The position numbers were made by a program, and so were the translations under genes. From contig NZ_NIBG01000008.1 in assembly GCF_002270055.1 (NCBI RefSeq), forward strand, positions 90,113 through 154,112: a DNA stretch of 64,000 bases, given 5' to 3'. Each line of letters starts with the position of its first letter. The stretch's first letter is position 1. This document shows, one piece after another, positions 1 to 64,000 of the stretch. The stretch comes from Anaeromicrobium sediminis. GTDB taxonomy: Bacteria > Bacillota > Clostridia > Peptostreptococcales > Thermotaleaceae. The notes under the pieces are model-generated. The model made no database searches, was not told where the DNA came from, and saw only the letters and a list, made by a program, of their open reading frames with translations.

Positions 1-72
1 TGATAGTGACTTACCTTATAAACGTTTTGAATTATAGAAACGTAGTAGGTTCACATACCTTTAGCTTAGACA
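1..72 (+). repeat. Element A, right-end fragment
   Basis: The first bases (TGATAGTGACTTACCTTATAA, then GTAGGTTCACATACC) match the right-hand end of the element A copies at 19338-19525 and 39390-39585. The left part, if present, lies outside the window. Noncoding. Confidence 0.7.
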
Positions 73-94
73 TAATTTATCTATCCACATGGTA

Positions 95-121
95 TAAGTA
101 GCAGGCCATAACCTGCTACTC
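95..121 (-). terminator. Hairpin after the HutH paralogue
   Basis: Nine-base inverted repeat AGTAGCAGG / CCTGCTACT just downstream of the minus-strand gene ending at 126. There is no clear T-run, so termination efficiency is uncertain. Confidence 0.5.
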
Positions 122-125
122 TAAT

Positions 126-1631
126 TTACTCATTAATTATATCTATAATTTTCTTAGATTTAATAAAGTTATATGATTTATTAATATCTACAGATAAATT
201 TCTATCCTCTTCTAAGAAGGATACCTCTTTTCTGAATGCTTCCCATACTTTCTTAGTATACTTGCCAGCCTTTTCTACCTTCCTTAAATCCATAGCTTGG
301 GCTGCATGCATTAACTCTATCCCTAGGATGTAAAAAAGATTATCAACTATTTTAGTTGTCTTTTGAACTACTAATGGAGTATTATTTGCATGATCCTCTA
401 TATCCCCTGCCACAGAAAAGAAATCTGCCGTTACAGGATTAGATAGATGTCTTATTTCCGTATCTAATGATGTAAATACCTTCTGAATAGTACCATAAGC
501 AATTACTCTAGTATCTGCTGGCGTTAAGAACCTTGATAGTCCAGTAAACTTAGGTCTAGCTAACTTTATTGTTCTATGACAAGCTGCCTTAGATAAATGG
601 CTAAGAGCTATTCCTAACATTTCAAAGCCTATTGCCCATGTGGTAGGTTCATAATTTGCACAGGCAACCATTCTTCTTTCATCTACTAATACACATGGAT
701 TATCCTCAGACGTATTTAAGTGAAGATGTAAATATTTTTCCACATGCTCAAGGGAATCTCTAACAGCTCCATGGATTTGACAAGACCCTCTAAAGCTAAG
801 GGGATCCTGTAGTGCATCTGCAACTCCAGGTAAGTATAAATAACTTCCTTCTAGGAATCTTCTCACATTGTCTGCACTCTTATTTTGTCCTGGAAATGGT
901 CTAATCTTATGGGTAGATTCATCAAGGGGAGTCACATTTCCCTTTAGGCCTTCTAGGGACATGGCATAAATTAAATCTGCCATATCAAGTAAATCTTGCA
1001 CATCCTTTAAGACAAGAGCTCCCTCTCCAGCAGCCAATGCATTAGAACTTACTATTGCAAGGCCATCCTTTGGACCTAACACAATTGGCTCAAGCCCTTC
1101 TATTTCGTAAGCTTCCTTAGTAGTCATAAGTTTACCCTTATAATAAACATTTCCCTCTCCCATGGCTGCAAGGCCAATATGAGATAAACATGTTATATCT
1201 GCTTCTCCTACAGACCCCCTCTTTGGTATCTGTGGAAGTATATCTCGATTTATAAACTCTGCATATCTTTCTACTAACTTAGGCTGAGCTCCCGTATATC
1301 CTAATAAATAATTATTAAGTCTAGCTACTAATATGGCCCTTGTTTCTTCTAATGTTGCATCAGGTCCTACACCTAAAGTATGGGCTAATACTAGGTTTCT
1401 ATTATACTCTTCATAGTATCTTTCAAAGATTTCCCTATCCTTATTAAGACCTACCCCCCTATTAAATCCATATACGGGTACATCACTATTTAGCATTTCA
1501 TATACAAACTCTCTTGATTTCACAATTCTTGCATAAGCCTCTTCACTGATTTCAACTGCATATCCATCACGGGCTATTTTACTTATTTTATCCACTGTTA
1601 AATTATTTCCATCTAATACAACCTTCTTCAT
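126..1631 (-). CDS. HAL/PAL-family protein lacking the MIO triad (HutH paralogue)
   Basis: A 501-residue member of the histidine/phenylalanine ammonia-lyase fold. The start is the ATG at 1631, eight bases after AGGAG. Canonical enzymes build the catalytic MIO group from Ala-Ser-Gly in GSxGASGDLAPLSH. Here the same position reads GSVGEADITCLSH: no Ser, and one residue shorter. Retained: the Tyr of VYGFNRGVG (HutH Tyr53 equivalent), the His of NLVLAHTLGVGP (His83), the Arg of SFRGSCQIHG (Arg283) and the Glu of IEDHAN (Glu414). Changed: NGTQ to SSNA, Tyr280 to Leu, NFHGQ to NYEPT. The normal MIO elimination chemistry therefore looks impossible. It sits beside a BCCT transporter and the SARP-like regulator, with a bona fide hutH at 13828-15360. 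Function unknown: possibly a non-MIO lyase, a subunit or a sensor. Confidence 0.85.
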   Translation of the reverse strand: MKKVVLDGNNLTVDKISKIARDGYAVEISEEAYARIVKSREFVYEMLNSDVPVYGFNRGVGLNKDREIFERYYEEYNRNLVLAHTLGVGPDATLEETRAILVARLNNYLLGYTGAQPKLVERYAEFINRDILPQIPKRGSVGEADITCLSHIGLAAMGEGNVYYKGKLMTTKEAYEIEGLEPIVLGPKDGLAIVSSNALAAGEGALVLKDVQDLLDMADLIYAMSLEGLKGNVTPLDESTHKIRPFPGQNKSADNVRRFLEGSYLYLPGVADALQDPLSFRGSCQIHGAVRDSLEHVEKYLHLHLNTSEDNPCVLVDERRMVACANYEPTTWAIGFEMLGIALSHLSKAACHRTIKLARPKFTGLSRFLTPADTRVIAYGTIQKVFTSLDTEIRHLSNPVTADFFSVAGDIEDHANNTPLVVQKTTKIVDNLFYILGIELMHAAQAMDLRKVEKAGKYTKKVWEAFRKEVSFLEEDRNLSVDINKSYNFIKSKKIIDIINE

Positions 1632-1712
1632 TTCCACCACTCCTCTTATAAAATCTAAAATTAAATTCTCAGACTATACACATAAACAGATTACTTTATA
1701 ACTCAATAAACG

Positions 1713-1908
1713 CTATGCACCTATGAAGTGAAATAAATTAAAAATACTTGAGAGTGTGGAACATGACAACATCATATGCTGCAAACAATTGTGAATCTTC
1801 TACTGTAAGTATAAGATTCGTACTCTGTAATGTCATAGTGACTTCACTCGAAAGAATTTTTGATTTATTGAACTGAAATAGGTTCACATACCTCTAGCTT
1901 AAATACAC
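1713..1908 (+). repeat. Element A copy (fills the 1632-1992 gap)
   Basis: About 195 bp matching, in reverse complement, the copy at 19143-19330. Shared blocks are GAGTGTGGAACAT, CATATGCTGCAAACAATTGT, TAGTGACTTCACTCGAAAG and GAAATAGGTTCACATAC. The left third is partly complementary to the right third, so the unit can fold into one long imperfect hairpin. No reading frame spans it. Confidence 0.8.
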
Positions 1909-1955
1909 CCTACCTAAAACCTTAATTCTAAATTCTATTAATTTTTCTTTTTAAT

Positions 1956-1980
1956 GGGACGGTTATTAAATAACCGTCCC
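1956..1980 (-). terminator. Terminator of the BCCT gene
   Basis: Ten-base stem GGGACGGTTA / TAACCGTCCC, five-base loop, immediately after the BCCT stop codon. On the minus strand it is followed by ATTAAAAAG and AT-rich DNA. Confidence 0.7.
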
Positions 1981-1992
1981 TAATAAATTTAA

Positions 1993-3558
1993 TTATTTTG
2001 ATTCCTCTTTCATTCCATTAACCTTATCGTACTTTTTATGATTTACAATCATATATACTCCACCAGCTGCCATAGCCAACATGAAGAATAGGATTGGGAA
2101 ACCGGCCACAGTGGATATTTGCTTAGTAGCATCTATACCACTTATCTTTCCACCAGCAGATAATAAGTTAATTATTGCTAGAGATGACATTACTACACCC
2201 CAGAATATCTTAACTTGCCCTGGTGCTTCAGCTTGATCATCATTATATGCAGTAGTAGATAGTGATGATATGGTTGAAGTCATAGAGTCTGCCAATGTTA
2301 CTATAGATACGAATATGGCTACAATATATATGATACTTGTAACTTTAAATCCAGGGAAATTCTTCAAGAATTCAAATACAGCAACTTCATTTCCACCAGC
2401 TTTCATGGCTTCAACGATTCCAGCACCATTCATTTGAAGGTTTACTGCTGCTCCACCAAATACTGCAAACCAAATTAAACCGAAAGTAGCTGGTAATACT
2501 AAGTTAACCATCATAAATTCCTTAATAGTACGTCCTTTTGATATTCTTGCAAAGAACATACCTGTAAGTGGTGCATAAGCAAGCCAAATAGCCCAGTAGT
2601 AAATAGGCCACCATCTTGGCCATGGAGATCCGTCTATTGGACTCATATATAAAGTTCTCTCAAAGAAATTTTGTATGAAGTGACCAGTAGATTGAGTTCC
2701 AAAGTTTACTATAAATCTTGAAGGCCCCAATATAAATACAAATACTAACATTACTATAAATAGTTTTGCATTATTATCAGATAACCACTTGATACCCCTT
2801 TGTAATCCTGTGTAACTTGAAATTACATATGTTAAAACGATACCTGCAACTATTGCTATCCATAACATTTTTCCCGTTTCAATTCCAGTAAGTATGTTAA
2901 GTCCACTACCTATTTGCATGGTACCTACACCTAAGATAGCAGAAACTCCACCAGCTATGGCAAATAATGAAATATTATCTACAATAGCTCCAACTGACCC
3001 TTTTATCTTTTCTCCAAAGAATGGATATAGGGTAGAACTTACTTGGAATGGTAACTTTGCATTATATACACAGAAAGCTATAGTTACCCCTGCAATTGCA
3101 TACATACCATAAGGTAAGAACGTCCAGTGAATTAAAGTTTGAGTCATAGAAAACATTGCTGCTGCTTCAGACCCTGGTGTAAGACCAAGAACTTCTGGTG
3201 GATTGTACATGTGAGTTAATGGCTCAACAACTCCCCAGAATAATACTCCTGTACCTATACCAGCACAGAGTGAAATTGCAAACCAGTTCCAATAACTTAA
3301 CTCAGGTTTTGCATCTGGCCCACCCAACTTAATTTGTCCATATTTAGAACACATTAAATAAATACATAATGCTAAGAAAATAAGTCCTGATATTTGGAAT
3401 AGCCATCCAAAGTTTTCAAATGCAAATTGTGCGATTGCATTTTCTGCATTGAAGAATGCTTCTGGAGCCACAATTCCAGTTATTATTGCCAATAAAAATA
3501 TTATTGACATTGGAATGAATATGGACATCCTTAAACTAGCCTTTTCTAACTTCTTCAT
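1993..3558 (-). CDS. BCCT-family transporter
   Basis: A 521-residue polytopic membrane protein of the betaine/choline/carnitine transporter family. Family signatures are GTGVLFWGVVEPLTHMYNPP early and, centrally, the aromatic segment WPRWWPIYYWAIWLAYAPL running into GMFFARISKGRTIKEF. About 12 hydrophobic segments with a short charged tail, normal length for the family. BCCT proteins carry quaternary amines or related zwitterions by Na+ or H+ symport or by exchange; the substrate cannot be read here. Its neighbours are histidine-catabolic genes, and its promoter shares an 11-bp-spaced heptamer pair with the fhs promoter. Histidine or a histidine-derived betaine is therefore a reasonable but unproven substrate. 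Confidence 0.92.
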   Translation of the reverse strand: MKKLEKASLRMSIFIPMSIIFLLAIITGIVAPEAFFNAENAIAQFAFENFGWLFQISGLIFLALCIYLMCSKYGQIKLGGPDAKPELSYWNWFAISLCAGIGTGVLFWGVVEPLTHMYNPPEVLGLTPGSEAAAMFSMTQTLIHWTFLPYGMYAIAGVTIAFCVYNAKLPFQVSSTLYPFFGEKIKGSVGAIVDNISLFAIAGGVSAILGVGTMQIGSGLNILTGIETGKMLWIAIVAGIVLTYVISSYTGLQRGIKWLSDNNAKLFIVMLVFVFILGPSRFIVNFGTQSTGHFIQNFFERTLYMSPIDGSPWPRWWPIYYWAIWLAYAPLTGMFFARISKGRTIKEFMMVNLVLPATFGLIWFAVFGGAAVNLQMNGAGIVEAMKAGGNEVAVFEFLKNFPGFKVTSIIYIVAIFVSIVTLADSMTSTISSLSTTAYNDDQAEAPGQVKIFWGVVMSSLAIINLLSAGGKISGIDATKQISTVAGFPILFFMLAMAAGGVYMIVNHKKYDKVNGMKEESK

Positions 3559-3588
3559 AATATCCCCCTTCTTCTTTCTTTTGATTTT

Positions 3589-3602
3589 GGCAAACGTTTA
3601 CA
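3589..3602 (-). promoter_or_regulatory. cre-like site in the BCCT leader
   Basis: Minus strand TGTAAACGTTTGCC matches the CcpA cre consensus TGWAANCGNTNWCA at 12 of 14 positions. It lies between the predicted -10 (3636-3641) and the start codon, a position where CcpA would block elongation. Suggests carbon catabolite repression. Confidence 0.45.
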
Positions 3603-3635
3603 AATTAAATATTCTAAAAATTTTAACTTATCACC

Positions 3636-3667
3636 ATTTTAGCACACTAAAGTCAAAATAAAGTCAA
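3636..3667 (-). promoter_or_regulatory. BCCT promoter with SARP-type heptamer pair
   Basis: Extended -10 TGCTAAAAT (-10 at 3636-3641). Two identical heptamers TTGACTT at 3650-3656 and 3661-3667 start 11 bp apart, and the nearer ends exactly 8 bp before the -10. In fact TTTTGACTTTA is a perfect 11-bp tandem duplication. This is the operator geometry known for SARP activators. The fhs promoter has the same layout. Confidence 0.6.
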
Positions 3668-3747
3668 AACATTCACAATTATAGTCTAGTATTTATTTTT
3701 TCCGTACAAAAGTGCAATTTTATTTTTGACTTTTTTCTTTTTGAGTT

Positions 3748-3778
3748 TTAAAAAAGAACTTCCATTAATGAAAGTTCT
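3748..3778 (-). terminator. Terminator of the SARP-like gene
   Basis: Stem AGAACTTTCATT / AATGGAAGTTCT (minus strand) followed by TTTTTT, just after the regulator's stop codon. Confidence 0.8.
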
Positions 3779-3785
3779 CTTATTA

Positions 3786-6686
3786 TTATTTTTTATTTCT
3801 ATTTGCCATTTTATCTTTTACTTCCTCATATACCTTCATGGCATTTGGATTTTTAATTTTCTCTGCTACTTCCTTTGATTTTTTCAAATGTAGGGAAGCC
3901 AAATTATAATTTTCTTCTTCTATCAGTAATAAGGCCATATATCCATGGGCAATTGAACGTCCCCAAAGGTAATTTAATTTAGAATATATACTAAGGGCCT
4001 TTTTAATATATTCTTTAGATTTTTTATAATCCTTCATATTATAGTATGCTTGACCTATATTAGTATAAACGGTAGGTAATCCTACTATTATATTTTTACT
4101 CTCACATAGGATAACTGCCCTTTTATAAAATATTATGGCATCTTCATTTTGATTATTTATTCTCTTAGCATCTCCCATATAATGATATGCTGCCGCTATA
4201 TTTAATATATACTTATTATTTTCATCTAATGTGGTGAGTATATTTATTGAGCTTTTAAGAAGTTCCTCTGCGGATTCATATTCTCCCTTTAATATGTTAA
4301 GGTATCCTTTAAATCTTAAAAATACTCCTTTTTTATCCATATAATTTTCTTTGCTTATTATTTCAAAGGCCTTATTAATATACTCTTCCATCATATTAAT
4401 ATTAGATGTATTCATACAATAATATATTAATTGTTGATATCCTTCTAATGCCAATAAATATTCTTTAATTTCTAATGCCTTATGAATTATTTTTTCTGTT
4501 ATATTAATACCCCTTTTATAGTCTCCCGTTGCAATATAGTATTTTCCTAACATATTTAAATAATGTAGCTCTATAACTCTTAAGGTTTCTCCCTTACCAC
4601 TCTTTTTTAACTCTTTGATTATATTTTTTATTTCCTCTAGTTTTTTGATTACTTCTCCCTTGTTAACTTCCTTTGAATCATATTTACCAATTAATTTTGG
4701 ACTAACTAATGGAAAGACTTCCTGAGTTAATTGTAAATAAGTTTTAAAGTTTTTTACTATATATTCTAATTCTTTTAATTTATTGCCGCTCTTGTTAAAG
4801 TGATATATTAATCTACCATAATAGGAGTCATCCTCATAGGCCATTTGGCCTTCTATATAGTTTGCCACTTTATTGTGCAAAAGTTTTTTTCGTGAAAGAC
4901 TCATTTGATTATACACATAATCCCTTATTTTTTTATGAGTAAACACAAATTCAATTTCGTCACCTGTTATACGCTCTTTTATAATATTTTTTTCCTGTAG
5001 TTCTTCTATAATATCCATAAGTTCTAACTCTTTTTTTCCACTTAAGGATATTATATCCCTTAAAGTTATCTTATCAAAAAATATGGAGAATATATTTAGT
5101 ATCTTTCTACTTTCTTCAGAAATACTAAGTAGTCTATGCCTTAATATGTTCTTAGTTTTATCGGATATATCTGTAAGGCTTTTATTCTCTCTAATATTAT
5201 TTAATATTTCTACTAGGAAAAATGTATTTCCCTCTGTTTCTTTATATAAAATATGATTTAACTCTTTAGTTATAATATTTTTACCTAAGTATACTTTAGA
5301 AAACTTAAACACGTCTTCCCTACTAAACCTTTTGATTGGAATTTCATCCAATATATTATTTTTTATCATTTTACTTAAAAACAATTCTAATTCTTGTTTA
5401 TTATAGCTTCTATATGTGAATACAAAAAATATATCACTATTTTTTTGCATAATATTCTTAATTAAGGATAGGCTTGATTTATCAATCCATTGGATATCAT
5501 CAAAAAACAATACTATCTTTTTATTTCTTGAGATGGTTTTTAATATATTAATTATGATCTCTTCTGCCACCTGATATTTTAAAATATCTACATTTTCTAT
5601 GAGATTTACATGCTTTATATTATCTTTAATACTAATTCCAGGGAATATATAACTTATGACATTTTCCCATAAAACAGGAATCTTAATATTATCTTCCTTT
5701 ATTATATTTCCTAATTGATTAAAAATTTGTGACCAGGGTTTTAATAAATAATGTTTTTCTACTTCATAACATCTACTTATAAACTTATAGGAGTCATCTT
5801 TTATACACTTGTCCATAAATTCTTCTGCCAATTTAGTTTTTCCTATACCTTCTTCCCCCGTCAATACCATATTCTTGTATTCTTTATCCCTTATGAAATT
5901 ATTAAAATTCTTTTTTAATTTCTTTAGTTCCTTCTCACGTCCAAATAAAAAACTTCTAGACTTTTCTGTATCCTCTTTGTTTTTCATAGCCTTTTTTTGA
6001 ATCAATTCTTCAAATAATTCTGTAGTCTTCACATCTGGAGTTATGGCCAATTCTTTATCTAGAATATTGACTAATTTATTATATACTTCTATTCCCTTAT
6101 TGTAGTTCTCTACTTGATCATATACACCCATGAGAAACCTGTAGGCCTTTTCATCTAATTCATCTATTTTTATAAGCCTTTTACAATTACTTTCCGCTTC
6201 TTCATATAATTTATTTTTAAAATCCATGTCTATCTTTTTATTTAATCTGTCTATGAGTTTATCCTTATATTCTTCCTTCTTTCCAATCATCCACTCTTGA
6301 AAATTCTCAGCATCTTTAATTAAAAATCCCTGTAAAAACTCCCCTTCATATTCTATGTTATTTTCTATATTGTCCTTTAAAAAATTCTCCACATCAATAT
6401 GCCAATCAATATCTTCATTTAACATTAAAATAGATCTACTTGGTGATATGATTATATCATCCTTGAATAGTTTTCTTATGGTATATACTGCATTTCTTAA
6501 ATTTTTCTTTCCCGTACTCTCATTGGCCTCACACCAAAGAAGATTTACTAGTTCATTTCTCTTAGCTCTTTTTTTCACAAGTAAATAGTAAAAAAGGGCC
6601 TCTGCCTTTCTAAAGGGAAAGCTTATTCTATTTTCTTCATAAAATATTTCTGGTGTACCAAATAATTTAGCTACTATTTTTACCAT
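3786..6686 (-). CDS. SARP-like transcriptional regulator with ATPase and TPR domains
   Basis: A 966-residue regulator. Residues 1-100 resemble an OmpR/SARP winged helix (FRKAEALFYYL, LLW, NLRNAVYTIRK). Residues 100-235 form a BTAD-like helical domain (DELDEKAYRFLMGVYDQ). A STAND-type P-loop ATPase follows, with Walker A GEEGIGKT at 277-284 and Walker B IVLFFDD at 391-397. The C-terminal third is a tandem array of TPR-like helices. Such proteins usually activate transcription after an effector or partner engages the ATPase/TPR part. It lies between the BCCT/HutH-paralogue pair and fchA, read in the same direction. The paired heptamers at the fhs and BCCT promoters fit SARP operators, so I infer it controls histidine use. 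The inducer is unknown. Confidence 0.85.
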   Translation of the reverse strand: MVKIVAKLFGTPEIFYEENRISFPFRKAEALFYYLLVKKRAKRNELVNLLWCEANESTGKKNLRNAVYTIRKLFKDDIIISPSRSILMLNEDIDWHIDVENFLKDNIENNIEYEGEFLQGFLIKDAENFQEWMIGKKEEYKDKLIDRLNKKIDMDFKNKLYEEAESNCKRLIKIDELDEKAYRFLMGVYDQVENYNKGIEVYNKLVNILDKELAITPDVKTTELFEELIQKKAMKNKEDTEKSRSFLFGREKELKKLKKNFNNFIRDKEYKNMVLTGEEGIGKTKLAEEFMDKCIKDDSYKFISRCYEVEKHYLLKPWSQIFNQLGNIIKEDNIKIPVLWENVISYIFPGISIKDNIKHVNLIENVDILKYQVAEEIIINILKTISRNKKIVLFFDDIQWIDKSSLSLIKNIMQKNSDIFFVFTYRSYNKQELELFLSKMIKNNILDEIPIKRFSREDVFKFSKVYLGKNIITKELNHILYKETEGNTFFLVEILNNIRENKSLTDISDKTKNILRHRLLSISEESRKILNIFSIFFDKITLRDIISLSGKKELELMDIIEELQEKNIIKERITGDEIEFVFTHKKIRDYVYNQMSLSRKKLLHNKVANYIEGQMAYEDDSYYGRLIYHFNKSGNKLKELEYIVKNFKTYLQLTQEVFPLVSPKLIGKYDSKEVNKGEVIKKLEEIKNIIKELKKSGKGETLRVIELHYLNMLGKYYIATGDYKRGINITEKIIHKALEIKEYLLALEGYQQLIYYCMNTSNINMMEEYINKAFEIISKENYMDKKGVFLRFKGYLNILKGEYESAEELLKSSINILTTLDENNKYILNIAAAYHYMGDAKRINNQNEDAIIFYKRAVILCESKNIIVGLPTVYTNIGQAYYNMKDYKKSKEYIKKALSIYSKLNYLWGRSIAHGYMALLLIEEENYNLASLHLKKSKEVAEKIKNPNAMKVYEEVKDKMANRNKK

Positions 6687-6709
6687 AAGATAACTCTCCT
6701 TAATAAATT

Positions 6710-6742
6710 ATGGTTAAGAGTCTAGGATTGGCTCTTAACCAT
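6710..6742. repeat. Perfect 11-bp inverted repeat (element C-like) upstream of the regulator
   Basis: ATGGTTAAGAG and CTCTTAACCAT separated by 11 bases, located 24 bp upstream of the SARP-like gene and downstream of fchA. It may be an operator, a weak fchA terminator or a degenerate element C copy; the arms share GGTTAAG/CTTAACC with element C. Confidence 0.6.
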
Positions 6743-6794
6743 ATGTTATATTGTGAAACTTATGAAAGTATAAACTGTCATTAATACTTTTATT

Positions 6795-7412
6795 TTATAA
6801 TACTACTTTTCCTAAGATTCTCTTTTCTACTTCTTCTACTTTTGATTCAATTTCTTCTACTTGTGCACTTACTTCTTCTACAAAAGCTTCATCCTTTATA
6901 GAACCTAAGTTAATCTTTACATTATATAATGCAGATAACACAGCTGTTCTAGACATCATGGCAGCTACAGCACCATCTGTTACAGCATTTTGATTTCCCT
7001 TTACTACAACAACCTCTATGATTTCCATAATCTCTAGAGCCTTTTTAGCCACACTTAGTGGAACTAACGATGCGCTCTTAGATCCAGCTTGAATAGCTTC
7101 TCTTCTCTTAGCCTTGTCTTCATCTGTTTCCTTAGGTAATTTAAATGCATCCATAACTTCGTTAAATGCATCTGAATCCCTATCTATGTCAAGGACGAAT
7201 TCAGTTCTAAATTCTTCAGCCTTCTTAGCTATTTCTTTCATTTCTTCTTCTACTTCAACATACTTTTTCTTACCTACAGTAAGGTTTGCAACCATCTCAG
7301 TTAAAGCTGCTGCTATACCTCCAGATAATGCTGCTATACTTCCACCACCAGGAACTGGTTCATTAGAAGCCGTTTTATTTAAAAATTCTTTAACATTTAA
7401 ATCTGCTAACAT
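6795..7412 (-). CDS. fchA: Formimidoyl-THF cyclodeaminase
   Basis: A 205-residue stand-alone FTCD_C-type protein. The N-terminal signature FLNKTASNEPVPGGGSIAAL is followed by an all-helical body with DIDRDSDAFNEVMDAFKLP, both typical of the family. It converts 5-formimino-THF to 5,10-methenyl-THF and ammonia, the step after FtcD. In mammals the two activities are fused; in Clostridia they are separate, as here. Last gene of the fhs-hutU-ftcD-hutI-fchA transcription unit, 86 bp after hutI with an element C hairpin in the gap. Confidence 0.93.
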   Translation of the reverse strand: MLADLNVKEFLNKTASNEPVPGGGSIAALSGGIAAALTEMVANLTVGKKKYVEVEEEMKEIAKKAEEFRTEFVLDIDRDSDAFNEVMDAFKLPKETDEDKAKRREAIQAGSKSASLVPLSVAKKALEIMEIIEVVVVKGNQNAVTDGAVAAMMSRTAVLSALYNVKINLGSIKDEAFVEEVSAQVEEIESKVEEVEKRILGKVVL

Positions 7413-7440
7413 TTTATATTTCCTCCTTTATAAGGTTTAA

Positions 7441-7492
7441 AGTTTAGTGTTAAGGCTTTAGGCTTTTATCCCCGAACCCTTAACACTTAACC
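7441..7492. repeat. Element C copy between hutI and fchA
   Basis: AGTTTAGTGTTAAGG and CCCTTAACACTTAACC form an imperfect stem around a TTTAGGC/ATCCCCG loop. Related copies lie in two other gaps of the same operon (9701-9779, 11866-11932). Confidence 0.65.
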
Positions 7493-7498
7493 ATGTTT

Positions 7499-8767
7499 TT
7501 AGTATAATAATCCGCTGTTTTCGTTATTTACAACTAATTTACCACCCTTTATAACCTTCTCTACAGTGTTAACTCCTATGTGGTATGGTATAAACTTATA
7601 TGAAGGGAATTCAAGGATTACTAAATCACCTTTCTTGCCTTCGTCTATACTTCCTACTTCATGAGCACGGTCTATGGCCGCTGCACCATTAATAGTAAGG
7701 GCTGTAATAGCCTCTTCAATAGTCATATTCATATATAGTGTAGATAAAGCAAATAATAATGGTATGGATTCTGTATGACAGCTTCCAGGATTAAAGTCAG
7801 TAGCTAGTGCCACAGCACAACCGTTATCTATCATAAATCTTCCACGAGCATAATGTTCCTTTAAACTAAATGCTGTAGCCGGTAATAATGTGGCCACAAC
7901 TCCAGCTTCAGCCATTTTCGTTATGCCTTCATCTGATGCTTGAAGTAAGTGGTCTGCAGATACGGCTCCAACTTCTGCTGCTAGATCAGCTCCACCTAAG
8001 TGTACAATCTCATCTGCATGTAACTTTAGTTTCATTCCCATTTCTTTTGCTTTATTTAATAACTTTCTAGACTCTTCTACTGAGAATACATTTTTCTCAC
8101 AGAATATATCACAAAACTCTGCTAAATCATTTTCTACCACATGTGGAAGAACTGTTTCAATTATATAATCAATAAAGTCTTCTCCACGCCCCTTATAACC
8201 AACTGGAACTGCATGGGCACCTAGGAATGTCTTACTTATATCCATAGGATGGATTTTTTCTAATTCTTTCATTACTTCCAATTGTTTAATCTCCGTGTCA
8301 AAATCTAAACCATAACCACTTTTACCTTCTACAGTTGTAACTCCAAATTTCAACATGGAATCAAGTCTTTTCTTTCCAAGTTCTATAAGATCTTCTTTAG
8401 ATGCCTTTAATGTTCCATTTGTAGAGTTTGCGATTCCGCCACCAGCTTGCATAATCTCCATGTAAGAGCAACCTCTAAGTCTCATGTCAAATTCTTTTTC
8501 TCTATATCCACCAAATACAAAGTGAGTATGAGAATCTACAAATCCAGGAAGTACAGCCTTACCAGTGGCATCTATAACTTCATATTTAGACTCATCCACA
8601 TTTGCCATTATTTCATCTGTCTTACCTACTTTTTTGATTATTCCATCTTCTATTACTACAGCGCCATTTTCTATTACATGGATATCATCCATTTCTTTTC
8701 CAGTTTTACCTTTAAATCCACTACAAGTTACTAGTTGATTTGCATTTTTAATTATCATATTTCCCAT
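7499..8767 (-). CDS. hutI: Imidazolonepropionase
   Basis: A 422-residue amidohydrolase that opens 4-imidazolone-5-propionate to N-formimino-L-glutamate. Metal and substrate motifs: GFVDSHTHFVFGG (HxH), KLHADEIVHLGGADLA (His on the metal), SADHLLQAS and LATDFNPGSCHTES (catalytic Asp and substrate-binding segment). An ATG at 8773 is also in frame, but the ATG at 8767 is nine bases after GGAG and is preferred. The ftcD stop is six bases upstream, so the two are translationally close. Third step of the histidine pathway, cytoplasmic. Confidence 0.96.
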   Translation of the reverse strand: MGNMIIKNANQLVTCSGFKGKTGKEMDDIHVIENGAVVIEDGIIKKVGKTDEIMANVDESKYEVIDATGKAVLPGFVDSHTHFVFGGYREKEFDMRLRGCSYMEIMQAGGGIANSTNGTLKASKEDLIELGKKRLDSMLKFGVTTVEGKSGYGLDFDTEIKQLEVMKELEKIHPMDISKTFLGAHAVPVGYKGRGEDFIDYIIETVLPHVVENDLAEFCDIFCEKNVFSVEESRKLLNKAKEMGMKLKLHADEIVHLGGADLAAEVGAVSADHLLQASDEGITKMAEAGVVATLLPATAFSLKEHYARGRFMIDNGCAVALATDFNPGSCHTESIPLLFALSTLYMNMTIEEAITALTINGAAAIDRAHEVGSIDEGKKGDLVILEFPSYKFIPYHIGVNTVEKVIKGGKLVVNNENSGLLY

Positions 8768-8773
8768 AATCAT

Positions 8774-9679
8774 CTACTCCATTAAGCTAGTTTCTATAAC
8801 TTTGTCCATTGAGAATCCATATAATCCTAAGTAGTAAGCTGCACTATCTATTAAAGCTTCCATAGGAACAAGTCCTACTACTTCACTACCTAATACATTA
8901 ACTCCATATCTCTTAGCTTCCATTTTAACTGTTTCAAATACTCTGTATACAGAAGTCTTAGTATAATCTGTAATATTCATTGTTACTTGAGTAATTCCTC
9001 TTTCTTTAATTTCAACTCCACCAGCTTTAATGTATCTAAATCCACCACCAGAGTGTCTAATAGCTCTTGCAATCTTGTTTGCAATTTCCACATTTTGAGT
9101 ATCTAAGTCAATGTTATAAGCTACAAGTGGCATTCTAGCTCCTACTGCTGTAACACCTGCTGTTGGGTGAATTTCATTCTTACCAAAGTCTGGATGCCAT
9201 TCTGGATCTTGTAACTTTTCAGGCATTCCTTCAAATTGTCCCTTTCTTACCTTTGCTAAGTTTTCTCTAGCTGGTGTACTTGCTGCCTTTTCATATAAGA
9301 ATACTGGAATATCATGTGCTTCATTTATTGCTTTAGCTGTTTCTTTTGCAAGCTCAACAGCTTCTGCCATAGACATATTCTTAATAGGAATAAATGGTAC
9401 TACATCTGTAGCTCCCATTCTAGAATGTTGTCCTTCATGCTTAGTCATATCAATTAATTCAGCTGCAATACCTACAGATTCTACTACTGAATTTTTTACT
9501 GCCTCTGGCTCTCCCATTATAGTAACTACCACTCTATTGTAATCTTTATCAGCTTCATAATTTAATAATTTTACATTTTCTGCTTGTCTATATGGATCAA
9601 CTATTTTCTCTATTTTATCCATATCTCTACCTTCACTATAGTTAACAACACATTCTACTATTTTTCTTGCTTCACTCAT
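8774..9679 (-). CDS. ftcD: Glutamate formimidoyltransferase
   Basis: A 301-residue FTCD_N-type protein that moves the formimino group of formiminoglutamate to THF, releasing glutamate. Typical segments: VECVVNYSEGRD at the N-terminus, HSRMGATDVVPFIPI (the conserved GATDVVPF block), HPTAGVTAVGARMPLVAYN and GLVPMEALIDSAAYYLG near the end. Length is normal for the stand-alone bacterial enzyme. It requires FchA, encoded two genes downstream. Upstream gap to hutU is 104 bp and holds an element C copy. Confidence 0.95.
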   Translation of the reverse strand: MSEARKIVECVVNYSEGRDMDKIEKIVDPYRQAENVKLLNYEADKDYNRVVVTIMGEPEAVKNSVVESVGIAAELIDMTKHEGQHSRMGATDVVPFIPIKNMSMAEAVELAKETAKAINEAHDIPVFLYEKAASTPARENLAKVRKGQFEGMPEKLQDPEWHPDFGKNEIHPTAGVTAVGARMPLVAYNIDLDTQNVEIANKIARAIRHSGGGFRYIKAGGVEIKERGITQVTMNITDYTKTSVYRVFETVKMEAKRYGVNVLGSEVVGLVPMEALIDSAAYYLGLYGFSMDKVIETSLME

Positions 9680-9700
9680 GTCAATTTCCTCCTTAAAGAT

Positions 9701-9779
9701 GTTTAGGGTTTAGAGTTTAGGGTTTAGGGTTCTCATTTTTATCCCTTAACTCTAATCTCTTCACCCTTAACTCTAATCT
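9701..9779. repeat. Element C copy between hutU and ftcD
   Basis: Tandem heptamers TTTAGGG/TTTAGAG on the left (four units) face CCCTTAACTCTAATC twice on the right, giving an imperfect stem around TTCTCATTTTTAT. The clearest copy of the family. Confidence 0.75.
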
Positions 9780-9783
9780 TTTT

Positions 9784-11805
9784 TTATTTTTCTAACTTTT
9801 CAGCTACTAATTTCTTTACTAGGTCTTCCTTTGGAATATATGGTAATGTAATATGATCTTGACCTTTGTAAATTTCATTATATTCTACACAAGTAGATAC
9901 GGCATTTTCGTTTCTAGCCCAAGCACGTCTAGCAACTCCACCCATAACATCCCAAGGCATAGCGCTCTTTAAAATGTTATCTACTCTAGTACTTCCATCT
10001 AGAACCATACCAAATCCACCATTGATAGATTTTCCGATTCCTACACCACCACCATTGTGAAGAGCTATTAAACTCATACCACGAGCAGCATTTCCTGCGA
10101 AAATGTGAGTAGCTTGGTCTGCCATAATATTACTTCCATCTTTAATGTTAGATGTTTCTCTAAATGGAGAATCAGTTCCACCTGTATCATGGTGATCACG
10201 ACCTAACATTACTGGTCCAATTTCTCCACGTCTAACCATTTCGTTAAACTTAAGAGCAATTCTCATTCTTCCAAGGGCATCTTGATATAGAATCCTTGCT
10301 TGAGTTCCAACAACTAATTTATTATCATCTGCATCTTTAATCCAAATGTAGTTGTCCTTATCTTGATATCTTCTCTCTGGATCGATGCAGTCCATAGCAG
10401 CCTTATCAGTCTTTAATAAGTCTTCATGCTTACCACTTAAGCATACCCATCTAAATGGACCATATCCAAAGTCAAATAATTGAGGTCCTAATATATCTTC
10501 CACATAAGATGGCCAAATAAATCCATCCTTATCGTCTCTACCATTTTTAGAAATTTCCTTAACTCCTGAATCATAGATAGCTTTCATAAAAGCATTTCCA
10601 TAATCGAAGAAGTAAGTTCCACGGCTAGTTAATTCTTTAATTACTTCATAGTGAGTCTTTAAAGTCTCATCTACTAATTCTTTAAACTTAGCCTTATCTT
10701 CTCCAAGTAATCTTGTTCTTTCTTCAAAAGATATTCCTTGTGGACAGTATCCACCAGTGTATACTTCATGACAAGAAGTTTGGTCAGATAATAAATGTAT
10801 ATGAACGTCATTCTCTACTGCATATTGTAATAAATCAACTATATTACCATGGAATGCAATAGCACAAGTTTCTTCTTTATCCATGTAGTCTTGAGCTAAG
10901 TCAAATGCTTCCTTTGGACTCTTAGCAACTGCACTTACCCATCCTTGTTCATGACGAGTTACGATTCTTGAGTAGTCAACTTCTGCAATGATACCTACAC
11001 CTTTAGCTATCTCTACAGCTTTACCTTGAGCTCCACTCATTCCACCAAGTCCAGAAGTAACAAATAATTTACCTTTTAAGTCATCCTTAATTCCAAGCTT
11101 CATTCTACCAGCACCTAAGATAGTAGAGTAAGTTCCATGAACGATACCTTGAGGTCCAATGTACATCCAACCACCAGCAGTCATTTGTCCATAGTTAGCA
11201 ACTCCTAGTGCTGCTGCTCTGTTGAAGTTTTCCATATCATCAAACATACCAACCATAAGTCCATTAGTAATAATTACTCTTGGAGCGTCTGGCTTTGAAT
11301 GGAATAATCCTAGAGGATGTCCTGAATGGATAACTAATGTTTGATCTTGAGTTAATACTTCTAAGTATTTCTTAATTAATAGATATTGCATCCAGTTTTG
11401 ACAAACTTGACCCGTTTCTCCATAAGTAACTAACTCATAAGGATAAAGAGAAATGGCAAAGTCTAAGTTGTTGTCCATCATTACTTGGAAAGCTTTTCCT
11501 TCAATACATTGTCCCTTATACTCATCAATTGATTTTCCTGTAATATTTCCCTCTGGTCTAAATCTATATCCATAGATTCTTCCCTTAGTCATTAATTCCT
11601 CTAAGAATTCTGGAGCTACTACTTCATGAAATTCTTCTGGTACATATCTTAGAGCATTTTTAAGAGCCAATTCTATTTCATCTTGAGATAGATTAACGTC
11701 TCTCTTTGGAGCTCTTCTTAAACCTTCTATAAATGCTGGATATTCCGGTAATACTGCATCTAATTTAACTTCCATAGCTTGTGCTACTTCTTTATTTGAT
11801 AACAT
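9784..11805 (-). CDS. hutU: Urocanate hydratase (long form)
   Basis: A 673-residue urocanase, converting urocanate to 4-imidazolone-5-propionate with tightly bound NAD+. Diagnostic segments are SGHPLGLFHSKPDAPRVIIT, TAGGWMYIGPQGIVHGTYST, the NAD-binding glycine-rich SGLGGMSGAQGKA, DQTSCHEVYTGGYCPQG (conserved Cys) and RDHHDTGGTDSPFRETS near the C-terminus. The familiar Bacillus/Pseudomonas enzymes are about 550-560 residues; this belongs to the longer class of about 675 shared with animals and many anaerobes. Second enzyme of the pathway, between fhs and ftcD. Confidence 0.96.
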   Translation of the reverse strand: MLSNKEVAQAMEVKLDAVLPEYPAFIEGLRRAPKRDVNLSQDEIELALKNALRYVPEEFHEVVAPEFLEELMTKGRIYGYRFRPEGNITGKSIDEYKGQCIEGKAFQVMMDNNLDFAISLYPYELVTYGETGQVCQNWMQYLLIKKYLEVLTQDQTLVIHSGHPLGLFHSKPDAPRVIITNGLMVGMFDDMENFNRAAALGVANYGQMTAGGWMYIGPQGIVHGTYSTILGAGRMKLGIKDDLKGKLFVTSGLGGMSGAQGKAVEIAKGVGIIAEVDYSRIVTRHEQGWVSAVAKSPKEAFDLAQDYMDKEETCAIAFHGNIVDLLQYAVENDVHIHLLSDQTSCHEVYTGGYCPQGISFEERTRLLGEDKAKFKELVDETLKTHYEVIKELTSRGTYFFDYGNAFMKAIYDSGVKEISKNGRDDKDGFIWPSYVEDILGPQLFDFGYGPFRWVCLSGKHEDLLKTDKAAMDCIDPERRYQDKDNYIWIKDADDNKLVVGTQARILYQDALGRMRIALKFNEMVRRGEIGPVMLGRDHHDTGGTDSPFRETSNIKDGSNIMADQATHIFAGNAARGMSLIALHNGGGVGIGKSINGGFGMVLDGSTRVDNILKSAMPWDVMGGVARRAWARNENAVSTCVEYNEIYKGQDHITLPYIPKEDLVKKLVAEKLEK

Positions 11806-11865
11806 ATTATTTCCTCCTTGCTTAATTTTATGTCCTTGATTCTTATTCGTCTAATCATAAAAAAA

Positions 11866-11932
11866 GGCTTTAGGTTTAGGGTTTAGAGTTTAGGATTTTA
11901 TCCCTCAACTCTAAACTCCTATCCCTTAACCA
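11866..11932. repeat. Element C copy between fhs and hutU
   Basis: GGCTTTAGGTTTAGGGTTTAG then AGTTTAGG pairs imperfectly with CCCTCAACTCTAAACTCC and CCCTTAACC. Same design as 9701-9779. Confidence 0.7.
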
Positions 11933-11942
11933 TTAATGTTTT

Positions 11943-13622
11943 CTAGAATAACCCTGAAATGTTTCCGTCTTCATCTATATCCATTCTATTAGCAGATGGT
12001 ACCTTTGGAAGTCCTGGCATTACCATGATATTTCCTGTTAAGCATACGATAAATCCAGCTCCATTAGATACTCTTACTTCTTGTACTGTTATATCAAAAT
12101 CTTTAGGCGCACCTAATAGATTTTGGTTATCTGATAATGAGTATTGAGTTTTAGCCATACAAACTGGAAGTTTATCAAGTCCTAACTCTTCTAACTTCTT
12201 AATTTGCTTCTTAGCTTTACCACTAAATACAGCACCACGTCCACCATATATTTCAGTTACGATAGCGTTTACCTTTTCTTCAATAGGTTGTTTTTCATCA
12301 TAGATGAATTTAAAGTCTGGAGTTTCTCCTTCGATCATTGAAACTAACTTTTCAGCCATTTCAATTCCACCTTCTCCACCTTTTTCCCAACATTCATTTA
12401 ATACTACGTCTACGCCTGCATCTTCACACTTCTTAATTAAAAGATCAATTTCAGCTTGAGTATCTGTAGCAAACTTATTGATTGCAACTAATGCAGGTAA
12501 TCCAAACTTTCTAATGTTTTCAACTTGCTTCTCTAAATTTGCAAATCCCTTATCTAGAGCTTCTACGTTTTCTCCAGATAACTCTTTTTTGTTTACTCCA
12601 CCATGCATTTTAAGAGCTCTAATTGTAGCAACTATTACTACTGCATCCGGACTAAATCCGCCATATCTACACTTGATGTTTAAGAACTTTTCAGCTCCTA
12701 AGTCTGCACCAAATCCTGCTTCTGTTACTAAGTAGTCACCTAATTTTAATCCTAACTTTGTAGCCATTATACTGTTACAACCATGAGCTATATTAGCAAA
12801 AGGTCCACCGTGTATAAGTGCTGGTGTGTTTTCTAATGTTTGCACTATATTTGGCTTGATAGCATCTTTAAATAACATGGCCATAGCTCCGTGTACACCT
12901 AATTCCTTAGCATAAACTGGTGCTCCTTCATAATTGTATCCTATTACCATCTCTCCAAATCTTCTCTTTAAATCCATTAAATCAGTAGCTAAACATAATA
13001 CTGCCATAACTTCTGATGCAACGGTAATCATAAATCCATCTTCACGAACGAAACCATTTCCCTTAGGTCCAAGTCCTACAACAACGCTTCTTAAGTTTCT
13101 ATCGTTCATGTCTAATACTCTTTTCCAAGTAATTTGACGAGCATCGATGTTAAGTTCATTTCCTTGTTGAATATGGTTGTCTATAGCTGCTGATAATAAG
13201 TTGTTAGCAGTAGTTATAGCGTGCATATCTCCAGTAAAATGTAAGTTAATGTCTTCCATTGGAACTACTTGTGAATATCCACCACCTGCAGCTCCTCCTT
13301 TAACTCCGAATACAGGTCCTAAAGATGGTTCTCTTAAAGCAATTACTGCCTTTTTACCAACCTTGTTTAATGCCTGACCAAGACCTACTGTTGTAGTAGA
13401 TTTTCCTTCTCCAGCTGGAGTCGGGTTAATTGCAGTAACTAATACTAGTTTTGCATTTTCTTTATTTTCTAATCTTTTAAATATATCTAAAGATATTTTT
13501 GCCTTATATTTTCCATATAACTCTAATTCATCATCTAATATATCCCAATCTTTTGCTATATCAGCTATTGGTAACATTTTTGCACCTTGTGCTATTTCTA
13601 TATCGCTTGGAACTTTACTCAT
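11943..13622 (-). CDS. fhs: Formate-tetrahydrofolate ligase
   Basis: A 559-residue formyl-THF synthetase. ATP site [20 protein letters not shown], then [20 protein letters not shown] and [14 protein letters not shown], all family hallmarks; length is standard. In acetogens it activates formate using ATP. Placed first in the hut transcription unit it most likely runs in reverse, turning formyl-THF derived from histidine into formate plus ATP. The methenyl-THF cyclohydrolase (FolD) needed in between is not in the window. Driven by a promoter at 13659-13690 with SARP-type heptamers, separate from hutH. Confidence 0.97.
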
Positions 13623-13658
13623 GAATGATTCACTCCCTTTGTAATCTTCTTGTTTTAA

Positions 13659-13690
13659 ATTATAGATGGTTTCCGTCTCTAAAACGTCTC
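13659..13690 (-). promoter_or_regulatory. fhs-hut operon promoter with SARP-type heptamer pair
   Basis: A -10 TATAAT at 13659-13664 has no recognisable -35. Instead GAGACGT (13684-13690) and GAGACGG (13673-13679) start 11 bp apart, and the nearer copy ends exactly 8 bp before the -10. This matches SARP activator operators. Spacing is identical to the BCCT promoter, and both heptamers have a GAC core. Confidence 0.65.
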
Positions 13691-13789
13691 CATCTTTTAA
13701 TTTTTAGAAATTATCTAATTTTTGTGAAATTTGACGTTTTGTGACTTATTTAATTACAGTTCCACAATTTATAATGCCCTAGTGGCTAA

Positions 13790-13827
13790 AAAAAACTCCT
13801 GTGAGAATGCTCTCACAGGAGTTTTTA
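13790..13827 (-). terminator. Strong terminator after hutH
   Basis: Twelve-base stem CTCCTGTGAGA / CTCACAGGAG followed on the minus strand by TTTTTTT. It separates hutH from the fhs-hutU-ftcD-hutI-fchA unit. Confidence 0.9.
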
Positions 13828-15360
13828 TTAAAATTCTAATTCACCTATTGCTTCTTCAACAGCTTCTACTATAACATTGCTGTCTACTAATTCTGCTGCT
13901 TTGTTTATATCTCTATACATTACTCTATCATCTTCCCAAGTGCTTACTACTTCTCTTACTTTTTCATAAGCAACTTTAGTTCCTAATCCTAGCTTTTCGC
14001 TACCTCCATTTAAGTCTATAGCTTGTACAGCACTTATAAGTTCTATAGCTACTACACGACTAGCATTGTAGCAAATATCTCTAGCTCCTCTAGCTGCAAT
14101 AGTTCCCATACTTACATGGTCTTCTTGGTTTGCAGAGGATGGAATAGAATCTACACTTGCTGGATGAGCTAATACCTTATTTTCTGATACTAGAGCTGCT
14201 GCTGCATATTGAGCAATCATAAATCCAGAGTGAAGTCCTCCCTTTTTAGTTAAGAAAGCTGGTAATCCACTTAAAGCAGGGTTTACTAATCTTTCAATTC
14301 TTCTTTCAGATACGTTAGCAATCTCTGCTATGGCAATCTTTAAGAAATCAAATGGTAATGCCATTGGCTGACCATGGAAGTTCCCTCCTGAAATAGCATA
14401 TTCGTCATCAGCAAAGATAAGTGGGTTGTCTGTAACTCCATTCATTTCTATATCCACTTTACTTAATACATAGTTAATAGCATCTTTACTAGCTCCATGA
14501 ATTTGAGGTAAGCATCTTAATGTGTATGCATCTTGTACTCTTATTTCACCTTGTCTAGTAGTTCTTCCACTATCCTTAACTATTCTTAAGAAGTTTTTAC
14601 CCGTATCCATTTGCCCCTTGTGTGGACGCACCTTATGAACTCTTTCATCATAAGCATCTACTATTCCGTTTAATGCCTCCAGTGTTAATGATGCAGATAT
14701 ATCAGCAAGCTTTGCTAAGTTCTTAGCATCGTAAGCCGCTAAAGCTCCTGTAGCTGTAAGTACTTGCGTTCCGTTAATAAGGGCTAAACCTTCTTTAGAA
14801 GTAAGTTCTACAGGAGTGATTCCAGCCATTTCCATAGCCTTTATACCATCCATAAGTTCTCCCTTATAATATGCTTCTCCGTCTCCAATTAAAGGTAGTA
14901 CCATATGTGAAAGAGGTGCTAAGTCACCACTAGCTCCTAAAGATCCTTTTTCTGGAATAGCTGGATGTACTCCCTTGTTTATCATTTCAATTAATGTATC
15001 TAGTGTATTTGGTTGAATTCCTGAGAATCCTTTAGAAAGGGCATTTGCACGCATAACCATGATGGCTCTTACTATGTCTTCAGAAAAATTTGGACCTACG
15101 CCACAAGCATGACTGATGATTAAGTTTCTTTGTAAGTCCTTAGCTTCGTCCTTAGTTATGCTCACATCGCTGAACTTTCCAAAACCAGTAGTTATACCAT
15201 AGACAACCTTTTCCTCATCAACTAACTTGTCTACAAAAGCTCTAGATTTTTCTACTCTCTTTCTAGCTTCACCATCTAGTTCCACTTCATATCCATGTCT
15301 TGCCACGTTAACTAAATCTTTCAGAGTTAAACTATTTCCGTCAATAATAACTTTTTTCAT
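13828..15360 (-). CDS. hutH: Histidine ammonia-lyase
   Basis: A 510-residue canonical HAL: deaminates histidine to urocanate, first step of the pathway. The MIO triad Ala143-Ser144-Gly145 is intact in GSLGASGDLAPLSHM. Other active-site residues in place: Tyr54 (VYGITTGFG), His84 (NLIISHACGVGP), NGTQ, the Tyr and Arg of AYTLRCLPQIHG, Phe of GGNFHGQPM and Glu of SANQEDHVSMG. It has its own promoter and terminator, so it is transcribed separately from the rest of the pathway. Compare the MIO-less paralogue at 126-1631. Confidence 0.97.
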   Translation of the reverse strand: MKKVIIDGNSLTLKDLVNVARHGYEVELDGEARKRVEKSRAFVDKLVDEEKVVYGITTGFGKFSDVSITKDEAKDLQRNLIISHACGVGPNFSEDIVRAIMVMRANALSKGFSGIQPNTLDTLIEMINKGVHPAIPEKGSLGASGDLAPLSHMVLPLIGDGEAYYKGELMDGIKAMEMAGITPVELTSKEGLALINGTQVLTATGALAAYDAKNLAKLADISASLTLEALNGIVDAYDERVHKVRPHKGQMDTGKNFLRIVKDSGRTTRQGEIRVQDAYTLRCLPQIHGASKDAINYVLSKVDIEMNGVTDNPLIFADDEYAISGGNFHGQPMALPFDFLKIAIAEIANVSERRIERLVNPALSGLPAFLTKKGGLHSGFMIAQYAAAALVSENKVLAHPASVDSIPSSANQEDHVSMGTIAARGARDICYNASRVVAIELISAVQAIDLNGGSEKLGLGTKVAYEKVREVVSTWEDDRVMYRDINKAAELVDSNVIVEAVEEAIGELEF

Positions 15361-15431
15361 GTATACCCCTCCATTTATAATTTATCTACAAAACATTTTT
15401 TCATGTTTTCAAATTTTCTGACTATACTAAA

Positions 15432-15461
15432 ATTATACATGTGTCGAATATTGAAAGTCAA
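15432..15461 (-). promoter_or_regulatory. hutH promoter
   Basis: Minus strand -35 TTGACT (15456-15461), 18-bp spacer, -10 TATAAT (15432-15437): a good housekeeping promoter 72 bp upstream of the hutH start. It lacks the clear heptamer pair of the fhs promoter. Confidence 0.7.
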
Positions 15462-15515
15462 TTGAATCGAGACAACTTACAGTAGTATTGCTTTATCTCA
15501 TTAAAGAATGGAGAA

Positions 15516-15550
15516 TAAAAAGAGATAACAAACATCAGTTTATTATCTCC
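15516..15550 (-). terminator. Terminator of the DUF554 gene
   Basis: Stem GGAGATAATAAAC / TTTGTTATCTC followed by TTTTTATT on the minus strand. Confidence 0.75.
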
Positions 15551-15558
15551 AATTCTAT

Positions 15559-16278
15559 TTAAAATATTAATATTATAACACTATATACAACTGGTACCAA
15601 CAAGGCAGGTAGCATATTTCCAACTTTTATTTTTGTAACCTTTAACATATTAAATGATAAGGCTATAATTAAAAGTCCTCCAATGGGAGTTATTTGACCT
15701 ATGAGATTTTCAGTCAATACGCCCTTTAAATATGTGGCTCCTAAACTTATACTTCCTTGATAGATTAAAACGGATAGGGCAGAGAATGCCACACCAATAC
15801 CCATAGTAGAAGTAAATATAATAGATGATATGCCATCTAGTACAGATTTTGCATATAATATTTCGTGATTGTTTTTAAGGCCATCCTCTAATGCTCCTAA
15901 TATGGCCATGGCTCCTATACAATAAATTAGGCTAGTAGTCACAAAAGCCTTTGATACTTTACTTTCTCCCATATCAAACTTATTTTCAATAGTATCTCCT
16001 AAACCTTCTAACTTCCCTTCTATATTTATCCATTCACCTAACATAGACCCTATTACCATGCTAAATATTACTAATAAAAAGTCATCCCCCTTGATGGACA
16101 TGGCATTTTTAATACCTATTAAAAATACACATAAGCTAAGAGCTTGAAGTATTATGCTTTCATAATCACCCTTTATCTTTTCACCAGATACTCTCTTAAT
16201 ACATTTCTTCCCCACTAAAGCTATAATACAACCTCCAAGAATTGCTCCCGCATTCACTATTGTTCCTAACATTTCCAT
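15559..16278 (-). CDS. DUF554 family membrane protein
   Basis: A 239-residue integral membrane protein with about seven hydrophobic segments and glycine-rich turns (MLGTIVNAGAILGGCIIALV, GSMLGEWINIEGKLE, GISSIIFTSTMGIGVAFSAL). These match the DUF554 (YqgA/YdfK-like) family, thought to be transporters but without a proven substrate. Stands alone between hutH and the two-component system, with its own terminator. Confidence 0.8.
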   Translation of the reverse strand: MEMLGTIVNAGAILGGCIIALVGKKCIKRVSGEKIKGDYESIILQALSLCVFLIGIKNAMSIKGDDFLLVIFSMVIGSMLGEWINIEGKLEGLGDTIENKFDMGESKVSKAFVTTSLIYCIGAMAILGALEDGLKNNHEILYAKSVLDGISSIIFTSTMGIGVAFSALSVLIYQGSISLGATYLKGVLTENLIGQITPIGGLLIIALSFNMLKVTKIKVGNMLPALLVPVVYSVIILIF

Positions 16279-16348
16279 ATCCCCCTACTACTATACTTAA
16301 ATATAATATATAATTATACACTAGGAGGAATATAGATTCATCACTTAT

Positions 16349-18319
16349 TTACTCATATTTAGGAATAGTGATAATAGCCTTAAATAAATCTCCATCTATA
16401 TCTATATTAAAATTTCCCTTTTGTAACTCTACAAGACTCTTAGCAATGGATAATCCAAGGCCACTCCCTTCACTCTGCCTAGATTCATCTCCACGTTTAA
16501 ATCTCTCCATGAGTTCATTGGCATCTATATTTAATTCATTGGCAGATATATTTTTCATCACTATGGATATACTATTTTGTGAATCTATCACATCTATATA
16601 TACTCGTGAATTCATGAGTGCATATTTAAATATATTAGACATGAGGTTTTCTATAACTCTCCACAATAATTTTCCATCTGCCTTTACAAAGGCCTTTTCC
16701 TCAGGATAATTGAATTTAAAGTCTAAACCAGAAGAATTTATCTTATTATCTAACTCCCCCATCACTTGAGTTAGTAAAGATATTATATCTATTTTTTCAA
16801 AATTCACAGGAATACTACCACTAGATGCCTTTGATGCTTCAAATAAATCATCTGTTAAAAGCTTTAATCTTAAGGATTTTTCCTCTAATACTTGTAAATA
16901 TTCTTTTATATTTTGGGAATCCACATCTTCTTTTTTAAGTAAATCTATATAAGTTATTATAGATGTAAGGGGTGTTCTTATATCGTGAGATACATTACTA
17001 ATAAGTTCTGTCTTTAACCTTTCACTTTTTAGCTCCTTTTCAATGGCAACTTTAAGACCTTCAGTCACTCCATTTATGCCATTTGCTAGTTCCTTATATA
17101 CACCGCTACTTTCTGTTTTTATCTCATAATTTAGTTGGCCCTTTTCAATTGACTTTATTCCAGTCATTATTCTCTCTAAATCCCTTACTTTTTTTGGTGT
17201 TGGAATCATTCTAATAGCCAGTGGAGATCTTTTTAATCCATTGCCTATAAATGAAAATATTTTTCTTATGATTTTATATATTAACGTATGACTAATTAGA
17301 GTTCTATTTTTAATACGTTTTGTCATGGTCAATAATAAATTAATTCCTATAGCACTAGCTATAGCGGCTAAAGGCATCATAGCTATTCGGGAAGATTCTG
17401 TGTAAATTAAATACGCACCTGCTAGGCAAACTATTATAATACTTCCATTTATTATTAAGTTCAAATCCACATAGGGTTTATCTATTAATGACATCTTCAC
17501 AGGACCATTTTTTTCTTCTCTTCCACAAGTATACATTAGGTGAATCAATGCAATCATAAGACCTATACATGCACCTATAATAATTTTTAAATGAAATAAT
17601 AAAACTGTTCTTCTCTCATCCCAATTCTTTTGTTTTAAATTTATAAATTCTTCACCAAAACCAATATAAACAGTTTCATTATCATAATCCTCGAACCATC
17701 GCCTCATATAATACCTCATATTCGGACCTTCTATTGAAACATGTTGTTCACTTTCATCATAGGTAATATATACAGGTTGTGATTTAAAGAATTTCTTTGA
17801 AGCATCTACTGAATTGGTTTTTACATAGTCTCCTTCAGATATGAAATAATGTAAGCCTTCTATACTATTTATCTTGTTTAATTTTTCATTATATCTTCTT
17901 AAATCTTCATTTATTTTCTTAGTTTTCCATTCATTAATCTGTGAAAAATATTCCTTTTCAAATGCTTCTTTCACATCATCTTCTTTTATCTCATCTTTTT
18001 TTAGTTTACTCTCTTCATAGAATTTTTCTTGAAAACCATAATATAAATTTTGAAGTTCATTATCATAATTATGTTCTTTTAACGTGCCACCACTTTTAAT
18101 ATGCTCTTCATCTTTGTAAATAGTTAAAATATTAATTAGATCTGAAGATATATCATATATTTCGTTTTCCAGTTCATAGCTTCTTTTATAATCTCCTTTA
18201 AAAATTAAGTCTCCATCCATATGTCTCATAGAAGAAATCTCAATCACAGAGGCTATAATAGTAACTGAACAAGCAACAGCTACTAAAAAAGATACTGCCT
18301 TAATAAATCTGTTATACAT
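16349..18319 (-). CDS. Sensor histidine kinase
   Basis: Two-component sensor of about 656 residues from the ATG at 18319 (SD AAGGTGG nine bases upstream). Layout: N-terminal TM helix, extracytoplasmic domain of about 210 residues rich in charged residues, then three TM helices, a HAMP-like linker (RDLERIMTGIKSIEKGQLNY), the H-box NVSHDIRTPLTS (His about 445), the N-box RVIENLMSNIFKYA and the G-box GSGLGLSIAKSLVELQKG. Overlaps the 3' end of the response regulator by 8 bp, so the pair is one operon. Resembles sensors linked to envelope stress or peptide resistance, but the signal cannot be read from sequence. Confidence 0.93.
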   Translation of the reverse strand: MYNRFIKAVSFLVAVACSVTIIASVIEISSMRHMDGDLIFKGDYKRSYELENEIYDISSDLINILTIYKDEEHIKSGGTLKEHNYDNELQNLYYGFQEKFYEESKLKKDEIKEDDVKEAFEKEYFSQINEWKTKKINEDLRRYNEKLNKINSIEGLHYFISEGDYVKTNSVDASKKFFKSQPVYITYDESEQHVSIEGPNMRYYMRRWFEDYDNETVYIGFGEEFINLKQKNWDERRTVLLFHLKIIIGACIGLMIALIHLMYTCGREEKNGPVKMSLIDKPYVDLNLIINGSIIIVCLAGAYLIYTESSRIAMMPLAAIASAIGINLLLTMTKRIKNRTLISHTLIYKIIRKIFSFIGNGLKRSPLAIRMIPTPKKVRDLERIMTGIKSIEKGQLNYEIKTESSGVYKELANGINGVTEGLKVAIEKELKSERLKTELISNVSHDIRTPLTSIITYIDLLKKEDVDSQNIKEYLQVLEEKSLRLKLLTDDLFEASKASSGSIPVNFEKIDIISLLTQVMGELDNKINSSGLDFKFNYPEEKAFVKADGKLLWRVIENLMSNIFKYALMNSRVYIDVIDSQNSISIVMKNISANELNIDANELMERFKRGDESRQSEGSGLGLSIAKSLVELQKGNFNIDIDGDLFKAIITIPKYE

Positions 18320-19004
18320 TATATTTTTCCACCTTATATCCAATTCCCCACACCACCTTTAAATATTTTGGTTCTTTAGGATTTATCTCAATCTTTTCTC
18401 TTATTCTTCTTATGTGCACAGCAACTGTGTTCTGTGCTCCATAGGCATAATCATTCCACACTTTTTCATAAATCTCTTCAATAGAATATACTATCCCTGC
18501 ATTTGCTACTAGTTCCTTTAAAATTTTATATTCTAGGGGAGTTAATTTAACTATCTCATCATCTATAGTCACTTCCTTTCTCTCATCATCAACTACTAAA
18601 CCACCAGTTCTAAATATACCTGTCTTTTTAGCATAACTCCCAAAGGAAGTATATCTTCTCAATTGTGATTTTACCCTAGCTATTAGTTCTAATGGATTAA
18701 ATGGCTTTGTCATATAATCATCTGCTCCCATATTTAATCCCATTATCTTATCCATATCCTCAGATTTAGCCGACAGCATTATAATTGGAATATTTTTAGT
18801 ATCCCTTATTTTGTTAGTAGCTGTCATACCATCCATTTTAGGCATCATAATGTCCATTATAATTAAATGTATCTCTTCATTTTCCAACACACTTAATGCC
18901 TCTGCCCCATTGTAAGCCTTAAATATGTTGTAACCTTCATTTTTAAGATATATTTCTATAGCATGGACTATTTCCTTATCATCATCACATACGAGTACAT
19001 TCAT
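18312..19004 (-). CDS. OmpR-family response regulator
   Basis: A 230-residue response regulator. Receiver domain: acidic pocket CDDDKEI, phosphoacceptor Asp in IIMDIMMPKMDG, and the Lys of DDYMTKPFNPLEL. C-terminal winged helix: VKLTPLEYKILKELVAN and NTVAVHIRRIREKIEINPKEPKYLKVVWGIGYK (split by a few residues). First gene of the operon with the kinase at 16349-18319. Upstream are two element A copies; no obvious inverted operator was seen. Confidence 0.96.
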   Translation of the reverse strand: MNVLVCDDDKEIVHAIEIYLKNEGYNIFKAYNGAEALSVLENEEIHLIIMDIMMPKMDGMTATNKIRDTKNIPIIMLSAKSEDMDKIMGLNMGADDYMTKPFNPLELIARVKSQLRRYTSFGSYAKKTGIFRTGGLVVDDERKEVTIDDEIVKLTPLEYKILKELVANAGIVYSIEEIYEKVWNDYAYGAQNTVAVHIRRIREKIEINPKEPKYLKVVWGIGYKVEKYNV

Positions 19005-19142
19005 AAACTATTCCCTCCTAACCAAGTTGTATTAATAATAAATTTATTATAGCAATAATTATAAAGCTTATGTATTACGAACTATATTACTAAAAACGAA
19101 AGATTTTCTTAAGATTGTATACAGAGAGACACACTATGTTCA

Positions 19143-19330
19143 AACTAGGTGTATGTGAACCTATTTCAGCTCAATAAATCAAAATTTCTTTCGAGTGAAG
19201 TCACTATCACATTTCAAAGTATGAATCTAATACCTTTGGTAGAAGGTTCACAATTGTTTACATCATAAGGTATTGTGATGTTCCACACTCTCAAGAATTT
19301 TTAATTCATTTCATTTCATAGGTAGCAATA
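19143..19330 (-). repeat. Element A copy, reversed
   Basis: Reverse-complement copy of the element at 1713-1908: starts GTATGTGAACCTATTTCAGC, contains GGTAGAAGGTTCACAATTGT and ends TTCATTTCATAGGTAGC. With the adjacent copy at 19338-19525 it makes a head-to-head pair that fills the 583-bp gap between the response regulator and the glycosylase. Confidence 0.8.
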
Positions 19331-19337
19331 GTCTATA

Positions 19338-19525
19338 TTTACTTACAAGGGAATATGAATGAAAAATTTTTAGAAGGTGGAACATCAGAACATCATATGC
19401 TGCAAACAGTTATGAACCTTCTACCGTGAATATACTATTCATACTCTATAGTCTGATAGTGACTTACCTTATAAAATATTTTTTATTTATATGACCGAAG
19501 TAAGTTCACATACAGTTAGCTTCCA
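19338..19525 (+). repeat. Element A copy
   Basis: Left arm ACTTACAAGGGAATATGAATG...AGAAGGTGGAACATC; right arm GATAGTGACTTACCTTATAA...GACCGAAGTAAGTTCACA. The right arm reversed (ACTTACTTCGGTCATATAAAT...) is a near match to the left arm, showing the long-hairpin design. Near-identical copies at 39390-39585 and 43228-43450. Confidence 0.85.
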
Positions 19526-19551
19526 TGTAGTTTTTCTACAACGACAATTAA

Positions 19552-19580
19552 AATAACTCTCAATTAATTGAGAGTTATAA
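19552..19580 (-). terminator. Terminator of the DNA glycosylase gene
   Basis: Perfect palindrome AACTCTCAATTAATTGAGAGTT followed on the minus strand by ATTTTAATTG, next to the stop at 19588. Confidence 0.7.
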
Positions 19581-19587
19581 AATAAAA

Positions 19588-20475
19588 TTATTTTCCTATG
19601 TTTAATTCTCTAGCATAATAAAACATGTATTGTTGAGCAAATCCACCTAAGTCTTCATATTTTTCTTTTGCAAATTCCTGTATCTGATTATTAGTAGCCC
19701 CATCTTTAAAATAAAAATATTCCATGACTCTTTTTACCCATACATCTATGGGAAAGGCCTTATATTTTCTCATGGAAAATAATAATATACAATCGGCGAC
19801 TTTAGGTCCTACTCCCATTAATCTGAGTAAATTCTTTTTAGCCATTTCCCTATCTAAGTTTTCAAGTTTGTACACATCTACTTGATTTTCTTTCACTATA
19901 AATGTGGTACTTTGTATGTATTTTGCCCTATATCCCACATTTAAGTTCTTTAATTCCTCTTCTGGCTTGTTATATAGTTCTTCTGGTGTGGGAAAGGCAT
20001 AATATTTTTTTCCATTATACTCTTCTATGAACCTTCCATACTTTTCACTAATAAGCTCTACTGATTTTTTTATCCTAGGTATGAAATTTCTGGCAGATAT
20101 GATAAAAGATATTATGGTTTCCCATTCATCTTGATTTAATATCCTTATACCACATCCATGTTCCACTGCTTGTGCCATGATATTATCATCCTTTGTCAAT
20201 TTATCTTTAATAGCACCATAATCCCTATTAAAGTCAAAATAATCTATCCATATATTTTGAAAATCTGTCATATTAGTATTTAAAAATGTAATAGTATCTT
20301 CATCTTCATATATATGAAGTACTTTGCCATGGGCTACGCCTATATAACTTCCATCCTCTTGTTCATTCCATCTAAAACATTGACCGCAATCAAAGGTATG
20401 CTTTAAATTAAAATCTCTTATCTTGGCAATAATCTTATTATCTTCTTCTTTTATATGATCTATCACTGAGTTCAC
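19588..20475 (-). CDS. ogg: 8-oxoguanine DNA glycosylase (OGG1-type)
   Basis: A 295-residue HhH-GPD DNA repair glycosylase. N-terminal OGG-type domain with FNLKHTFDCGQCFRW. Helix-hairpin-helix LMGVGPKVADCILLFSM carries the catalytic Lys, and the catalytic Asp lies in FPIDVWVKRVMEYF. Role: excision of 8-oxoguanine from oxidised DNA with AP-lyase activity. Divergent from the MATE gene with a 115-bp gap. Confidence 0.93.
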   Translation of the reverse strand: MNSVIDHIKEEDNKIIAKIRDFNLKHTFDCGQCFRWNEQEDGSYIGVAHGKVLHIYEDEDTITFLNTNMTDFQNIWIDYFDFNRDYGAIKDKLTKDDNIMAQAVEHGCGIRILNQDEWETIISFIISARNFIPRIKKSVELISEKYGRFIEEYNGKKYYAFPTPEELYNKPEEELKNLNVGYRAKYIQSTTFIVKENQVDVYKLENLDREMAKKNLLRLMGVGPKVADCILLFSMRKYKAFPIDVWVKRVMEYFYFKDGATNNQIQEFAKEKYEDLGGFAQQYMFYYARELNIGK

Positions 20476-20590
20476 CCCACATATTTTATATGTATTTAGT
20501 TATTTCCAATTTCCTAATATTTTACTATCCTTTAGTATAGCTGTATAATATTTCTATAAGTCAAAACTTAATTTACAAGGAGAAACTAAC

Positions 20591-21955
20591 ATGAATGATA
20601 ATACCCAAAATCCATTAGGTGTAAAACCTATTCTTCCTCTTATTATAAAATTATCAATTCCATCTATTATTTCCATGTTTGTCCAAGCCCTTTACAATGT
20701 GGTTGATAGTATTTTTGTATCTCGCATAAGTGAAACTGCCCTAGCAGCCTTGTCACTGGCCTTTCCTATACAATTAATATTAATTGCCATGGGAGTTGGG
20801 ACGGGCATAGGAACTAGTTCCTTAATATCTAGATTACTTGGAATGAAAGAATACGATAAGGCGTCTAATACGGCCTTACACGTGGTTTTAATAAGTTTTA
20901 TATATGGAACAATAACAGCCTTAGTAGGTTATTTCTTTGTAGATGATATAGTAGGCACCTTCACCTCAGATAAGATTTTAATAGGACATGCTATTAGCTA
21001 TATTCAACCAATTTTATTAGGTTCAATAGCCGTTTATTTACCAACTATAGGTAATAACATACTAAGGGGAGAAGGAAATACCTTTATACCCATGGTAACC
21101 ATGCTAATAGGCTCTGTATTAAACATAATATTAGATCCCATACTAATATTCGGTTATGGTCCTTTCCCAGAAATGGGAGTGGCAGGGGCAGCCATAGCTA
21201 CCATAGCATCTAGAATCATAAGCGGTTCTTTCATCATATGGGTACTACTTAGCAATAACAATAGGGTTAAGTTTAATATTAAAAAGTTTAATTTTGACAA
21301 AGATATAATAAGAAAGCTCTACGCAGTGGCATTGCCTGCAATAACAATGCAGTGCATGGCTTCCTTTATGATTTCTTCATTTAATTATTTACTCAGTGAT
21401 TATGGAGAATCTGCCATATCTGCCATGGGTATTTATATACGACTTCAATCCTTTGTATTTATGCCCGTATTTGGTCTTAATCAAGGTTACATCCCTATAA
21501 TGGGATATAATTATGGTCATAAACATCCAAATCGAATGAAAGAGGCTATGAAGTATGCCACTTTAATAGCCTTTACATTTACAACTATTGGAACTATTAT
21601 TTTTCAACTATTCCCTGAGAATCTCATATTACTCTTTGGAAATAGTGAAGAATTACTTAGTATAGGAACAAAGGCTTTAACAACCATAAGCATAGCCTTT
21701 CCCATCATAGGACCTGCCATAATTGGTTCTACCACATTTCAAGCCCTTGGTTTTGGCATACCAAGCCTTATATTATCATTTTTAAGGCAAATGATCCTAT
21801 TACTGCCTGTAGGCTATTTATTAAACAAATTAGGAGGCCTTGATTATATATGGTTTTCCTTCCCCATATCAGAAGTAATATCTTTTATAGTAATGATAAT
21901 CTGGCTAACAAGCACACTAAAAAAAGTATTTTTAAAATTAGAAAAGGACAATTAG
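20591..21955 (+). CDS. MATE-family efflux transporter
   Basis: A 454-residue, 12-helix multidrug/toxin extrusion antiporter. Two homologous six-helix halves begin with SIPSIISMFVQALYNVVDSIFVSRI and with LPAITMQCMASFMISSFNYLL (each in part); GLNQGYIPIMGYNYGHK is the family's conserved second-half motif. Preceded by AAGGAG. Closes with a bidirectional terminator shared with the surface protein gene. Substrate unknown. Confidence 0.94.
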   Translation: MNDNTQNPLGVKPILPLIIKLSIPSIISMFVQALYNVVDSIFVSRISETALAALSLAFPIQLILIAMGVGTGIGTSSLISRLLGMKEYDKASNTALHVVLISFIYGTITALVGYFFVDDIVGTFTSDKILIGHAISYIQPILLGSIAVYLPTIGNNILRGEGNTFIPMVTMLIGSVLNIILDPILIFGYGPFPEMGVAGAAIATIASRIISGSFIIWVLLSNNNRVKFNIKKFNFDKDIIRKLYAVALPAITMQCMASFMISSFNYLLSDYGESAISAMGIYIRLQSFVFMPVFGLNQGYIPIMGYNYGHKHPNRMKEAMKYATLIAFTFTTIGTIIFQLFPENLILLFGNSEELLSIGTKALTTISIAFPIIGPAIIGSTTFQALGFGIPSLILSFLRQMILLLPVGYLLNKLGGLDYIWFSFPISEVISFIVMIIWLTSTLKKVFLKLEKDN

Positions 21956-21976
21956 TTAAACTAATTGTCCTTTTTA
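21942..21976. terminator. Bidirectional terminator between MATE and CAP/SLH genes
   Basis: Ten-base stem GGACAATTAG / CTAATTGTCC with TTTTTATT on the plus side and an A-run on the other, between convergent genes. Confidence 0.85.
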
Positions 21977-23716
21977 TTATCTACCTAATGCATCTAGTAA
22001 TTTCTTAATCATAACAGCACTTTCAGCTCTAGTAGTGGCACCTTGGGGATCAAAATATCCATTATCTCTACCATTTATTATCCTTAAATAAAATGCTGAT
22101 TTTACATATTCTAGAGCCCAATCACTTATTTTCTCATTATCCTCAAAAGAAAGTAATACCTTTTTAGTATTAACTGGACTATTTATCTTTCCATATGTTT
22201 TAGTTATTATGACAGCTATTTCTTCCCTCGTTATGGTTCTATCTGGTTCAAACATTCCATTGCCTGTCCCACTTATAATTCCTGCCCTATGGGCTGCCTC
22301 TATATATTGGGCCTTACCAGACGTTTTTGGAACATCACTAAAGGCACCTTCATAATCTCTTAATTGAATCTTTAAAGCATTCACAATGAATTGAGTAAAT
22401 TCTGCCCTTGTTATCTTATAATCTGGTTTAAAATAGTCTTCAGTTTTAGGAGTAACTATATTTTTTTTAGCTAATTCCTCTATATATTCTCTAGCCCAAT
22501 GACTTGCAGTATCCTTATATACACTATCCGTCTGTGGAGCCTGTGGCTTTTTCATAGTTGAAAAATTCCAGGTTTTATTTATGTTTTTAGAGGTTCCATC
22601 TGTGAAATTAATGGATGCCTTTACAGAAACAGTATATCTTGAATCGTACTTTAGAGGATCTACTGGAATGACTATTATACTGTCTGTTAAATATTCATCT
22701 TTACTGGGAGTATTTATATAAGTATTTAAAGCTCCTCCCCTAGAATCTAGTAAAGTTACTTTTTCTATTATCCACCTATCTATAGATTTATTTGTAAAAT
22801 AAGATATGGTAATAGGATATCCCACTTCATTATCACTATTATAAAACCTAAGTGGATTTGGAGTTTCATTTCCATCCCAAGAAATTTTTACATTTCTTTG
22901 ATTATTCATGGGATATGTTATTAATTCATCATTTTCTAGACTTTTTCCACCAAAGTTAAATACTTGATACTCATCCTTTTGTCCATAGCCTAAGTCTGCA
23001 TATACGGGATTTAACCAAGAAAGTCTATGGTAAGGAGCATCTACTAATCCATCTACAGCTTCCTTATAGTCTTTTATATCTCCAGTTACATTCTCCGATA
23101 CATTTCCATTGGCATATCCAAAGGAAGTTACCCTATCTACAACTTTAGATCCTGTATATCCTGGATCTGTAGCATATTCCACATGGGTTATTTTTTTATT
23201 TAAGGCCATGTAATTTGCATGGGACATGGCTGCACTATTTAGTGAATCATTTAAATTAAAAGTCTCTAAGCCAAATTTTTTTCTGTATTCATTAGCATAA
23301 TATAATACACTTTTTTGATCTTCACTAGGAGCAGGTAATGTACCAATAGCTTGATTACTTATGTTAAAATTCCATGATTGAGTTATTGGTTGGAAACCTT
23401 CTATTTCAACCTTTAAGCTAACCCTATATTCTCCTGCCGATAGGGGATAATTGGGTACATAAAATACTCCACCCTTTTTCTCATCATAACGTGCATCTAC
23501 TTTTACTTCATTTATATACATTTCCGTATTAACTAATTTATTTCCGTTTAAAATCAATTGCATTCCAATCTGCGGTTTGGATATTAATACTTCCGTATCC
23601 TTTGGTTGAGGGGGAAAGTATCCAGGACCTTCTCCCTGAGCATATACTTTTGTCCCAAAGAGGGTTATCATTACTAGGAAGATTAATATATATGTAGTTT
23701 TATTTAATTTTTTCAT
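21977..23716 (-). CDS. CAP-domain surface protein with three SLH domains
   Basis: A 579-residue exported protein. Signal peptide at residues 1-26 (KKLNKTTYILIFLVMITLFG...VYAQG). A CAP/SCP domain spans about 130-250 (LYYANEYRKKFGLETFNLND, AAMSHANYMA, SENVTG, HRLSWLNPVYADLGYG). A beta-rich linker follows, then three SLH repeats at about 395-579 (HWAREYIEELAKKNI, ITRAEFTQFIVNAL, ITREEIAVIITKTYG, TTRAESAVMIKKLL). SLH domains bind pyruvylated wall polymer, so the protein should sit on the cell surface. The role of the CAP domain in bacteria is unsettled. Confidence 0.92.
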   Translation of the reverse strand: MKKLNKTTYILIFLVMITLFGTKVYAQGEGPGYFPPQPKDTEVLISKPQIGMQLILNGNKLVNTEMYINEVKVDARYDEKKGGVFYVPNYPLSAGEYRVSLKVEIEGFQPITQSWNFNISNQAIGTLPAPSEDQKSVLYYANEYRKKFGLETFNLNDSLNSAAMSHANYMALNKKITHVEYATDPGYTGSKVVDRVTSFGYANGNVSENVTGDIKDYKEAVDGLVDAPYHRLSWLNPVYADLGYGQKDEYQVFNFGGKSLENDELITYPMNNQRNVKISWDGNETPNPLRFYNSDNEVGYPITISYFTNKSIDRWIIEKVTLLDSRGGALNTYINTPSKDEYLTDSIIVIPVDPLKYDSRYTVSVKASINFTDGTSKNINKTWNFSTMKKPQAPQTDSVYKDTASHWAREYIEELAKKNIVTPKTEDYFKPDYKITRAEFTQFIVNALKIQLRDYEGAFSDVPKTSGKAQYIEAAHRAGIISGTGNGMFEPDRTITREEIAVIITKTYGKINSPVNTKKVLLSFEDNEKISDWALEYVKSAFYLRIINGRDNGYFDPQGATTRAESAVMIKKLLDALGR

Positions 23717-23814
23717 CTTACATCCCTCCTTTCTATATTGTAATACATTTTCAATTGTAATAGGGCAATGTCTTTAAACTGTAATATAAAAAGTAACATT
23801 AAAAATTAAATAAA

Positions 23815-23840
23815 AAAGGATGGCAAAATTGCCATCCCTA
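23815..23840 (-). terminator. Terminator of glutamate dehydrogenase
   Basis: Stem GGATGGCAA / TTGCCATCC followed by TTTTTTA on the minus strand. Confidence 0.85.
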
Positions 23841-23843
23841 TTA

Positions 23844-25097
23844 TTAATACCATCCTCTTAACTTCATTGACTCTGCAACTCTCTTGATAGACATCATATA
23901 TGCTGCAGTTCTCATATCAACTTCGTGTTCTTCTTTTAAGTCCCAAATTTCTTCAAATGCTTTTACCATTAAAGCTTCTTGCTTAGTTTGAACTTCGTCA
24001 AATGACCAGTAATAGTTCATTAGATTTTGTACCCATTCAAAGTAAGAAACAGTAACTCCACCAGCGTTAGCTAAAATATCAGGAATTAATACTATTCCCT
24101 TGTCAAATAATACTTTGTCTGCTTCTGGAGTAGTTGGTCCATTAGCACCTTCAGATACGATCTTAGCTTTAATATCATTTACATTCTTAGATGTAATTTG
24201 GTTTTCTAATGCACATGGACATAAAATATCCACATCCATAGTTAATACGTCTTCTCTTGGAAGTTCTCTAGTAACTCCGTCAAAGCCTTTTACAGTTCTA
24301 TTTTCCTGAGCATACTTCATTAATGCTTCAATATCAAATCCATTTTCATTTACTATACATGTAGCAACATCAGATACAGCAACTACCTTTGCTCCCATTT
24401 GAGATAAGTATAATGCAGCATAACTTCCTACATTTCCGAATCCTTGAATAGCTACAGTTGCACCTTTAACGTCAAGACCGATCTTCTTAGCCGCATCTCT
24501 TGCCATAATTGCAGTACCATAACCAGTAGCCTCTGTTCTAGCTAATGAACCTCCAAATGCAACAGGCTTTCCAGTTATAACGCCTGGTTCATTTTGTCCT
24601 TTAAACTTGCTAAATTCGTCTACCATCCAAGACATGATCTTTCCATTAGTGTTAACGTCTGGAGCAGGAATATCCTTTCTATCTCCAATAATTGGTGATA
24701 TAGCTCTTATGTATCCTCTAGCTAATCTCTCTAATTCACCTTCTGATAATGTGGCAGGGTCTACTATAATTCCACCCTTTCCTCCACCATATGGAAGTCC
24801 TATAACATTACACTTGAAAGTCATCCAAGTAGATAAAGCTTTTACTTCATCACGACTTACGTCTTGATGGAATCGTATTCCTCCCTTAGTCGGTCCAGGA
24901 GCGTCATTGTGTTGTGCTCTGAATCCTTTAAACGTTTTAACAGTTCCATCGTCCATCTTAACCGGAATAGAAACTTCTAATGTTCTAAGAGGGTGCTTTA
25001 ATATTTCGTATACTGCTGGGTCTTCTCCCAATTTATCACATGCTACCTTTAATTGATGTTGCGCAATTTCAAATGGATTTAGTGTTTTTTCAGCCAT
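23844..25097 (-). CDS. gluD: Glutamate dehydrogenase (probably NAD-dependent)
   Basis: A 417-residue Glu/Leu/Phe dehydrogenase. Catalytic region LPYGGGKGGIIVDP with the active Lys; upstream GPTKGGIRFHQDV; Rossmann motif VAIQGFGNVGSYAALYL; NAGGVTVSYFEWVQN near the C-terminus. It oxidises glutamate to 2-oxoglutarate and ammonia, so it can take the glutamate released by the histidine pathway; cofactor preference is inferred from closeness to clostridial NAD enzymes. Monocistronic. Minus-strand promoter-like TTTACT-17 bp-TATAAT lies in the 176-bp upstream gap. Confidence 0.93.
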   Translation of the reverse strand: MAEKTLNPFEIAQHQLKVACDKLGEDPAVYEILKHPLRTLEVSIPVKMDDGTVKTFKGFRAQHNDAPGPTKGGIRFHQDVSRDEVKALSTWMTFKCNVIGLPYGGGKGGIIVDPATLSEGELERLARGYIRAISPIIGDRKDIPAPDVNTNGKIMSWMVDEFSKFKGQNEPGVITGKPVAFGGSLARTEATGYGTAIMARDAAKKIGLDVKGATVAIQGFGNVGSYAALYLSQMGAKVVAVSDVATCIVNENGFDIEALMKYAQENRTVKGFDGVTRELPREDVLTMDVDILCPCALENQITSKNVNDIKAKIVSEGANGPTTPEADKVLFDKGIVLIPDILANAGGVTVSYFEWVQNLMNYYWSFDEVQTKQEALMVKAFEEIWDLKEEHEVDMRTAAYMMSIKRVAESMKLRGWY

Positions 25098-25273
25098 GAG
25101 TAAGCCTCCTTATTTGTTTGTAAATAAATGTATTTTCTTGTAATTTATCGGGAATTTCTTAAGTCAAGGACATTATAACACCGGCCATATTAAAAGTAAA
25201 TACATTATGCAATAAATTTTTCAGACTATTTTGTATACTGTACGAAATATTGCAAAATATGAAAGTTCTGCAT

Positions 25274-26089
25274 TCATTTCTTGATTTTTATGCCTTTCAC
25301 ATTAATATTTACAGCTGTTATATTTAAAGCCGTCATGGTCTCCACTTCATTTATTATATGTCTTTGCAAATTTTTCATTAGTATTTTTATGGAATTACCA
25401 AAATATACACTTAAGTCAATGTCAATTATAATGCCACTTTTAGTAGTTTCTGTATTTATCTTATAAACTTTCTCTATTTCTTTTTTATCACTTATAACAT
25501 GGCTAACTAAATCTATAATTACTTTTTTGGCAATAGTATATTTCCCCCTATAACTAAAAGTTGGCCTAACAATAGATTTTTCTGAAATCTCCATAGTATT
25601 GTCCTTGCGTTTTTTGAAAATTTTTAATTTGTCTATGAAGTAACCTGAAAAATCCCTTTTAATTTCAAAGGTAGGTACAGGTATTACATGTTTCCCATGG
25701 ATATGTCTTTGTTTTTTAGCCACTTCTTGTTCTTCCTTAGTAGCTATCTCATCTATATATATATATTCATCAATTTCATCTAGACCGATAGCCTTACTAA
25801 TCTTTTGTACCATTCTGTCAGAAGTTCCCAAAACTAATATGGATTTTAGATTTGATTCTTTAATTTTATTGGCAACTTCATTTCTATGATCCTCATCTAG
25901 AAATAATGCGGTTTTAACAGCAGTCACACTTGTGGCTTGCCTTTTAGCTGATTTTCCCCCTAATATTCTATTTCCCTTTATTAATAATCCATCATCTATT
26001 ATGGACTCTATATTCTTTTCATGAGATAGGGTTAGGGCCCTATAACTTTTTCCTGTACCACTCTTTCCCACTAGTGCATACACTTTCAT
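25274..26089 (-). CDS. P-loop NTPase fused to an Asp23/Gls24-like domain
   Basis: A 271-residue protein I do not recognise by name. The N-terminal half opens with a Walker A loop (VGKSGTGKS, residues 7-15) and reads like a small nucleotide-binding fold (LKSILVLGTSDRMVQKI). The C-terminal half, after about residue 165, has the Asp23/Gls24 pattern: GKYTIAKKVIIDLVSHVI, GIIIDIDLSVYFGNSI, LQRHIINEVETMTALNI and VNINVKGIKI. Asp23-like proteins are linked to envelope stress, but none of their usual partners is adjacent. Stands alone between gluD and the ferredoxin. Function unknown. Confidence 0.75.
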   Translation of the reverse strand: MKVYALVGKSGTGKSYRALTLSHEKNIESIIDDGLLIKGNRILGGKSAKRQATSVTAVKTALFLDEDHRNEVANKIKESNLKSILVLGTSDRMVQKISKAIGLDEIDEYIYIDEIATKEEQEVAKKQRHIHGKHVIPVPTFEIKRDFSGYFIDKLKIFKKRKDNTMEISEKSIVRPTFSYRGKYTIAKKVIIDLVSHVISDKKEIEKVYKINTETTKSGIIIDIDLSVYFGNSIKILMKNLQRHIINEVETMTALNITAVNINVKGIKIKK

Positions 26090-26267
26090 TTAATCAACTC
26101 CTGTTATATGGTTATATTTTTTCTCCAATATATAATTTTTTATACGTGTAAGTTATTTTCATATTAATGGTTCACTAAACTCTCATCCTATAATTTTATC
26201 ATTTTTAGCCCTATTAGTTAATGATTGAATTTTTCATCTTTACGCCTTAATACCAAATTTTAAATAT

Positions 26268-26287
26268 ACAATGATAATCATTATAAA
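26268..26287. promoter_or_regulatory. Fur-box-like palindrome
   Basis: ACAATGATAATCATTATAA closely follows the Fur consensus GATAATGATAATCATTATC. It lies between the ferredoxin (starting 26404, plus strand) and the divergent P-loop/Asp23 gene (starting 26089). A possible ferredoxin -10, TATAAT, is at 26329-26334. Confidence 0.55.
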
Positions 26288-26403
26288 TTAGCATTTTAAT
26301 GCATATTTCTTCTTTTTTTTATTGTTTATATAATGTGTAGTTGGTACAATGTATACAGAAATCAAAAATAATATTTTTTAAATACATAAGGAGGATTTTT
26401 ATT

Positions 26404-26574
26404 ATGGCTTACGTAATTAATGATTCATGTATCAGTTGTGGAGCTTGTGAACCAGAGTGTCCAGTTAGCTGCATCAGTGCAGGAGATAGCATTTATGTAA
26501 TCGATGAGAATGCCTGTATCGATTGTGGAGCATGTGCTAATGTTTGTCCAGTAGACGCTCCAGTTGCTGAATAA
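26404..26574 (+). CDS. 2[4Fe-4S] clostridial ferredoxin
   Basis: A 56-residue electron carrier. Two cluster motifs, CISCGACEPECP and CIDCGACANVCP, each CxxCxxCxxxCP, in tandem halves. The start is the ATG after AAGGAGG (26404); an in-frame upstream extension is not supported. Likely partner of the PorGDAB-type enzyme and of bifurcating Bcd-Etf in this window. Monocistronic with its own terminator. Confidence 0.96.
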   Translation: MAYVINDSCISCGACEPECPVSCISAGDSIYVIDENACIDCGACANVCPVDAPVAE

Positions 26575-26583
26575 TTCAAACTA

Positions 26584-26617
26584 TAAAAGATACCTATTAA
26601 ATAGGTATCTTTTTTTA
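26584..26617 (+). terminator. Terminator of the ferredoxin gene
   Basis: Stem AGATACCTATT / AATAGGTATCT followed by TTTTTT. Confidence 0.9.
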
Positions 26618-26626
26618 ATTTAAAAA

Positions 26627-27082
26627 CTAATAATCTTCCAATTCTTTTTTACTTTCAAAGGTAGTCTGGTTTATTTTACTTAAAAACTTTAGTATGGCCT
26701 TTTCTTCATTTAAGGTAGTAGTCTCTAGTATGAAATTTAATATATCAGATTGAATTTCCCAAGTTTTATGGTATAACTCTACCCCTTCCTCTGTTAACCT
26801 AAGTACATAGGCTCTCTTATCCTCCACACTCTTTTCTTTTATTACATAACCATAAGTAGATAGCTTTTTTAATGATGTGGCCACTAAACTCCTATCTACA
26901 CCAATTTCCTTTACAACCTCATATATCTTCTTATTCTCAAGGCCTATAGATCTTAGTATATATACGTCAATAAGGCCTAGTTCCTTATCCTTACCTACTT
27001 TAAAGCCCTTAGTATCATAGTATATTATCTTCTGTATTAATTTATTTATCATATTGTTTATTTCATTATAATAATTTGCCAT
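26627..27082 (-). CDS. MarR-family transcriptional regulator
   Basis: About 151 residues from the ATG at 27082 (GTGAGG just upstream; a GTG at 27091 is less likely). Winged-helix core: ELGLIDVYILRSIG, KKIYEVVKEIGVDRSLVATSLKKLSTYGYV (in part) and wing EKSVEDKRAYVLRLTEEG. A palindrome overlapping a possible -10 at 27108-27126 suggests autoregulation. Ligand and targets unknown; the neighbouring etf genes face the same way. Confidence 0.85.
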   Translation of the reverse strand: MANYYNEINNMINKLIQKIIYYDTKGFKVGKDKELGLIDVYILRSIGLENKKIYEVVKEIGVDRSLVATSLKKLSTYGYVIKEKSVEDKRAYVLRLTEEGVELYHKTWEIQSDILNFILETTTLNEEKAILKFLSKINQTTFESKKELEDY

Positions 27083-27107
27083 ATACCTCACCCATACTAT
27101 TTTAATT

Positions 27108-27126
27108 GTATTGATATTATATCATA
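27108..27126 (-). promoter_or_regulatory. Palindrome over the marR promoter
   Basis: TGATATTATATCA (27112-27124) is a perfect odd palindrome containing a minus-strand TATAAT-like -10, 26 bp or more upstream of the MarR gene. Typical place for a MarR autoregulatory operator. Confidence 0.5.
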
Positions 27127-27137
27127 CTTGATAATGA

Positions 27138-27196
27138 TTAATAATCAATAATTAATAGTTACCCATTTAAGCTAACTATTAATCATTGATTATTAA
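27138..27196. repeat. 24-bp inverted repeat between etfA and marR
   Basis: Arms of 24 bases (27138-27161 and 27173-27196) with a single mismatch and an 11-base loop. Almost entirely A/T. Could be an operator or a cruciform; it is distinct from the etfA terminator next to it. Confidence 0.7.
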
Positions 27197-27202
27197 TTTT
27201 CA

Positions 27203-27240
27203 AAAAAAAGGTAATTGCAAATGCAATTACCTTTTATTTT
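27203..27240 (-). terminator. Terminator of the bcd-etfBA operon
   Basis: Stem AAAAGGTAATTGCA / TGCAATTACCTTTT directly after the etfA stop, with a T-run on the minus strand. Confidence 0.9.
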
Positions 27241-27242
27241 TA

Positions 27243-28298
27243 TTATTCAGCAGTAGCTGCAGTTTGCTTTAAAGCTTCTACAATGTTATCAACATTGTCA
27301 AGTGCATCAATTAACATAGGAACTACATCATATAAGTCTCCTGCAATTCCGTAGTCAGCAACGTCAAATATTGGAGCGTTTGCGTTCTTGTTAATAGCAA
27401 CGATGATATCAGATTCTTGCATACCAGCTAAATGTTGGATAGCTCCTGAGATACCACATGCAATGTATAAGTTTGGCTTAACTGTTGTACCAGTTTGACC
27501 AACTTGGTGAGAATGATCAATCCATCCTGCATCAACGCAAGCACGAGATGATCCTACTACTCCACCTAGCTTATCTGCTAATTGCTTTATTAAATCAAAT
27601 CCTTCTGCTTTTCCTAGTCCACGTCCACCAGATACAATAACATTAGCATCTGTTAATGAAACTAGTTCTCCTACAGTTTTAACGATTTCTAAAACTTCTG
27701 TTCTAACGTCTTTTTTCTCTAATTTAACGTCTAACTTGATAATTTCTCCAGTTCTAGCGTCGTCTCTTTGAGCCTTATCCATAACTCCAGGTCTTACTGT
27801 AGACATTTGAGGTCTATGGTCTGGACAAACGATAGTAGCCATAACGTTTCCACCAAATGCTGGACGAGTTTGTAATATTTTCTTGTCTTCTGCATCTATT
27901 TCAAGTATAGTACAATCAGCTGTAAGTCCAGTATCAACTCTTGCCGCAACTCTTGGAGCTAAGTCTCTTCCGATGTGTGTTGCACCCATTAAAATGATTT
28001 CTGGCTTAATTTCTCCAATAGCATCTGAGATAACTTTTGTGTATGCATCAGTTGTAAATTTTTCTAATAATTCATGATCAGCAGCATACACTTTATCTGC
28101 TCCATATGCTACTAACTCTTTTGTTAAGTCTTCAACCTTGTTTCCAAGTACTATAGCACATAACTCAGTTCCGATTTCATCTGCTAATTTTCTACCTTCT
28201 CCTAGAAGTTCTATTGCTACAGGCATGATTTTACCTTGTCTTTGTTCTGCAAATACCCATACATTTTTGTATGCAGTAAGATCTTTTACGATTGGCAT
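27243..28298 (-). CDS. etfA: Electron transfer flavoprotein alpha subunit
   Basis: A 351-residue EtfA. C-terminal FAD domain with [33 protein letters not shown] and [21 protein letters not shown]-terminal part is the alpha/beta domain that pairs with EtfB. Last gene of bcd-etfB-etfA. The complex passes electrons between NADH, ferredoxin and acyl-CoA; in anaerobes it is often bifurcating, which I infer rather than see. Confidence 0.95.
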
Positions 28299-28321
28299 AT
28301 CTTTCCCCTCCTATTTCTATA

Positions 28322-29110
28322 CTATATAACGTGCTTTTCCTTAAGCGCTAATATTAATTTTTCAGTCATTTCTTTCGCTGAACCGTCAAGCATCATACCT
28401 TTTCCTTTTGGCTTTGGTACAAATGATTTCTTAACTCTTGTTGGAGATGCTTTTAATCCTACTTGATCTTGCTCGATTCCTAAATCAGCAAATCCCCATA
28501 CTTTTACTTCTTTTTCTCTAAATGCATCATATATTCCTGTAACAGACATATATCTAGGCTCACCTAATTCTTTAATTGCTGTGAATAATACAGGTGTTTG
28601 TGCCTTTATTACTTCATATCCATCTTCTAATTGTCTTTCAACAATAAGTTCTTCTCCGTTTATCTTAAGATCTTGTACGTAAGTTACTTGAGAGATTCCT
28701 AATCTTTCTGCAATTTGAGGACCTACTTGTGCAGTATCTCCATCTATCGCTTGTCTTCCAGCAAAGATAATGTCATACTCTCCCATTTTGCTTATAGCTG
28801 CAGCTAATGCGTTAGAAGTTGCCCAAGTGTCTCCACCTGCGAACTCTCTACCACTTAAATGAATTGCTTCGTCAGCTCCCATAGCTAAACATTCTCTTAA
28901 CATTGCATCCGCTTGTGGAGGCCCCATTGTAAGAACTGTTACTGTTACATCTTCATTGTTGTCCTTTAATGCTAACGCACCTTCTAATGCATTTGCATCG
29001 TCTGGATTTAATATACTTGGAACTCCGTCACGAATTAACGTTCCTTTTACAGGATCTATTTTAACTTCGTTTGTATCTGGAACTTGCTTTACACAAACTA
29101 TAATCTTCAT
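28322..29110 (-). CDS. etfB: Electron transfer flavoprotein beta subunit
   Basis: A 262-residue EtfB: KIIVCVKQVPDTNEVKIDP at the N-terminus, then DANALEGALALKD and GRQAIDGDTAQVGPQIAERL, which line the nucleotide site. Located between bcd and etfA, as in many Clostridia. Forms the heterodimer with EtfA. Confidence 0.96.
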   Translation of the reverse strand: MKIIVCVKQVPDTNEVKIDPVKGTLIRDGVPSILNPDDANALEGALALKDNNEDVTVTVLTMGPPQADAMLRECLAMGADEAIHLSGREFAGGDTWATSNALAAAISKMGEYDIIFAGRQAIDGDTAQVGPQIAERLGISQVTYVQDLKINGEELIVERQLEDGYEVIKAQTPVLFTAIKELGEPRYMSVTGIYDAFREKEVKVWGFADLGIEQDQVGLKASPTRVKKSFVPKPKGKGMMLDGSAKEMTEKLILALKEKHVI

Positions 29111-29157
29111 TTTTTCTCCTCCTCTTTCTTAATGTGAGTTATTTATCCGAACTTAAT

Positions 29158-30297
29158 CTATTTTAATATGTTTGCTGCGATTACCATCTTTTGTACTTCT
29201 GAAGTACCTTCATAGATTTCTGTAATCTTAGCATCTCTCATCATTCTTTCTACTGGATATTCTCTAGTGTATCCATATCCACCATGTAATTGAACAGCTT
29301 TAGTAGTTACATACATAGCAGTTTCAGCTGCAAATAATTTCGCCATAGCAGCTTCCTTGCTGTAAGGTAATTTTTGAGATTTTCTCCATGCTGCATTGTA
29401 AACTAAATGTCTAGCTGCTTGAATTCTAGTTTCCATATCAGCCATTTCGAATTGTAATGCTTGGAACTTAGCTAATGCTCTACCGAATTGTTGTCTCTCT
29501 TTAGTGTATTTGATTGTTTCATCTAATGCACCTTGAGCAATTCCTAATGCTTGAGAAGCGATACCAATTCTACCACCATCAAGAGTAGTCATAGCAACTT
29601 TAAATCCTTGACCTACCTTTCCTAAAAGGTTTTCTTTAGGGATTCTGCAGTTTTCGAAAATTAATTCTGTAGTAGCAGATCCGTTAATACCCAATTTCTT
29701 TTCTTTCTTACCGATGCTGAATCCTGGAGTTCCTTTTTCTACGATAAATGCAGAAATTCCTCTAGTTCCTTTAGATTGATCAGTCATTGCCATTACTACA
29801 TAAATTTCAGCAACTCCACCATTTGTTATGAATATTTTAGAACCATTGATGATCCACTCGTCTCCATCTAATTCTGCAGTAGTTTGTTGTCCTGCTGCAT
29901 CTGTACCAGCGTTAGGCTCAGTTAAACCAAATGCTCCTAATTTTTCTCCCTTTGCAAGAGGTGTTAAGTACTTTTCCTTTTGTTCTGCATTACCATACTT
30001 CATTATTGGCCATGCACATAACGAACTGTGTGCTGAACAAATTACTCCTGTTGTACCACATGCTCTAGATAATTCTTCTACAGTGATTGCATAAGCAACT
30101 TCGTCTGCTCCTGCTCCACCATATTGTTTTGGAACGAAAGTTCCTAACATATTATATCTTGCCATCTTTTCCACAGTTTCCATTGGAAATCTTTCAGTTT
30201 CATCTACCTCTGCTGCTAACGGCTTTACTTCGTTTTCCGCGAAGCTTCTTACCATCTTTCTAACCATTTCTTGTTCTTTGGTTAAGTTAAATTGCAC
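29158..30297 (-). CDS. bcd: Acyl-CoA dehydrogenase (butyryl-CoA dehydrogenase type)
   Basis: A 379-residue flavoenzyme. FAD/substrate motifs are GAFGLTEPNAGTDAAGQQT, QQFGRALAKFQALQFEMADM, QLHGGYGYTREYPVERMMRD and IYEGTSEVQ, whose Glu is the catalytic base. Adjacent EtfBA make this a Bcd-Etf complex that reduces a short-chain enoyl-CoA. No crotonase, 3-hydroxyacyl-CoA dehydrogenase or thiolase gene is nearby, so crotonyl-CoA is likely but another enoyl-CoA is possible. First gene of the operon; a Rex-like site lies about 270 bp upstream. Confidence 0.92.
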   Translation of the reverse strand: MQFNLTKEQEMVRKMVRSFAENEVKPLAAEVDETERFPMETVEKMARYNMLGTFVPKQYGGAGADEVAYAITVEELSRACGTTGVICSAHSSLCAWPIMKYGNAEQKEKYLTPLAKGEKLGAFGLTEPNAGTDAAGQQTTAELDGDEWIINGSKIFITNGGVAEIYVVMAMTDQSKGTRGISAFIVEKGTPGFSIGKKEKKLGINGSATTELIFENCRIPKENLLGKVGQGFKVAMTTLDGGRIGIASQALGIAQGALDETIKYTKERQQFGRALAKFQALQFEMADMETRIQAARHLVYNAAWRKSQKLPYSKEAAMAKLFAAETAMYVTTKAVQLHGGYGYTREYPVERMMRDAKITEIYEGTSEVQKMVIAANILK

Positions 30298-30531
30298 AGT
30301 AATTCCCTCCTCTATATATTAAAAATATTTGATATTTTTTTCACATGCCGAAATATACATTTGCACGTTTCATGCCAATTGTATAAAAGTATTCAATTCA
30401 ATTGACATGTTTGGACAAAAAAACTCATCTGATAAAACTTTGAAATTTCAACAACTAATCCTAGTTATTCTCCTATTTTCAATTAAATAAAAATAAAAAA
30501 GTTTTTTGTTCCAGTAAGTCTTTCCTCATCC

Positions 30532-30561
30532 ATTCTACCACTTTCGACATCTTTTATGCAA
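30532..30561 (-). promoter_or_regulatory. Possible bcd promoter
   Basis: Minus-strand TTGCAT (30556-30561), 18-bp spacer, TAGAAT (30532-30537). The only reasonable pair I found in the 616-bp gap upstream of bcd. The leader would be about 230 nt. Confidence 0.4.
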
Positions 30562-30566
30562 GATAC

Positions 30567-30585
30567 TTGTCAAAAAAATTAACAA
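30567..30585. promoter_or_regulatory. Rex-operator-like site upstream of bcd
   Basis: TTGTC + seven A + TTAACAA resembles the clostridial Rex operator TTGTTAA-N4-TTAACAA, with one C for T and one extra spacer base. It sits between rex and bcd. Rex represses reductive fermentation genes when NADH is low, so bcd is an expected target. Confidence 0.45.
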
Positions 30586-30613
30586 AGTGTACGGTCACCC
30601 GTACACTTTTTCT
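30584..30613. terminator. Perfect hairpin in the rex-bcd gap
   Basis: GTGTACGG / CCGTACAC with a four-base loop, flanked by an A-run and TTTTTCT. Works as a terminator in the plus direction; on the minus strand T-rich DNA also follows. Confidence 0.6.
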
Positions 30614-30724
30614 AATGGTTTTCCCCATTTTCTCCTGTATTAAAATGTATTTCTAGTGTTTGTGTACTGTTTTCCGTACAGTGTACTTTTTTTTGAACAC
30701 ATTTTTGTATGTACTAATTTCCGA

Positions 30725-30904
30725 ATAAGCAAAAAGTCATACTCCGTATGCGACCTTATGGAACCCTATGGTTCCCGCAGGCGTATGCTCTCGCAATCTG
30801 AACACCCTTCTTTAAAGAGGCAGGGGAATTCTTCCCCCACACCGCCTTATCTTTTTACTTATCAACAGCTTTGAAAATGTTATAATTTCCTAATAAGCAA
30901 AAAG
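30725..30904 (+). repeat. Element B copy 1 (rex-bcd gap)
   Basis: Chain of short palindromes: CATACTCCGTATG, GGAACC-CTAT-GGTTCC, a diverged third hairpin, CTTTAAAG and GGGGAATTCTTCCCC, then a T-run and CTTATCAACAG. The near-identical sequences AATTTCCGAATAAGCAAAAAG and AATTTCCTAATAAGCAAAAAG flank it as a direct repeat of about 20 bp. No reading frame of coding character. Confidence 0.85.
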
Positions 30905-30926
30905 AAGACTATTTTAGTCTTCCTCT
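30897..30926 (-). terminator. Terminator of rex
   Basis: Stem GGAAGACTA / TAGTCTTC overlapping the rex stop codon, then TTTTTGC on the minus strand. Confidence 0.8.
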
Positions 30927-31561
30927 TCTCTCTTATGCTTTAATAAATAAGATAGAGTATATAAACTCTCACTTAAGTGTACCGTCTCTAAAACCACATG
31001 CTCTGGAACTTGTAAATCTGTAGGAGCAAAATTCCAGATTCCCTGAATACCGCTTTCTACCATTACATTTGCCACATCTTGTGCTTTTTCTTTTGAAGTA
31101 CATATAATTCCTATATTTATATTTTTTTCTTTTATATATGTTCCTAATAAATCTGCATCCATAATTTCTATATCTCTTATTTTTAAACCTATAAGCTTAG
31201 GATTTATCTCGAACATGGCTGTAGGCTTAAATCCTGCTTTTTCAAAATTAGTATAATTAGCAATTGCTTGACCTATATTTCCCGCTCCTACTATTACAGT
31301 ATTATAACTGTGGTCAAGACCTAATATCTTTCCTATGGCACTATGTAACTCTTCTACATTATATCCGTAACCTTGTTGTCCAAATCCTCCAAAGTTATTT
31401 AAATCTTGACGAATTTGAGATGCAGTAAAGCCTATAATCTTACTTAACTCTTTAGAAGATATCCTATGAATATCTTTATCTAGAAGTTCTGATAAATATC
31501 TTCTATATTTAGGCAGTCTGCGTATTACCGCCATTGATATTCTTGTATTCCCTTTTTGCAT
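30914..31561 (-). CDS. rex: Redox-sensing transcriptional repressor Rex
   Basis: About 215 residues from the ATG at 31561 (GAGGA eight bases upstream). N-terminal winged helix ISMAVIRRLPKYRRYLSEL and SKELSKIIGFTASQIRQDL, then NAD(H)-binding Rossmann domain NTVIVGAGNIGQAIANY. Ends IWNFAPTDLQVPEHVVLETV. It senses NADH/NAD+ and represses fermentative genes. A Rex-like site lies upstream of bcd in the gap just downstream. Confidence 0.96.
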   Translation of the reverse strand: MQKGNTRISMAVIRRLPKYRRYLSELLDKDIHRISSKELSKIIGFTASQIRQDLNNFGGFGQQGYGYNVEELHSAIGKILGLDHSYNTVIVGAGNIGQAIANYTNFEKAGFKPTAMFEINPKLIGLKIRDIEIMDADLLGTYIKEKNINIGIICTSKEKAQDVANVMVESGIQGIWNFAPTDLQVPEHVVLETVHLSESLYTLSYLLKHKREEED

Positions 31562-31791
31562 TACCATCTTCCTCACATACATGATTTTTCTTGAATTATA
31601 ACATTTGATAAATAAATAGTCAAACTATTGGGTACTTTCCCCCTCCTATTTCCTGGTTATTTTTTGTCCCTTTCCTCTGTAAATCTACTTTAATTTATAA
31701 AAAAACACATAGCTTATTTTTATTTTCCCTATTTTTTGATAAAATATAATGTTGTATAGATTGTTTTTACCCAGTATTAAGGAGGATACTT

Positions 31792-33702
31792 ATGATAGTT
31801 TTATCATGTAATAATATAACTAAATCCTTTGGTATAGATACTATCTTAAAGGATATATCCTTTTCCATAAATAGAGGAGAGAAAATTGGCTTAGTTGGAA
31901 CTAATGGGGCTGGAAAGTCTACCCTATTCAAAGTCATATGTGGCTTTCTTCCTTATGATAGTGGAGAAATGTATATGTCTAAAAATATTAATTTAGGATA
32001 TCTAAAGCAAAGTGACCTTATTGACACAAATAATTCCATATATGAAGAAATGTTGGAAGTCTTCACAGATCTTATTAATATGGAAGATGAGATTAGACTT
32101 TTAGAACAAAAAATTGCAGAAATAAGCAAAAATCCTGATGATGATAGGATTAACTCTTTAATGAATATTTATGCTCAAAAATCAGAAGAGTTTGAGAAAA
32201 ACAATGGGTATTCTTATAAAAGTGAAATACGAGGTATTTTAAAAGGTTTAGGATTTGATGAAAGCTTTTACGATAAATCCATATGCCATTTAAGCGGAGG
32301 ACAAAAAACTCGCTTAAAACTGGCTAAACTACTTTTAAAAAGACCTGATATACTACTTCTTGATGAGCCTACCAATCATTTAGATATGGAAGCAGTAGAG
32401 TGGTTAGAATCCTTTTTAAGATCCTACGATGGTACAGTTTTATTGATTTCCCACGATAGATACTTCTTAGATCAAGTAGTAAGTAAAGTCTATGAAATTG
32501 AAAACAAAAAACTTACTACCTATAATGGAAACTATTCCTTCTATTCTAAACAAAAGGAAATACTATATGAACAACAATTAAAGGAATACGAAAAGCAGCA
32601 AAGAGAATTAGAAAAACAAGAAGAAATAATTAGACGATTTAAACAGCACGGCACAGAAAAGCTGGCAAAACGAGCAAAAAGTCGTGAAAAAAGATTAGAT
32701 CATATGGAGTTAATAGATAAACCCCTATCTTTTAATGATAGAAGTAAATTAACCTTTGAAACTCAAGTAAAAAGTGGCTTTGAAGTATTAAAAGCCAATG
32801 GTTTAGAAAAACAATATGATGAAAATCTCATATTTGAAAATGTGGATTTTGACATATATAAGGGTGAAAAGGTAGGTCTAATAGGACCTAATGGAGTAGG
32901 AAAATCTACATTACTAAAGATGTTATTAGGTAAAATTCCCTATAAGGGTAAAATGGTCATAGGCCATAATGTAAATCTTGGATATTATGATCAAGAGCAG
33001 TCTGATTTAAATACATCTAATACTATAATTGATGAAATTTGGTATGAGAATATCAAAAGAAGTCAAACGGAAGTTAGAAGTTTACTTGGTTCTTTCCTAT
33101 TTAAAGGAGAAGAAGTATTTAAAGAGATCTCTACTTTAAGCGGTGGAGAAAAAAGTAGATTAGCATTACTTAAATTAATGTTATCTAAGGCCAATTTCCT
33201 ACTTATGGATGAACCTACTAACCATTTGGACATTTCATCTAAGGAAGTTTTAGAAGATGCCTTATCAAATTATGATGGCACTGTCTTAGTAATTTCTCAC
33301 GATAGATACTTCTTAAATAAGGTAACTAACAAAATAATAGTTTTAAATAAGGACAAAATGGAAACCTATTTAGGGAATTACGATTATTATCAAGAAAAAA
33401 AGGCCCTACTATCTGAAGGCGAAAAGGAAGAAGCTCCTACTATAACTAAGACCCAAATGAAATTAGATCGTAAAAAAGAAAAGGAAAGAAAGCAACAGGA
33501 ACGTAAGGAAAAAAAGGCACAAGAAAATTTAGAATTAAGAATTCAGCAGGTAGAAGAAGAAATACAATCCTTAGAAAGCCAAATGTGTAAGGAAGAAATA
33601 TACTCTGATGCCCAAAAAAGCAAAGAAATACACGACGAAATGAACAATCTAAAGGATGAGTTAAATTCACTATACGAAACTTGGGAAAACTTTCTAAATT
33701 AG
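31792..33702 (+). CDS. ABC-F family ATPase
   Basis: A 636-residue soluble protein with two ABC cassettes and no membrane helices. Cassette 1: GTNGAGKST, LSGGQKTRLKLAKLL, LLLDEPTNHLD. Cassette 2: GPNGVGKST, LSGGEKSRLALLKLM, LLMDEPTNHLD. A charged linker joins them and a coiled-coil tail of about 80 residues (KKEKERKQQERKEKKAQ) follows. ABC-F proteins act on ribosomes; this layout is YdiF/Uup-like rather than a known resistance type. Has its own AAGGAGG site. Confidence 0.93.
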   Translation: MIVLSCNNITKSFGIDTILKDISFSINRGEKIGLVGTNGAGKSTLFKVICGFLPYDSGEMYMSKNINLGYLKQSDLIDTNNSIYEEMLEVFTDLINMEDEIRLLEQKIAEISKNPDDDRINSLMNIYAQKSEEFEKNNGYSYKSEIRGILKGLGFDESFYDKSICHLSGGQKTRLKLAKLLLKRPDILLLDEPTNHLDMEAVEWLESFLRSYDGTVLLISHDRYFLDQVVSKVYEIENKKLTTYNGNYSFYSKQKEILYEQQLKEYEKQQRELEKQEEIIRRFKQHGTEKLAKRAKSREKRLDHMELIDKPLSFNDRSKLTFETQVKSGFEVLKANGLEKQYDENLIFENVDFDIYKGEKVGLIGPNGVGKSTLLKMLLGKIPYKGKMVIGHNVNLGYYDQEQSDLNTSNTIIDEIWYENIKRSQTEVRSLLGSFLFKGEEVFKEISTLSGGEKSRLALLKLMLSKANFLLMDEPTNHLDISSKEVLEDALSNYDGTVLVISHDRYFLNKVTNKIIVLNKDKMETYLGNYDYYQEKKALLSEGEKEEAPTITKTQMKLDRKKEKERKQQERKEKKAQENLELRIQQVEEEIQSLESQMCKEEIYSDAQKSKEIHDEMNNLKDELNSLYETWENFLN

Positions 33703-33831
33703 TTTTTTCTACCATGAATTAAGTAAAAGTTTTTTGTCAATTATATATAGTATCTTATATGGAAATTGTGTATATTTAAAAAGATTTTTCAAAGAATGAA
33801 TTCTCCTCTACACATGAGTAAGTAAAATCTT

Positions 33832-33889
33832 TGGTTAGGGGTTATGAGCTAGGTTTTTGGTTCTAACCATTAACTCCTAACCTTAAATT
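33832..33889. repeat. Element C copy upstream of acpP
   Basis: TTGGTTAGGGGTTATGAGCTAG pairs imperfectly with CTAACCATTAACTCCTAACC (first quoted run trimmed by context). Fills part of the 362-bp gap between the ABC-F gene and acpP; the rest is AT-rich with no gene. Confidence 0.6.
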
Positions 33890-34064
33890 TTTTTATTAAA
33901 AATAATAGTGGCTATTCGCCCATTTATTTGGTAAAATTTTAATGAACAATAAAAGCTTTATTATTCCTAGAATATATGGTATTTTTGTATCATATATGAT
34001 AAAATAATTTAAAAGTTTATAATTAGAATTTTAAAAAGTTACATAATTTAGGGAGGTAACAAAA

Positions 34065-34295
34065 ATGGTATTTGAAAAAGTAAAAGAAATTATTATTGAT
34101 CAATTAGGATTAGACGATGATGTAGTAATCGCTGCAGAAACTTCTTTAATGGGAGACTTAGATGCAGACTCTCTAGATGCTGTTGAAATCATGATGGCTA
34201 TTGAAGATGAGTTTGATGTGGAAGTTCCTGATGAAGCAGCTGAAGGATTCAAGAACATCGGAGACATCGTTAAATACGTAGAAGAAAACAAGTAG
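34065..34295 (+). CDS. acpP: Acyl carrier protein
   Basis: A 76-residue acidic four-helix protein. The phosphopantetheine Ser lies in LMGDLDADSLDAVEIMMAIE (the DSL motif). Carries acyl chains in fatty acid synthesis. Strong SD (AGGGAGG) and own terminator; not next to fab genes here, which suggests independent expression. Confidence 0.97.
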   Translation: MVFEKVKEIIIDQLGLDDDVVIAAETSLMGDLDADSLDAVEIMMAIEDEFDVEVPDEAAEGFKNIGDIVKYVEENK

Positions 34296-34321
34296 TTTGG
34301 ATTTCCAAACTGCTTTTTTTT
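34286..34321 (+). terminator. Terminator of acpP
   Basis: Stem AGTAGTTTGG / CCAAACTGCT followed by TTTTTTT, overlapping the acpP stop. Confidence 0.9.
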
Positions 34322-34351
34322 ATTTTTTAATATATGATCTCTAATCTAATT

Positions 34352-34402
34352 TTGTGTGAACCTATCTTAGTTCAATAAATTTAAAATTTTTTAGTCATAT
34401 TT
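34352..34402 (-). repeat. Element A fragment
   Basis: GTGTGAACCTATCTTAGTTC followed by AATAAATTTAAAATTTTTT matches one end of the element A copy at 19143-19330. The rest is missing. Confidence 0.6.
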
Positions 34403-34438
34403 TATTTATTCATAGCATATAATATATATATTAACACT

Positions 34439-34531
34439 TTTTCCACAATATTCTAAAAACTTATCCACATGACTTTGTCCATTTTGCAGAGTTTTCAGAA
34501 CTTTTCCACATTATCCACAGCATTATCCACA
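34439..34531 (+). promoter_or_regulatory. DnaA-box cluster 1
   Basis: Three perfect TTATCCACA boxes (34461-34469, 34511-34519, 34523-34531) plus two TTTTCCACA (34439-34447, 34502-34510), all in one orientation, in about 90 bp. A further TTATCCACA at 34690-34698 lies inside element B. Located between convergent acpP and tsaD. No dnaA/dnaN nearby, so more likely a DnaA-titrating or regulatory locus than oriC. Confidence 0.6.
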
Positions 34532-34561
34532 AATTTTCTGAATAATCCATAAATTCACTAA

Positions 34562-34737
34562 CAAAAGGCATACTTTGTATGCTTCGTTATGGAACCCTAT
34601 GGTTCCCTTCGACGATTGCTAACGCAACCAGAACACCCTCCTTTAAAGAGGCAGGGGAATTCTTCCCCCACACCCCCTTATTTTTTTACTTATCCACAGT
34701 TTTTTAAATTTATAATCTCCTAGTAAGTAAAAAAGGA
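34562..34737 (+). repeat. Element B copy 2 (acpP-tsaD gap)
   Basis: GCATAC-TTT-GTATGC, GGAACC-CTAT-GGTTCC, GATTGC-TAAC-GCAA(C), CTTTAAAG and GGGGAATTCTTCCCC in order. A terminal pair TTTTTTACTTA ... TAAGTAAAAAA follows, enclosing a TTATCCACAG loop. Confidence 0.85.
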
Positions 34738-34762
34738 CAGTTATGTTTATAACTGCCCCATT
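34730..34762 (-). terminator. Terminator of tsaD
   Basis: Stem GGGGCAGTTAT / ATAACTGTCC followed by TTTTTTAC on the minus strand. Confidence 0.8.
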
Positions 34763-34774
34763 TCATTATTATTT

Positions 34775-35818
34775 TTACACAGATCCTAGTTTTAATCCAG
34801 GTACTGCATTTAAGTACATATTTGAAATTTTACCCGCTTTGTAATTATAATAAGCTGCACAACCAATCATGGCAGCATTATCTGTGCACAACTCAAGGGG
34901 TGGATATAGGACTTTTATATTATGTTTTTTTCCCTCTTCCTTTAACATATGTCTAAGTCCACTATTAGCTGCAACACCACCAGCTATTACTATAGTATCT
35001 AATTTCTTTTCCACAGCTCCATCTATAGCCTTCTTAACTAATACATCCAGGACTGCCCTTTGAAAAGATGCCGCCACATCTTCTTCCACTATTTCAATAC
35101 CCTTTTGTCTTTGACTATTTAAATAGTTAAGTACAGCAGATTTTAATCCACTTAAACTAAAATCATAGGAGCCATTTTCCAAATAAACTCTAGGAAACTT
35201 TATGGCTTCACAATTCCCCGTCTTTGCTAATTTATCAATTATCGGACCACCAGGATATCCTAATCCCATGGCTCTTGCCACTTTATCAAAGGCTTCTCCC
35301 ACTGCATCATCTCTAGTTCGCCCTAGCATTTCATATACACCATAGTCCTTTACATGGGCTAAGTGAGTATGTCCTCCTGACACTATCAGACACATGAATG
35401 GAGGTTTTAAGTCCTTATGCTCAATATAATTTGCACATATATGTCCTTCTATATGGTTTACTCCAACCAAAGGCATGTCTAGTGCGTAAGCCATGGCCTT
35501 AGCAGTAGATAAACCTACCAACAAAGCTCCCACGAGGCCTGGTCCATAGGTTACTCCTATGTGGTCTATATTGTCTAAAGTCACATTTGCTTTTTCTAGA
35601 GCCTCATCTATTACCATATTTATATTTTCCACATGCTTTCTAGAAGCTACTTCTGGTACTACTCCACCAAATTTTTTATGTTCTTCCACTTGAGTAGATA
35701 TTATATTAGATAAAACTTCTCTTCCATCTTTTAAAACTGCCGCTGATGTTTCATCACAACTACTTTCAATGGCAAGAGTTAAGTAGTATTGTCCATTTTT
35801 AGGATTATTTTTGTTCAT
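34775..35818 (-). CDS. tsaD: tRNA t6A threonylcarbamoyltransferase subunit TsaD
   Basis: A 347-residue Kae1/TsaD protein from the ATG at 35818 (AGAGGAG seven bases upstream; an in-frame start 45 bases earlier lacks a site). [14 protein letters not shown], metal His pair in [22 protein letters not shown], and [15 protein letters not shown]. Catalyses the final t6A37 step with TsaB and TsaE, whose genes are about 9 kb away at 43932-45106, so the usual cluster is split. Confidence 0.96.
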
Positions 35819-36017
35819 AAACCCACTCCTCTTGTCTTTTGTATTCTTTAATATTATATCCAACTACATGTGATTTAGCAAAAGATTTAATAGAGTTCTC
35901 ATCTTTCTTATATATAGTTTATTCAATATTTAAAGTTAATTAATTTTAGAATTATTAAACAACCTATGTGCCATACTATAACTACAAAGCTTTATTTTAT
36001 TAAAAAGGAGATATAAA

Positions 36018-36224
36018 ATGCATAAAAAACCAAAACAAAGAAAAAATGACGAAGAATATGAAGAAGGTTTTTTTGAAAAGGCTTCGAAAGATAATATTTT
36101 ATCCGATGCACTCTTAACTCAAGTGATGGAAACAGATATACTTAATATGATTGTAACAGAGCAATCCTTTGTTCAACCTTATATTCATTCTCAAGATCCT
36201 GTAAAAAATAACAAACATCTATAA
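36018..36224 (+). CDS. Small acidic protein of unknown function
   Basis: A 68-residue hydrophilic protein, not recognised. A basic N-terminus (KKPKQRKN) precedes an acidic stretch (DEEYEEGFFEKASKD), and the middle has amphipathic-helix character (DALLTQVMETDILNMIVTEQ). A good SD (AAGGAG) eight bases before ATG, promoter-like upstream DNA and a strong terminator argue it is real. Between tsaD and the por operon, opposite in strand to both. Confidence 0.7.
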   Translation: MHKKPKQRKNDEEYEEGFFEKASKDNILSDALLTQVMETDILNMIVTEQSFVQPYIHSQDPVKNNKHL

Positions 36225-36258
36225 AAATAGAACTGTTCAAATGAACAGTTCTATTCTT
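36220..36258. terminator. Bidirectional terminator
   Basis: Stem AATAGAACTGTTCA / TGAACAGTTCTATT between the small protein gene and porB, which converge on it. Confidence 0.9.
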
Positions 36259-36262
36259 TAGT

Positions 36263-37207
36263 TTATGATCCTATATGACCTTTACATTTTCTAAGTAGAC
36301 ATTCCCAACGCTTATCCACTTCCTTTTGAATCTCATCTATTAAATGTCTATTCTCTGGCTTAAATAAATGTTTAAATCTTCCCTGAACCTTTAAAAACTC
36401 CTCAACTGGCAATTTTTCCTTAGGTTCATAGTTTAATTTCCAAATCCCATCCTCCACTTCATACATAGGCCAGTAACACGTATCTACAGCAAGTTTACAG
36501 ATTTTCATCAAATCAGCAGGATCGTATCTCCATCCCCTTGGACACGGAGCTAATACATTCATGAATGCTGGACCCTTTTTGTTTATTGCCTTTTCCGATT
36601 TATTGTGTAGATCATGAAAATTTCCCATGAAGGTAGTTTGAGCCACATATGGAATATTATGATTTACCATTATTTCAGTCATGTTCTTTTTAAACTGCTC
36701 TTTACCAGGTATTACTTCCCCAGCAGGAGTAGTAGTGGTATCAGCATATTTAGGTGTAGCAGATGAACGCTGGATTCCCGTATTCATATAGGCCCCATTG
36801 TTATAGCATACATAAACCATATCATGGCCTCTCTCCATGGCTCCTGATAGGGATTGGAAACCTATATCATATGTTCCACCATCTCCACCAAAGGTTATAA
36901 ACTTATATTCTTCATCTAATTTACCCTTTCTTCTTAAAGCCTTATATGCAGCCTCCATTCCACTTACTGTAGCTCCTGCATTTTCAAAGGCCGAGTGGAT
37001 AAAGGAATCCTTCCAAGCCGTGTATGGATACATAAAGGTAGATACTTCTAAACAACCCGTTGCACACCCTACTGCCGCCTTTTGATCAGGATCTAACGCT
37101 CTTAATACACTTCTTACAGCCACAGGAGCTCCACATCCTGCACACATCCTATGGCCACCCATTAATCTTTCTTTTTTACTCATTACTTCTTTAAAATTAT
37201 AAGCCAT
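36263..37207 (-). CDS. porB: 2-oxoacid:ferredoxin oxidoreductase, beta (TPP) subunit
   Basis: A 314-residue PorB-type subunit. Cluster/TPP segments: HRMCAGCGAPVAVRSVL, GCATGCLEV, the TPP/Mg motif GDGGTYDIGFQSLSGAMERG with NNGAYMNTGIQRSSATP, and CPRGWRYDPAD. Last gene of porG-porD-porA-porB. The complex cleaves a 2-oxoacid to acyl-CoA and CO2 with reduction of ferredoxin. Pyruvate is the default substrate by similarity; a branched or aromatic 2-oxoacid cannot be excluded, and the upstream T-box (tyrosine-type specifier) makes this worth checking. Confidence 0.9.
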   Translation of the reverse strand: MAYNFKEVMSKKERLMGGHRMCAGCGAPVAVRSVLRALDPDQKAAVGCATGCLEVSTFMYPYTAWKDSFIHSAFENAGATVSGMEAAYKALRRKGKLDEEYKFITFGGDGGTYDIGFQSLSGAMERGHDMVYVCYNNGAYMNTGIQRSSATPKYADTTTTPAGEVIPGKEQFKKNMTEIMVNHNIPYVAQTTFMGNFHDLHNKSEKAINKKGPAFMNVLAPCPRGWRYDPADLMKICKLAVDTCYWPMYEVEDGIWKLNYEPKEKLPVEEFLKVQGRFKHLFKPENRHLIDEIQKEVDKRWECLLRKCKGHIGS

Positions 37208-37219
37208 GTTAAGGACCTC

Positions 37220-38401
37220 CTATTCTCTAACACCTAAATATGTACAAGTTTCTTCTACTTCTTTTCCCATTTTTATTTCATACAATTCTTCATAGACTTT
37301 ACGAATATCTTTTGTACTAATATCTCTTCCCCCAAGACCATATATGTAATTTACCACTTTAGGTCTATTTGGATTATCATAAAGGGCAGATCTTGTCTCA
37401 AAGAATAGTGGCCCCCCTTGAGTAGAAAAAGTTTCACTTCTATCCATTATTCCCACTACGGATACATCCTTTAATGCCTTTGATATTTCTTCTCCTGGGA
37501 AAGGTCTAAATAAACGAATCTTTAATAATCCAACCTTCTTTCCTTCATTTCTCATTTCATCTATAGTAGCCTTAATCGTCCCTGCCGTAGAGTTAATAGC
37601 CACCAATGCCACCTCGGCATCTTCTAGCATATACTCCTCAAAGAATCCATATTTTCTTCCACTTATCTTTTCAAATTCTTTAGCAACCTTCAAAACTACT
37701 TCTTTAGCCTCTTTCATCCCCTCTACCTGTTGCCTTTTGTGTTCCATATAGTATTTGTCTGTGGCATAAGGTCCCATAGCTATAGGTTCCTGAGGATTTA
37801 ATAGGTAGTGTTTAGGAGTATATTCTCCTACAAATTCCTTAACTTCTTTATCTTCTAATAAGTCCATATTTTCCACACCATGACTTGTAATAAAACCATC
37901 TTGACACACCATAACAGGTAACATTACCCTTTCGTCTTCTCCAATTCTTACAGCCTGTATGAAGTTATCATATGCTTCCTGATTATCTTCACTATATATC
38001 TGAATCCAACCAGAGTCCCTAGCCCCCATAGAATCTCCATGATCTGCATTTATATTAATGGGCCCTGATAAAGCTCTATTTACACAGGCTAATGTTATTG
38101 GTAGTCTTGAAGATGATGCAATATATAACATTTCCCACATTAAAGCTAATCCACAAGATGAAGTAGCTGTCATACTTCTAGCTCCTGCGCCTTGGGCTCC
38201 TATACAGGCTGACATGGCACTATGTTCTGATTCTACTGGCACAAATTCCGTATCTACTACTCCATCTGCCACATACTTAGAAAAATATTGTGGTATTTCT
38301 GTAGATGGAGTTATAGGAAAGGCTGCAACCACATCTGGATTTATTTGTCTCATTGCCACACTGATGGCTTCATTTCCTGATAATCTATCTCTTATAGGCA
38401 T
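37220..38401 (-). CDS. porA: 2-oxoacid:ferredoxin oxidoreductase, alpha subunit
   Basis: A 393-residue PorA-type subunit from the ATG at 38401 (GAGGAGGAG just upstream; the longer frame would overlap porD). GNEAISVAMRQINPDVVAAF (substrate-domain start), PITPSTEIPQ, ESEHSAMSACIGAQGAGAR, TSSCGLALMWEMLYIASSS and GLLKIRLFRPFPGEEI. Works with the beta, gamma and delta subunits of the same operon. Confidence 0.92.
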   Translation of the reverse strand: MPIRDRLSGNEAISVAMRQINPDVVAAFPITPSTEIPQYFSKYVADGVVDTEFVPVESEHSAMSACIGAQGAGARSMTATSSCGLALMWEMLYIASSSRLPITLACVNRALSGPININADHGDSMGARDSGWIQIYSEDNQEAYDNFIQAVRIGEDERVMLPVMVCQDGFITSHGVENMDLLEDKEVKEFVGEYTPKHYLLNPQEPIAMGPYATDKYYMEHKRQQVEGMKEAKEVVLKVAKEFEKISGRKYGFFEEYMLEDAEVALVAINSTAGTIKATIDEMRNEGKKVGLLKIRLFRPFPGEEISKALKDVSVVGIMDRSETFSTQGGPLFFETRSALYDNPNRPKVVNYIYGLGGRDISTKDIRKVYEELYEIKMGKEVEETCTYLGVRE

Positions 38402-38420
38402 ATTCTTCTCCTCCTCAATA

Positions 38421-38711
38421 CTATTCACTTACCATTTGGATTGCATCAAAAGGGCATACTTTCATGCATATTCCACACCCTTTACAATGGTCATAATCAA
38501 ACTCACCCCGCACCTTATTTTCAACAGGTACTGCACTATCTGGACATACAGGAGCACAAAGTAAACATTGTTTACACTTTTCTTCTACAAATACAGGCTT
38601 TAACACTCTCCAATCTCCTGTTTTAAACTCTGATGAATTACCTGCATCATATATGGTTCCTCCTGGAGTTATATCTCTCCAAGTAACTTTTTCATTTATT
38701 TTTACACTCAT
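38421..38711 (-). CDS. porD: 2-oxoacid:ferredoxin oxidoreductase, delta (ferredoxin-like) subunit
   Basis: A 96-residue subunit with two 4Fe-4S motifs, CKQCLLCAPVCP and CKGCGICMKVCP, that carries electrons out of the complex to free ferredoxin. The stop of porG is immediately adjacent (38712), so translation is likely coupled. Confidence 0.94.
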   Translation of the reverse strand: MSVKINEKVTWRDITPGGTIYDAGNSSEFKTGDWRVLKPVFVEEKCKQCLLCAPVCPDSAVPVENKVRGEFDYDHCKGCGICMKVCPFDAIQMVSE

Positions 38712-39284
38712 TTACTTAACCTCCTTTAGGGATCTACTTAGAGCTTCCATATTACCCTTTATAACTTCTGGCTTTGAAGCAAATTTATGTTGAAAGGATT
38801 TTTCCATCTCTTTTATAAACGTGTCTTCATCCACTATTTCACTCACCTTGACGACTGCTCCTAGCATAGGAGTATTTGGGAAGTTCTTTCCTAAGGATTC
38901 TAATGAAATCTTTTTAGCGTCTAAAGTATATACACATCCTTCATATCCATTTAAATGATTCGAAATTTCTTCTTTAGATTTAGTTGTATTAATTATTATG
39001 GCTCCATCTTCCTTAAGGCCACTAGTTACATTTACTGATTGTAGTAATGTGTCATCCACAACAACTACAAAATCTGGCTCATATATATTAGAGTGAATAG
39101 TAATCTTTTTATTATCTATTCTGTTATAAGCCGTAATAGGTGCACCCATCCTCTCTGGACCATACTCTGGAAATCCTTGTACAAACTTTCCTGTTTTAAA
39201 TGCCACATCAGCTAACAATAAAGCAGCAGTTTTAGCTCCCTGGCCACCTCTTCCATGCCACCTTATTTCCACCATATTACTCAT
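38712..39284 (-). CDS. porG: 2-oxoacid:ferredoxin oxidoreductase, gamma subunit
   Basis: A 190-residue gamma subunit starting with EIRWHGRGGQGAKTAALLLA, the family hallmark, followed by FPEYGPERMGAPITAYNRI. First gene of the operon. Its leader is long: a T-box at 39604-39853 and then an element A copy (39390-39585) lie between the presumed promoter and the start codon. Confidence 0.93.
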   Translation of the reverse strand: MSNMVEIRWHGRGGQGAKTAALLLADVAFKTGKFVQGFPEYGPERMGAPITAYNRIDNKKITIHSNIYEPDFVVVVDDTLLQSVNVTSGLKEDGAIIINTTKSKEEISNHLNGYEGCVYTLDAKKISLESLGKNFPNTPMLGAVVKVSEIVDEDTFIKEMEKSFQHKFASKPEVIKGNMEALSRSLKEVK

Positions 39285-39389
39285 AAATTCTCTCCTTTCT
39301 ATTTCTGAAGATTATGAATCTTCTGTTTATTTTCTTTGTATTTTTAGAAAAAATGGTTTTATATTTTTTTACAGATATACTACTTCCAA

Positions 39390-39585
39390 ACTCTAGCTAC
39401 TTACAAGGGAATATGAATGAAAAATTTTTATAAGATGGAACATGAGTATACGTTATGCTGCAAACAATTGTGAACCTTCTACCGTGAGTATACTATTCAC
39501 AGTATCTAGCCTCATAGTGACTTACCTTATAAAATATTTTTTATTTATATGACCGAAGTAAGCTCATGTACCTTTGATTTAGCTC
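39390..39585 (+). repeat. Element A copy in the por leader
   Basis: Almost identical to 19338-19525 (CTACTTACAAGGGAATATGA ... GACCGAAGTAAGCTCATGTA). It sits between the T-box terminator and porG, so it should be part of the por leader RNA when the T-box reads through. Confidence 0.85.
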
Positions 39586-39603
39586 AAAACCAATTTTTAG
39601 ACA

Positions 39604-39853
39604 ATAAAAAAACCGTCCTTAAATATAAGGACGGAGTTATCCGCGGTACCACCTTAGTTGTAATAAAAAATCACCTCTCTTTTTCGGTTCTATCAAACCT
39701 AAGCCTTGTAACGGGGCTATACGTTACCCTTTACTATTAATTCAAGGATAAAGCTCGGGAGTGATTTGCATTTCATAAGTAGTATCGACTTCCAGCAACG
39801 TCGACTCTCTGTAACCACTTTCAAATAAAATACCTGTCTCCTTCGTAGCATTA
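39604..39853 (-). ncRNA. T-box leader, predicted Tyr (UAU) specifier
   Basis: Minus strand. Stem I has CAGAGAGTCGAC, distal loop GTTGCTGGAA and GTCGAT. The antiterminator core GGTGGTACCGCGG (39653-39641) is followed by a strong terminator stem CCGTCCTTA / AAGGACGG (39613-39634) and TTTTTTT. After the stem ACTACT the specifier region reads TAT-GAA-ATGC; in known T-boxes the codon directly precedes GAA, giving UAU (Tyr) at 39777-39775. The first gene downstream is porG, 320 bp away. T-box identity is very secure; the specifier call is less so. Confidence 0.92.
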
Positions 39854-39984
39854 GTATATTTTGTAATTTTAAAAGAAGTATACCAACATTTTTTTCATAT
39901 GTCAATATGAATTTTCAAAATATTTTAAAACAACATTATTTTCTAATTATATTTAAGTATTTCTTCCTATCTTGCATAAGTATA

Positions 39985-41172
39985 TTACTCAGCTAACCAT
40001 TTTTCACCTGTAATCTTTATTCCAAATGCTCCTAGAGGTGCAGTAACAATAATAGATAATACAGCAATTGCTAGAATTAACTCTCCTGATTCTACTCCTG
40101 CTGCTAAGGGAACCGCACCGATGGCAGCTTGGACTGTTGCTTTTGGAATATATGCGATTACACAAAATAACTTTTCTCTCCAATTAAAATTTGTTCCTGC
40201 AACTGAAATTAAAACCCCAATTGATCTGGCTAATAGCCCAATTGCAATAATAAATAATCCTAATATACCAGAATTAAGGGCAACATAAATATTTACTTGA
40301 GCACCGATTAACACAAATAGAAGTAGTTCGGCAAATACCCATATTTTATTAAATTTACTCGATAATCTATTTGCTACTTTAGGATATTTCTCTAAAAGAA
40401 TAAATCCAATTGTCATTACACCAAGCAAACTAGCAATAGGTATTATATTTTTCAAACTCTCTTCAAGTGTAGTCAACATAATTGCTATGGCTATCAAGAT
40501 AAGAGCTTTCTTAGTATCCCTAATATGATATTTTTTGAAAATTTTAATTAGTATTATTCCACATATTAACCCTAATAAAATGCCTAAAATTATGGACAGA
40601 GGAATCTCTAATATTTTAATAGGAATACTTATATTCTTACCTCCATATAAGCCTAAAAATGTAGTAAATAATGTAATTGCAAATACATCATCTATTGATG
40701 CTCCTGCTAAAATCAAAGTAGGAATTCCTTTAGTTGCACCCTTTTTTCTTTGAATAAAATCAAGCATTTGAGGAACTATAACAGCGGGAGATACAGCTGC
40801 TATAATAAAAGCCAGCATACCTGATTCTATTTTAGAAATTTTTAAAACATAACTTGCTAAAAACATAATCGTAATACCTTCCATAACACCCGGTAAACAA
40901 CTCATTTTTATTGCAGGAACTCCAATTTTATGAAGTGTTTCTTTTTTTATTCCAAGTCCTGCTCTTAATAGAATTATTATTAAAGCCAGTCTTCTTAGAT
41001 CTGAAGAAATACTTAACATACTATCACTAATAATATTCATTCCATAGGGGCCAATTATAATGCCTAATAATATCATTCCTAAAAGCCCCGGTAACCCCAA
41101 TTTGTTAAAAAGCTTATTCACTAGTAAACCTAGGATAATTATTATCCCCAAACTAAAAACCATAATTTTCAT
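39985..41172 (-). CDS. Cation/proton antiporter (CPA family) under fluoride control
   Basis: A 395-residue membrane protein with about 12 hydrophobic segments of the Na+/H+ exchanger fold. Central ILAGASIDDVFAITLFTTF carries the acidic pair typical of CPA transporters; GIIIGPYGMNII and LRAGLGIKKETL are also family-like. A fluoride riboswitch lies upstream in the same orientation (41394-41484). Sodium/proton antiporters are among the genes known to be associated with this riboswitch class besides crcB and eriC-F. A role in fluoride or acid tolerance is inferred. Confidence 0.88.
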   Translation of the reverse strand: MKIMVFSLGIIIILGLLVNKLFNKLGLPGLLGMILLGIIIGPYGMNIISDSMLSISSDLRRLALIIILLRAGLGIKKETLHKIGVPAIKMSCLPGVMEGITIMFLASYVLKISKIESGMLAFIIAAVSPAVIVPQMLDFIQRKKGATKGIPTLILAGASIDDVFAITLFTTFLGLYGGKNISIPIKILEIPLSIILGILLGLICGIILIKIFKKYHIRDTKKALILIAIAIMLTTLEESLKNIIPIASLLGVMTIGFILLEKYPKVANRLSSKFNKIWVFAELLLFVLIGAQVNIYVALNSGILGLFIIAIGLLARSIGVLISVAGTNFNWREKLFCVIAYIPKATVQAAIGAVPLAAGVESGELILAIAVLSIIVTAPLGAFGIKITGEKWLAE

Positions 41173-41225
41173 TCCTTCCTGTTAATAATATTATTTTTTA
41201 CATTTTAAAAAATTATTTCAAAAAT

Positions 41226-41398
41226 GCAAAAAAGCATACTACGTCTGCTTCGCCAAGGAACCCTATGGTTCCTTTCGACGATTGCTAACGTAATCTGAGC
41301 ATCCTCCTTTAAAGAGGCAGGGGAATTCTTCCCCCACACCCCCTTATTTTTTTGCTTATGTATAGTGTTGAGAATGTTACAATTTCCTATAACGCAAA
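41226..41398 (+). repeat. Element B copy 3 (antiporter leader)
   Basis: GGAACC-CTAT-GGTTCC, GATTGCTAACGTAATC, CTTTAAAG and GGGGAATTCTTCCCC as in the other copies, ending TTTTTTTGCTTAT ... ATAACGCAAAAAA. It lies between the fluoride riboswitch terminator and the antiporter start codon. Confidence 0.85.
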
Positions 41399-41484
41399 AA
41401 ACCCCTACTTAGATGTTAAAATCTGAGCAGGAGTCATTAATTGTATTTACACAATGGTTAAAGGCGAACTCCATCACCTATATT
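41394..41484 (-). ncRNA. Fluoride riboswitch (crcB motif) with terminator
   Basis: Minus strand GGTGATGGAGTTCGCC (41478-41463) is the conserved 5' core. It is followed by TTTAACC, a short hairpin TTGTG/TACAA and TAATGACTCCTGC. GGAG and CTCC can pair as in the aptamer. CTCCTGC is also the 5' side of a terminator (CCTGCTCAGAT / ATCTAAGTAGG, then TTTTTT), so ligand binding would prevent termination. Confidence 0.9.
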
Positions 41485-41602
41485 ATAAAAATGTAAAAAT
41501 AAACAGAGATTATTTAGCATCCCTTATAACTTTAATCATTATATCATAGTTTTATTAATGATGGTATATGGAACTATGGTATTTTATGAAAGAAATTTAC
41601 AA

Positions 41603-41665
41603 AAGGTTTAGGGTTTTTGGTTTGTTTTTTTCAATAGCTTAACTCTTAACGCCAATCTCTAAACC
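41603..41665. repeat. Element C copy
   Basis: AAGGTTTAGGGTTTTTGG opposite CTTAACTCTTAACGCC and TCTCTAAACC. Same style as the hut operon copies; intergenic. Confidence 0.55.
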
Positions 41666-41673
41666 AAATATAA

Positions 41674-41717
41674 TAAAGAATGTGACTATGATAATACCTA
41701 GTCACATTCTATTTTTT
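41674..41717 (-). terminator. Terminator of the small Cys-rich protein gene
   Basis: Stem AGAATGTGACTA / TAGTCACATTCT flanked by T-rich DNA. Confidence 0.85.
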
Positions 41718-41758
41718 AACTTAATTATATTATATATGTTATATTTTAATAGTGAATT

Positions 41759-41956
41759 CTAGCCTTCTTCTCTTGCTGTATCGTCATTTTTCTCCATTAG
41801 GTTTAAATCACATTGATGTTCTGCAGTAAAATGAGAACAGTTCTCACAACTAGTCCACATGTCAGCTGAGTTACTTAACCCTTCTCCATACAAACTGCTA
41901 TATTTATTACAGGTTTCACCTATTGCAATTAATTGCTCTTTGCTTCTGTTGTTCAT
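41759..41956 (-). CDS. Small cysteine-containing protein, unknown
   Basis: 65 residues from the ATG at 41956, six bases after AAAGGAGG (a longer in-frame start at 42010 has no site). The Cys pattern CNKYSS...SCENCSHFTAEHQCDLN could hold a metal ion. No named family recognised. Own terminator; neighbours are the bactofilin-like protein and the antiporter leader. Confidence 0.7.
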   Translation of the reverse strand: MNNRSKEQLIAIGETCNKYSSLYGEGLSNSADMWTSCENCSHFTAEHQCDLNLMEKNDDTAREEG

Positions 41957-42039
41957 AATCTTCCTCCTTTTTAAAATCATGAAATAGTCTATACTATATA
42001 TATTTTGCAAAAGTACATATGAAATTATTCAACAACCTA

Positions 42040-43155
42040 CTATAAAATGCTATTCTTTCTGTTTCTCTGTATGCTTTCATATATGACCAATAAATATAGA
42101 CCTGCTCCAAATACTTTTGTTCCTAATCCAACAAAAAATCTAACAAATGGTATAAAATCAACAAAAAATAATATGAACAATCCTATAGTAAATCCTAAAT
42201 ATATTTTTTCTCTGCTCTTTAAGATTTTAGTTCCAATCCATATGCATATGGGAATTTTACTTACATAAATCAATAAACCATATAGTACTCCTAATAACAT
42301 TCCTATAGGTATACCTAATATGCTTATTAGCAAGATAATGCATATGATAGGAACAGAAAAAATTCCTATTAAGCCACTTATTCCAGCTTCAAACGTTCTT
42401 TCTTCTACATCTATTATCATTTCCAGATAGATATTTTTAAACAAATATATTAATAATAAACTAAGTAAAAAATATGTAACATAAGATGAACCCTTAAATA
42501 GTAAACCTACAAAGGATGACAAGCCTGCCTTTTTATTAATATTAATGTTATGCGTATTTTTCCCAGTAGTTTCACCAGTTACCACACTACTAGGTATTTT
42601 ATGTAACATTTCTCCTTCATAAGTTAAATCTCCATGTATTTTAGTAGTAGGAGAAATATAGATTTCATTGGCAGATATATTTACATCCCCCTTTATTTCA
42701 CCCTTAATATTCACCTTATCTGCCTTTACATATACATCTCCACCTATGAATCCTAATAGCTGAACTTTATTTCCTGTAATATTTACATTTCCATCGATTA
42801 TGGATTCTTTACTTAAATTTATTTTATTACCAAAGCCTATTAAATCCTCATTTACCTCTCCTTTAATGTCAATTTTGTTGCCAGTGAATCTCACATCCCC
42901 CTTTATTTCTCCACCTAATAGGGCCCTGTTAAATACACCACTCATATCTCCATTTAAAATTCCCCTATTTAAAATAGTATTACAGGCAATAAATATATCA
43001 CCCTCTATTATTCCATAGTTTTTAAAATCATCTGTAAATAAATATAAATCCTCACTTACCCTCTCATCCTTTTCTATGACTTGCCCTTGGGCAAACACAT
43101 TAAGTGGCATAATAACTAATATTACAACAATAAATATACAGGCTATCTTTCTCAT
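42040..43155 (-). CDS. Bactofilin-like membrane protein
   Basis: 371 residues from the ATG at 43155 (AGGAG eight to nine bases upstream). Signal peptide (IACIFIVVILVIMPLNVFAQG) followed by about 160 residues of beta-solenoid repeats of the polymer-forming type (GIIEGDIF, GILNGDMSG, GEIKGDVRFTGNKI, SIIDGNVNITGNKV, GEIKGDVNISANEI). Then four to five TM helices at about 215-365. An exported bactofilin-like repeat joined to a membrane domain suggests envelope architecture. No partner gene adjacent. Confidence 0.8.
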   Translation of the reverse strand: MRKIACIFIVVILVIMPLNVFAQGQVIEKDERVSEDLYLFTDDFKNYGIIEGDIFIACNTILNRGILNGDMSGVFNRALLGGEIKGDVRFTGNKIDIKGEVNEDLIGFGNKINLSKESIIDGNVNITGNKVQLLGFIGGDVYVKADKVNIKGEIKGDVNISANEIYISPTTKIHGDLTYEGEMLHKIPSSVVTGETTGKNTHNININKKAGLSSFVGLLFKGSSYVTYFLLSLLLIYLFKNIYLEMIIDVEERTFEAGISGLIGIFSVPIICIILLISILGIPIGMLLGVLYGLLIYVSKIPICIWIGTKILKSREKIYLGFTIGLFILFFVDFIPFVRFFVGLGTKVFGAGLYLLVIYESIQRNRKNSIL

Positions 43156-43227
43156 TTTAAGTCTCCTTTTCATATTAACTTTACTTATATTTATTCTTTT
43201 TTCTTTCGATTAATTCTATTATTTATA

Positions 43228-43450
43228 AGGGTTAATAAACCTATTTCAGCTCAATAAAATTTAGCTACTTACAAGGGAATATGAATGAAAAATTTTTAGA
43301 AGGTGGAACATCAGAACATCCTATGCTGTAAACAATTGTGAACCTTCTATCCTAATTATAAGATTTGCACTATTTAGCCTGATAGTGACTTACCTTATAA
43401 AATATTTTTTATTCATATGACCGAAGTAAGTTCACACGAGTTTAGATTAG
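43228..43450 (+). repeat. Element A copy with fused fragment
   Basis: An AAACCTATTTCAGCTCAATA fragment (right end of the 19143-19330 type, reversed) is joined directly to a full copy of the 19338-19525 type (CTACTTACAAGGG ... GACCGAAGTAAGTTCACA). Fills the gap between rimI and the bactofilin-like gene. Confidence 0.8.
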
Positions 43451-43461
43451 ACATATTTTTA

Positions 43462-43508
43462 CACAATAAAAAAACTATTGAAAGAATTAATTCCTTCAAT
43501 AGTTTTAT
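43462..43508 (-). terminator. Terminator of tsaE-tsaB-rimI
   Basis: Stem AAAACTATTGAAGGAA / TTCTTTCAATAGTTTT, then TTTATT on the minus strand, overlapping the rimI stop. Confidence 0.85.
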
Positions 43509-43948
43509 CTCCACATTATCATGGCGTCTTCCTTATTATCTTCATAGTATTTAGGCCTTATGCCCACACTTTTAAAACCGTATTTTTCGTACAACCTCTG
43601 GGCTGGTATATTTGAAACTCGTACTTCTAAAGTATATGCATTTATTCCCTTCTTGTCACCTTCATTTAGGAGTTTGTCGATTAACAGGTCACCATATCCC
43701 TTTTTTCTACAATTAGGATGTACGGCCACGTTAGTAATATGTCCCTCATCTCCAATTATCCACATACCTGCATATCCAACTACCCTATCCTTTTCCTCTA
43801 CCACAACATATAGGGCTAAATTGTTCTCTTCCATTTCCTTTCTAAAGGCATTTTCACTCCAAGGAATAGGAAAGGAACTATTCTCCACCTCTAATACATG
43901 TTCAATATCATCTATGGTCATAAGTCTAGTACTAATCATTTTGACCAC
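43505..43948 (-). CDS. rimI: Ribosomal-protein-alanine N-acetyltransferase RimI
   Basis: A 147-residue GNAT acetyltransferase: ENSSFPIPWSENAFRKEM at the N-terminus, acetyl-CoA loop HPNCRKKGYGDLLI, and ARV-type ending AQRLYEKYGFKSVGIRPKYY. Acetylates the N-terminus of ribosomal protein S18 in E. coli. Overlaps tsaB by 17 bp; start is GTG at 43948 or ATG at 43939, undecided. The tsaE-tsaB-rimI order is conserved in Firmicutes. Confidence 0.93.
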   Translation of the reverse strand: MVKMISTRLMTIDDIEHVLEVENSSFPIPWSENAFRKEMEENNLALYVVVEEKDRVVGYAGMWIIGDEGHITNVAVHPNCRKKGYGDLLIDKLLNEGDKKGINAYTLEVRVSNIPAQRLYEKYGFKSVGIRPKYYEDNKEDAMIMWR

Positions 43949-44651
43949 ATTTTCTCATCTTTTCTTCATATTGTCTTTCTGCTTCAGACTTTCTTAAATA
44001 TATGGGATTTAATCCATATAAATTATCAAAATCATTGGAGTTAGCTCTCTTAAGGGCAATCTCTCCTATAGATGATGCCCTTGGCATATTCACACTCCTT
44101 GGTGCAAAATATGCTTTATCCTTTAGCTTTTCCTCTATAATTTCTCTATATTTCTCTACGCCATCACCTAAAAATACTACACTCTCAGGTCTAGCCATTA
44201 AATATTCCAATACTTCATCTAATTCTATAGCTTCATGTTTTCTTATTATTTCTAAATTATCCTTATCCCACTTGTAAACAGCCGTATATACTTGATTTCT
44301 TCTGGCATCTAGTATGGGACATACTAACATGTGACACATGGGCATGTTAAGGGCTAGTCCATCTAGAGTTGACACTCCTATTATGTTTTTTCCTTTACTA
44401 TGGGCTAGTGCCTTAGCCGTAGCTATTCCAATTCTTATGCCAGTAAAAGACCCAGGTCCCAATGCTACTGAAATTACATCTATGTCATCTATGGTGAACT
44501 CACAATTTTTTAACACCCTATCTATAGCTGGCATTAGCTTTTCAGAGTGAGTTAATTTACTATTTACAATTTCTTCACCTATAAGCTTATGTTCATCTAT
44601 TATGCTCACGGTAGATACTATGGAAGATGTATCTATACTTAATATTTTCAT
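43932..44651 (-). CDS. tsaB: t6A biosynthesis protein TsaB
   Basis: A 239-residue TsaD paralogue (ILSIDTSSIVSTVSIIDE, ALGPGSFTGIRIGIATAKAL). It lacks the metal-binding histidines of TsaD and serves as its scaffold in the TsaBDE complex. ATGA overlap with tsaE upstream. TsaD is encoded separately at 34775-35818. Confidence 0.95.
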   Translation of the reverse strand: MKILSIDTSSIVSTVSIIDEHKLIGEEIVNSKLTHSEKLMPAIDRVLKNCEFTIDDIDVISVALGPGSFTGIRIGIATAKALAHSKGKNIIGVSTLDGLALNMPMCHMLVCPILDARRNQVYTAVYKWDKDNLEIIRKHEAIELDEVLEYLMARPESVVFLGDGVEKYREIIEEKLKDKAYFAPRSVNMPRASSIGEIALKRANSNDFDNLYGLNPIYLRKSEAERQYEEKMRKCGQND

Positions 44652-45106
44652 ATTCTCTCCAACTCCTCAACTATTTTTTTAAAGTGTTCACTAGTAGGTA
44701 CCATGTCCATTATTCGCTCATTATTTAAACCATATTTTATATTAATCCAAAGATGCTTTTCAGGTATTATTTCCTCAATTAAGTTAGCCCATTCTATTAC
44801 ACAGACACCTTCTGAATAAAAATATTCTTCATATCCTATATCTTCCATTTCTTCTACAGATCCTACCCTATATACATCAAAATGATATAACTTTTCGCGA
44901 CCTTCGTATTCATGAACAATAGTAAACGTTGGACTAGTTATGTATTCATCTATATTAAGACCTTTAGCAATAGCCTTTGTCATAGTAGTCTTTCCCGCAC
45001 CTAAATCTCCCGTTAAACATACTATGTCTCCCACTTGAAGTAATTCTCCAAGTTTATATCCTATATTAAAAGTTTTATCCTCACTATTACTTATTATAGT
45101 TTTCAA
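44648..45106 (-). CDS. tsaE: t6A biosynthesis ATPase TsaE
   Basis: A 152-residue P-loop ATPase: Walker A TGDLGAGKTTMTKAIA, then SPTFTIVHEYEGREKLYHFDVYR with the family Asp. Recycles the TsaBD complex during t6A formation. First gene of tsaE-tsaB-rimI. Confidence 0.96.
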   Translation of the reverse strand: MKTIISNSEDKTFNIGYKLGELLQVGDIVCLTGDLGAGKTTMTKAIAKGLNIDEYITSPTFTIVHEYEGREKLYHFDVYRVGSVEEMEDIGYEEYFYSEGVCVIEWANLIEEIIPEKHLWINIKYGLNNERIMDMVPTSEHFKKIVEELERI

Positions 45107-45194
45107 ATGTTACACCTCATTTAGTCTATTATCTCATTATTATTATTATCCAAAATCAATTATATAATTTCATATGCCATCATTCAACAAAAAC

Positions 45195-45233
45195 AAAAAA
45201 AATAGGACGGTTATTTTGTAAATAACCGTCACT
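45195..45233 (-). terminator. Terminator of ribU
   Basis: Stem GACGGTTATTT / AATAACCGTC followed by CTATTTTTTTTG on the minus strand. Confidence 0.9.
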
Positions 45234-45236
45234 AGC

Positions 45237-45848
45237 TTACTTTATCTTTAAAATAGGTGATATTTTCTTATATATTACTAAAGTTACAGCTGATACTAAA
45301 GTTCCTTTTATCAAATTGAATGGAACTACAGCATATAATATTAAGGATTTTAAATCTACCACATATTTATTAGCTGCCCTACTCATGTCTATTATGGCAT
45401 TTATAGGCATGAAGTTTGAGTAAAAGGGAATTAATATAAAGTAATTAGCTAAGGCTCCTACAATTGCCATAGTTAAAGTTCCCGCAGCCATTCCCATTAA
45501 TGCGCCCTTTCTATTTCTATTATTCTTGTAAACCATACTAGCTGGTACTATTAAAGATATTCCAATTAAAAAGTTTGCTAATTCTCCAACGCCTCCAGTA
45601 GATGACTTTGTAATTAAATTAAGTAAGTTCTTAATAAGTTCAATTAAAACTCCCGCCATAGGCCCTAGTGATAAGGCTCCTATTAAAGCTGGTAAATCGC
45701 TCAAATCAATTTTTAAAAACTCTGGAAAGAAAAACAGTGGCAATTCTAATAACATTAGTACATAAGAAAAAACTGATAATACTGCTATTTTAGTCATTAC
45801 ATGAGTTTTTCCTAAAGTACCTCCATTAATAGTACTAGTTTTATTCAT
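45237..45848 (-). CDS. ribU: Riboflavin ECF transporter S component
   Basis: A 203-residue membrane protein with about five or six helices: MTKIAVLSVFSYVLMLLELP, EFLKIDLSDLPALIGALSLGPMAGV (in part) and ELIKNLLNLI, all typical of RibU. Imports riboflavin with the shared ECF ATPase module, not encoded here. The FMN riboswitch immediately upstream confirms the substrate class and shuts expression when FMN is plentiful. Confidence 0.95.
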   Translation of the reverse strand: MNKTSTINGGTLGKTHVMTKIAVLSVFSYVLMLLELPLFFFPEFLKIDLSDLPALIGALSLGPMAGVLIELIKNLLNLITKSSTGGVGELANFLIGISLIVPASMVYKNNRNRKGALMGMAAGTLTMAIVGALANYFILIPFYSNFMPINAIIDMSRAANKYVVDLKSLILYAVVPFNLIKGTLVSAVTLVIYKKISPILKIK

Positions 45849-45897
45849 ATATACTCCTCCTTAGATAGGTAATTCCATAGTCAGGCACATTCTAAAA

Positions 45898-46068
45898 ATA
45901 AAAATGCCCGAAGCATAATACACTTCGGGCATGAAAAAGTCACAAATAAACCTTCTTCTACCATCCAGACTTTACTGTCGGTACTGGAATTACACCAGTT
46001 CAACCATAATAATATTATGGTTCGCGGACTTTTACCGCCGGTCGGGAATTTCACCCTGCCCCGAAGAA
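45898..46068 (-). ncRNA. FMN riboswitch (RFN element) with terminator
   Basis: Minus strand CTTCGGGGCAGGGTGAAATT, CCCGACCGGCGGTAAAAGTC, CGCGA and GAACTGGTGTAATTCCAGTA with CCGACAGTAAAGTCTGGATG, then GAAGAAG: the complete conserved RFN fold. A terminator GCCCGAAG / CTTCGGGC plus TTTTT (45900-45933) lies between aptamer and ribU. Its 5' arm can also pair with the aptamer's CTTCGGGGC, giving the on/off choice. Confidence 0.97.
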
Positions 46069-46127
46069 TACCTAATTTTTAATATTATATTTAATTAATT
46101 ACATTATATATTAATTTATTTAATTAT

Positions 46128-46586
46128 TCAACATATATCTAATTCTTCTGCTAAAGATAGCTTAGTATACTTACAAATTAAATATGTAACTAAAAGAAAT
46201 ATTTCATGGGGTAGAGCATATTTTATCTTCTCCCAGTCTGAATAAAACAAGTGATTTATTTTTACTTTCAGAAAAATTAGTACAGAACTCTCTATAATAT
46301 ATATGGCTATCACAGGTATTAACACTGCCCATATGGCTTTTTTATATGATATACCTAAAACAAAATATATTGAGCATATATATACACCTATAACCACAGG
46401 AATATGGGTAGGAAACGGTACATATTTTCTTATTATAATTAAGCTTATGGATTGTGCTATGACCAAAAATACGAGCTTATTCCATTTTTGATTTCCTTCA
46501 TTTACCAAATATAACCCACTTAAAAGTATTAATATGTTTTCTGGAATTATGATAAAGAGTATAGTTTTTAATGAAATTATATCCAT
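46128..46586 (-). CDS. Small multi-helix membrane protein, orphan sensor-domain-like
   Basis: 152 residues from the ATG at 46586 (AAGGA upstream). Five or six hydrophobic segments (ILFIIIPENILILLSGLYLV, KLVFLVIAQSISLIII, HIPVVIGVYICSIYFVLGI, IWAVLIPVIAIYIIESSVLI), ending in a short charged tail. The pattern resembles the membrane sensor module of AgrC/Spo0B-type histidine kinases, but no kinase domain follows. Either an orphan module or a truncated gene; function unknown. 3' of it on the same strand is the FMN riboswitch. Confidence 0.65.
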   Translation of the reverse strand: MDIISLKTILFIIIPENILILLSGLYLVNEGNQKWNKLVFLVIAQSISLIIIRKYVPFPTHIPVVIGVYICSIYFVLGISYKKAIWAVLIPVIAIYIIESSVLIFLKVKINHLFYSDWEKIKYALPHEIFLLVTYLICKYTKLSLAEELDIC

Positions 46587-46780
46587 GTATCCTTCTTCTC
46601 CCCCTTTAATTAAACATCCCCAACTACTTAGACTATTTATAATATTCAAAAGTTCCCCTGTTTAACACTTTCATCTTGAATTTTATATAATTCCTCTTTA
46701 TTAACATAATTCCTTCCTATAGTATTCTTATTTAATATAAATTTAAGATTTGTATATATGTTAATTAAAATGTATCAAAA

Positions 46781-46813
46781 AAAGTACCAGCATATAACAA
46801 TTGCTGGTACTTT
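46781..46813 (-). terminator. Terminator of tex
   Basis: Stem AAAGTACCAGCA / TGCTGGTACTTT followed by TTTTGATAC on the minus strand. Confidence 0.85.
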
Positions 46814-46819
46814 CTTATT

Positions 46820-48973
46820 CTATTTTATTCCCTTCATGGTTAAACTAATTCTTCCCTTTTTTAAATCTATATCTATAATCTTTACTTTAACAGCATCTCC
46901 TACAGCTACTATATCCATAGGATTTTTTACGAATTTGTCACTTAGTTGAGATATATGAACTAGACCATCTTGCTTTACTCCAATATCTACAAAGGCACCA
47001 AAGTCTACCACGTTTCTAACCGTACCTGTAAGCTCCATATCCACCTTCAAATCTTCCATCTTAAGAACATCACTTCTGAATACAGGCTTTGGCATTTCCT
47101 CTCTTATATCGCGGCCTGGCTTCTTTAGTTCTCCTATTATATCTACTAGGGTAGGTACTCCTATTTCTAACTCATCTGCTATAGTTTTAATGTCACCATA
47201 TTTTTCTTTTATTCTATCTTCTATATCAGACATATGGCCATTTTTTATGTCTTCATTTGTATAGGATAAATCACTAAGTAATTTTAATACTACTTTGTAG
47301 GACTCTGGATGAACTGCTGTATTATCCAGTGAATTTTTCCCATCTGAAATTCTTAAGAAACCTGCACATTGTTCAAATGCTTTATTACCAAGCCTCTTAA
47401 CCTTTTTAATCTCTTTTCTATCTGTGAATTTTCCGTTTTCCTCTCTGTATGCCACTATATTTTTAGCAATAGATTTGTTTATACCAGATACATATTCAAG
47501 TAAGGCTGGAGTTGCAATATTTAAATCTACACCTACTGTATTTACGCAATCTTCTACTACACCTGTTAAAGCATCCCCTAACTTACTTTGATTTAGGTCA
47601 TGTTGATATTGTCCTACTCCTATACTCTTTGGATCTATTTTAACTAATTCAGCCAGTGGGTCTTGAAGTCTACGTCCTATAGATATGGCTCCACGTATGG
47701 ATACATTCACATCTGGATATTCTTCTGCTGCAAGCTTAGATGCTGAATATACAGAAGCTCCTGCCTCACTTACTATAGTGTAATATACAGTTTTATCTAT
47801 CTCTGATAACATATCTGCCACTAGCATTTCCGTTTCACGAGATGCAGTACCATTACCTATAGGAATAACATCTATATCATATTTATCTATTAATTCTTTT
47901 AATACCTTTTTAGATTTTTCCACTTCATTTTGTGGTGCATTAGGATAGATAGTTGTATACTCTAACAATTTACCCGTATCATCTAATACTGAAATCTTAC
48001 ATCCCGTCCTATAACTTGGGTCTATGGCCAAAACTCTAACGTTCTTTACTGGAGGAACCATAAGAAGGGGCTTAGTATTCTTAGCAAATACCTTTATGGC
48101 TTCATCTTCTGCCCTCTCCGTAAGCATATTTCTAATTTCCCTTTCTATGGATGGAGAAATCAATCTTTTATATGCATCTCCAATTACTTCCTTTAATATA
48201 TTTTCATGTTTTTTATTTGCATTGGTTACAACACTTTTTTCTAATAACTCTATTATTTCTTCATCAGGGCTAATTATTTTTACCTTTAGAGCCTTTTCCT
48301 TTTCACCTCTATTTATGGCAAGTATTCTATGATTTGGAATAGTCTTTACCTTTTCCACATACTCTTTATACATTTCATATACATTATCTTCTTCTGTTTC
48401 TAGTCCTGTTGATTGTATGCTCCCCTTTTGTACATTTAGATTTCTTATTTTTTCCCTGTAAGTTGCAGTATCAGATATGGTTTCTGCTATTATATCCATG
48501 GCACCCTTTATGGCATCCTCTACTGTACCTACTTCCTTCTCTTCATCTATATATTTTTTAGCTTCACTTTCTAAATCATCCATAATGCCCTTTAGTATGT
48601 CTAAGGCAAAGGGTTCTAATCCCTTTTCTTTTGCTATGGTAGCACGAGTTCTTCTCTTTTGTTGATATGGTCTATATAAATCTTCCACCTTTTGCAATAC
48701 TTTAGCCTTTAATATTTTATCCTTTAATTCTTCCGTAAGCTTTCCTTGTTCTTCTATAATTCTTATTACTTCTTCTTTTCTTTTTTCTAAGTTTCTAAGA
48801 TAGGTTAATCTATCGTTAAGTTCACGAAGTATTACGTCACTAAGTCCCCCTGTTACTTCTTTTCTATATCTAGCTATAAATGGAACTGTGCACCCTTCGT
48901 CTATTAGGTTTATAGTACTTTCTATTTGTTTCCTACTTATGTTAAATTCCTTTGATAAAATATCTATTATCAT
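46820..48973 (-). CDS. tex: RNA-binding transcription accessory protein Tex
   Basis: A 717-residue Tex/YhgF. N-terminal VPFIARYRKEVTGGLSDVIL, YqgF-like core (VLAIDPSYRTGCKISVLD, IPIGNGTASRETE), helix-hairpin-helix (YVSGINKSIAKNIVAYREEN) and a C-terminal S1 domain at about 645-715 (GTVRNVVDFGAFVDIGVKQD, GLVHISQLSDKFV). A conserved housekeeping nucleic-acid-binding protein. Follows prfB with a 12-bp gap on the same strand. Confidence 0.96.
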   Translation of the reverse strand: MIIDILSKEFNISRKQIESTINLIDEGCTVPFIARYRKEVTGGLSDVILRELNDRLTYLRNLEKRKEEVIRIIEEQGKLTEELKDKILKAKVLQKVEDLYRPYQQKRRTRATIAKEKGLEPFALDILKGIMDDLESEAKKYIDEEKEVGTVEDAIKGAMDIIAETISDTATYREKIRNLNVQKGSIQSTGLETEEDNVYEMYKEYVEKVKTIPNHRILAINRGEKEKALKVKIISPDEEIIELLEKSVVTNANKKHENILKEVIGDAYKRLISPSIEREIRNMLTERAEDEAIKVFAKNTKPLLMVPPVKNVRVLAIDPSYRTGCKISVLDDTGKLLEYTTIYPNAPQNEVEKSKKVLKELIDKYDIDVIPIGNGTASRETEMLVADMLSEIDKTVYYTIVSEAGASVYSASKLAAEEYPDVNVSIRGAISIGRRLQDPLAELVKIDPKSIGVGQYQHDLNQSKLGDALTGVVEDCVNTVGVDLNIATPALLEYVSGINKSIAKNIVAYREENGKFTDRKEIKKVKRLGNKAFEQCAGFLRISDGKNSLDNTAVHPESYKVVLKLLSDLSYTNEDIKNGHMSDIEDRIKEKYGDIKTIADELEIGVPTLVDIIGELKKPGRDIREEMPKPVFRSDVLKMEDLKVDMELTGTVRNVVDFGAFVDIGVKQDGLVHISQLSDKFVKNPMDIVAVGDAVKVKIIDIDLKKGRISLTMKGIK

Positions 48974-48985
48974 TAGTATCTCCCC

Positions 48986-50096
48986 CTATTTTTGACCCTT
49001 TTTCCATTTTAGATATTCATTTATATAAAGGTCTATATTTCCGTCCATAACAGAACCCACATTTCCTATTTCCGCATTAGTTCTGTGATCCTTAACTAGA
49101 TTATATGGATTAAATACATAGGACCTTATTTGGCTTCCCCAGGCAATCTGACTATAATCTCCCTTTATATCTTCTATTTTCTCTTTGTTCTCCGCTTCCT
49201 TTAATTCAATAAGCTTTGACATTAACATTTTCATGGCCACATCTCTATTCATATGCTGGGATCTTTCATTTTGACATTGAACTACAACCCCTGTAGGAAT
49301 ATGGGTTATACGTACTGCTGAATCTGTTGTATTAACATGCTGTCCTCCAGCTCCCCCTGCCCTATAAGTATCTATCTTCAAATCCACAGGATTAATATTC
49401 ACATTCACATTTTCATCTATTTCTGGCATTATATCTATAGATGCAAAGGAGGTATGCCTCTTTCCAGAAGAATCAAATGGTGAGATTCTAACTAGTCTGT
49501 GTACTCCCTTTTCACCTTTTAAATACCCGTAGGCATTCTCTCCTTTTATAAGAAGAGTAACACTTTTAACTCCTGCCTCCGTGTCTCTTATTAAGTCTAG
49601 CGTTTTCACTTTAAACCCTCTTTTATCACACCATCTTAAATACATTCTAAGAAGCATTTCTGCCCAGTCTTGAGCATCTAATCCCCCTGCTCCTGCATGG
49701 ATAGATAGTATGGCATTATTTTTATCGTATTCTCCTGATAAAAGGGTCTCTATTCTAAGCTTCTCTATATTTTCACTTAAATCCTTTAATTCTAACTTTA
49801 TCTCTTTGTCTAAGGATTCATCATTTTCTTCCACTGCCATATCTAGTAAAATTTCTATTTCCTCATGCTTTTCCTCTAAATTATTAAAGGCTTCTATCTT
49901 ATCCTTTAATGCCTTACTTTTTTGGAGTATGGTTTGAGCCTTACTAGAGTCATTCCAAAAGTCCTCTTGCATAGTCTTTTTCTCTAATTCTTCTAACTCC
50001 TTTTGTAATCTATCCGTGTCAAAGAGACACCCCAAGATTCTGTATTTTTTCATCCATGTTTCTTAGTTTTTGCTTATATTCTTGAATATTTAACAT
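48986..50096 (-). CDS. prfB: Peptide chain release factor 2, programmed +1 frameshift
   Basis: RF2 reads UGA and UAA stop codons. The body (about 350 residues) has AGGAGGQHVNTTDSAVRITH with the catalytic GGQ, and SPFDSSGKRHTSFAS; the tripeptide-anticodon region is the RF2 type. Translation starts at the ATG at 50096 (MLNIQEYKQKLRN) and reaches an in-frame UGA at 50021-50019 in CTT-TGA-C. The SD-like GGGG a few bases earlier and the CUUUGAC slippery site are the classic autoregulatory RF2 frameshift. Frame changes there to continue LDTDRLQKELEELEKK. Confidence 0.96.
50018..50040 (-). promoter_or_regulatory. RF2 frameshift signal
   Basis: CTTGGGGTGTCTCTTTGACA: internal SD-like GGGG, CUU slippery codon, UGA stop followed by C. 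Low RF2 favours the +1 shift, so RF2 controls its own synthesis. Confidence 0.93.
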
Positions 50097-50117
50097 ATTT
50101 CACCATCCCTATATATG

Positions 50118-50152
50118 TATTTAACGCTAAACAAATCGTTTAGCGTTAAAAT
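50118..50152 (-). terminator. Hairpin after secA
   Basis: Perfect 13-base stem TTTAACGCTAAAC / GTTTAGCGTTAAA with a five-base loop between secA and prfB. The following DNA is only weakly T-rich, so it may be a partial terminator. Confidence 0.6.
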
Positions 50153-50164
50153 ATTTTAATGAAA

Positions 50165-52855
50165 TTATTTGCTACCACAGCATCTCTTATATTTCTTTCC
50201 ACTACCACATGGGCAAAGTTCATTTCTACCAGTTCTTTGGCCCTTTCTTATGGTTCCTATAGTATTAGAATCTGGGCTGTTAGTTCCACTGATTATGGCC
50301 ACTTGCTTTCTTTCCGTATTTGTCTCTGTAGTTACATTAAATAGATATTTTAAAGTTTCCTCTTGAATAGCTCCAATCATTTCTTCAAACATGCTAAAAC
50401 CTTCATTTTGATAAGCACGAACTGGATCCTCTTGTCCATAAGCTCTAAGACCAATACCTTGTCTCAACTGATCCATAGCATCTATGTGATCCATCCATCT
50501 TGTATCTACTACTCTAAGCATTACCATTCGCTCAAGTTCTCTCATTCTTTCAGAGCCAACTTCATTTTCCTTCTCTTCATATAAGTTCTTACCGATTTCT
50601 ATTATTTTATTGTTAAGACTTTCTATAGTTAATTTTTCTACATTATCAAACTCAAGACTATCCTTTGGTAAGAATATATTTCTTAAGTTTTCTTTAAGTC
50701 CTTTTAAATTCCATTGTTCTGGATATTGTTCTCCAGCAGTATAAGAATTAACAGCACTCTCTACTACAGAATTTAACATGTTCATTATTTCGCCTTTTAG
50801 GTCTTCCCCTTCTAACACGCTTTTTCTTTCTTTATATATTACATCCCTTTGTTTGTTCATGACATCATCATATTGTAGTACATGTTTACGAATACTAAAG
50901 TTTCTTCCTTCAACTCTCTTTTGAGCACCTTCTATAGATTTACTAAGAATTCTAGCTTCTAAAGGTTCATCCTCTTCCATTCCTAATTTATCTACTACTC
51001 CTTGAATTCTTTCACTTCCAAATAGTCTCATTAAATCATCTTCTAATGATATATAGAATTGAGAAGCACCTGGATCTCCTTGACGTCCAGAACGTCCTCT
51101 TAGCTGATTATCTATTCTTCGTGATTCGTGTCTTTCTGTACCTATTATATAAAGACCACCAGCATTAAACACCTTCTCATATTCCTTATCCGTATGCTCT
51201 TTATATTTATCATGTAATTTATTATATGTTTCGCGAGCTTTTATAATCTCCTCATCTTCAGTTGGAGCAAAACTAGTACTCATGGATATTAGATAATCTG
51301 AATACCCCATTTTCTCCATTTCATTTTTAGCCATAAACTCTGGATTTCCACCTAATTTAATATCCGTTCCACGACCTGCCATATTAGTAGCTATAGTTAC
51401 TGCTCCAAAATGACCTGCTTCAGCTACGATTTCAGCTTCTCTTTCATGTTGTTTAGCATTTAATACTTCATGCTTTATTCCACGCTTTTTAAGTAATTTA
51501 CTTATAAGCTCAGAATCTGATATGGATATGGTACCAACCAAAACAGGCTGACCAATTTTATTTCTTTCCTCTATTGTATTTATTACAGCATTTAGTTTAG
51601 CCATTTTAGACTTATATATAACATCAGATAAATCTTCACGGGCTATAGGTTTATTTGTAGGCACAACTACAACGTCCATGTTGTATATGTGTTTAAATTC
51701 TTCTTCTTCCGTCTTAGCAGTACCTGTCATACCTGATAATTTATTGTACATTCTAAAGTAGTTTTGCAGTGTAATAGTTGCTAAGGTCTTAGATTCCCTT
51801 TGTACCCTCATGCCTTCCTTTGCTTCTATGGCTTGGTGAAGACCTTCACTAAATCTTCTACCAAACATAAGTCTTCCCGTAAACTCATCTACAATTACTA
51901 CTTCTCCATCCTTTACTACATAGTCCTTATCTCTCTCCATAGTAGTATGGGCCTTTAGAGCTTGATTAATATGATGAGATAATTGAATGTGTTCAGGATC
52001 TGCTAAGTTATCTATTTTAAAATAATCTTCAGCCTTCTTTACAGCTGATCTTCCTTCTTCCTCATCATCTGTTAATACTACAGTACCTTCCTTTTCATCT
52101 ACGGTGTAATCTATATCTGCTTTTAATGTTCTAACAAATCTATCTGCATCTAAATATAACTTTGTGGATTTTTCTCCTGCACCAGATATGATAAGTGGGG
52201 TTCTAGCCTCATCCACAAGGATGGAATCCACCTCGTCTACTATAGCAAAGTTAAGTTCCCTTTGAACCATTTCAGATTTATAGGTAACCATATTGTCCCT
52301 TAAATAATCAAAACCAAATTCATTATTTGTACCATAAGTTATATCTGCATTATATGCAGCACGTCTTTCCTCATTATCCATTCCATGAACTATACAATCC
52401 ACAGTTAAACCTAGGAAACTATAAACCTTACTCATCCACTGCATATCACGCTTAGCTAAATAATCATTTACTGTAACTACATGGACCCCTTTACCTGTTA
52501 GGGCATTTAAATATACTGGTGCTGTAGCCACTAAGGTCTTACCTTCCCCAGTTTTCATTTCAGATATACGACCTTGATGTATGGCTATACCCCCAAGTAA
52601 TTGAACCCTATAATGACGCATACCTAAAGATCTTACTGCCCCTTCCCTTACTACGGCAAAGGCTTCTGGTAATATATCATCTAGGGTTTCTCCCTTATTT
52701 AATCTCTCTTTAAACTCAATTGTTTTATTTCTCAATTCTTCATCTGAAAGCTTCTGCATTTCAGGTTCTAATTTATCTATCTTATCTACAGTTTTATATA
52801 ATTTTTTAACTTCCTTCTCATTAAATCGTCCTAATATTTTATCAAAAAAACCCAT
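50165..52855 (-). CDS. secA: Preprotein translocase ATPase SecA
   Basis: About 896 residues from the ATG at 52855 (AGAGG nine bases upstream). Walker [21 protein letters not shown], Walker [21 protein letters not shown], helicase-like [20 protein letters not shown] and [13 protein letters not shown]. The C-terminus ends in a zinc-binding SEC-C motif [13 protein letters not shown], which contacts SecB/ribosomes. Drives secretion through SecYEG. Directly upstream of prfB, a common order in Firmicutes. Confidence 0.98.
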
Positions 52856-53002
52856 TTGTATCATCCTCTCGATTCTTGCTTTAAACTTAATTTTAACATA
52901 TATAACTATTAATTAGAACACATATATATAACTTCATACTTAATTCACTAATTCATCACAAAATGCTCTTTAACTTATAATATTATTAGACTTTTTTATC
53001 CA

Positions 53003-53179
53003 TAAAAAATCATACTTCGTATGATTCGTTATGGAACCCTATGGTTCCCTTCGACGATTGCTAACGCAATCTGAACACCCTCCTTTAAAGAGGTAGGGGA
53101 ATTCTTCCCCCACACCCCCTTCTTTTTTTTAGTTATTCACAGTCTTCTAGACTTAAATTTTTCTAGTAACTAAAAAAGT
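53003..53179 (+). repeat. Element B copy 4 (upstream of secA)
   Basis: CATACTTCGTATG, GGAACC-CTAT-GGTTCC, GATTGC-TAAC-GCAATC, CTTTAAAG and GGGGAATTCTTCCCC. The end stem has changed to TTTTTTAGTTA / TAACTAAAAAA, a compensatory swap relative to copy 2 (ACTTA/TAAGT). Confidence 0.87.
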
Positions 53180-53183
53180 TCAA

Positions 53184-53214
53184 ACAAAAGGAAGAACTTT
53201 AGTTCTTCCTTTAT
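53184..53214 (-). terminator. Terminator of the DUF5317 gene
   Basis: Stem AAAGGAAGAACT / AGTTCTTCCTTT followed by TGTTTG on the minus strand. Confidence 0.8.
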
Positions 53215-53819
53215 TTATTCCCACTATATCTAAATTTTATCATTCTACTTCTACTTGAGTAAGAATAATTATGATAATAATTGTTTAGCATTTGAGCTTG
53301 TGTAAACGCTAAAACTCCAATTGATACTAATATGTCTCCTATACTCATTATTGATGAAGATATATATGGTCTTTTAATCAAAATAAATCGTCCTAAATAT
53401 TTACTAATTCCTTCTACTTTTTCAAATTCAATATATTTAATTAAATTATTATTATTAATTTCACTAATACTTTGTATATAGTTTGTATTTTTTATTAAGT
53501 CCATGGATATGGGCATGGCATTTTTGTGTAATATTAAAGCTACCATGTTAAGGAGCATTCCTAAAGATACTATCCAGAGTGATTTTTTATCCAAGTTAAA
53601 TATTAAACATACAAGGATTAGTCCAAGGGATACTATGTATGCATAAGGAACAATATATCCACTCCAACTATAACTTCCTATAAACAGTGGTAAAAACTGA
53701 ATGAATAGGGCAAATATTATTAATGGCCACATTTTCATGTTAGTCCGTCCTATATTCCCTAATCTTCCACCTCGTAACTTTCCAATTATTATACCTAATG
53801 TGATTCCCTCTAAAAACAT
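53211..53819 (-). CDS. DUF5317-like membrane protein
   Basis: About 202 residues from the ATG at 53819 (SD GAGGTG; an in-frame GTG lies nine bases earlier). Five hydrophobic segments. The opening FLEGITLGIIIGKLRGGRLG and the later LLNMVALILHKNAMPISMD resemble the DUF5317 family of Firmicutes. No function assigned. Between hpf and secA, same strand. Confidence 0.7.
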   Translation of the reverse strand: MFLEGITLGIIIGKLRGGRLGNIGRTNMKMWPLIIFALFIQFLPLFIGSYSWSGYIVPYAYIVSLGLILVCLIFNLDKKSLWIVSLGMLLNMVALILHKNAMPISMDLIKNTNYIQSISEINNNNLIKYIEFEKVEGISKYLGRFILIKRPYISSSIMSIGDILVSIGVLAFTQAQMLNNYYHNYSYSSRSRMIKFRYSGNK

Positions 53820-53995
53820 GCGGTTCACCTCATCTTAATTATAAAAGTCTGATTTTTTTAATAATATCACAAATATGACTTTTCTCCAAATTCACATTAT
53901 ATTTTGTTACTTTCTATCTATATTAATATTTCTATGTATAATCATATATATCCTTTAGAAAATATTTTTTTATTCCCTGTAATTACTATATTTAA

Positions 53996-54033
53996 AAAAG
54001 CCCTCTTATATTTATTTTATAAAAGGGCTTTAT
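53996..54033 (-). terminator. Terminator of hpf
   Basis: Stem AAAGCCCTTTTATA / TATAAGAGGGCTTT followed by TTTAAAT on the minus strand. Confidence 0.8.
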
Positions 54034-54054
54034 TTATATAATATTAAATTTTAT

Positions 54055-54582
54055 TTAAAAAGTAGGTTCTATTAGGCCATAATTTCCATCTTTTCTCTTA
54101 TAGATTACATTTACGTCATCTGTTTCAGAATTGGTAAACACATAGAAGCTATGTCCTAGCAATTCCATTTGTAGTATTGCTTCTTCTTCACCCATAGGTT
54201 TTATTGCGAATCTTTTAGTTTTAACAACTTTCGCATCCACATGTTTTTCCTCATATGCTGGAATATGTTCAAACTTTATATGATTATGTCCTCTGTATTT
54301 TTTTTCTAACCTAGTTTTATGTTTTCTAATTTGACTATTTAATTTATCTACTGCTTTATCTATAGCAGAATACATATCATCAGTAGCTTCTTCAACTCTA
54401 AGTATAGAACCGTTAATAGGAATTGTTATTTCAATAATTTGTCTATTCTTTTGAACTCCCAATGTTACTTGCGCTTCTGTATCCTCCTTGAAGTATTTTT
54501 CGAATCTCTCTAATTTCATTTCTACTGCTGCCTTTAAAGCTGGAGTCACTACCACATTCTTTCCATTGACTTTAATTCTCAT
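54055..54582 (-). CDS. hpf: Long ribosome hibernation promoting factor
   Basis: About 175 residues from the ATG at 54582 (MRIKVNGKNVVVTPALKAAV); the longer frame to 54663 is not needed. N-terminal HPF/RaiA domain and the C-terminal dimerisation domain (KTKRFAIKPMGEEEAILQME, LLGHSFYVFTNSETDDVNVI). Long HPF pairs 70S ribosomes into 100S dimers in stationary phase. A raiA-motif RNA lies upstream on the same strand. Confidence 0.96.
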   Translation of the reverse strand: MRIKVNGKNVVVTPALKAAVEMKLERFEKYFKEDTEAQVTLGVQKNRQIIEITIPINGSILRVEEATDDMYSAIDKAVDKLNSQIRKHKTRLEKKYRGHNHIKFEHIPAYEEKHVDAKVVKTKRFAIKPMGEEEAILQMELLGHSFYVFTNSETDDVNVIYKRKDGNYGLIEPTF

Positions 54583-54893
54583 ATACTTCAGCCCCTTCCA
54601 AAATAGTAGGTAAAAGATGTTCTTAAATCTTAACCCTTTATTCTTTATATAATTAATATTCATATGATACGAATATTATTTACACTTTTTTATGTTTGGA
54701 CAAGTTTTCTTATTACATTCATACCCTTTAAGCAAAAAGATAAACATATAATTTAAAATTTTTCCAAAAGAAGCTGTAAAACTTTTTATATAATTTTAGC
54801 AGTAATATATTAAATAGTTTATATATATTTATATTATGGTAGAAAATTTATCTTATGATACTTTATTATTTTATCTTATTTAACCCATGTAAC

Positions 54894-54947
54894 TTATTCA
54901 CAGTTTTTCCACATTGTGCACATATAGAATAACTTTTTTGTGGATAA
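54894..54947. promoter_or_regulatory. DnaA-box cluster 2
   Basis: TTATTCACA (54894-54902), TTTTCCACA (54905-54913), TTGTGCACA (54914-54922) and TGTGGATAA, i.e. TTATCCACA reversed (54939-54947), in 54 bp upstream of hpf. Only the last is a perfect consensus box. Confidence 0.5.
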
Positions 54948-55054
54948 TGTTAACAACTCTGTTAATAAAGTATTAGTCCTGTTTTTTCTGTGGATATATT
55001 GTTAATTGTAGGTGGACAAGTTGATAATGTCCAATTGTTCCATTTTTTACAAAT

Positions 55055-55303
55055 AAAAAAACCTCCATATCAAAATGGAAGTTTTAACTCGCATAATCAT
55101 AGCTGACCTGGTCTTTGCCCCCACACTCGCCTGCTGGAAGGTTTGCTCCGGGTTTGCCTCACTATTACTTCTCTCAGATTTAACTGGCAGGTCTTACTTC
55201 TAAGCCGCACCATGATCAATAATTTACTTTTTAAAATTACCTTACGTGGGTCCTTTTGCCTGCGACTGGCTTGGACTTTCAACCACAGACCTACATCATG
55301 CAC
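55055..55303 (-). ncRNA. raiA-motif noncoding RNA (probable)
   Basis: A GC-richer block of about 215 nt between fliT-like and hpf, on the minus strand. It contains GTAGGTCTGTGGTTGAAAGT, AAGTAAGACCTGCCAGTTAA and GGGGGCAAAGACCAGGTCAG, and ends in a terminator (AACTTCCATTTTG / ATGGAGGTT then TTTTTTT, 55055-55088). AGACCTG / CAGGTC can pair at long range. Position directly upstream of hpf (raiA), size and own promoter fit the raiA RNA class described in Firmicutes; I cannot run the covariance model. Confidence 0.75.
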
Positions 55304-55308
55304 AATAT

Positions 55309-55337
55309 ATTATACACTCTTTTTGATAAAATATCAA
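55309..55337 (-). promoter_or_regulatory. Promoter of the raiA-type RNA
   Basis: TTGATA (55332-55337), 17-bp spacer, TATAAT (55309-55314) on the minus strand; predicted RNA start near 55302. The -35 overlaps the stop codon of the fliT-like gene. Confidence 0.75.
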
Positions 55338-55813
55338 TTATTATTGTCTAAAAAGACACCACTTACAGAAGCATATTTTTTAGTATATGCTGATGCAATC
55401 TTTCTACCGCTTTGTTGAACTTTTACATTTTTCATTTTTTTCTTCAATTCATTAAATTCAGTTTCTATTAATAATTTATTTTCATCATCTATTTTCTTTA
55501 TGTTCTCTAAATATTCCATAATTTTTTTTACTCTGCTTTTTACTTCTACAAATTGTGGATATTTAGTTAAGGATATTTCATCCATAGATTGCACATTTAA
55601 AATGTCTTTAACTTTGTTAAGTGTTTCTAAAAACTGTATATCTAACTGATTTATTTTATCTATTATTTTTTGTTTTTCTTTTATATTGCGTGATAATTTA
55701 TCCACATTATTTGCAGACACTATATCCTTTTGCCCTTTTGTTATATGTAGCATTTCTTTTAAAAGTTCAATTTTATTATTACATATATTTATTAACTCAT
55801 TAATTTTATCCAT
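55334..55813 (-). CDS. FliT/FlgN-like flagellar chaperone (putative)
   Basis: A 159-residue, mostly helical, coiled-coil-rich protein (LINICNNKIELLKEMLHITK, IKEKQKIIDKINQLDIQFLE), six bases after fliS. Position and architecture suggest an export chaperone of the FliT or FlgN type. Sequence conservation is too low for a firm name. Confidence 0.6.
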   Translation of the reverse strand: MDKINELINICNNKIELLKEMLHITKGQKDIVSANNVDKLSRNIKEKQKIIDKINQLDIQFLETLNKVKDILNVQSMDEISLTKYPQFVEVKSRVKKIMEYLENIKKIDDENKLLIETEFNELKKKMKNVKVQQSGRKIASAYTKKYASVSGVFLDNNN

Positions 55814-55819
55814 AATAAC

Positions 55820-56206
55820 CTACTTTTTCTTAGCTATTACCATAGCTTCCTTCCAAGTATCCCTTAGTTCTGTAACTAATTCTAAAGCTTCTTTTAACGC
55901 ATCCACATTCTTACTAATATTTCCATCTACTAATCTATCTGAAATATAGTCATATAAGGGTCTAAATCCTTTAGCAACCTCATATTTCATATCTAATGTA
56001 GCGTTAAGCTCATTGATTATAGCATTTGCACGCATAATTGCATTATGGGTTTTTTCTATATTTTTTTGCTCAATAAAAAGAATTCCTTGATTGATAAATT
56101 TAATTGCTCCATTATAAAGCATCAACGTAAGTTCTTCTGGTGATGCCTGCATAATATTATTTTGTTTATATTGATTAAATCTTGCATAAGGATTTCTCAT
56201 TGCCAT
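55820..56206 (-). CDS. fliS: Flagellin export chaperone FliS
   Basis: A 128-residue helical bundle: NPYARFNQYKQNNIMQASPE, ELTLMLYNGAIKFINQ, ANAIINELNATLDMKYE, family-typical throughout. Binds the flagellin C-terminus before export. Follows fliD by about 70 bp. A divergent paralogue lies at 58301-58726. Confidence 0.95.
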   Translation of the reverse strand: MAMRNPYARFNQYKQNNIMQASPEELTLMLYNGAIKFINQGILFIEQKNIEKTHNAIMRANAIINELNATLDMKYEVAKGFRPLYDYISDRLVDGNISKNVDALKEALELVTELRDTWKEAMVIAKKK

Positions 56207-56278
56207 ACTTATCTACTTCCTTTCTATATACTTACCATCTATCTTGCCAACTAAGAACCTTTAAATTGATTTTATTTA

Positions 56279-57925
56279 TTATCCCATCTGCTGTGTTAAC
56301 CAAGAACTTTGAGATTGCATTTCACTTAGGGCCTTTTCCATAGCAGAGAATTGACTCCAATATCTTGCTTCTACACTACTAAGTCTATCTTGTTCCCTTG
56401 TAATTCTAGTGTCAAATGCCAATACTTCTTCATCTATTAAACTTATAGCACCTTTTCTTCCATTTCCACCTGTAACAAAATCTATTAAAATATTGCTCTT
56501 TACACTTCTGTATAATTCTGAGTTATCTCCTGTTCCAGATTTATTTATAATTTCCTTCATACCATCTATCATGTGATCATACATTCGATTTACAAGTCCT
56601 GATTTAGAACTATTATCTTCATCTGATGGGGTAAATAATAAGTCCATCACTCCACTTGCATCTGCTTTAATTGCATCCTTAAACTTCGTTTCATCTATTA
56701 CTAATTTTCCTTTATCCTTCCATTCTCCTGTAGTAATGCCTATTTCAAATAATTGAGAATATGGGGATAATTCAATATCATCGGAAGTATCACTAGTCCC
56801 TTTATCGTCTGTTATTACAGATTCATATAATCCGCTTCTTACATTTTGAATTAATTTATTAATGTATTGGTCATTTCTTAAAAGACCACTCTTTGCTTTA
56901 TCTTCCCAGAGCTTTATATCGTCATCATTCATGGCTTCTTTTTCCTCTTTTGTAAGAGGATTGAAGTCTCTATATCTTTTTTCCGATATTTCCTTGTTTA
57001 GATTTCCTATTAATTCATTATATTTATCTACAAATCCCTTTATTTTATCATATATACCATCCACATCCGTGTCTATTTTTATTGTTTGATCTGTAGCACT
57101 CGTAGAATTTAATGTAATATTAATTCCATTTATAGATATATTGTTAGATTCATATTCAAGACCTATAGCTCCATCAAAGTCTATTTTAGCATTCTGTCCA
57201 TTTACTGCTACATCCTCAGTAAGTCCCAATTTAAATTTATCAGTACCACCTGTAAATAATTTTCCAGCATCATCTGTTACTTTTATCTGTGCTTTTAGCC
57301 CTGTTCCTTTAGTAGATAAAAACAATCTTCCATTAGCATCATCAAAACTAGCTTGAATTCCTAGAGGTACCTTAGGAGTATTAAGATCAGGAACAAGCTC
57401 ATCACCCATAGCACTATTGATTTTATCAATTAAATCCTTAACAGTATCAGTTGCCTTGTATTGTATGGTAGCAGTATTAGTTCCATCAATATCAAAACTT
57501 ATACTTCCATCAGCAATACCTAAGTCTGATAACTTAGAGTCATTAGTAGCACTTACCGCGCTTGCACTAGCAACACTAACCCCTTTAGCAATTTGAGTTA
57601 CCTTCATAGTATGGGTTCCTGTAGGGGCACTTGCAGTTGAACTTGCAGTAAAGATACTTTCATCTGAAGATGTAGCCTTATTTACCCAGGTAAGGGAAGA
57701 TGGAGATTTACTATAGCTTGAAGTACCAAATAAATCTTTTCTAGTATCTAAAATAAACTGTGAAATAGATTTATTAATATCATTGTACTGTTCTTGTCTC
57801 CATAGTGAAAGCTGTTTTTCCTGTTCAATTTTATCTAACCTTACTCTCTCAGCTTTCATTAGATCGTTAACCATAGTCTCCGTATCCATTCCAGAGGCTA
57901 TCCCAGTTATTCTCATATTACTCAT
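56279..57925 (-). CDS. fliD: Flagellar hook-associated protein 2 (filament cap)
   Basis: A 548-residue FliD: N-terminal RITGIASGMDTETMVNDLMK and ERVRLDKIEQEKQLSLWRQE, variable middle (about 120-300), C-terminal SLIDEEVLAFDTRITREQDR and VEARYWSQFSAMEKALSEMQ. Caps the filament and directs flagellin assembly. In the fliC-fliS paralogue-flaG-fliD-fliS order, consistent with one late operon. Confidence 0.96.
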   Translation of the reverse strand: MSNMRITGIASGMDTETMVNDLMKAERVRLDKIEQEKQLSLWRQEQYNDINKSISQFILDTRKDLFGTSSYSKSPSSLTWVNKATSSDESIFTASSTASAPTGTHTMKVTQIAKGVSVASASAVSATNDSKLSDLGIADGSISFDIDGTNTATIQYKATDTVKDLIDKINSAMGDELVPDLNTPKVPLGIQASFDDANGRLFLSTKGTGLKAQIKVTDDAGKLFTGGTDKFKLGLTEDVAVNGQNAKIDFDGAIGLEYESNNISINGINITLNSTSATDQTIKIDTDVDGIYDKIKGFVDKYNELIGNLNKEISEKRYRDFNPLTKEEKEAMNDDDIKLWEDKAKSGLLRNDQYINKLIQNVRSGLYESVITDDKGTSDTSDDIELSPYSQLFEIGITTGEWKDKGKLVIDETKFKDAIKADASGVMDLLFTPSDEDNSSKSGLVNRMYDHMIDGMKEIINKSGTGDNSELYRSVKSNILIDFVTGGNGRKGAISLIDEEVLAFDTRITREQDRLSSVEARYWSQFSAMEKALSEMQSQSSWLTQQMG

Positions 57926-57932
57926 TCACTCC

Positions 57933-58289
57933 TTACGCTTTAGTATCTAAAAATAGTCCCGTTCTCTCAAGGACAGCAGCCACCATATCTAATACTTTCT
58001 CTGATGGTATTTCTCTTATTACTTCGTCAGTATCATCATTTATAACTTTAACCATAACTTCCTTTGTTTTGTCATGGATTGCAAATCTTAAAGAAGTATT
58101 TTTAATTGCTATATCCTTATCTGTCTTCTCAATTTCTTTTATTAATTGTTTTTCACCTGAGAATTCATCATTTTTTCTATTATTTTCATTGTCAATCTGA
58201 GCCTTTACTTGCTGTGTGCTTTTTATAACCTCAACATTTTCTACCTTTTTATATTCCACACCACTATTGTTAATAGCATCAACTCTCAT
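57933..58289 (-). CDS. flaG: FlaG family protein
   Basis: About 118 residues from the ATG at 58289 (SD AGGTG). The C-terminal half has the FlaG pattern TSLRFAIHDKTKEVMVKVIN and DEVIREIPSEKVLDMVAAVL. FlaG limits filament length in some species. Seven bases upstream of fliD. Confidence 0.92.
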   Translation of the reverse strand: MRVDAINNSGVEYKKVENVEVIKSTQQVKAQIDNENNRKNDEFSGEKQLIKEIEKTDKDIAIKNTSLRFAIHDKTKEVMVKVINDDTDEVIREIPSEKVLDMVAAVLERTGLFLDTKA

Positions 58290-58300
58290 ATACTTCACCT

Positions 58301-58726
58301 TTATCCTTTCCCATTAAAATTATTGTGAGTATACATTTTGTCCATTCCATAACCATTATATCTATTTACATCATTACTTTCGCACTTACTTAATTGATCC
58401 CACGCCTCGTATAATGGGTGTATAATTTTTATACTTTCTTTATATTGGTTCACATCTTTAAGATGATATCCTTTATCTATTAATTTATTTACATATAATA
58501 ATAGTCCTCTTATATTATTGGAAATTTCATTATTTCCCTTTGTAATCAGAAAAAACTCATTTAATATGTCTTTACATTTTTGTACATGTACATAATCTAT
58601 TTCTTTATTCTCAATTTTACTTATACAATTTCCCATATGTCTTATTAAAAGCTCGTACATTACAGCTATGAGCCCTGCTTCATTTGATGTACTTATTTTA
58701 TTAATATAATATTCATTATCTATCAA
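58301..58726 (-). CDS. Divergent FliS-like paralogue
   Basis: A 141-residue helical protein. NEAGLIAVMYELLIRHMGNC lines up with the FliS helix ASPEELTLMLYNGAIKF, and later helices fit as well (NNIRGLLLYVNKLIDKGYHL). Lies between flagellin and flaG. Some Clostridia carry two FliS proteins. May serve a specific flagellin; low identity to the FliS at 55820-56206. Confidence 0.65.
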   Translation of the reverse strand: MIDNEYYINKISTSNEAGLIAVMYELLIRHMGNCISKIENKEIDYVHVQKCKDILNEFFLITKGNNEISNNIRGLLLYVNKLIDKGYHLKDVNQYKESIKIIHPLYEAWDQLSKCESNDVNRYNGYGMDKMYTHNNFNGKG

Positions 58727-58739
58727 TCTAAATCACCTA

Positions 58740-59540
58740 CTACAATAATTGAAGTACAGCCTGTGGCTTTTGATTTGCTTGTGATAACATGGCCATACCA
58801 GATTGTTGTAATATATTTAACCTTGTGAATTCTGACATTTCATAGGCCATATCTGCGTCTTCTATTTTAGATAAAGCAGCAGTTAAATTTAATTCATTAT
58901 TATCTATGTTACTAATTATTTTTTCAAGTCCATTTTGGTATGCTCCCAATTGGCTTCTTATACTAGATATTTTACTAATGGCATTATCCATTTTTCCTAT
59001 TACATCTCCAGCATTATTAATATCTAAAGAATCTATTCCCAAAGAATTAGCATCTAAATTTTCCAGATTTAACTCAAATAATTGTCTTTTATTAGCCCCA
59101 ACTTGTAAATCTAATTTGTTGTCATCTTTATTTAAAAGTTTCTTTTTATTAAAATCTGTAGACTTTGCGACTCTATCCATTTCTTTTACCAATTCATCAA
59201 TTTCATTTTGTATCGCCCCTTTATCTTCAGAGCTTAAGGTTCCATTAGCACCTTGTACACCTAATTCTCTTATTCTTTGAGACATGCTCTGCATTTCAGT
59301 TAGCGCACCCTCTGCCGTTTGAACTAAAGATATGCCATCTAGTGCATTTTGCGATGCCATTCTAAGCCCTCTAATTTGGTCATGCATTTTAGATGCCATT
59401 GCCATACCTGATGCATCATCTGATGCTTTATTAATTCTCTTTCCAGAAGATAACCTCTCAAGTACATTACTGTTTTCATCATAGGTTCTACTAAGTAGTC
59501 TATGGGCATTCATAGCAGATAAATTAGTTCTTATTCTCAT
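58740..59540 (-). CDS. fliC: Flagellin (short)
   Basis: 266 residues from the ATG at 59540 (AGGAGG upstream). N-terminal D0/D1: MRIRTNLSAMNAHRLLSRTY, LSSGKRINKASDDASGMAMA, SLVQTAEGALTEMQSMSQRI. C-terminal D1/D0: DADMAYEMSEFTRLNILQQS and QKPQAVLQLL. Only a short middle, so the outer D2/D3 domains are absent. A second flagellin starts beyond the right edge of the window. Confidence 0.97.
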   Translation of the reverse strand: MRIRTNLSAMNAHRLLSRTYDENSNVLERLSSGKRINKASDDASGMAMASKMHDQIRGLRMASQNALDGISLVQTAEGALTEMQSMSQRIRELGVQGANGTLSSEDKGAIQNEIDELVKEMDRVAKSTDFNKKKLLNKDDNKLDLQVGANKRQLFELNLENLDANSLGIDSLDINNAGDVIGKMDNAISKISSIRSQLGAYQNGLEKIISNIDNNELNLTAALSKIEDADMAYEMSEFTRLNILQQSGMAMLSQANQKPQAVLQLL

Positions 59541-59563
59541 AACGTCCCTCCTGTTCATCTTTT

Positions 59564-59591
59564 ATATCGGAAAAAAAAGACTAAGGCTTTA
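59564..59591 (-). promoter_or_regulatory. SigD-type flagellin promoter overlapping a terminator
   Basis: Minus strand TAAA-N16-TCCGATAT (-35 near 59588, -10 near 59564-59571) matches SigD/sigma-28 (TAAA-N15-GCCGATAT) apart from spacing and first base. The N16 region contains the T-run of the hairpin GACTAAAGG / CCTTAGTC that ends the gene upstream. Confidence 0.55.
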
Positions 59592-59739
59592 TACCTTTAG
59601 TCTTTTTTTCATCTACTTTTTCTACATATTCTAATATTTTAGGCACTAACTTATATATTTTCTCAGGAATTACCATTTCCGAAACCTGTTTTTCCTCATA
59701 TTCACATATATTATAAGCTTTTTTTATATTCTTTTTCAT
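59581..59739 (-). CDS. Small flagellar-locus protein, unknown
   Basis: A 52-residue lysine-rich ORF with start ATG at 59739 after GGGGGGG, 11 bp from the FliK-like gene: MKKNIKKAYNICEYEEKQVS opens it and PEKIYKLVPKILEYVEKVDE follows. No family recognised. Its stop lies in the terminator hairpin. Translational coupling to the upstream gene is likely. Confidence 0.55.
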   Translation of the reverse strand: MKKNIKKAYNICEYEEKQVSEMVIPEKIYKLVPKILEYVEKVDEKKTKGIKP

Positions 59740-59749
59740 AATGCCCCCC

Positions 59750-61930
59750 CTATACAACCATATCTACAAAGGAAGCACTAGAGTGTTCTACATACTCCAC
59801 GTCCTCATTTACTTCATTTTCTTTGGTTATATTTAAACTATGTAAATTATATCCTACTGATTCTAAGTTTTTCTTTAAGAAATTTTCTAAACCTTGAAAT
59901 TCATTCACTGAATCTAAAGGTTTTGATATTATATCCATGCTAACATTATTATTCTTTATGTTCACATTTATATTTAATTTTCCTAAACTATTAGTGTCTA
60001 AATATAAGGCCATATTTAACCCATCAGACGTTACTTCTTTATTCTTCATGTATATTTGAAGATTTTTCATATTGCCATTTATCTCTATGGGAATATCTAT
60101 GAATGTATCTTTGTTGTTTAGTTTTTTATACAAACGTATATTGTTTATAGTGCCTTCCATTTCATTTTTATTCTGCTGTGAGAAGTGGCTGTTGTTGTTC
60201 ATATCTCCTATTAAGTTTAACAATTTTTCATATTCTTTTTCTATATTCTTTCCATCTTTCATATTATCGGAAATGTCTTTTGATAATCTTTTTATTTCTT
60301 TTATCTGCTCTTCTATAATAGGAGACGTTTCTAAGGACGTTAATGCCTTTTGGATAGTCTCCATAAAACTTTCTTCTCCTTTTAGTATTTTTTGCACCTT
60401 ACCTATTTCGTTTAATGTTAAATTAATATTATTTTTTAATATTACTGGTAATATTTTTTTATCATATTTAGATATATTATTAATAATATTCAATTTAGTA
60501 TCATAAGATTTTTTAATCTTGAATCTATTTATTTCTTCCATAGGCATAGTAAGTACATTATATGACATCTTAGTCATCTCTATTATTTTTTCTGGCGTTA
60601 ATGTATTTTGCAGTTTATCATATTCCATTTGTATGTTATCAATTTCTTTTAAATCTATTTTTTTATCCATATTAATATAATTCATTTCATCATAAGTCTT
60701 TTCTATATTTTTTAATGTAAAAGAAAGTTTTCTTCCTTCATGATATGTAATGTGCTCTGGCTTTAGAGTTTTGATTTTATTTAATATTTTATCAACATCT
60801 AATACTCTTTTTAAACCTTTTACTAAAAATGATTTGCCCTTCTCCTTATTTTCAACTGGTCCTATTTCCTCATTAATTTCATCCACTTTTTTCTCTAATA
60901 TTTCAATATCTTCCTCTTCTATTTCACCGTCTATATCCATAGATAACTTGTTAACTATTTTATAATCTAATTTCTCATTAAGATTGTCTATGATTTTTTT
61001 TACTTTTACAGCTTTAACATTTTCTTCCTCATACAAACTAATATTATTATCTTTTATAGTTGTACTTTCGTACATATTTGCCACCATATTAGAGCCACTT
61101 ATTATACCTATATCTCCAGTGGTAATATTCATTTTATTTCTATACAAGCTTTCTATACTAATGCTTTTTTCTCCTCTATACAGATTGACTATTATTTCAT
61201 CCCCTATATCTTTTATACTATCTAGTTTATAAAATAACTTATATATCTTTTCTATCTGGTCTTTATTTATATCCATTCCCTCTTTATGAAGTGACTTTAT
61301 AATATCTATTATATCTTTTCCTGCATCCGCACCGTATATGCTTTTAGCTATTTTTTCAGCTTCTTCTGTGGTTAGCTCTCCTACCTTACTTTCTACTTTT
61401 ATATCTTCCTTATTAATAGATTCTATTGCCTTTGCTATTTTATATAAGGAGTCCTTTGATATATCTATGTCCTTTTCTTCTAATTTAAGGGCCATATCAT
61501 AATCTAAGTTTTCCTTTACTATGTCTAAATAATCTTTAGAAGCTACCATGGCTCCCACATTTTCGCTGTTTATCTTCATGCCATTTTCTTCAAGTTCCTT
61601 TATTGCTTCTATATTTCTCTCATTAGCTTCAAGGCCCATAGATTCTAATATGGTCTCATATCTTCCTTTAGTTATATTGTCTTCTTTTACTACTTCCATC
61701 TTTTCTATTTGGTTTCTCTTTAAATTTACTTTATCCCCCACGCCTATATCCATATCTTCCTTTAGGGTTATATTAAGTTTATTAGTCTTCGTTTGAAGGA
61801 CTAGTTCCTTATTATCCTTTTCCAATACTATTCCTTCCATATTTAAATTGTTTTTAGGTAAACTATCATATAAATTTATTTTATTTAATATATTATTCTT
61901 TATATTTAGCAATTTAATATCCCACCTCAT
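59750..61930 (-). CDS. FliK-like hook-length control protein (putative)
   Basis: A 726-residue hydrophilic protein, lysine-rich and helical in the middle (many ENGMKINSENVGA/LHKEGMDINKDQIEK-like repeats of about 60 residues at 90-240). The C-terminal 80 residues (LDTNSLGKLNINVNIKNNNV, FLKKNLESVGYNLHSLNITK) resemble the FliK/Flg_hook domain. The rest has no assignment. A TTG further in after AGGTGG is an alternative start. SigD promoter upstream at 61947-61973. Confidence 0.65.
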   Translation of the reverse strand: MRWDIKLLNIKNNILNKINLYDSLPKNNLNMEGIVLEKDNKELVLQTKTNKLNITLKEDMDIGVGDKVNLKRNQIEKMEVVKEDNITKGRYETILESMGLEANERNIEAIKELEENGMKINSENVGAMVASKDYLDIVKENLDYDMALKLEEKDIDISKDSLYKIAKAIESINKEDIKVESKVGELTTEEAEKIAKSIYGADAGKDIIDIIKSLHKEGMDINKDQIEKIYKLFYKLDSIKDIGDEIIVNLYRGEKSISIESLYRNKMNITTGDIGIISGSNMVANMYESTTIKDNNISLYEEENVKAVKVKKIIDNLNEKLDYKIVNKLSMDIDGEIEEEDIEILEKKVDEINEEIGPVENKEKGKSFLVKGLKRVLDVDKILNKIKTLKPEHITYHEGRKLSFTLKNIEKTYDEMNYINMDKKIDLKEIDNIQMEYDKLQNTLTPEKIIEMTKMSYNVLTMPMEEINRFKIKKSYDTKLNIINNISKYDKKILPVILKNNINLTLNEIGKVQKILKGEESFMETIQKALTSLETSPIIEEQIKEIKRLSKDISDNMKDGKNIEKEYEKLLNLIGDMNNNSHFSQQNKNEMEGTINNIRLYKKLNNKDTFIDIPIEINGNMKNLQIYMKNKEVTSDGLNMALYLDTNSLGKLNINVNIKNNNVSMDIISKPLDSVNEFQGLENFLKKNLESVGYNLHSLNITKENEVNEDVEYVEHSSASFVDMVV

Positions 61931-61946
61931 ATACTTTCTATAAAAT

Positions 61947-61973
61947 ATATCGGCATACTTACATTAAAGTTAA
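61947..61973 (-). promoter_or_regulatory. SigD promoter, minus strand
   Basis: TTAA-N15-GCCGATAT (-10 at 61954-61947, -35 at 61973-61966) for the FliK-like gene. Overlaps the opposite SigD promoter by three bases. Confidence 0.7.
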
Positions 61974-61997
61974 AGTTTTTTTCCTTTATGCCGATAT
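61971..61997 (+). promoter_or_regulatory. SigD promoter, plus strand
   Basis: TAAAGTTT-N11-GCCGATAT: perfect -35 and near-perfect -10 for sigma-28/SigD, 49 bp upstream of yaaR. Places yaaR in the flagellar regulon. Confidence 0.8.
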
Positions 61998-62045
61998 ACT
62001 TAACAGCATAGTTAACTCTTGTGAGATTTGTAAGGAGTGTTATAG

Positions 62046-62510
62046 TTGAATAGTATAACTAATATGATAAATAAAATACCTAAATTACAAATGAATAAAA
62101 TACATAAGACTCCACCCCTTGTGAAGTTAGATTCAGAAAAAACTATTAAATTTAAGGATCAATTTAATAAAATAAAATCTGAAGATGTGAAAGAAAAACT
62201 AGAGGACCTTTACTCTAAAATAACGGAAAAGGCTGATAGATTATCTGATAAATTGTACATTCAAGATATGGTTGAATATAAAAAATTAGTAAAAGAATTT
62301 ATGGACGTGGCAGTTACTAATTCTTATATGTTTGAGAAGGATAATTTTTTAGATAGAAGAGGACGTCATAGGGTCTTTACTAAGGTTAAGAAGGTTGATA
62401 AGGCCCTTAGTGAATTGACAAATGAGTTTTTAAGCGGAGAAGTGGATAGGATAAATGTAGTTAAAAGACTAGATGATATAAAGGGCATGCTTATGGACAT
62501 GTTCATGTAA
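62046..62510 (+). CDS. YaaR/DUF327 family protein
   Basis: A 154-residue protein with TTG start at 62046 after AAGGAGTG. VKEKLEDLYSKITEKADRLS, KLVKEFMDVAVTNSYMFEKD and RGRHRVFTKVKKVDKALSEL are typical of DUF327. Function unproven; often found with flagellar or replication genes. Has a SigD promoter and a strong terminator. Confidence 0.9.
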   Translation: MNSITNMINKIPKLQMNKIHKTPPLVKLDSEKTIKFKDQFNKIKSEDVKEKLEDLYSKITEKADRLSDKLYIQDMVEYKKLVKEFMDVAVTNSYMFEKDNFLDRRGRHRVFTKVKKVDKALSELTNEFLSGEVDRINVVKRLDDIKGMLMDMFM

Positions 62511-62541
62511 ATAGGGACGATTAATCGTCCCTATTTTTTTA
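62508..62541 (+). terminator. Terminator of the yaaR-like gene
   Basis: Perfect stem ATAGGGACGATT / AATCGTCCCTAT followed by TTTTTTT. Confidence 0.9.
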
Positions 62542-62685
62542 TGTTCTTTATTTCTTCTATTGATGATCTTTTTTCAATAATATTCTCTTTTCATACATAA
62601 CCCCCATTAATTACCCAATACTGATCTAAAATAATTTCTTTAAAAATACATAAAACAATTACAGAACATAAGTTCTTGCAAGGAG

Positions 62686-63599
62686 ATGATTCTTATCAAA
62701 AAACTGTATAATTATGGATTCATTGAGTCCCAAAATAAGAAGAATGAAGAACACATTAAAAGTTATAACATATCTTAAATAGAGAGAAATAGCATAATTG
62801 GAAGTCTCTTAGGAGATGGAAGCCTTGCCCTTTATGGTAGAAGTAAAAATGCACATTACAGAGATCATGGATGTGATGCACAAATGCCCTATAGAAAATG
62901 GAAAGCAAAGATGTTATCTAATCTAGGTTTTAAATTCAATGAAAATTGTAAATATGGGAAATTATCATCTCCAAGTTATCCACTACTTACAGAATTGTAT
63001 AATATGTTTTATAAAAATAAAGTAAAAATATTAAATTATGAAAATATTAAATTATTAGACCATGCTATTGGATTAGCGTGTTTGTACATGGATGATGGTA
63101 GCTTGGTAATAGATTCTTCTCACCGAAAAATAGCATTTTTTTATTCCCACGCATTTCAATATATTCTCTGAATTTTTCAGAACAAGAGAATATATTACTT
63201 AAAGATCATATAAAGGAAACTTTTGATATACAATTGAAGCTTAAGAAAAGGCCTGATGGGAAGAAATCCATGTTGGAGTTAAACAAAAGGAATGAGCTGA
63301 TGAAGTTTATAGATTTAGTAAAACCTTATGTTAATCAAATTCCCTGTATGAAATATAAAGTAGATGTTAAAAACCGTTTAAAATATACCCCAAATAAGCT
63401 TAGTTCTACCACTAATAAAAGAATCATCACATGTCCATTAAATATTATAGATAATCACTATTCTAAAGAAGATATAAATACAATAATAAAGATAAAAAAT
63501 AAGCACATAACAAATAAAAAAATTGCCCATATACTACAAAGACCTTATTGGGGATTAGTTGATAAAGTTAGACGACTTAAAAAGGAAGGAAAATTATAA
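62686..63599 (+). pseudogene. Decayed LAGLIDADG homing endonuclease
   Basis: One reading frame over about 300 codons is broken twice: a stop TAA at 62776-62778 and a frameshift near the T7 tract 63136-63142. Corrected, it reads NSIIGSLLGDGSLALYGRSK, DAQMPYRKWKAKMLSNLGFK, the second motif LACLYMDDGSL, then FSEQENILLKDHIKETFDIQ and a helix-turn-helix-like end NKKIAHILQRPYWGLVDKVR. Both LAGLIDADG-type motifs (LLGDG, LYMDDG) are seen. Free-standing relic between yaaR and a flagellin gene, not an intein or intron-borne copy as far as visible. Confidence 0.8.
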
Positions 63600-63632
63600 A
63601 AAGAGCCAGAGAAAAAACTCTCTGACCCTGCA
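63600..63632 (-). terminator. Terminator of the second flagellin
   Basis: Minus strand GGTCAGAGAG / CTCTGGCTC with a T-rich loop and TTTTT following. Confidence 0.75.
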
Positions 63633-63654
63633 ATTATTATTACTAGATATTCAA

Positions 63655-64000
63655 TTATCTTAATAATTGAAGTACTCCTTGAGGTTGTTGGTTTGCTTGA
63701 GCTAACATTGATTGCGCTGCCTGTGATAAAATATTGTTCTTTTGGAATTTCATCATTTCTTTTGCCATGTCTACGTCTCTGATTCTTGATTCTGCTGCTG
63801 TTAAGTTTTCAGATGATGCATCTAAGTTTTTGATTGAATGCTCTAATCTGTTTTGGAAAGCTCCTAATTCACTTCTTTGCTTAGAAACTTTTGTTAATGC
63901 AGTATCTAACTTTCCTGTTAGTGCTTTTGCTGTAGTTACATCAGCTACTGCAGTATTAGTTAATGTTCCTAAATCTGTATGAAGAGCAGATGCTCTCATG
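63655..64000 (-). CDS. fliC: Flagellin, C-terminal part (truncated by window edge)
   Basis: Only the last 114 or so residues are in the window: [40 protein letters not shown] and [17 protein letters not shown], the conserved D1/D0 C-terminus. The start lies beyond 64000. Distinct in sequence from the short flagellin at 58740-59540, so the strain has at least two flagellins. Confidence 0.96.

Follow-up and report, generated by a model that had tools for sequence, protein, structure and literature searches.

The promoter described here heads an operon in the order fhs-hutU-ftcD-hutI-fchA, which lies on the minus strand of the window (the whole 64-kb stretch of DNA that was analysed) and is followed on the same strand by genes for a 966-residue regulator, a BCCT-family transporter and a lyase. 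The first gene, fhs (11943..13622), encodes formate-tetrahydrofolate ligase (Pfam FTHFS, 1.5e-275), hutU (9784..11805) encodes urocanase, ftcD (8774..9679) a glutamate formiminotransferase with the Pfam domains FTCD_N and FTCD, hutI (7499..8773) a Pfam amidohydrolase named imidazolonepropionase by its context, and fchA (6795..7412) a formiminotransferase-cyclodeaminase (FTCD_C, 1.7e-69). The regulator (3786..6686) has the BTAD/AAA_16/TPR architecture of large SARPs. The transporter (1993..3558) matches NCBIfam betaine_BCCT at 1.7e-127, below the curated cut-off, and the lyase (126..1640) is an ergothionase-like protein of HAL fold without the ASG/MIO motif, matched by PDB entry 6s7j. Histidine ammonia-lyase (hutH, 13828..15360, minus strand) stands outside the operon and has its own sigma-70-type promoter (TTGACT-18-TATAAT, 15461-15432), where a repeat pair was looked for and none was found. 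Between hutH and fhs, folding revealed a terminator hairpin (13788..13827, strand not assigned). The minus strand from 13830 to 13770 folds at -28.8 kcal/mol (z -8.05), and this strong hairpin sets the fhs promoter apart from hutH. The window also contains three members of the Clostridiales-2 RNA family (34602-34685, 41268-41351 and 53044-53127, minus strand), as well as fluoride and FMN riboswitches, a raiA RNA and a T-box leader (41421-41487, 45949-46072, 55093-55299 and 39624-39855, minus strand).

Read on the minus strand from 13690 to 13659, the promoter runs GAGACGT-TTTA-GAGACGG-AAACCATC-TATAAT. The two heptamers (13690-13684 and 13679-13673) form direct repeats separated by TTTA, with a start-to-start period of 11 bp, and together make up the candidate operator (13673..13690). 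The -10 element TATAAT (13659..13664) lies 8 bp past the second heptamer, or 9 bp past its GACG, and ends 37 bases ahead of the fhs start codon at 13622. With a spacer of 17 bp, the hexamer in the -35 position is ACGTTT, which has 1/6 matches to TTGACA. A preliminary description of this DNA had taken these elements for a SARP-type operator on a histidine operon promoter that lacks a -35, and the letters are exactly as it gave them. The layout reported for SARPs agrees as well, as far as the available text of the AfsR study goes: repeats 11 bp apart, the last of them 8 bp from the -10, and a poor -35 (PMC10936776).

When both strands of the window were searched, the pattern GAC-N8-GAC-N10-TANNNT gave two matches against 0.14 expected, and 0/100 dinucleotide shuffles of the window reached two. 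One is the fhs operator and the other, at 3665-3636, belongs to a site (TTGACTTTATTTTGACT-N9-TAAAAT, 3636..3667, minus strand) that shows this geometry again 109 bp upstream of the BCCT gene. In the 4.71-Mb genome the 18-bp repeat pair has a single perfect copy and one single-mismatch copy, the latter 425 bp upstream of a formate/nitrite transporter (FNT) gene. Loose patterns are not enriched in the window's own genome (G000): with up to three mismatches there are 197 matches vs 439 for the reversed pattern, and a second loose count gave 22 vs 21. Because the reversed pattern matches more often (439 vs 197), loose genome-wide counts were not used as evidence. Two exact copies of GACGGTTTGACGACG, at G000:C28:24124-24138 and 40034-40048 (minus strand), fit the loose repeat pattern.

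Conservation of the site and co-occurrence with large BTAD regulators

Conservation in relatives is the decisive evidence for the operator. The family sample comprised 16 genomes, 15 of them with hutU, and GACG-N7-GACG was found upstream of fhs (13) or hutU (2) in all 15, at a distance of 9 bp from the -10 in 12 and 10 bp in three. The conserved part of the heptamers is GAC(G), with GACG-N7-GACG as the core, rather than all seven bases. In the order, where 247 genomes were searched, GACGYTTTNNNGACG-N9/10-TANNNT taken as an exact pattern produced 40 matches in 33 genomes, and the reversed control pattern produced 10 matches, summed. Downstream genes were assigned with 13 query genes, and the nearest one on the same strand was hutU in 15 cases, fhs in 13, hutH in six, FNT in four and a YjiH-like permease in two, so that all 40 agree with a role in histidine fermentation. 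FNT and the permease became queries after they had appeared beside sites, so the count fixed beforehand is 34/40. The name YjiH for this permease is our presumption; an NCBIfam search found no family for it at 1e-10, and a role in histidine use may be supposed.

Altogether 38/40 sites lie within 300 bp of the assigned gene. The exceptions are a site of G067 (L154), where the first downstream frame encodes a 224-aa methyltransferase-like protein and the permease is 1047 bp away, and the site of the window's genome at C3:310997, which lies inside a divergent reading frame 425 bp from the FNT gene. Both are among the weakest of the 40; C3:310997 was accepted as more than chance because sites also precede FNT genes in G005, G006 and G009. 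Several targets are unlinked to the hut cluster, namely second fhs copies (G020, G031), a second hutH locus (G042) and FNT genes (G000, G005, G009), which argues for a diffusible regulator.

Large regulators were scored as present (BTAD+) or absent (BTAD-) by a match at 1e-60 with the window protein as query. A long BTAD regulator was found in 76/247 order genomes and hutU in 162/247; 75 of the 76 also have hutU, the remaining one, G059, giving no hutU match. Every one of the 33 genomes with the exact pattern falls within these 76, so that among hutU-bearing genomes the pattern occurs in 33/75 BTAD+ vs 0/87 BTAD- (Fisher 7e-14, which measures strength and is no true probability, given that the genomes are related and the counts are not independent trials). 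We read 72 of the 75 BTAD+ hut loci (G068, G094 and G160, BTAD+ and hutU+, were left out, and for G052 the hutH locus was taken). Of the 87 BTAD- loci we read 15, picked for family spread and hence non-random; for the other 72 only the exact pattern was applied, and divergent regulators such as that of G198 may have gone unnoticed there. In the 400 bp preceding hutU, fhs or hutH, GAC-N8-GACN-N9/10-TANNNT is present in 71/72 BTAD+ vs 1/15 BTAD- loci, and mononucleotide-shuffled windows gave the same geometry at 0.0021 and 0.0025 per window. The single BTAD+ miss (L063) has the repeats, but its -10 reads CATAAT. The single BTAD- match comes from G198, which proved to have a full-length but divergent regulator. 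Searched with the L074 protein, it scores 1.8e-59 at 25% identity; the alignment contains one stop, and the open frame is 975. The other 14 controls are without a full-length regulator: two contain short BTAD frames and twelve gave no match at 1e-5.

The geometry itself is sharply defined in these loci. GACG pairs recur at the 11-bp period in 54/72 loci, and any other period from 4 to 30 occurs in at most two loci each. Of 84 GAC-N8-GAC pairs, 56 have a TATAAT-like hexamer (5/6) 9 bp downstream and five have one 10 bp downstream; each of the other distances between 2 and 24 accounts for six cases at most. Among the 71 scored sites the spacing to the -10 is 9 in 65 and 10 in six, in a pattern that admits only these two values; for L158 (G024), scored as 10 with TAATTT, a TATAAT at spacing 8 reads better. 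The best -35 match at spacers of 16-18 is 1/6 in 39 sites, 2/6 in 20 and 3/6 in 12, below random expectation, so that the missing -35 holds for 71/71 sites and not for the window alone. The first repeat reads GACG in 55, GACT in 11 and GACA in five of them. In one group (f2) the letters between the repeats are A-rich (GACTTAAAATAGACG and similar), with period and distance unchanged in 10/10. The repeat pair TAGACGAAATACAGACG was seen twice in one hut locus, L188 (positions 5110 and 7971), where one copy precedes fhs by about 350 bp and the second lies a further 2.9 kb upstream. A search for the motif upstream of hut genes in relatives, which the preliminary description had proposed, thus found the spacing kept in 15/15 family genomes and in 71/72 BTAD+ loci.

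Outside the order, 17/391 genomes of the class matched, with 18 sites, vs 34 matches (summed) for the reversed control. With the control matching more often, the bare count is uninformative here, and it is the position beside hut genes and the presence of the regulator that count. Two of the 18 sites belong to G000 and two to order members, upstream of fhs and hutH; nine precede fhs (4) or hutU (5) in members of two other families, and the remaining five stand where there is no hut gene. Regulators were then sought in 41 genomes, comprising the 14 matching genomes outside the order and all other drawn members of the two families. They were found in 9/9 genomes with hut-linked sites (G542 and G593 as partial matches only) and in 0/5 with unrelated sites. 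Among the 20 of the 41 genomes that carry hutU, the site is present in 9/11 BTAD+ vs 0/9 BTAD- (Fisher 3e-4). The two regulator-positive genomes without a site are G417, whose hutU lies at a contig start, and G448.

The regulator family and its paralogs

BTAD (PF03704) was found in 28/28 N-terminal segments scanned and also in the L074 paralog. Both L074 and the window protein contain AAA_16 and TPR and have the size of large SARPs, about 1000 residues, and 88/89 regulators carry a Walker A pattern. Four f4 genomes have 638-aa forms; these regulators (L208-L211, from G194, G202, G235 and G241) are without most of the TPR half and stand alongside intact GACG sites before hutU. Concerning the DNA-binding end, Pfam Trans_reg_C was detected in 9/28 members at E-values up to 0.1 (best 0.0014), and a profile of the 28 N-termini found AfsR at 6.5e-6 (BTA region) and EmbR at 4.1e-5, ranking below designed TPR proteins. 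An AlphaFold model of residues 1-250, built with five sequences, reached a mean pLDDT of 66.3, with residues 1-26 and 77-120 below 50. Searched with Foldseek, this model, in which the winged helix is poorly modelled, gave two AfsR chains first (8.6e-4 and 1.2e-3) and TPR proteins from 7.6e-3; the match to AfsR 8k60 spans 244 columns, but has a TM of 0.42 and an rmsd of 9.6 on a low-pLDDT model. VIA-align of the weak model gave TPR-like matches alone among those listed, mainly over residues 137-241. A phmmer search of the L074 protein against the PDB found no match at 0.01, and PADLOC found none for the window protein.

The window's genome has three long BTAD proteins. One is the window regulator, and a second, the L074 paralog (G000:C8:79738-82839), is located about 7 kb past the left edge of the window. 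In a FastTree phylogeny of 89 regulators, the window protein clusters with L031-L034, which are loci of named Clostridium (support 0.957), and together they belong to a larger group from which clade A is excluded (0.983). Its nearest neighbours are 12 paralogs, eight of which have a BCCT gene in the fetched stretch. Sites precede seven of these eight BCCT genes (clade-B loci), and their first repeat is GACT in 6/7; among the named Clostridium loci, those that carry BCCT show GACT...GACT in 3/3, as does the BCCT site of the window. The L074 protein falls in clade A (0.883) and joins L066, L064, L067, L246, L016, L012, L017 and L018 at 1.0. These partners, from the same-family genomes G004, G006, G008, G009, G011, G013, G014 and G015, are the only long BTAD proteins found there, and orthology to them makes L074 the better candidate for hut control. 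We therefore regard L074, with good but incomplete confidence, as the most likely regulator of the hut operator, while the window regulator probably controls the BCCT and ergothionase genes. The preliminary description had placed a SARP-like regulator with ATPase and TPR domains in the same cluster. A BTAD/AAA_16/TPR protein is indeed there, but it is probably the wrong paralog, outside the hut-type clade, and a gel shift with it could consequently fail for the wrong reason.

The main alternative puts the hut operon as well as the BCCT/ergothionase genes under the window regulator, with some other function for the outside paralog. It is the nearest such protein, directly after fchA, the half-site letters do vary among the scored sites, and its pairing with the BCCT-linked clade has a support of 0.439. 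In addition, G154, G169 and G187 have GACG hut sites alongside regulators outside clade A (in G169 a second long BTAD is absent from the tree), showing that clade and operator type match imperfectly. The placement of the window protein in a non-hut group and of L074 in clade A, together with the GACT first repeat of the BCCT-preceding sites, nevertheless makes this alternative unlikely, although it deserves more weight than those treated below. A specificity code in the recognition helix (YK in clade A, YT/S/I/M in the window and BCCT-linked proteins) is no more than a lead, as L203 and L207 combine YI with GACG sites. Searched across the order, the GACT pattern matched the window's own genome alone, vs 2 control matches, so the exact GACT form is not shared in the order, where BCCT-linked sites are mostly mixed GACT...GACG.

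Ergothioneine is a betaine of histidine. The best PDB match of the window lyase is 6s7j, which we take to be the Treponema denticola ergothionase (2.1e-155, next match 3.2e-66), and the ASG motif is absent. This fits an enzyme without MIO (PMC13405746). The lyase (126-1640), the BCCT transporter (1993-3558, both minus strand) and, past the window edge, a molybdenum hydroxylase operon (L074:4885-11921) represent a probable ergothioneine module; the operon likewise has an upstream GACT...GACG pair (TGGACTTTCTTTTGACG-N9-TAGAAT). In the same genome, a HutH-like protein comes after the third large BTAD protein (L075:8631-13496, G000:C6). A search of this HutH-like protein for an ASG motif was negative, and a degenerate TACG...GACG pair lies upstream of that regulator.

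Proposed mechanism and comparison with known systems

The site very probably represents the operator of a large SARP-type activator that would switch on a histidine-fermentation regulon. As a prediction from conserved geometry and co-occurrence with large SARP-like regulators, a SARP-type operator on the clostridial hut regulon is well supported in silico, and the proposal of the preliminary description holds in this respect. By analogy with AfsR, the GAC(G) repeats, spaced by a helical turn, would be occupied by two adjacent regulator protomers. Bound where a -35 would otherwise lie, these would hold sigma region 4 of RNA polymerase so that transcription starts from the -10; binding, activation, the dimer and the sigma contacts are all carried over from that relative. 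The ATPase/TPR half may gate activation by a pathway signal, perhaps a metabolite of the histidine pathway. The pathway yields formimino-THF, formate and ATP are recovered through FchA and Fhs, and formate leaves the cell via FNT. With sites in front of both the hut-fhs-fchA operon and FNT genes, such a regulon makes physiological sense.

Other actions at the same sequence are conceivable. The BTAD protein could bind there and repress by covering the promoter, as the site overlaps the -35 position. However, the -35 is poor throughout (1-3/6 in all 71 sites), so that these promoters look weak without help, and AfsR, the structurally studied relative, is described in the available text as an activator bound at the same position (PMC10936776); we judge repression improbable. 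Even less credible is an operator bound by a response regulator of the OmpR type, for example that encoded at 18312-19004. This regulator and a kinase lie 1-4 kb upstream of hutH, SARPs and OmpR regulators have a common winged-helix fold, and Pho-type boxes have an 11-bp period too. The window response regulator was nevertheless rejected as the binder for want of conserved linkage, with no relative of at least 45% identity in the 117 fetched loci searched, and the site tracks the BTAD regulator almost perfectly, unlike the response regulator. Finally, chance resemblance without function, for which the thin evidence of a lone 32-base site and the unenriched loose patterns could be cited, is practically eliminated by the position and spacing conserved in 71/72 loci vs 0/14 controls without a full-length regulator, by the co-occurrence with the regulator and by the window shuffles.

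Activation by a large SARP-type regulator is thus the reading we retain. We lean slightly towards a broader version of it, in which an AfsR-like family of Clostridia would serve primary amino-acid catabolism, its paralogs using GACG operators for histidine and formate genes or GACT operators for ergothioneine transport and cleavage, with one common promoter layout lacking a -35 and with ATPase/TPR halves each sensing the metabolite of their own pathway. The conserved pairing of site and regulator in dozens of genomes points to an overlooked control of amino-acid fermentation, in which SARPs would run the catabolism of histidine and probably also that of ergothioneine in Clostridia. If true, the presence across many clostridial families of a SARP regulon devoted to histidine fermentation would broaden the range and role of SARPs, suggest that they can act on promoters lacking a -35 beyond actinobacteria, link the use of histidine to that of ergothioneine, and offer a simple metabolic system for finding the signal of the AfsR-like ATPase/TPR half. 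For annotation, GAC-N8-GAC-N9/10-TANNNT may be used as a rule.

HutC, HutP and HisR, as far as the available sources describe them, likewise control genes of histidine use or biosynthesis. HutP controls histidine genes, and all three are of other kinds, in regulator and operator, than the system described here. One HisR paralog adjoins hutH in Oscillibacter according to the available text of the HisR paper, in which the terms SARP and BTAD have no occurrence (PMC9413887). Among the matches listed from the open-licence literature, titles and abstract openings mentioned no SARP or BTAD regulator acting on hut genes. The available parts of the SARP papers treat the family as antibiotic regulators (PMC10936776, PMC10972967), and a 2024 review places SARPs exclusively in actinobacteria (PMC10972967). 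As described there, the small SARPs ActII-ORF4 and DnrI use heptameric direct repeats overlapping the -35, likewise seen here, but they are without the ATPase/TPR half and have three heptamers at several sites, in which the clostridial system differs (PMC10972967). Unlike the Treponema denticola ergothionase, the window lyase, which is known from its sequence, adjoins a BCCT transporter and an AfsR-like regulator. The closest comparison is AfsR of Streptomyces coelicolor, a large SARP composed of a SARP domain, a nucleotide-binding domain and TPR, which acts at the afs box of the afsS promoter; in the available account, its SARP domains on the repeats give sigma region 4 a docking place that replaces the -35 (PMC10936776). 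Within the limits of that account, the clostridial system resembles AfsR in domain order, in a length of about 1000 residues, in the 11-bp repeats, in the 8 bp to the -10 and in the poor -35. In the structural search with the predicted N-terminus, AfsR chains also took the top two places, though this similarity is weak (6.5e-6; TM 0.42). It differs from AfsR, on the same partial account, in the clostridial host, in the GACG/GACT half-sites and in a target in amino-acid catabolism instead of antibiotic production. Large SARPs and their operators are known; what would be new is the same architecture in another phylum with another job.
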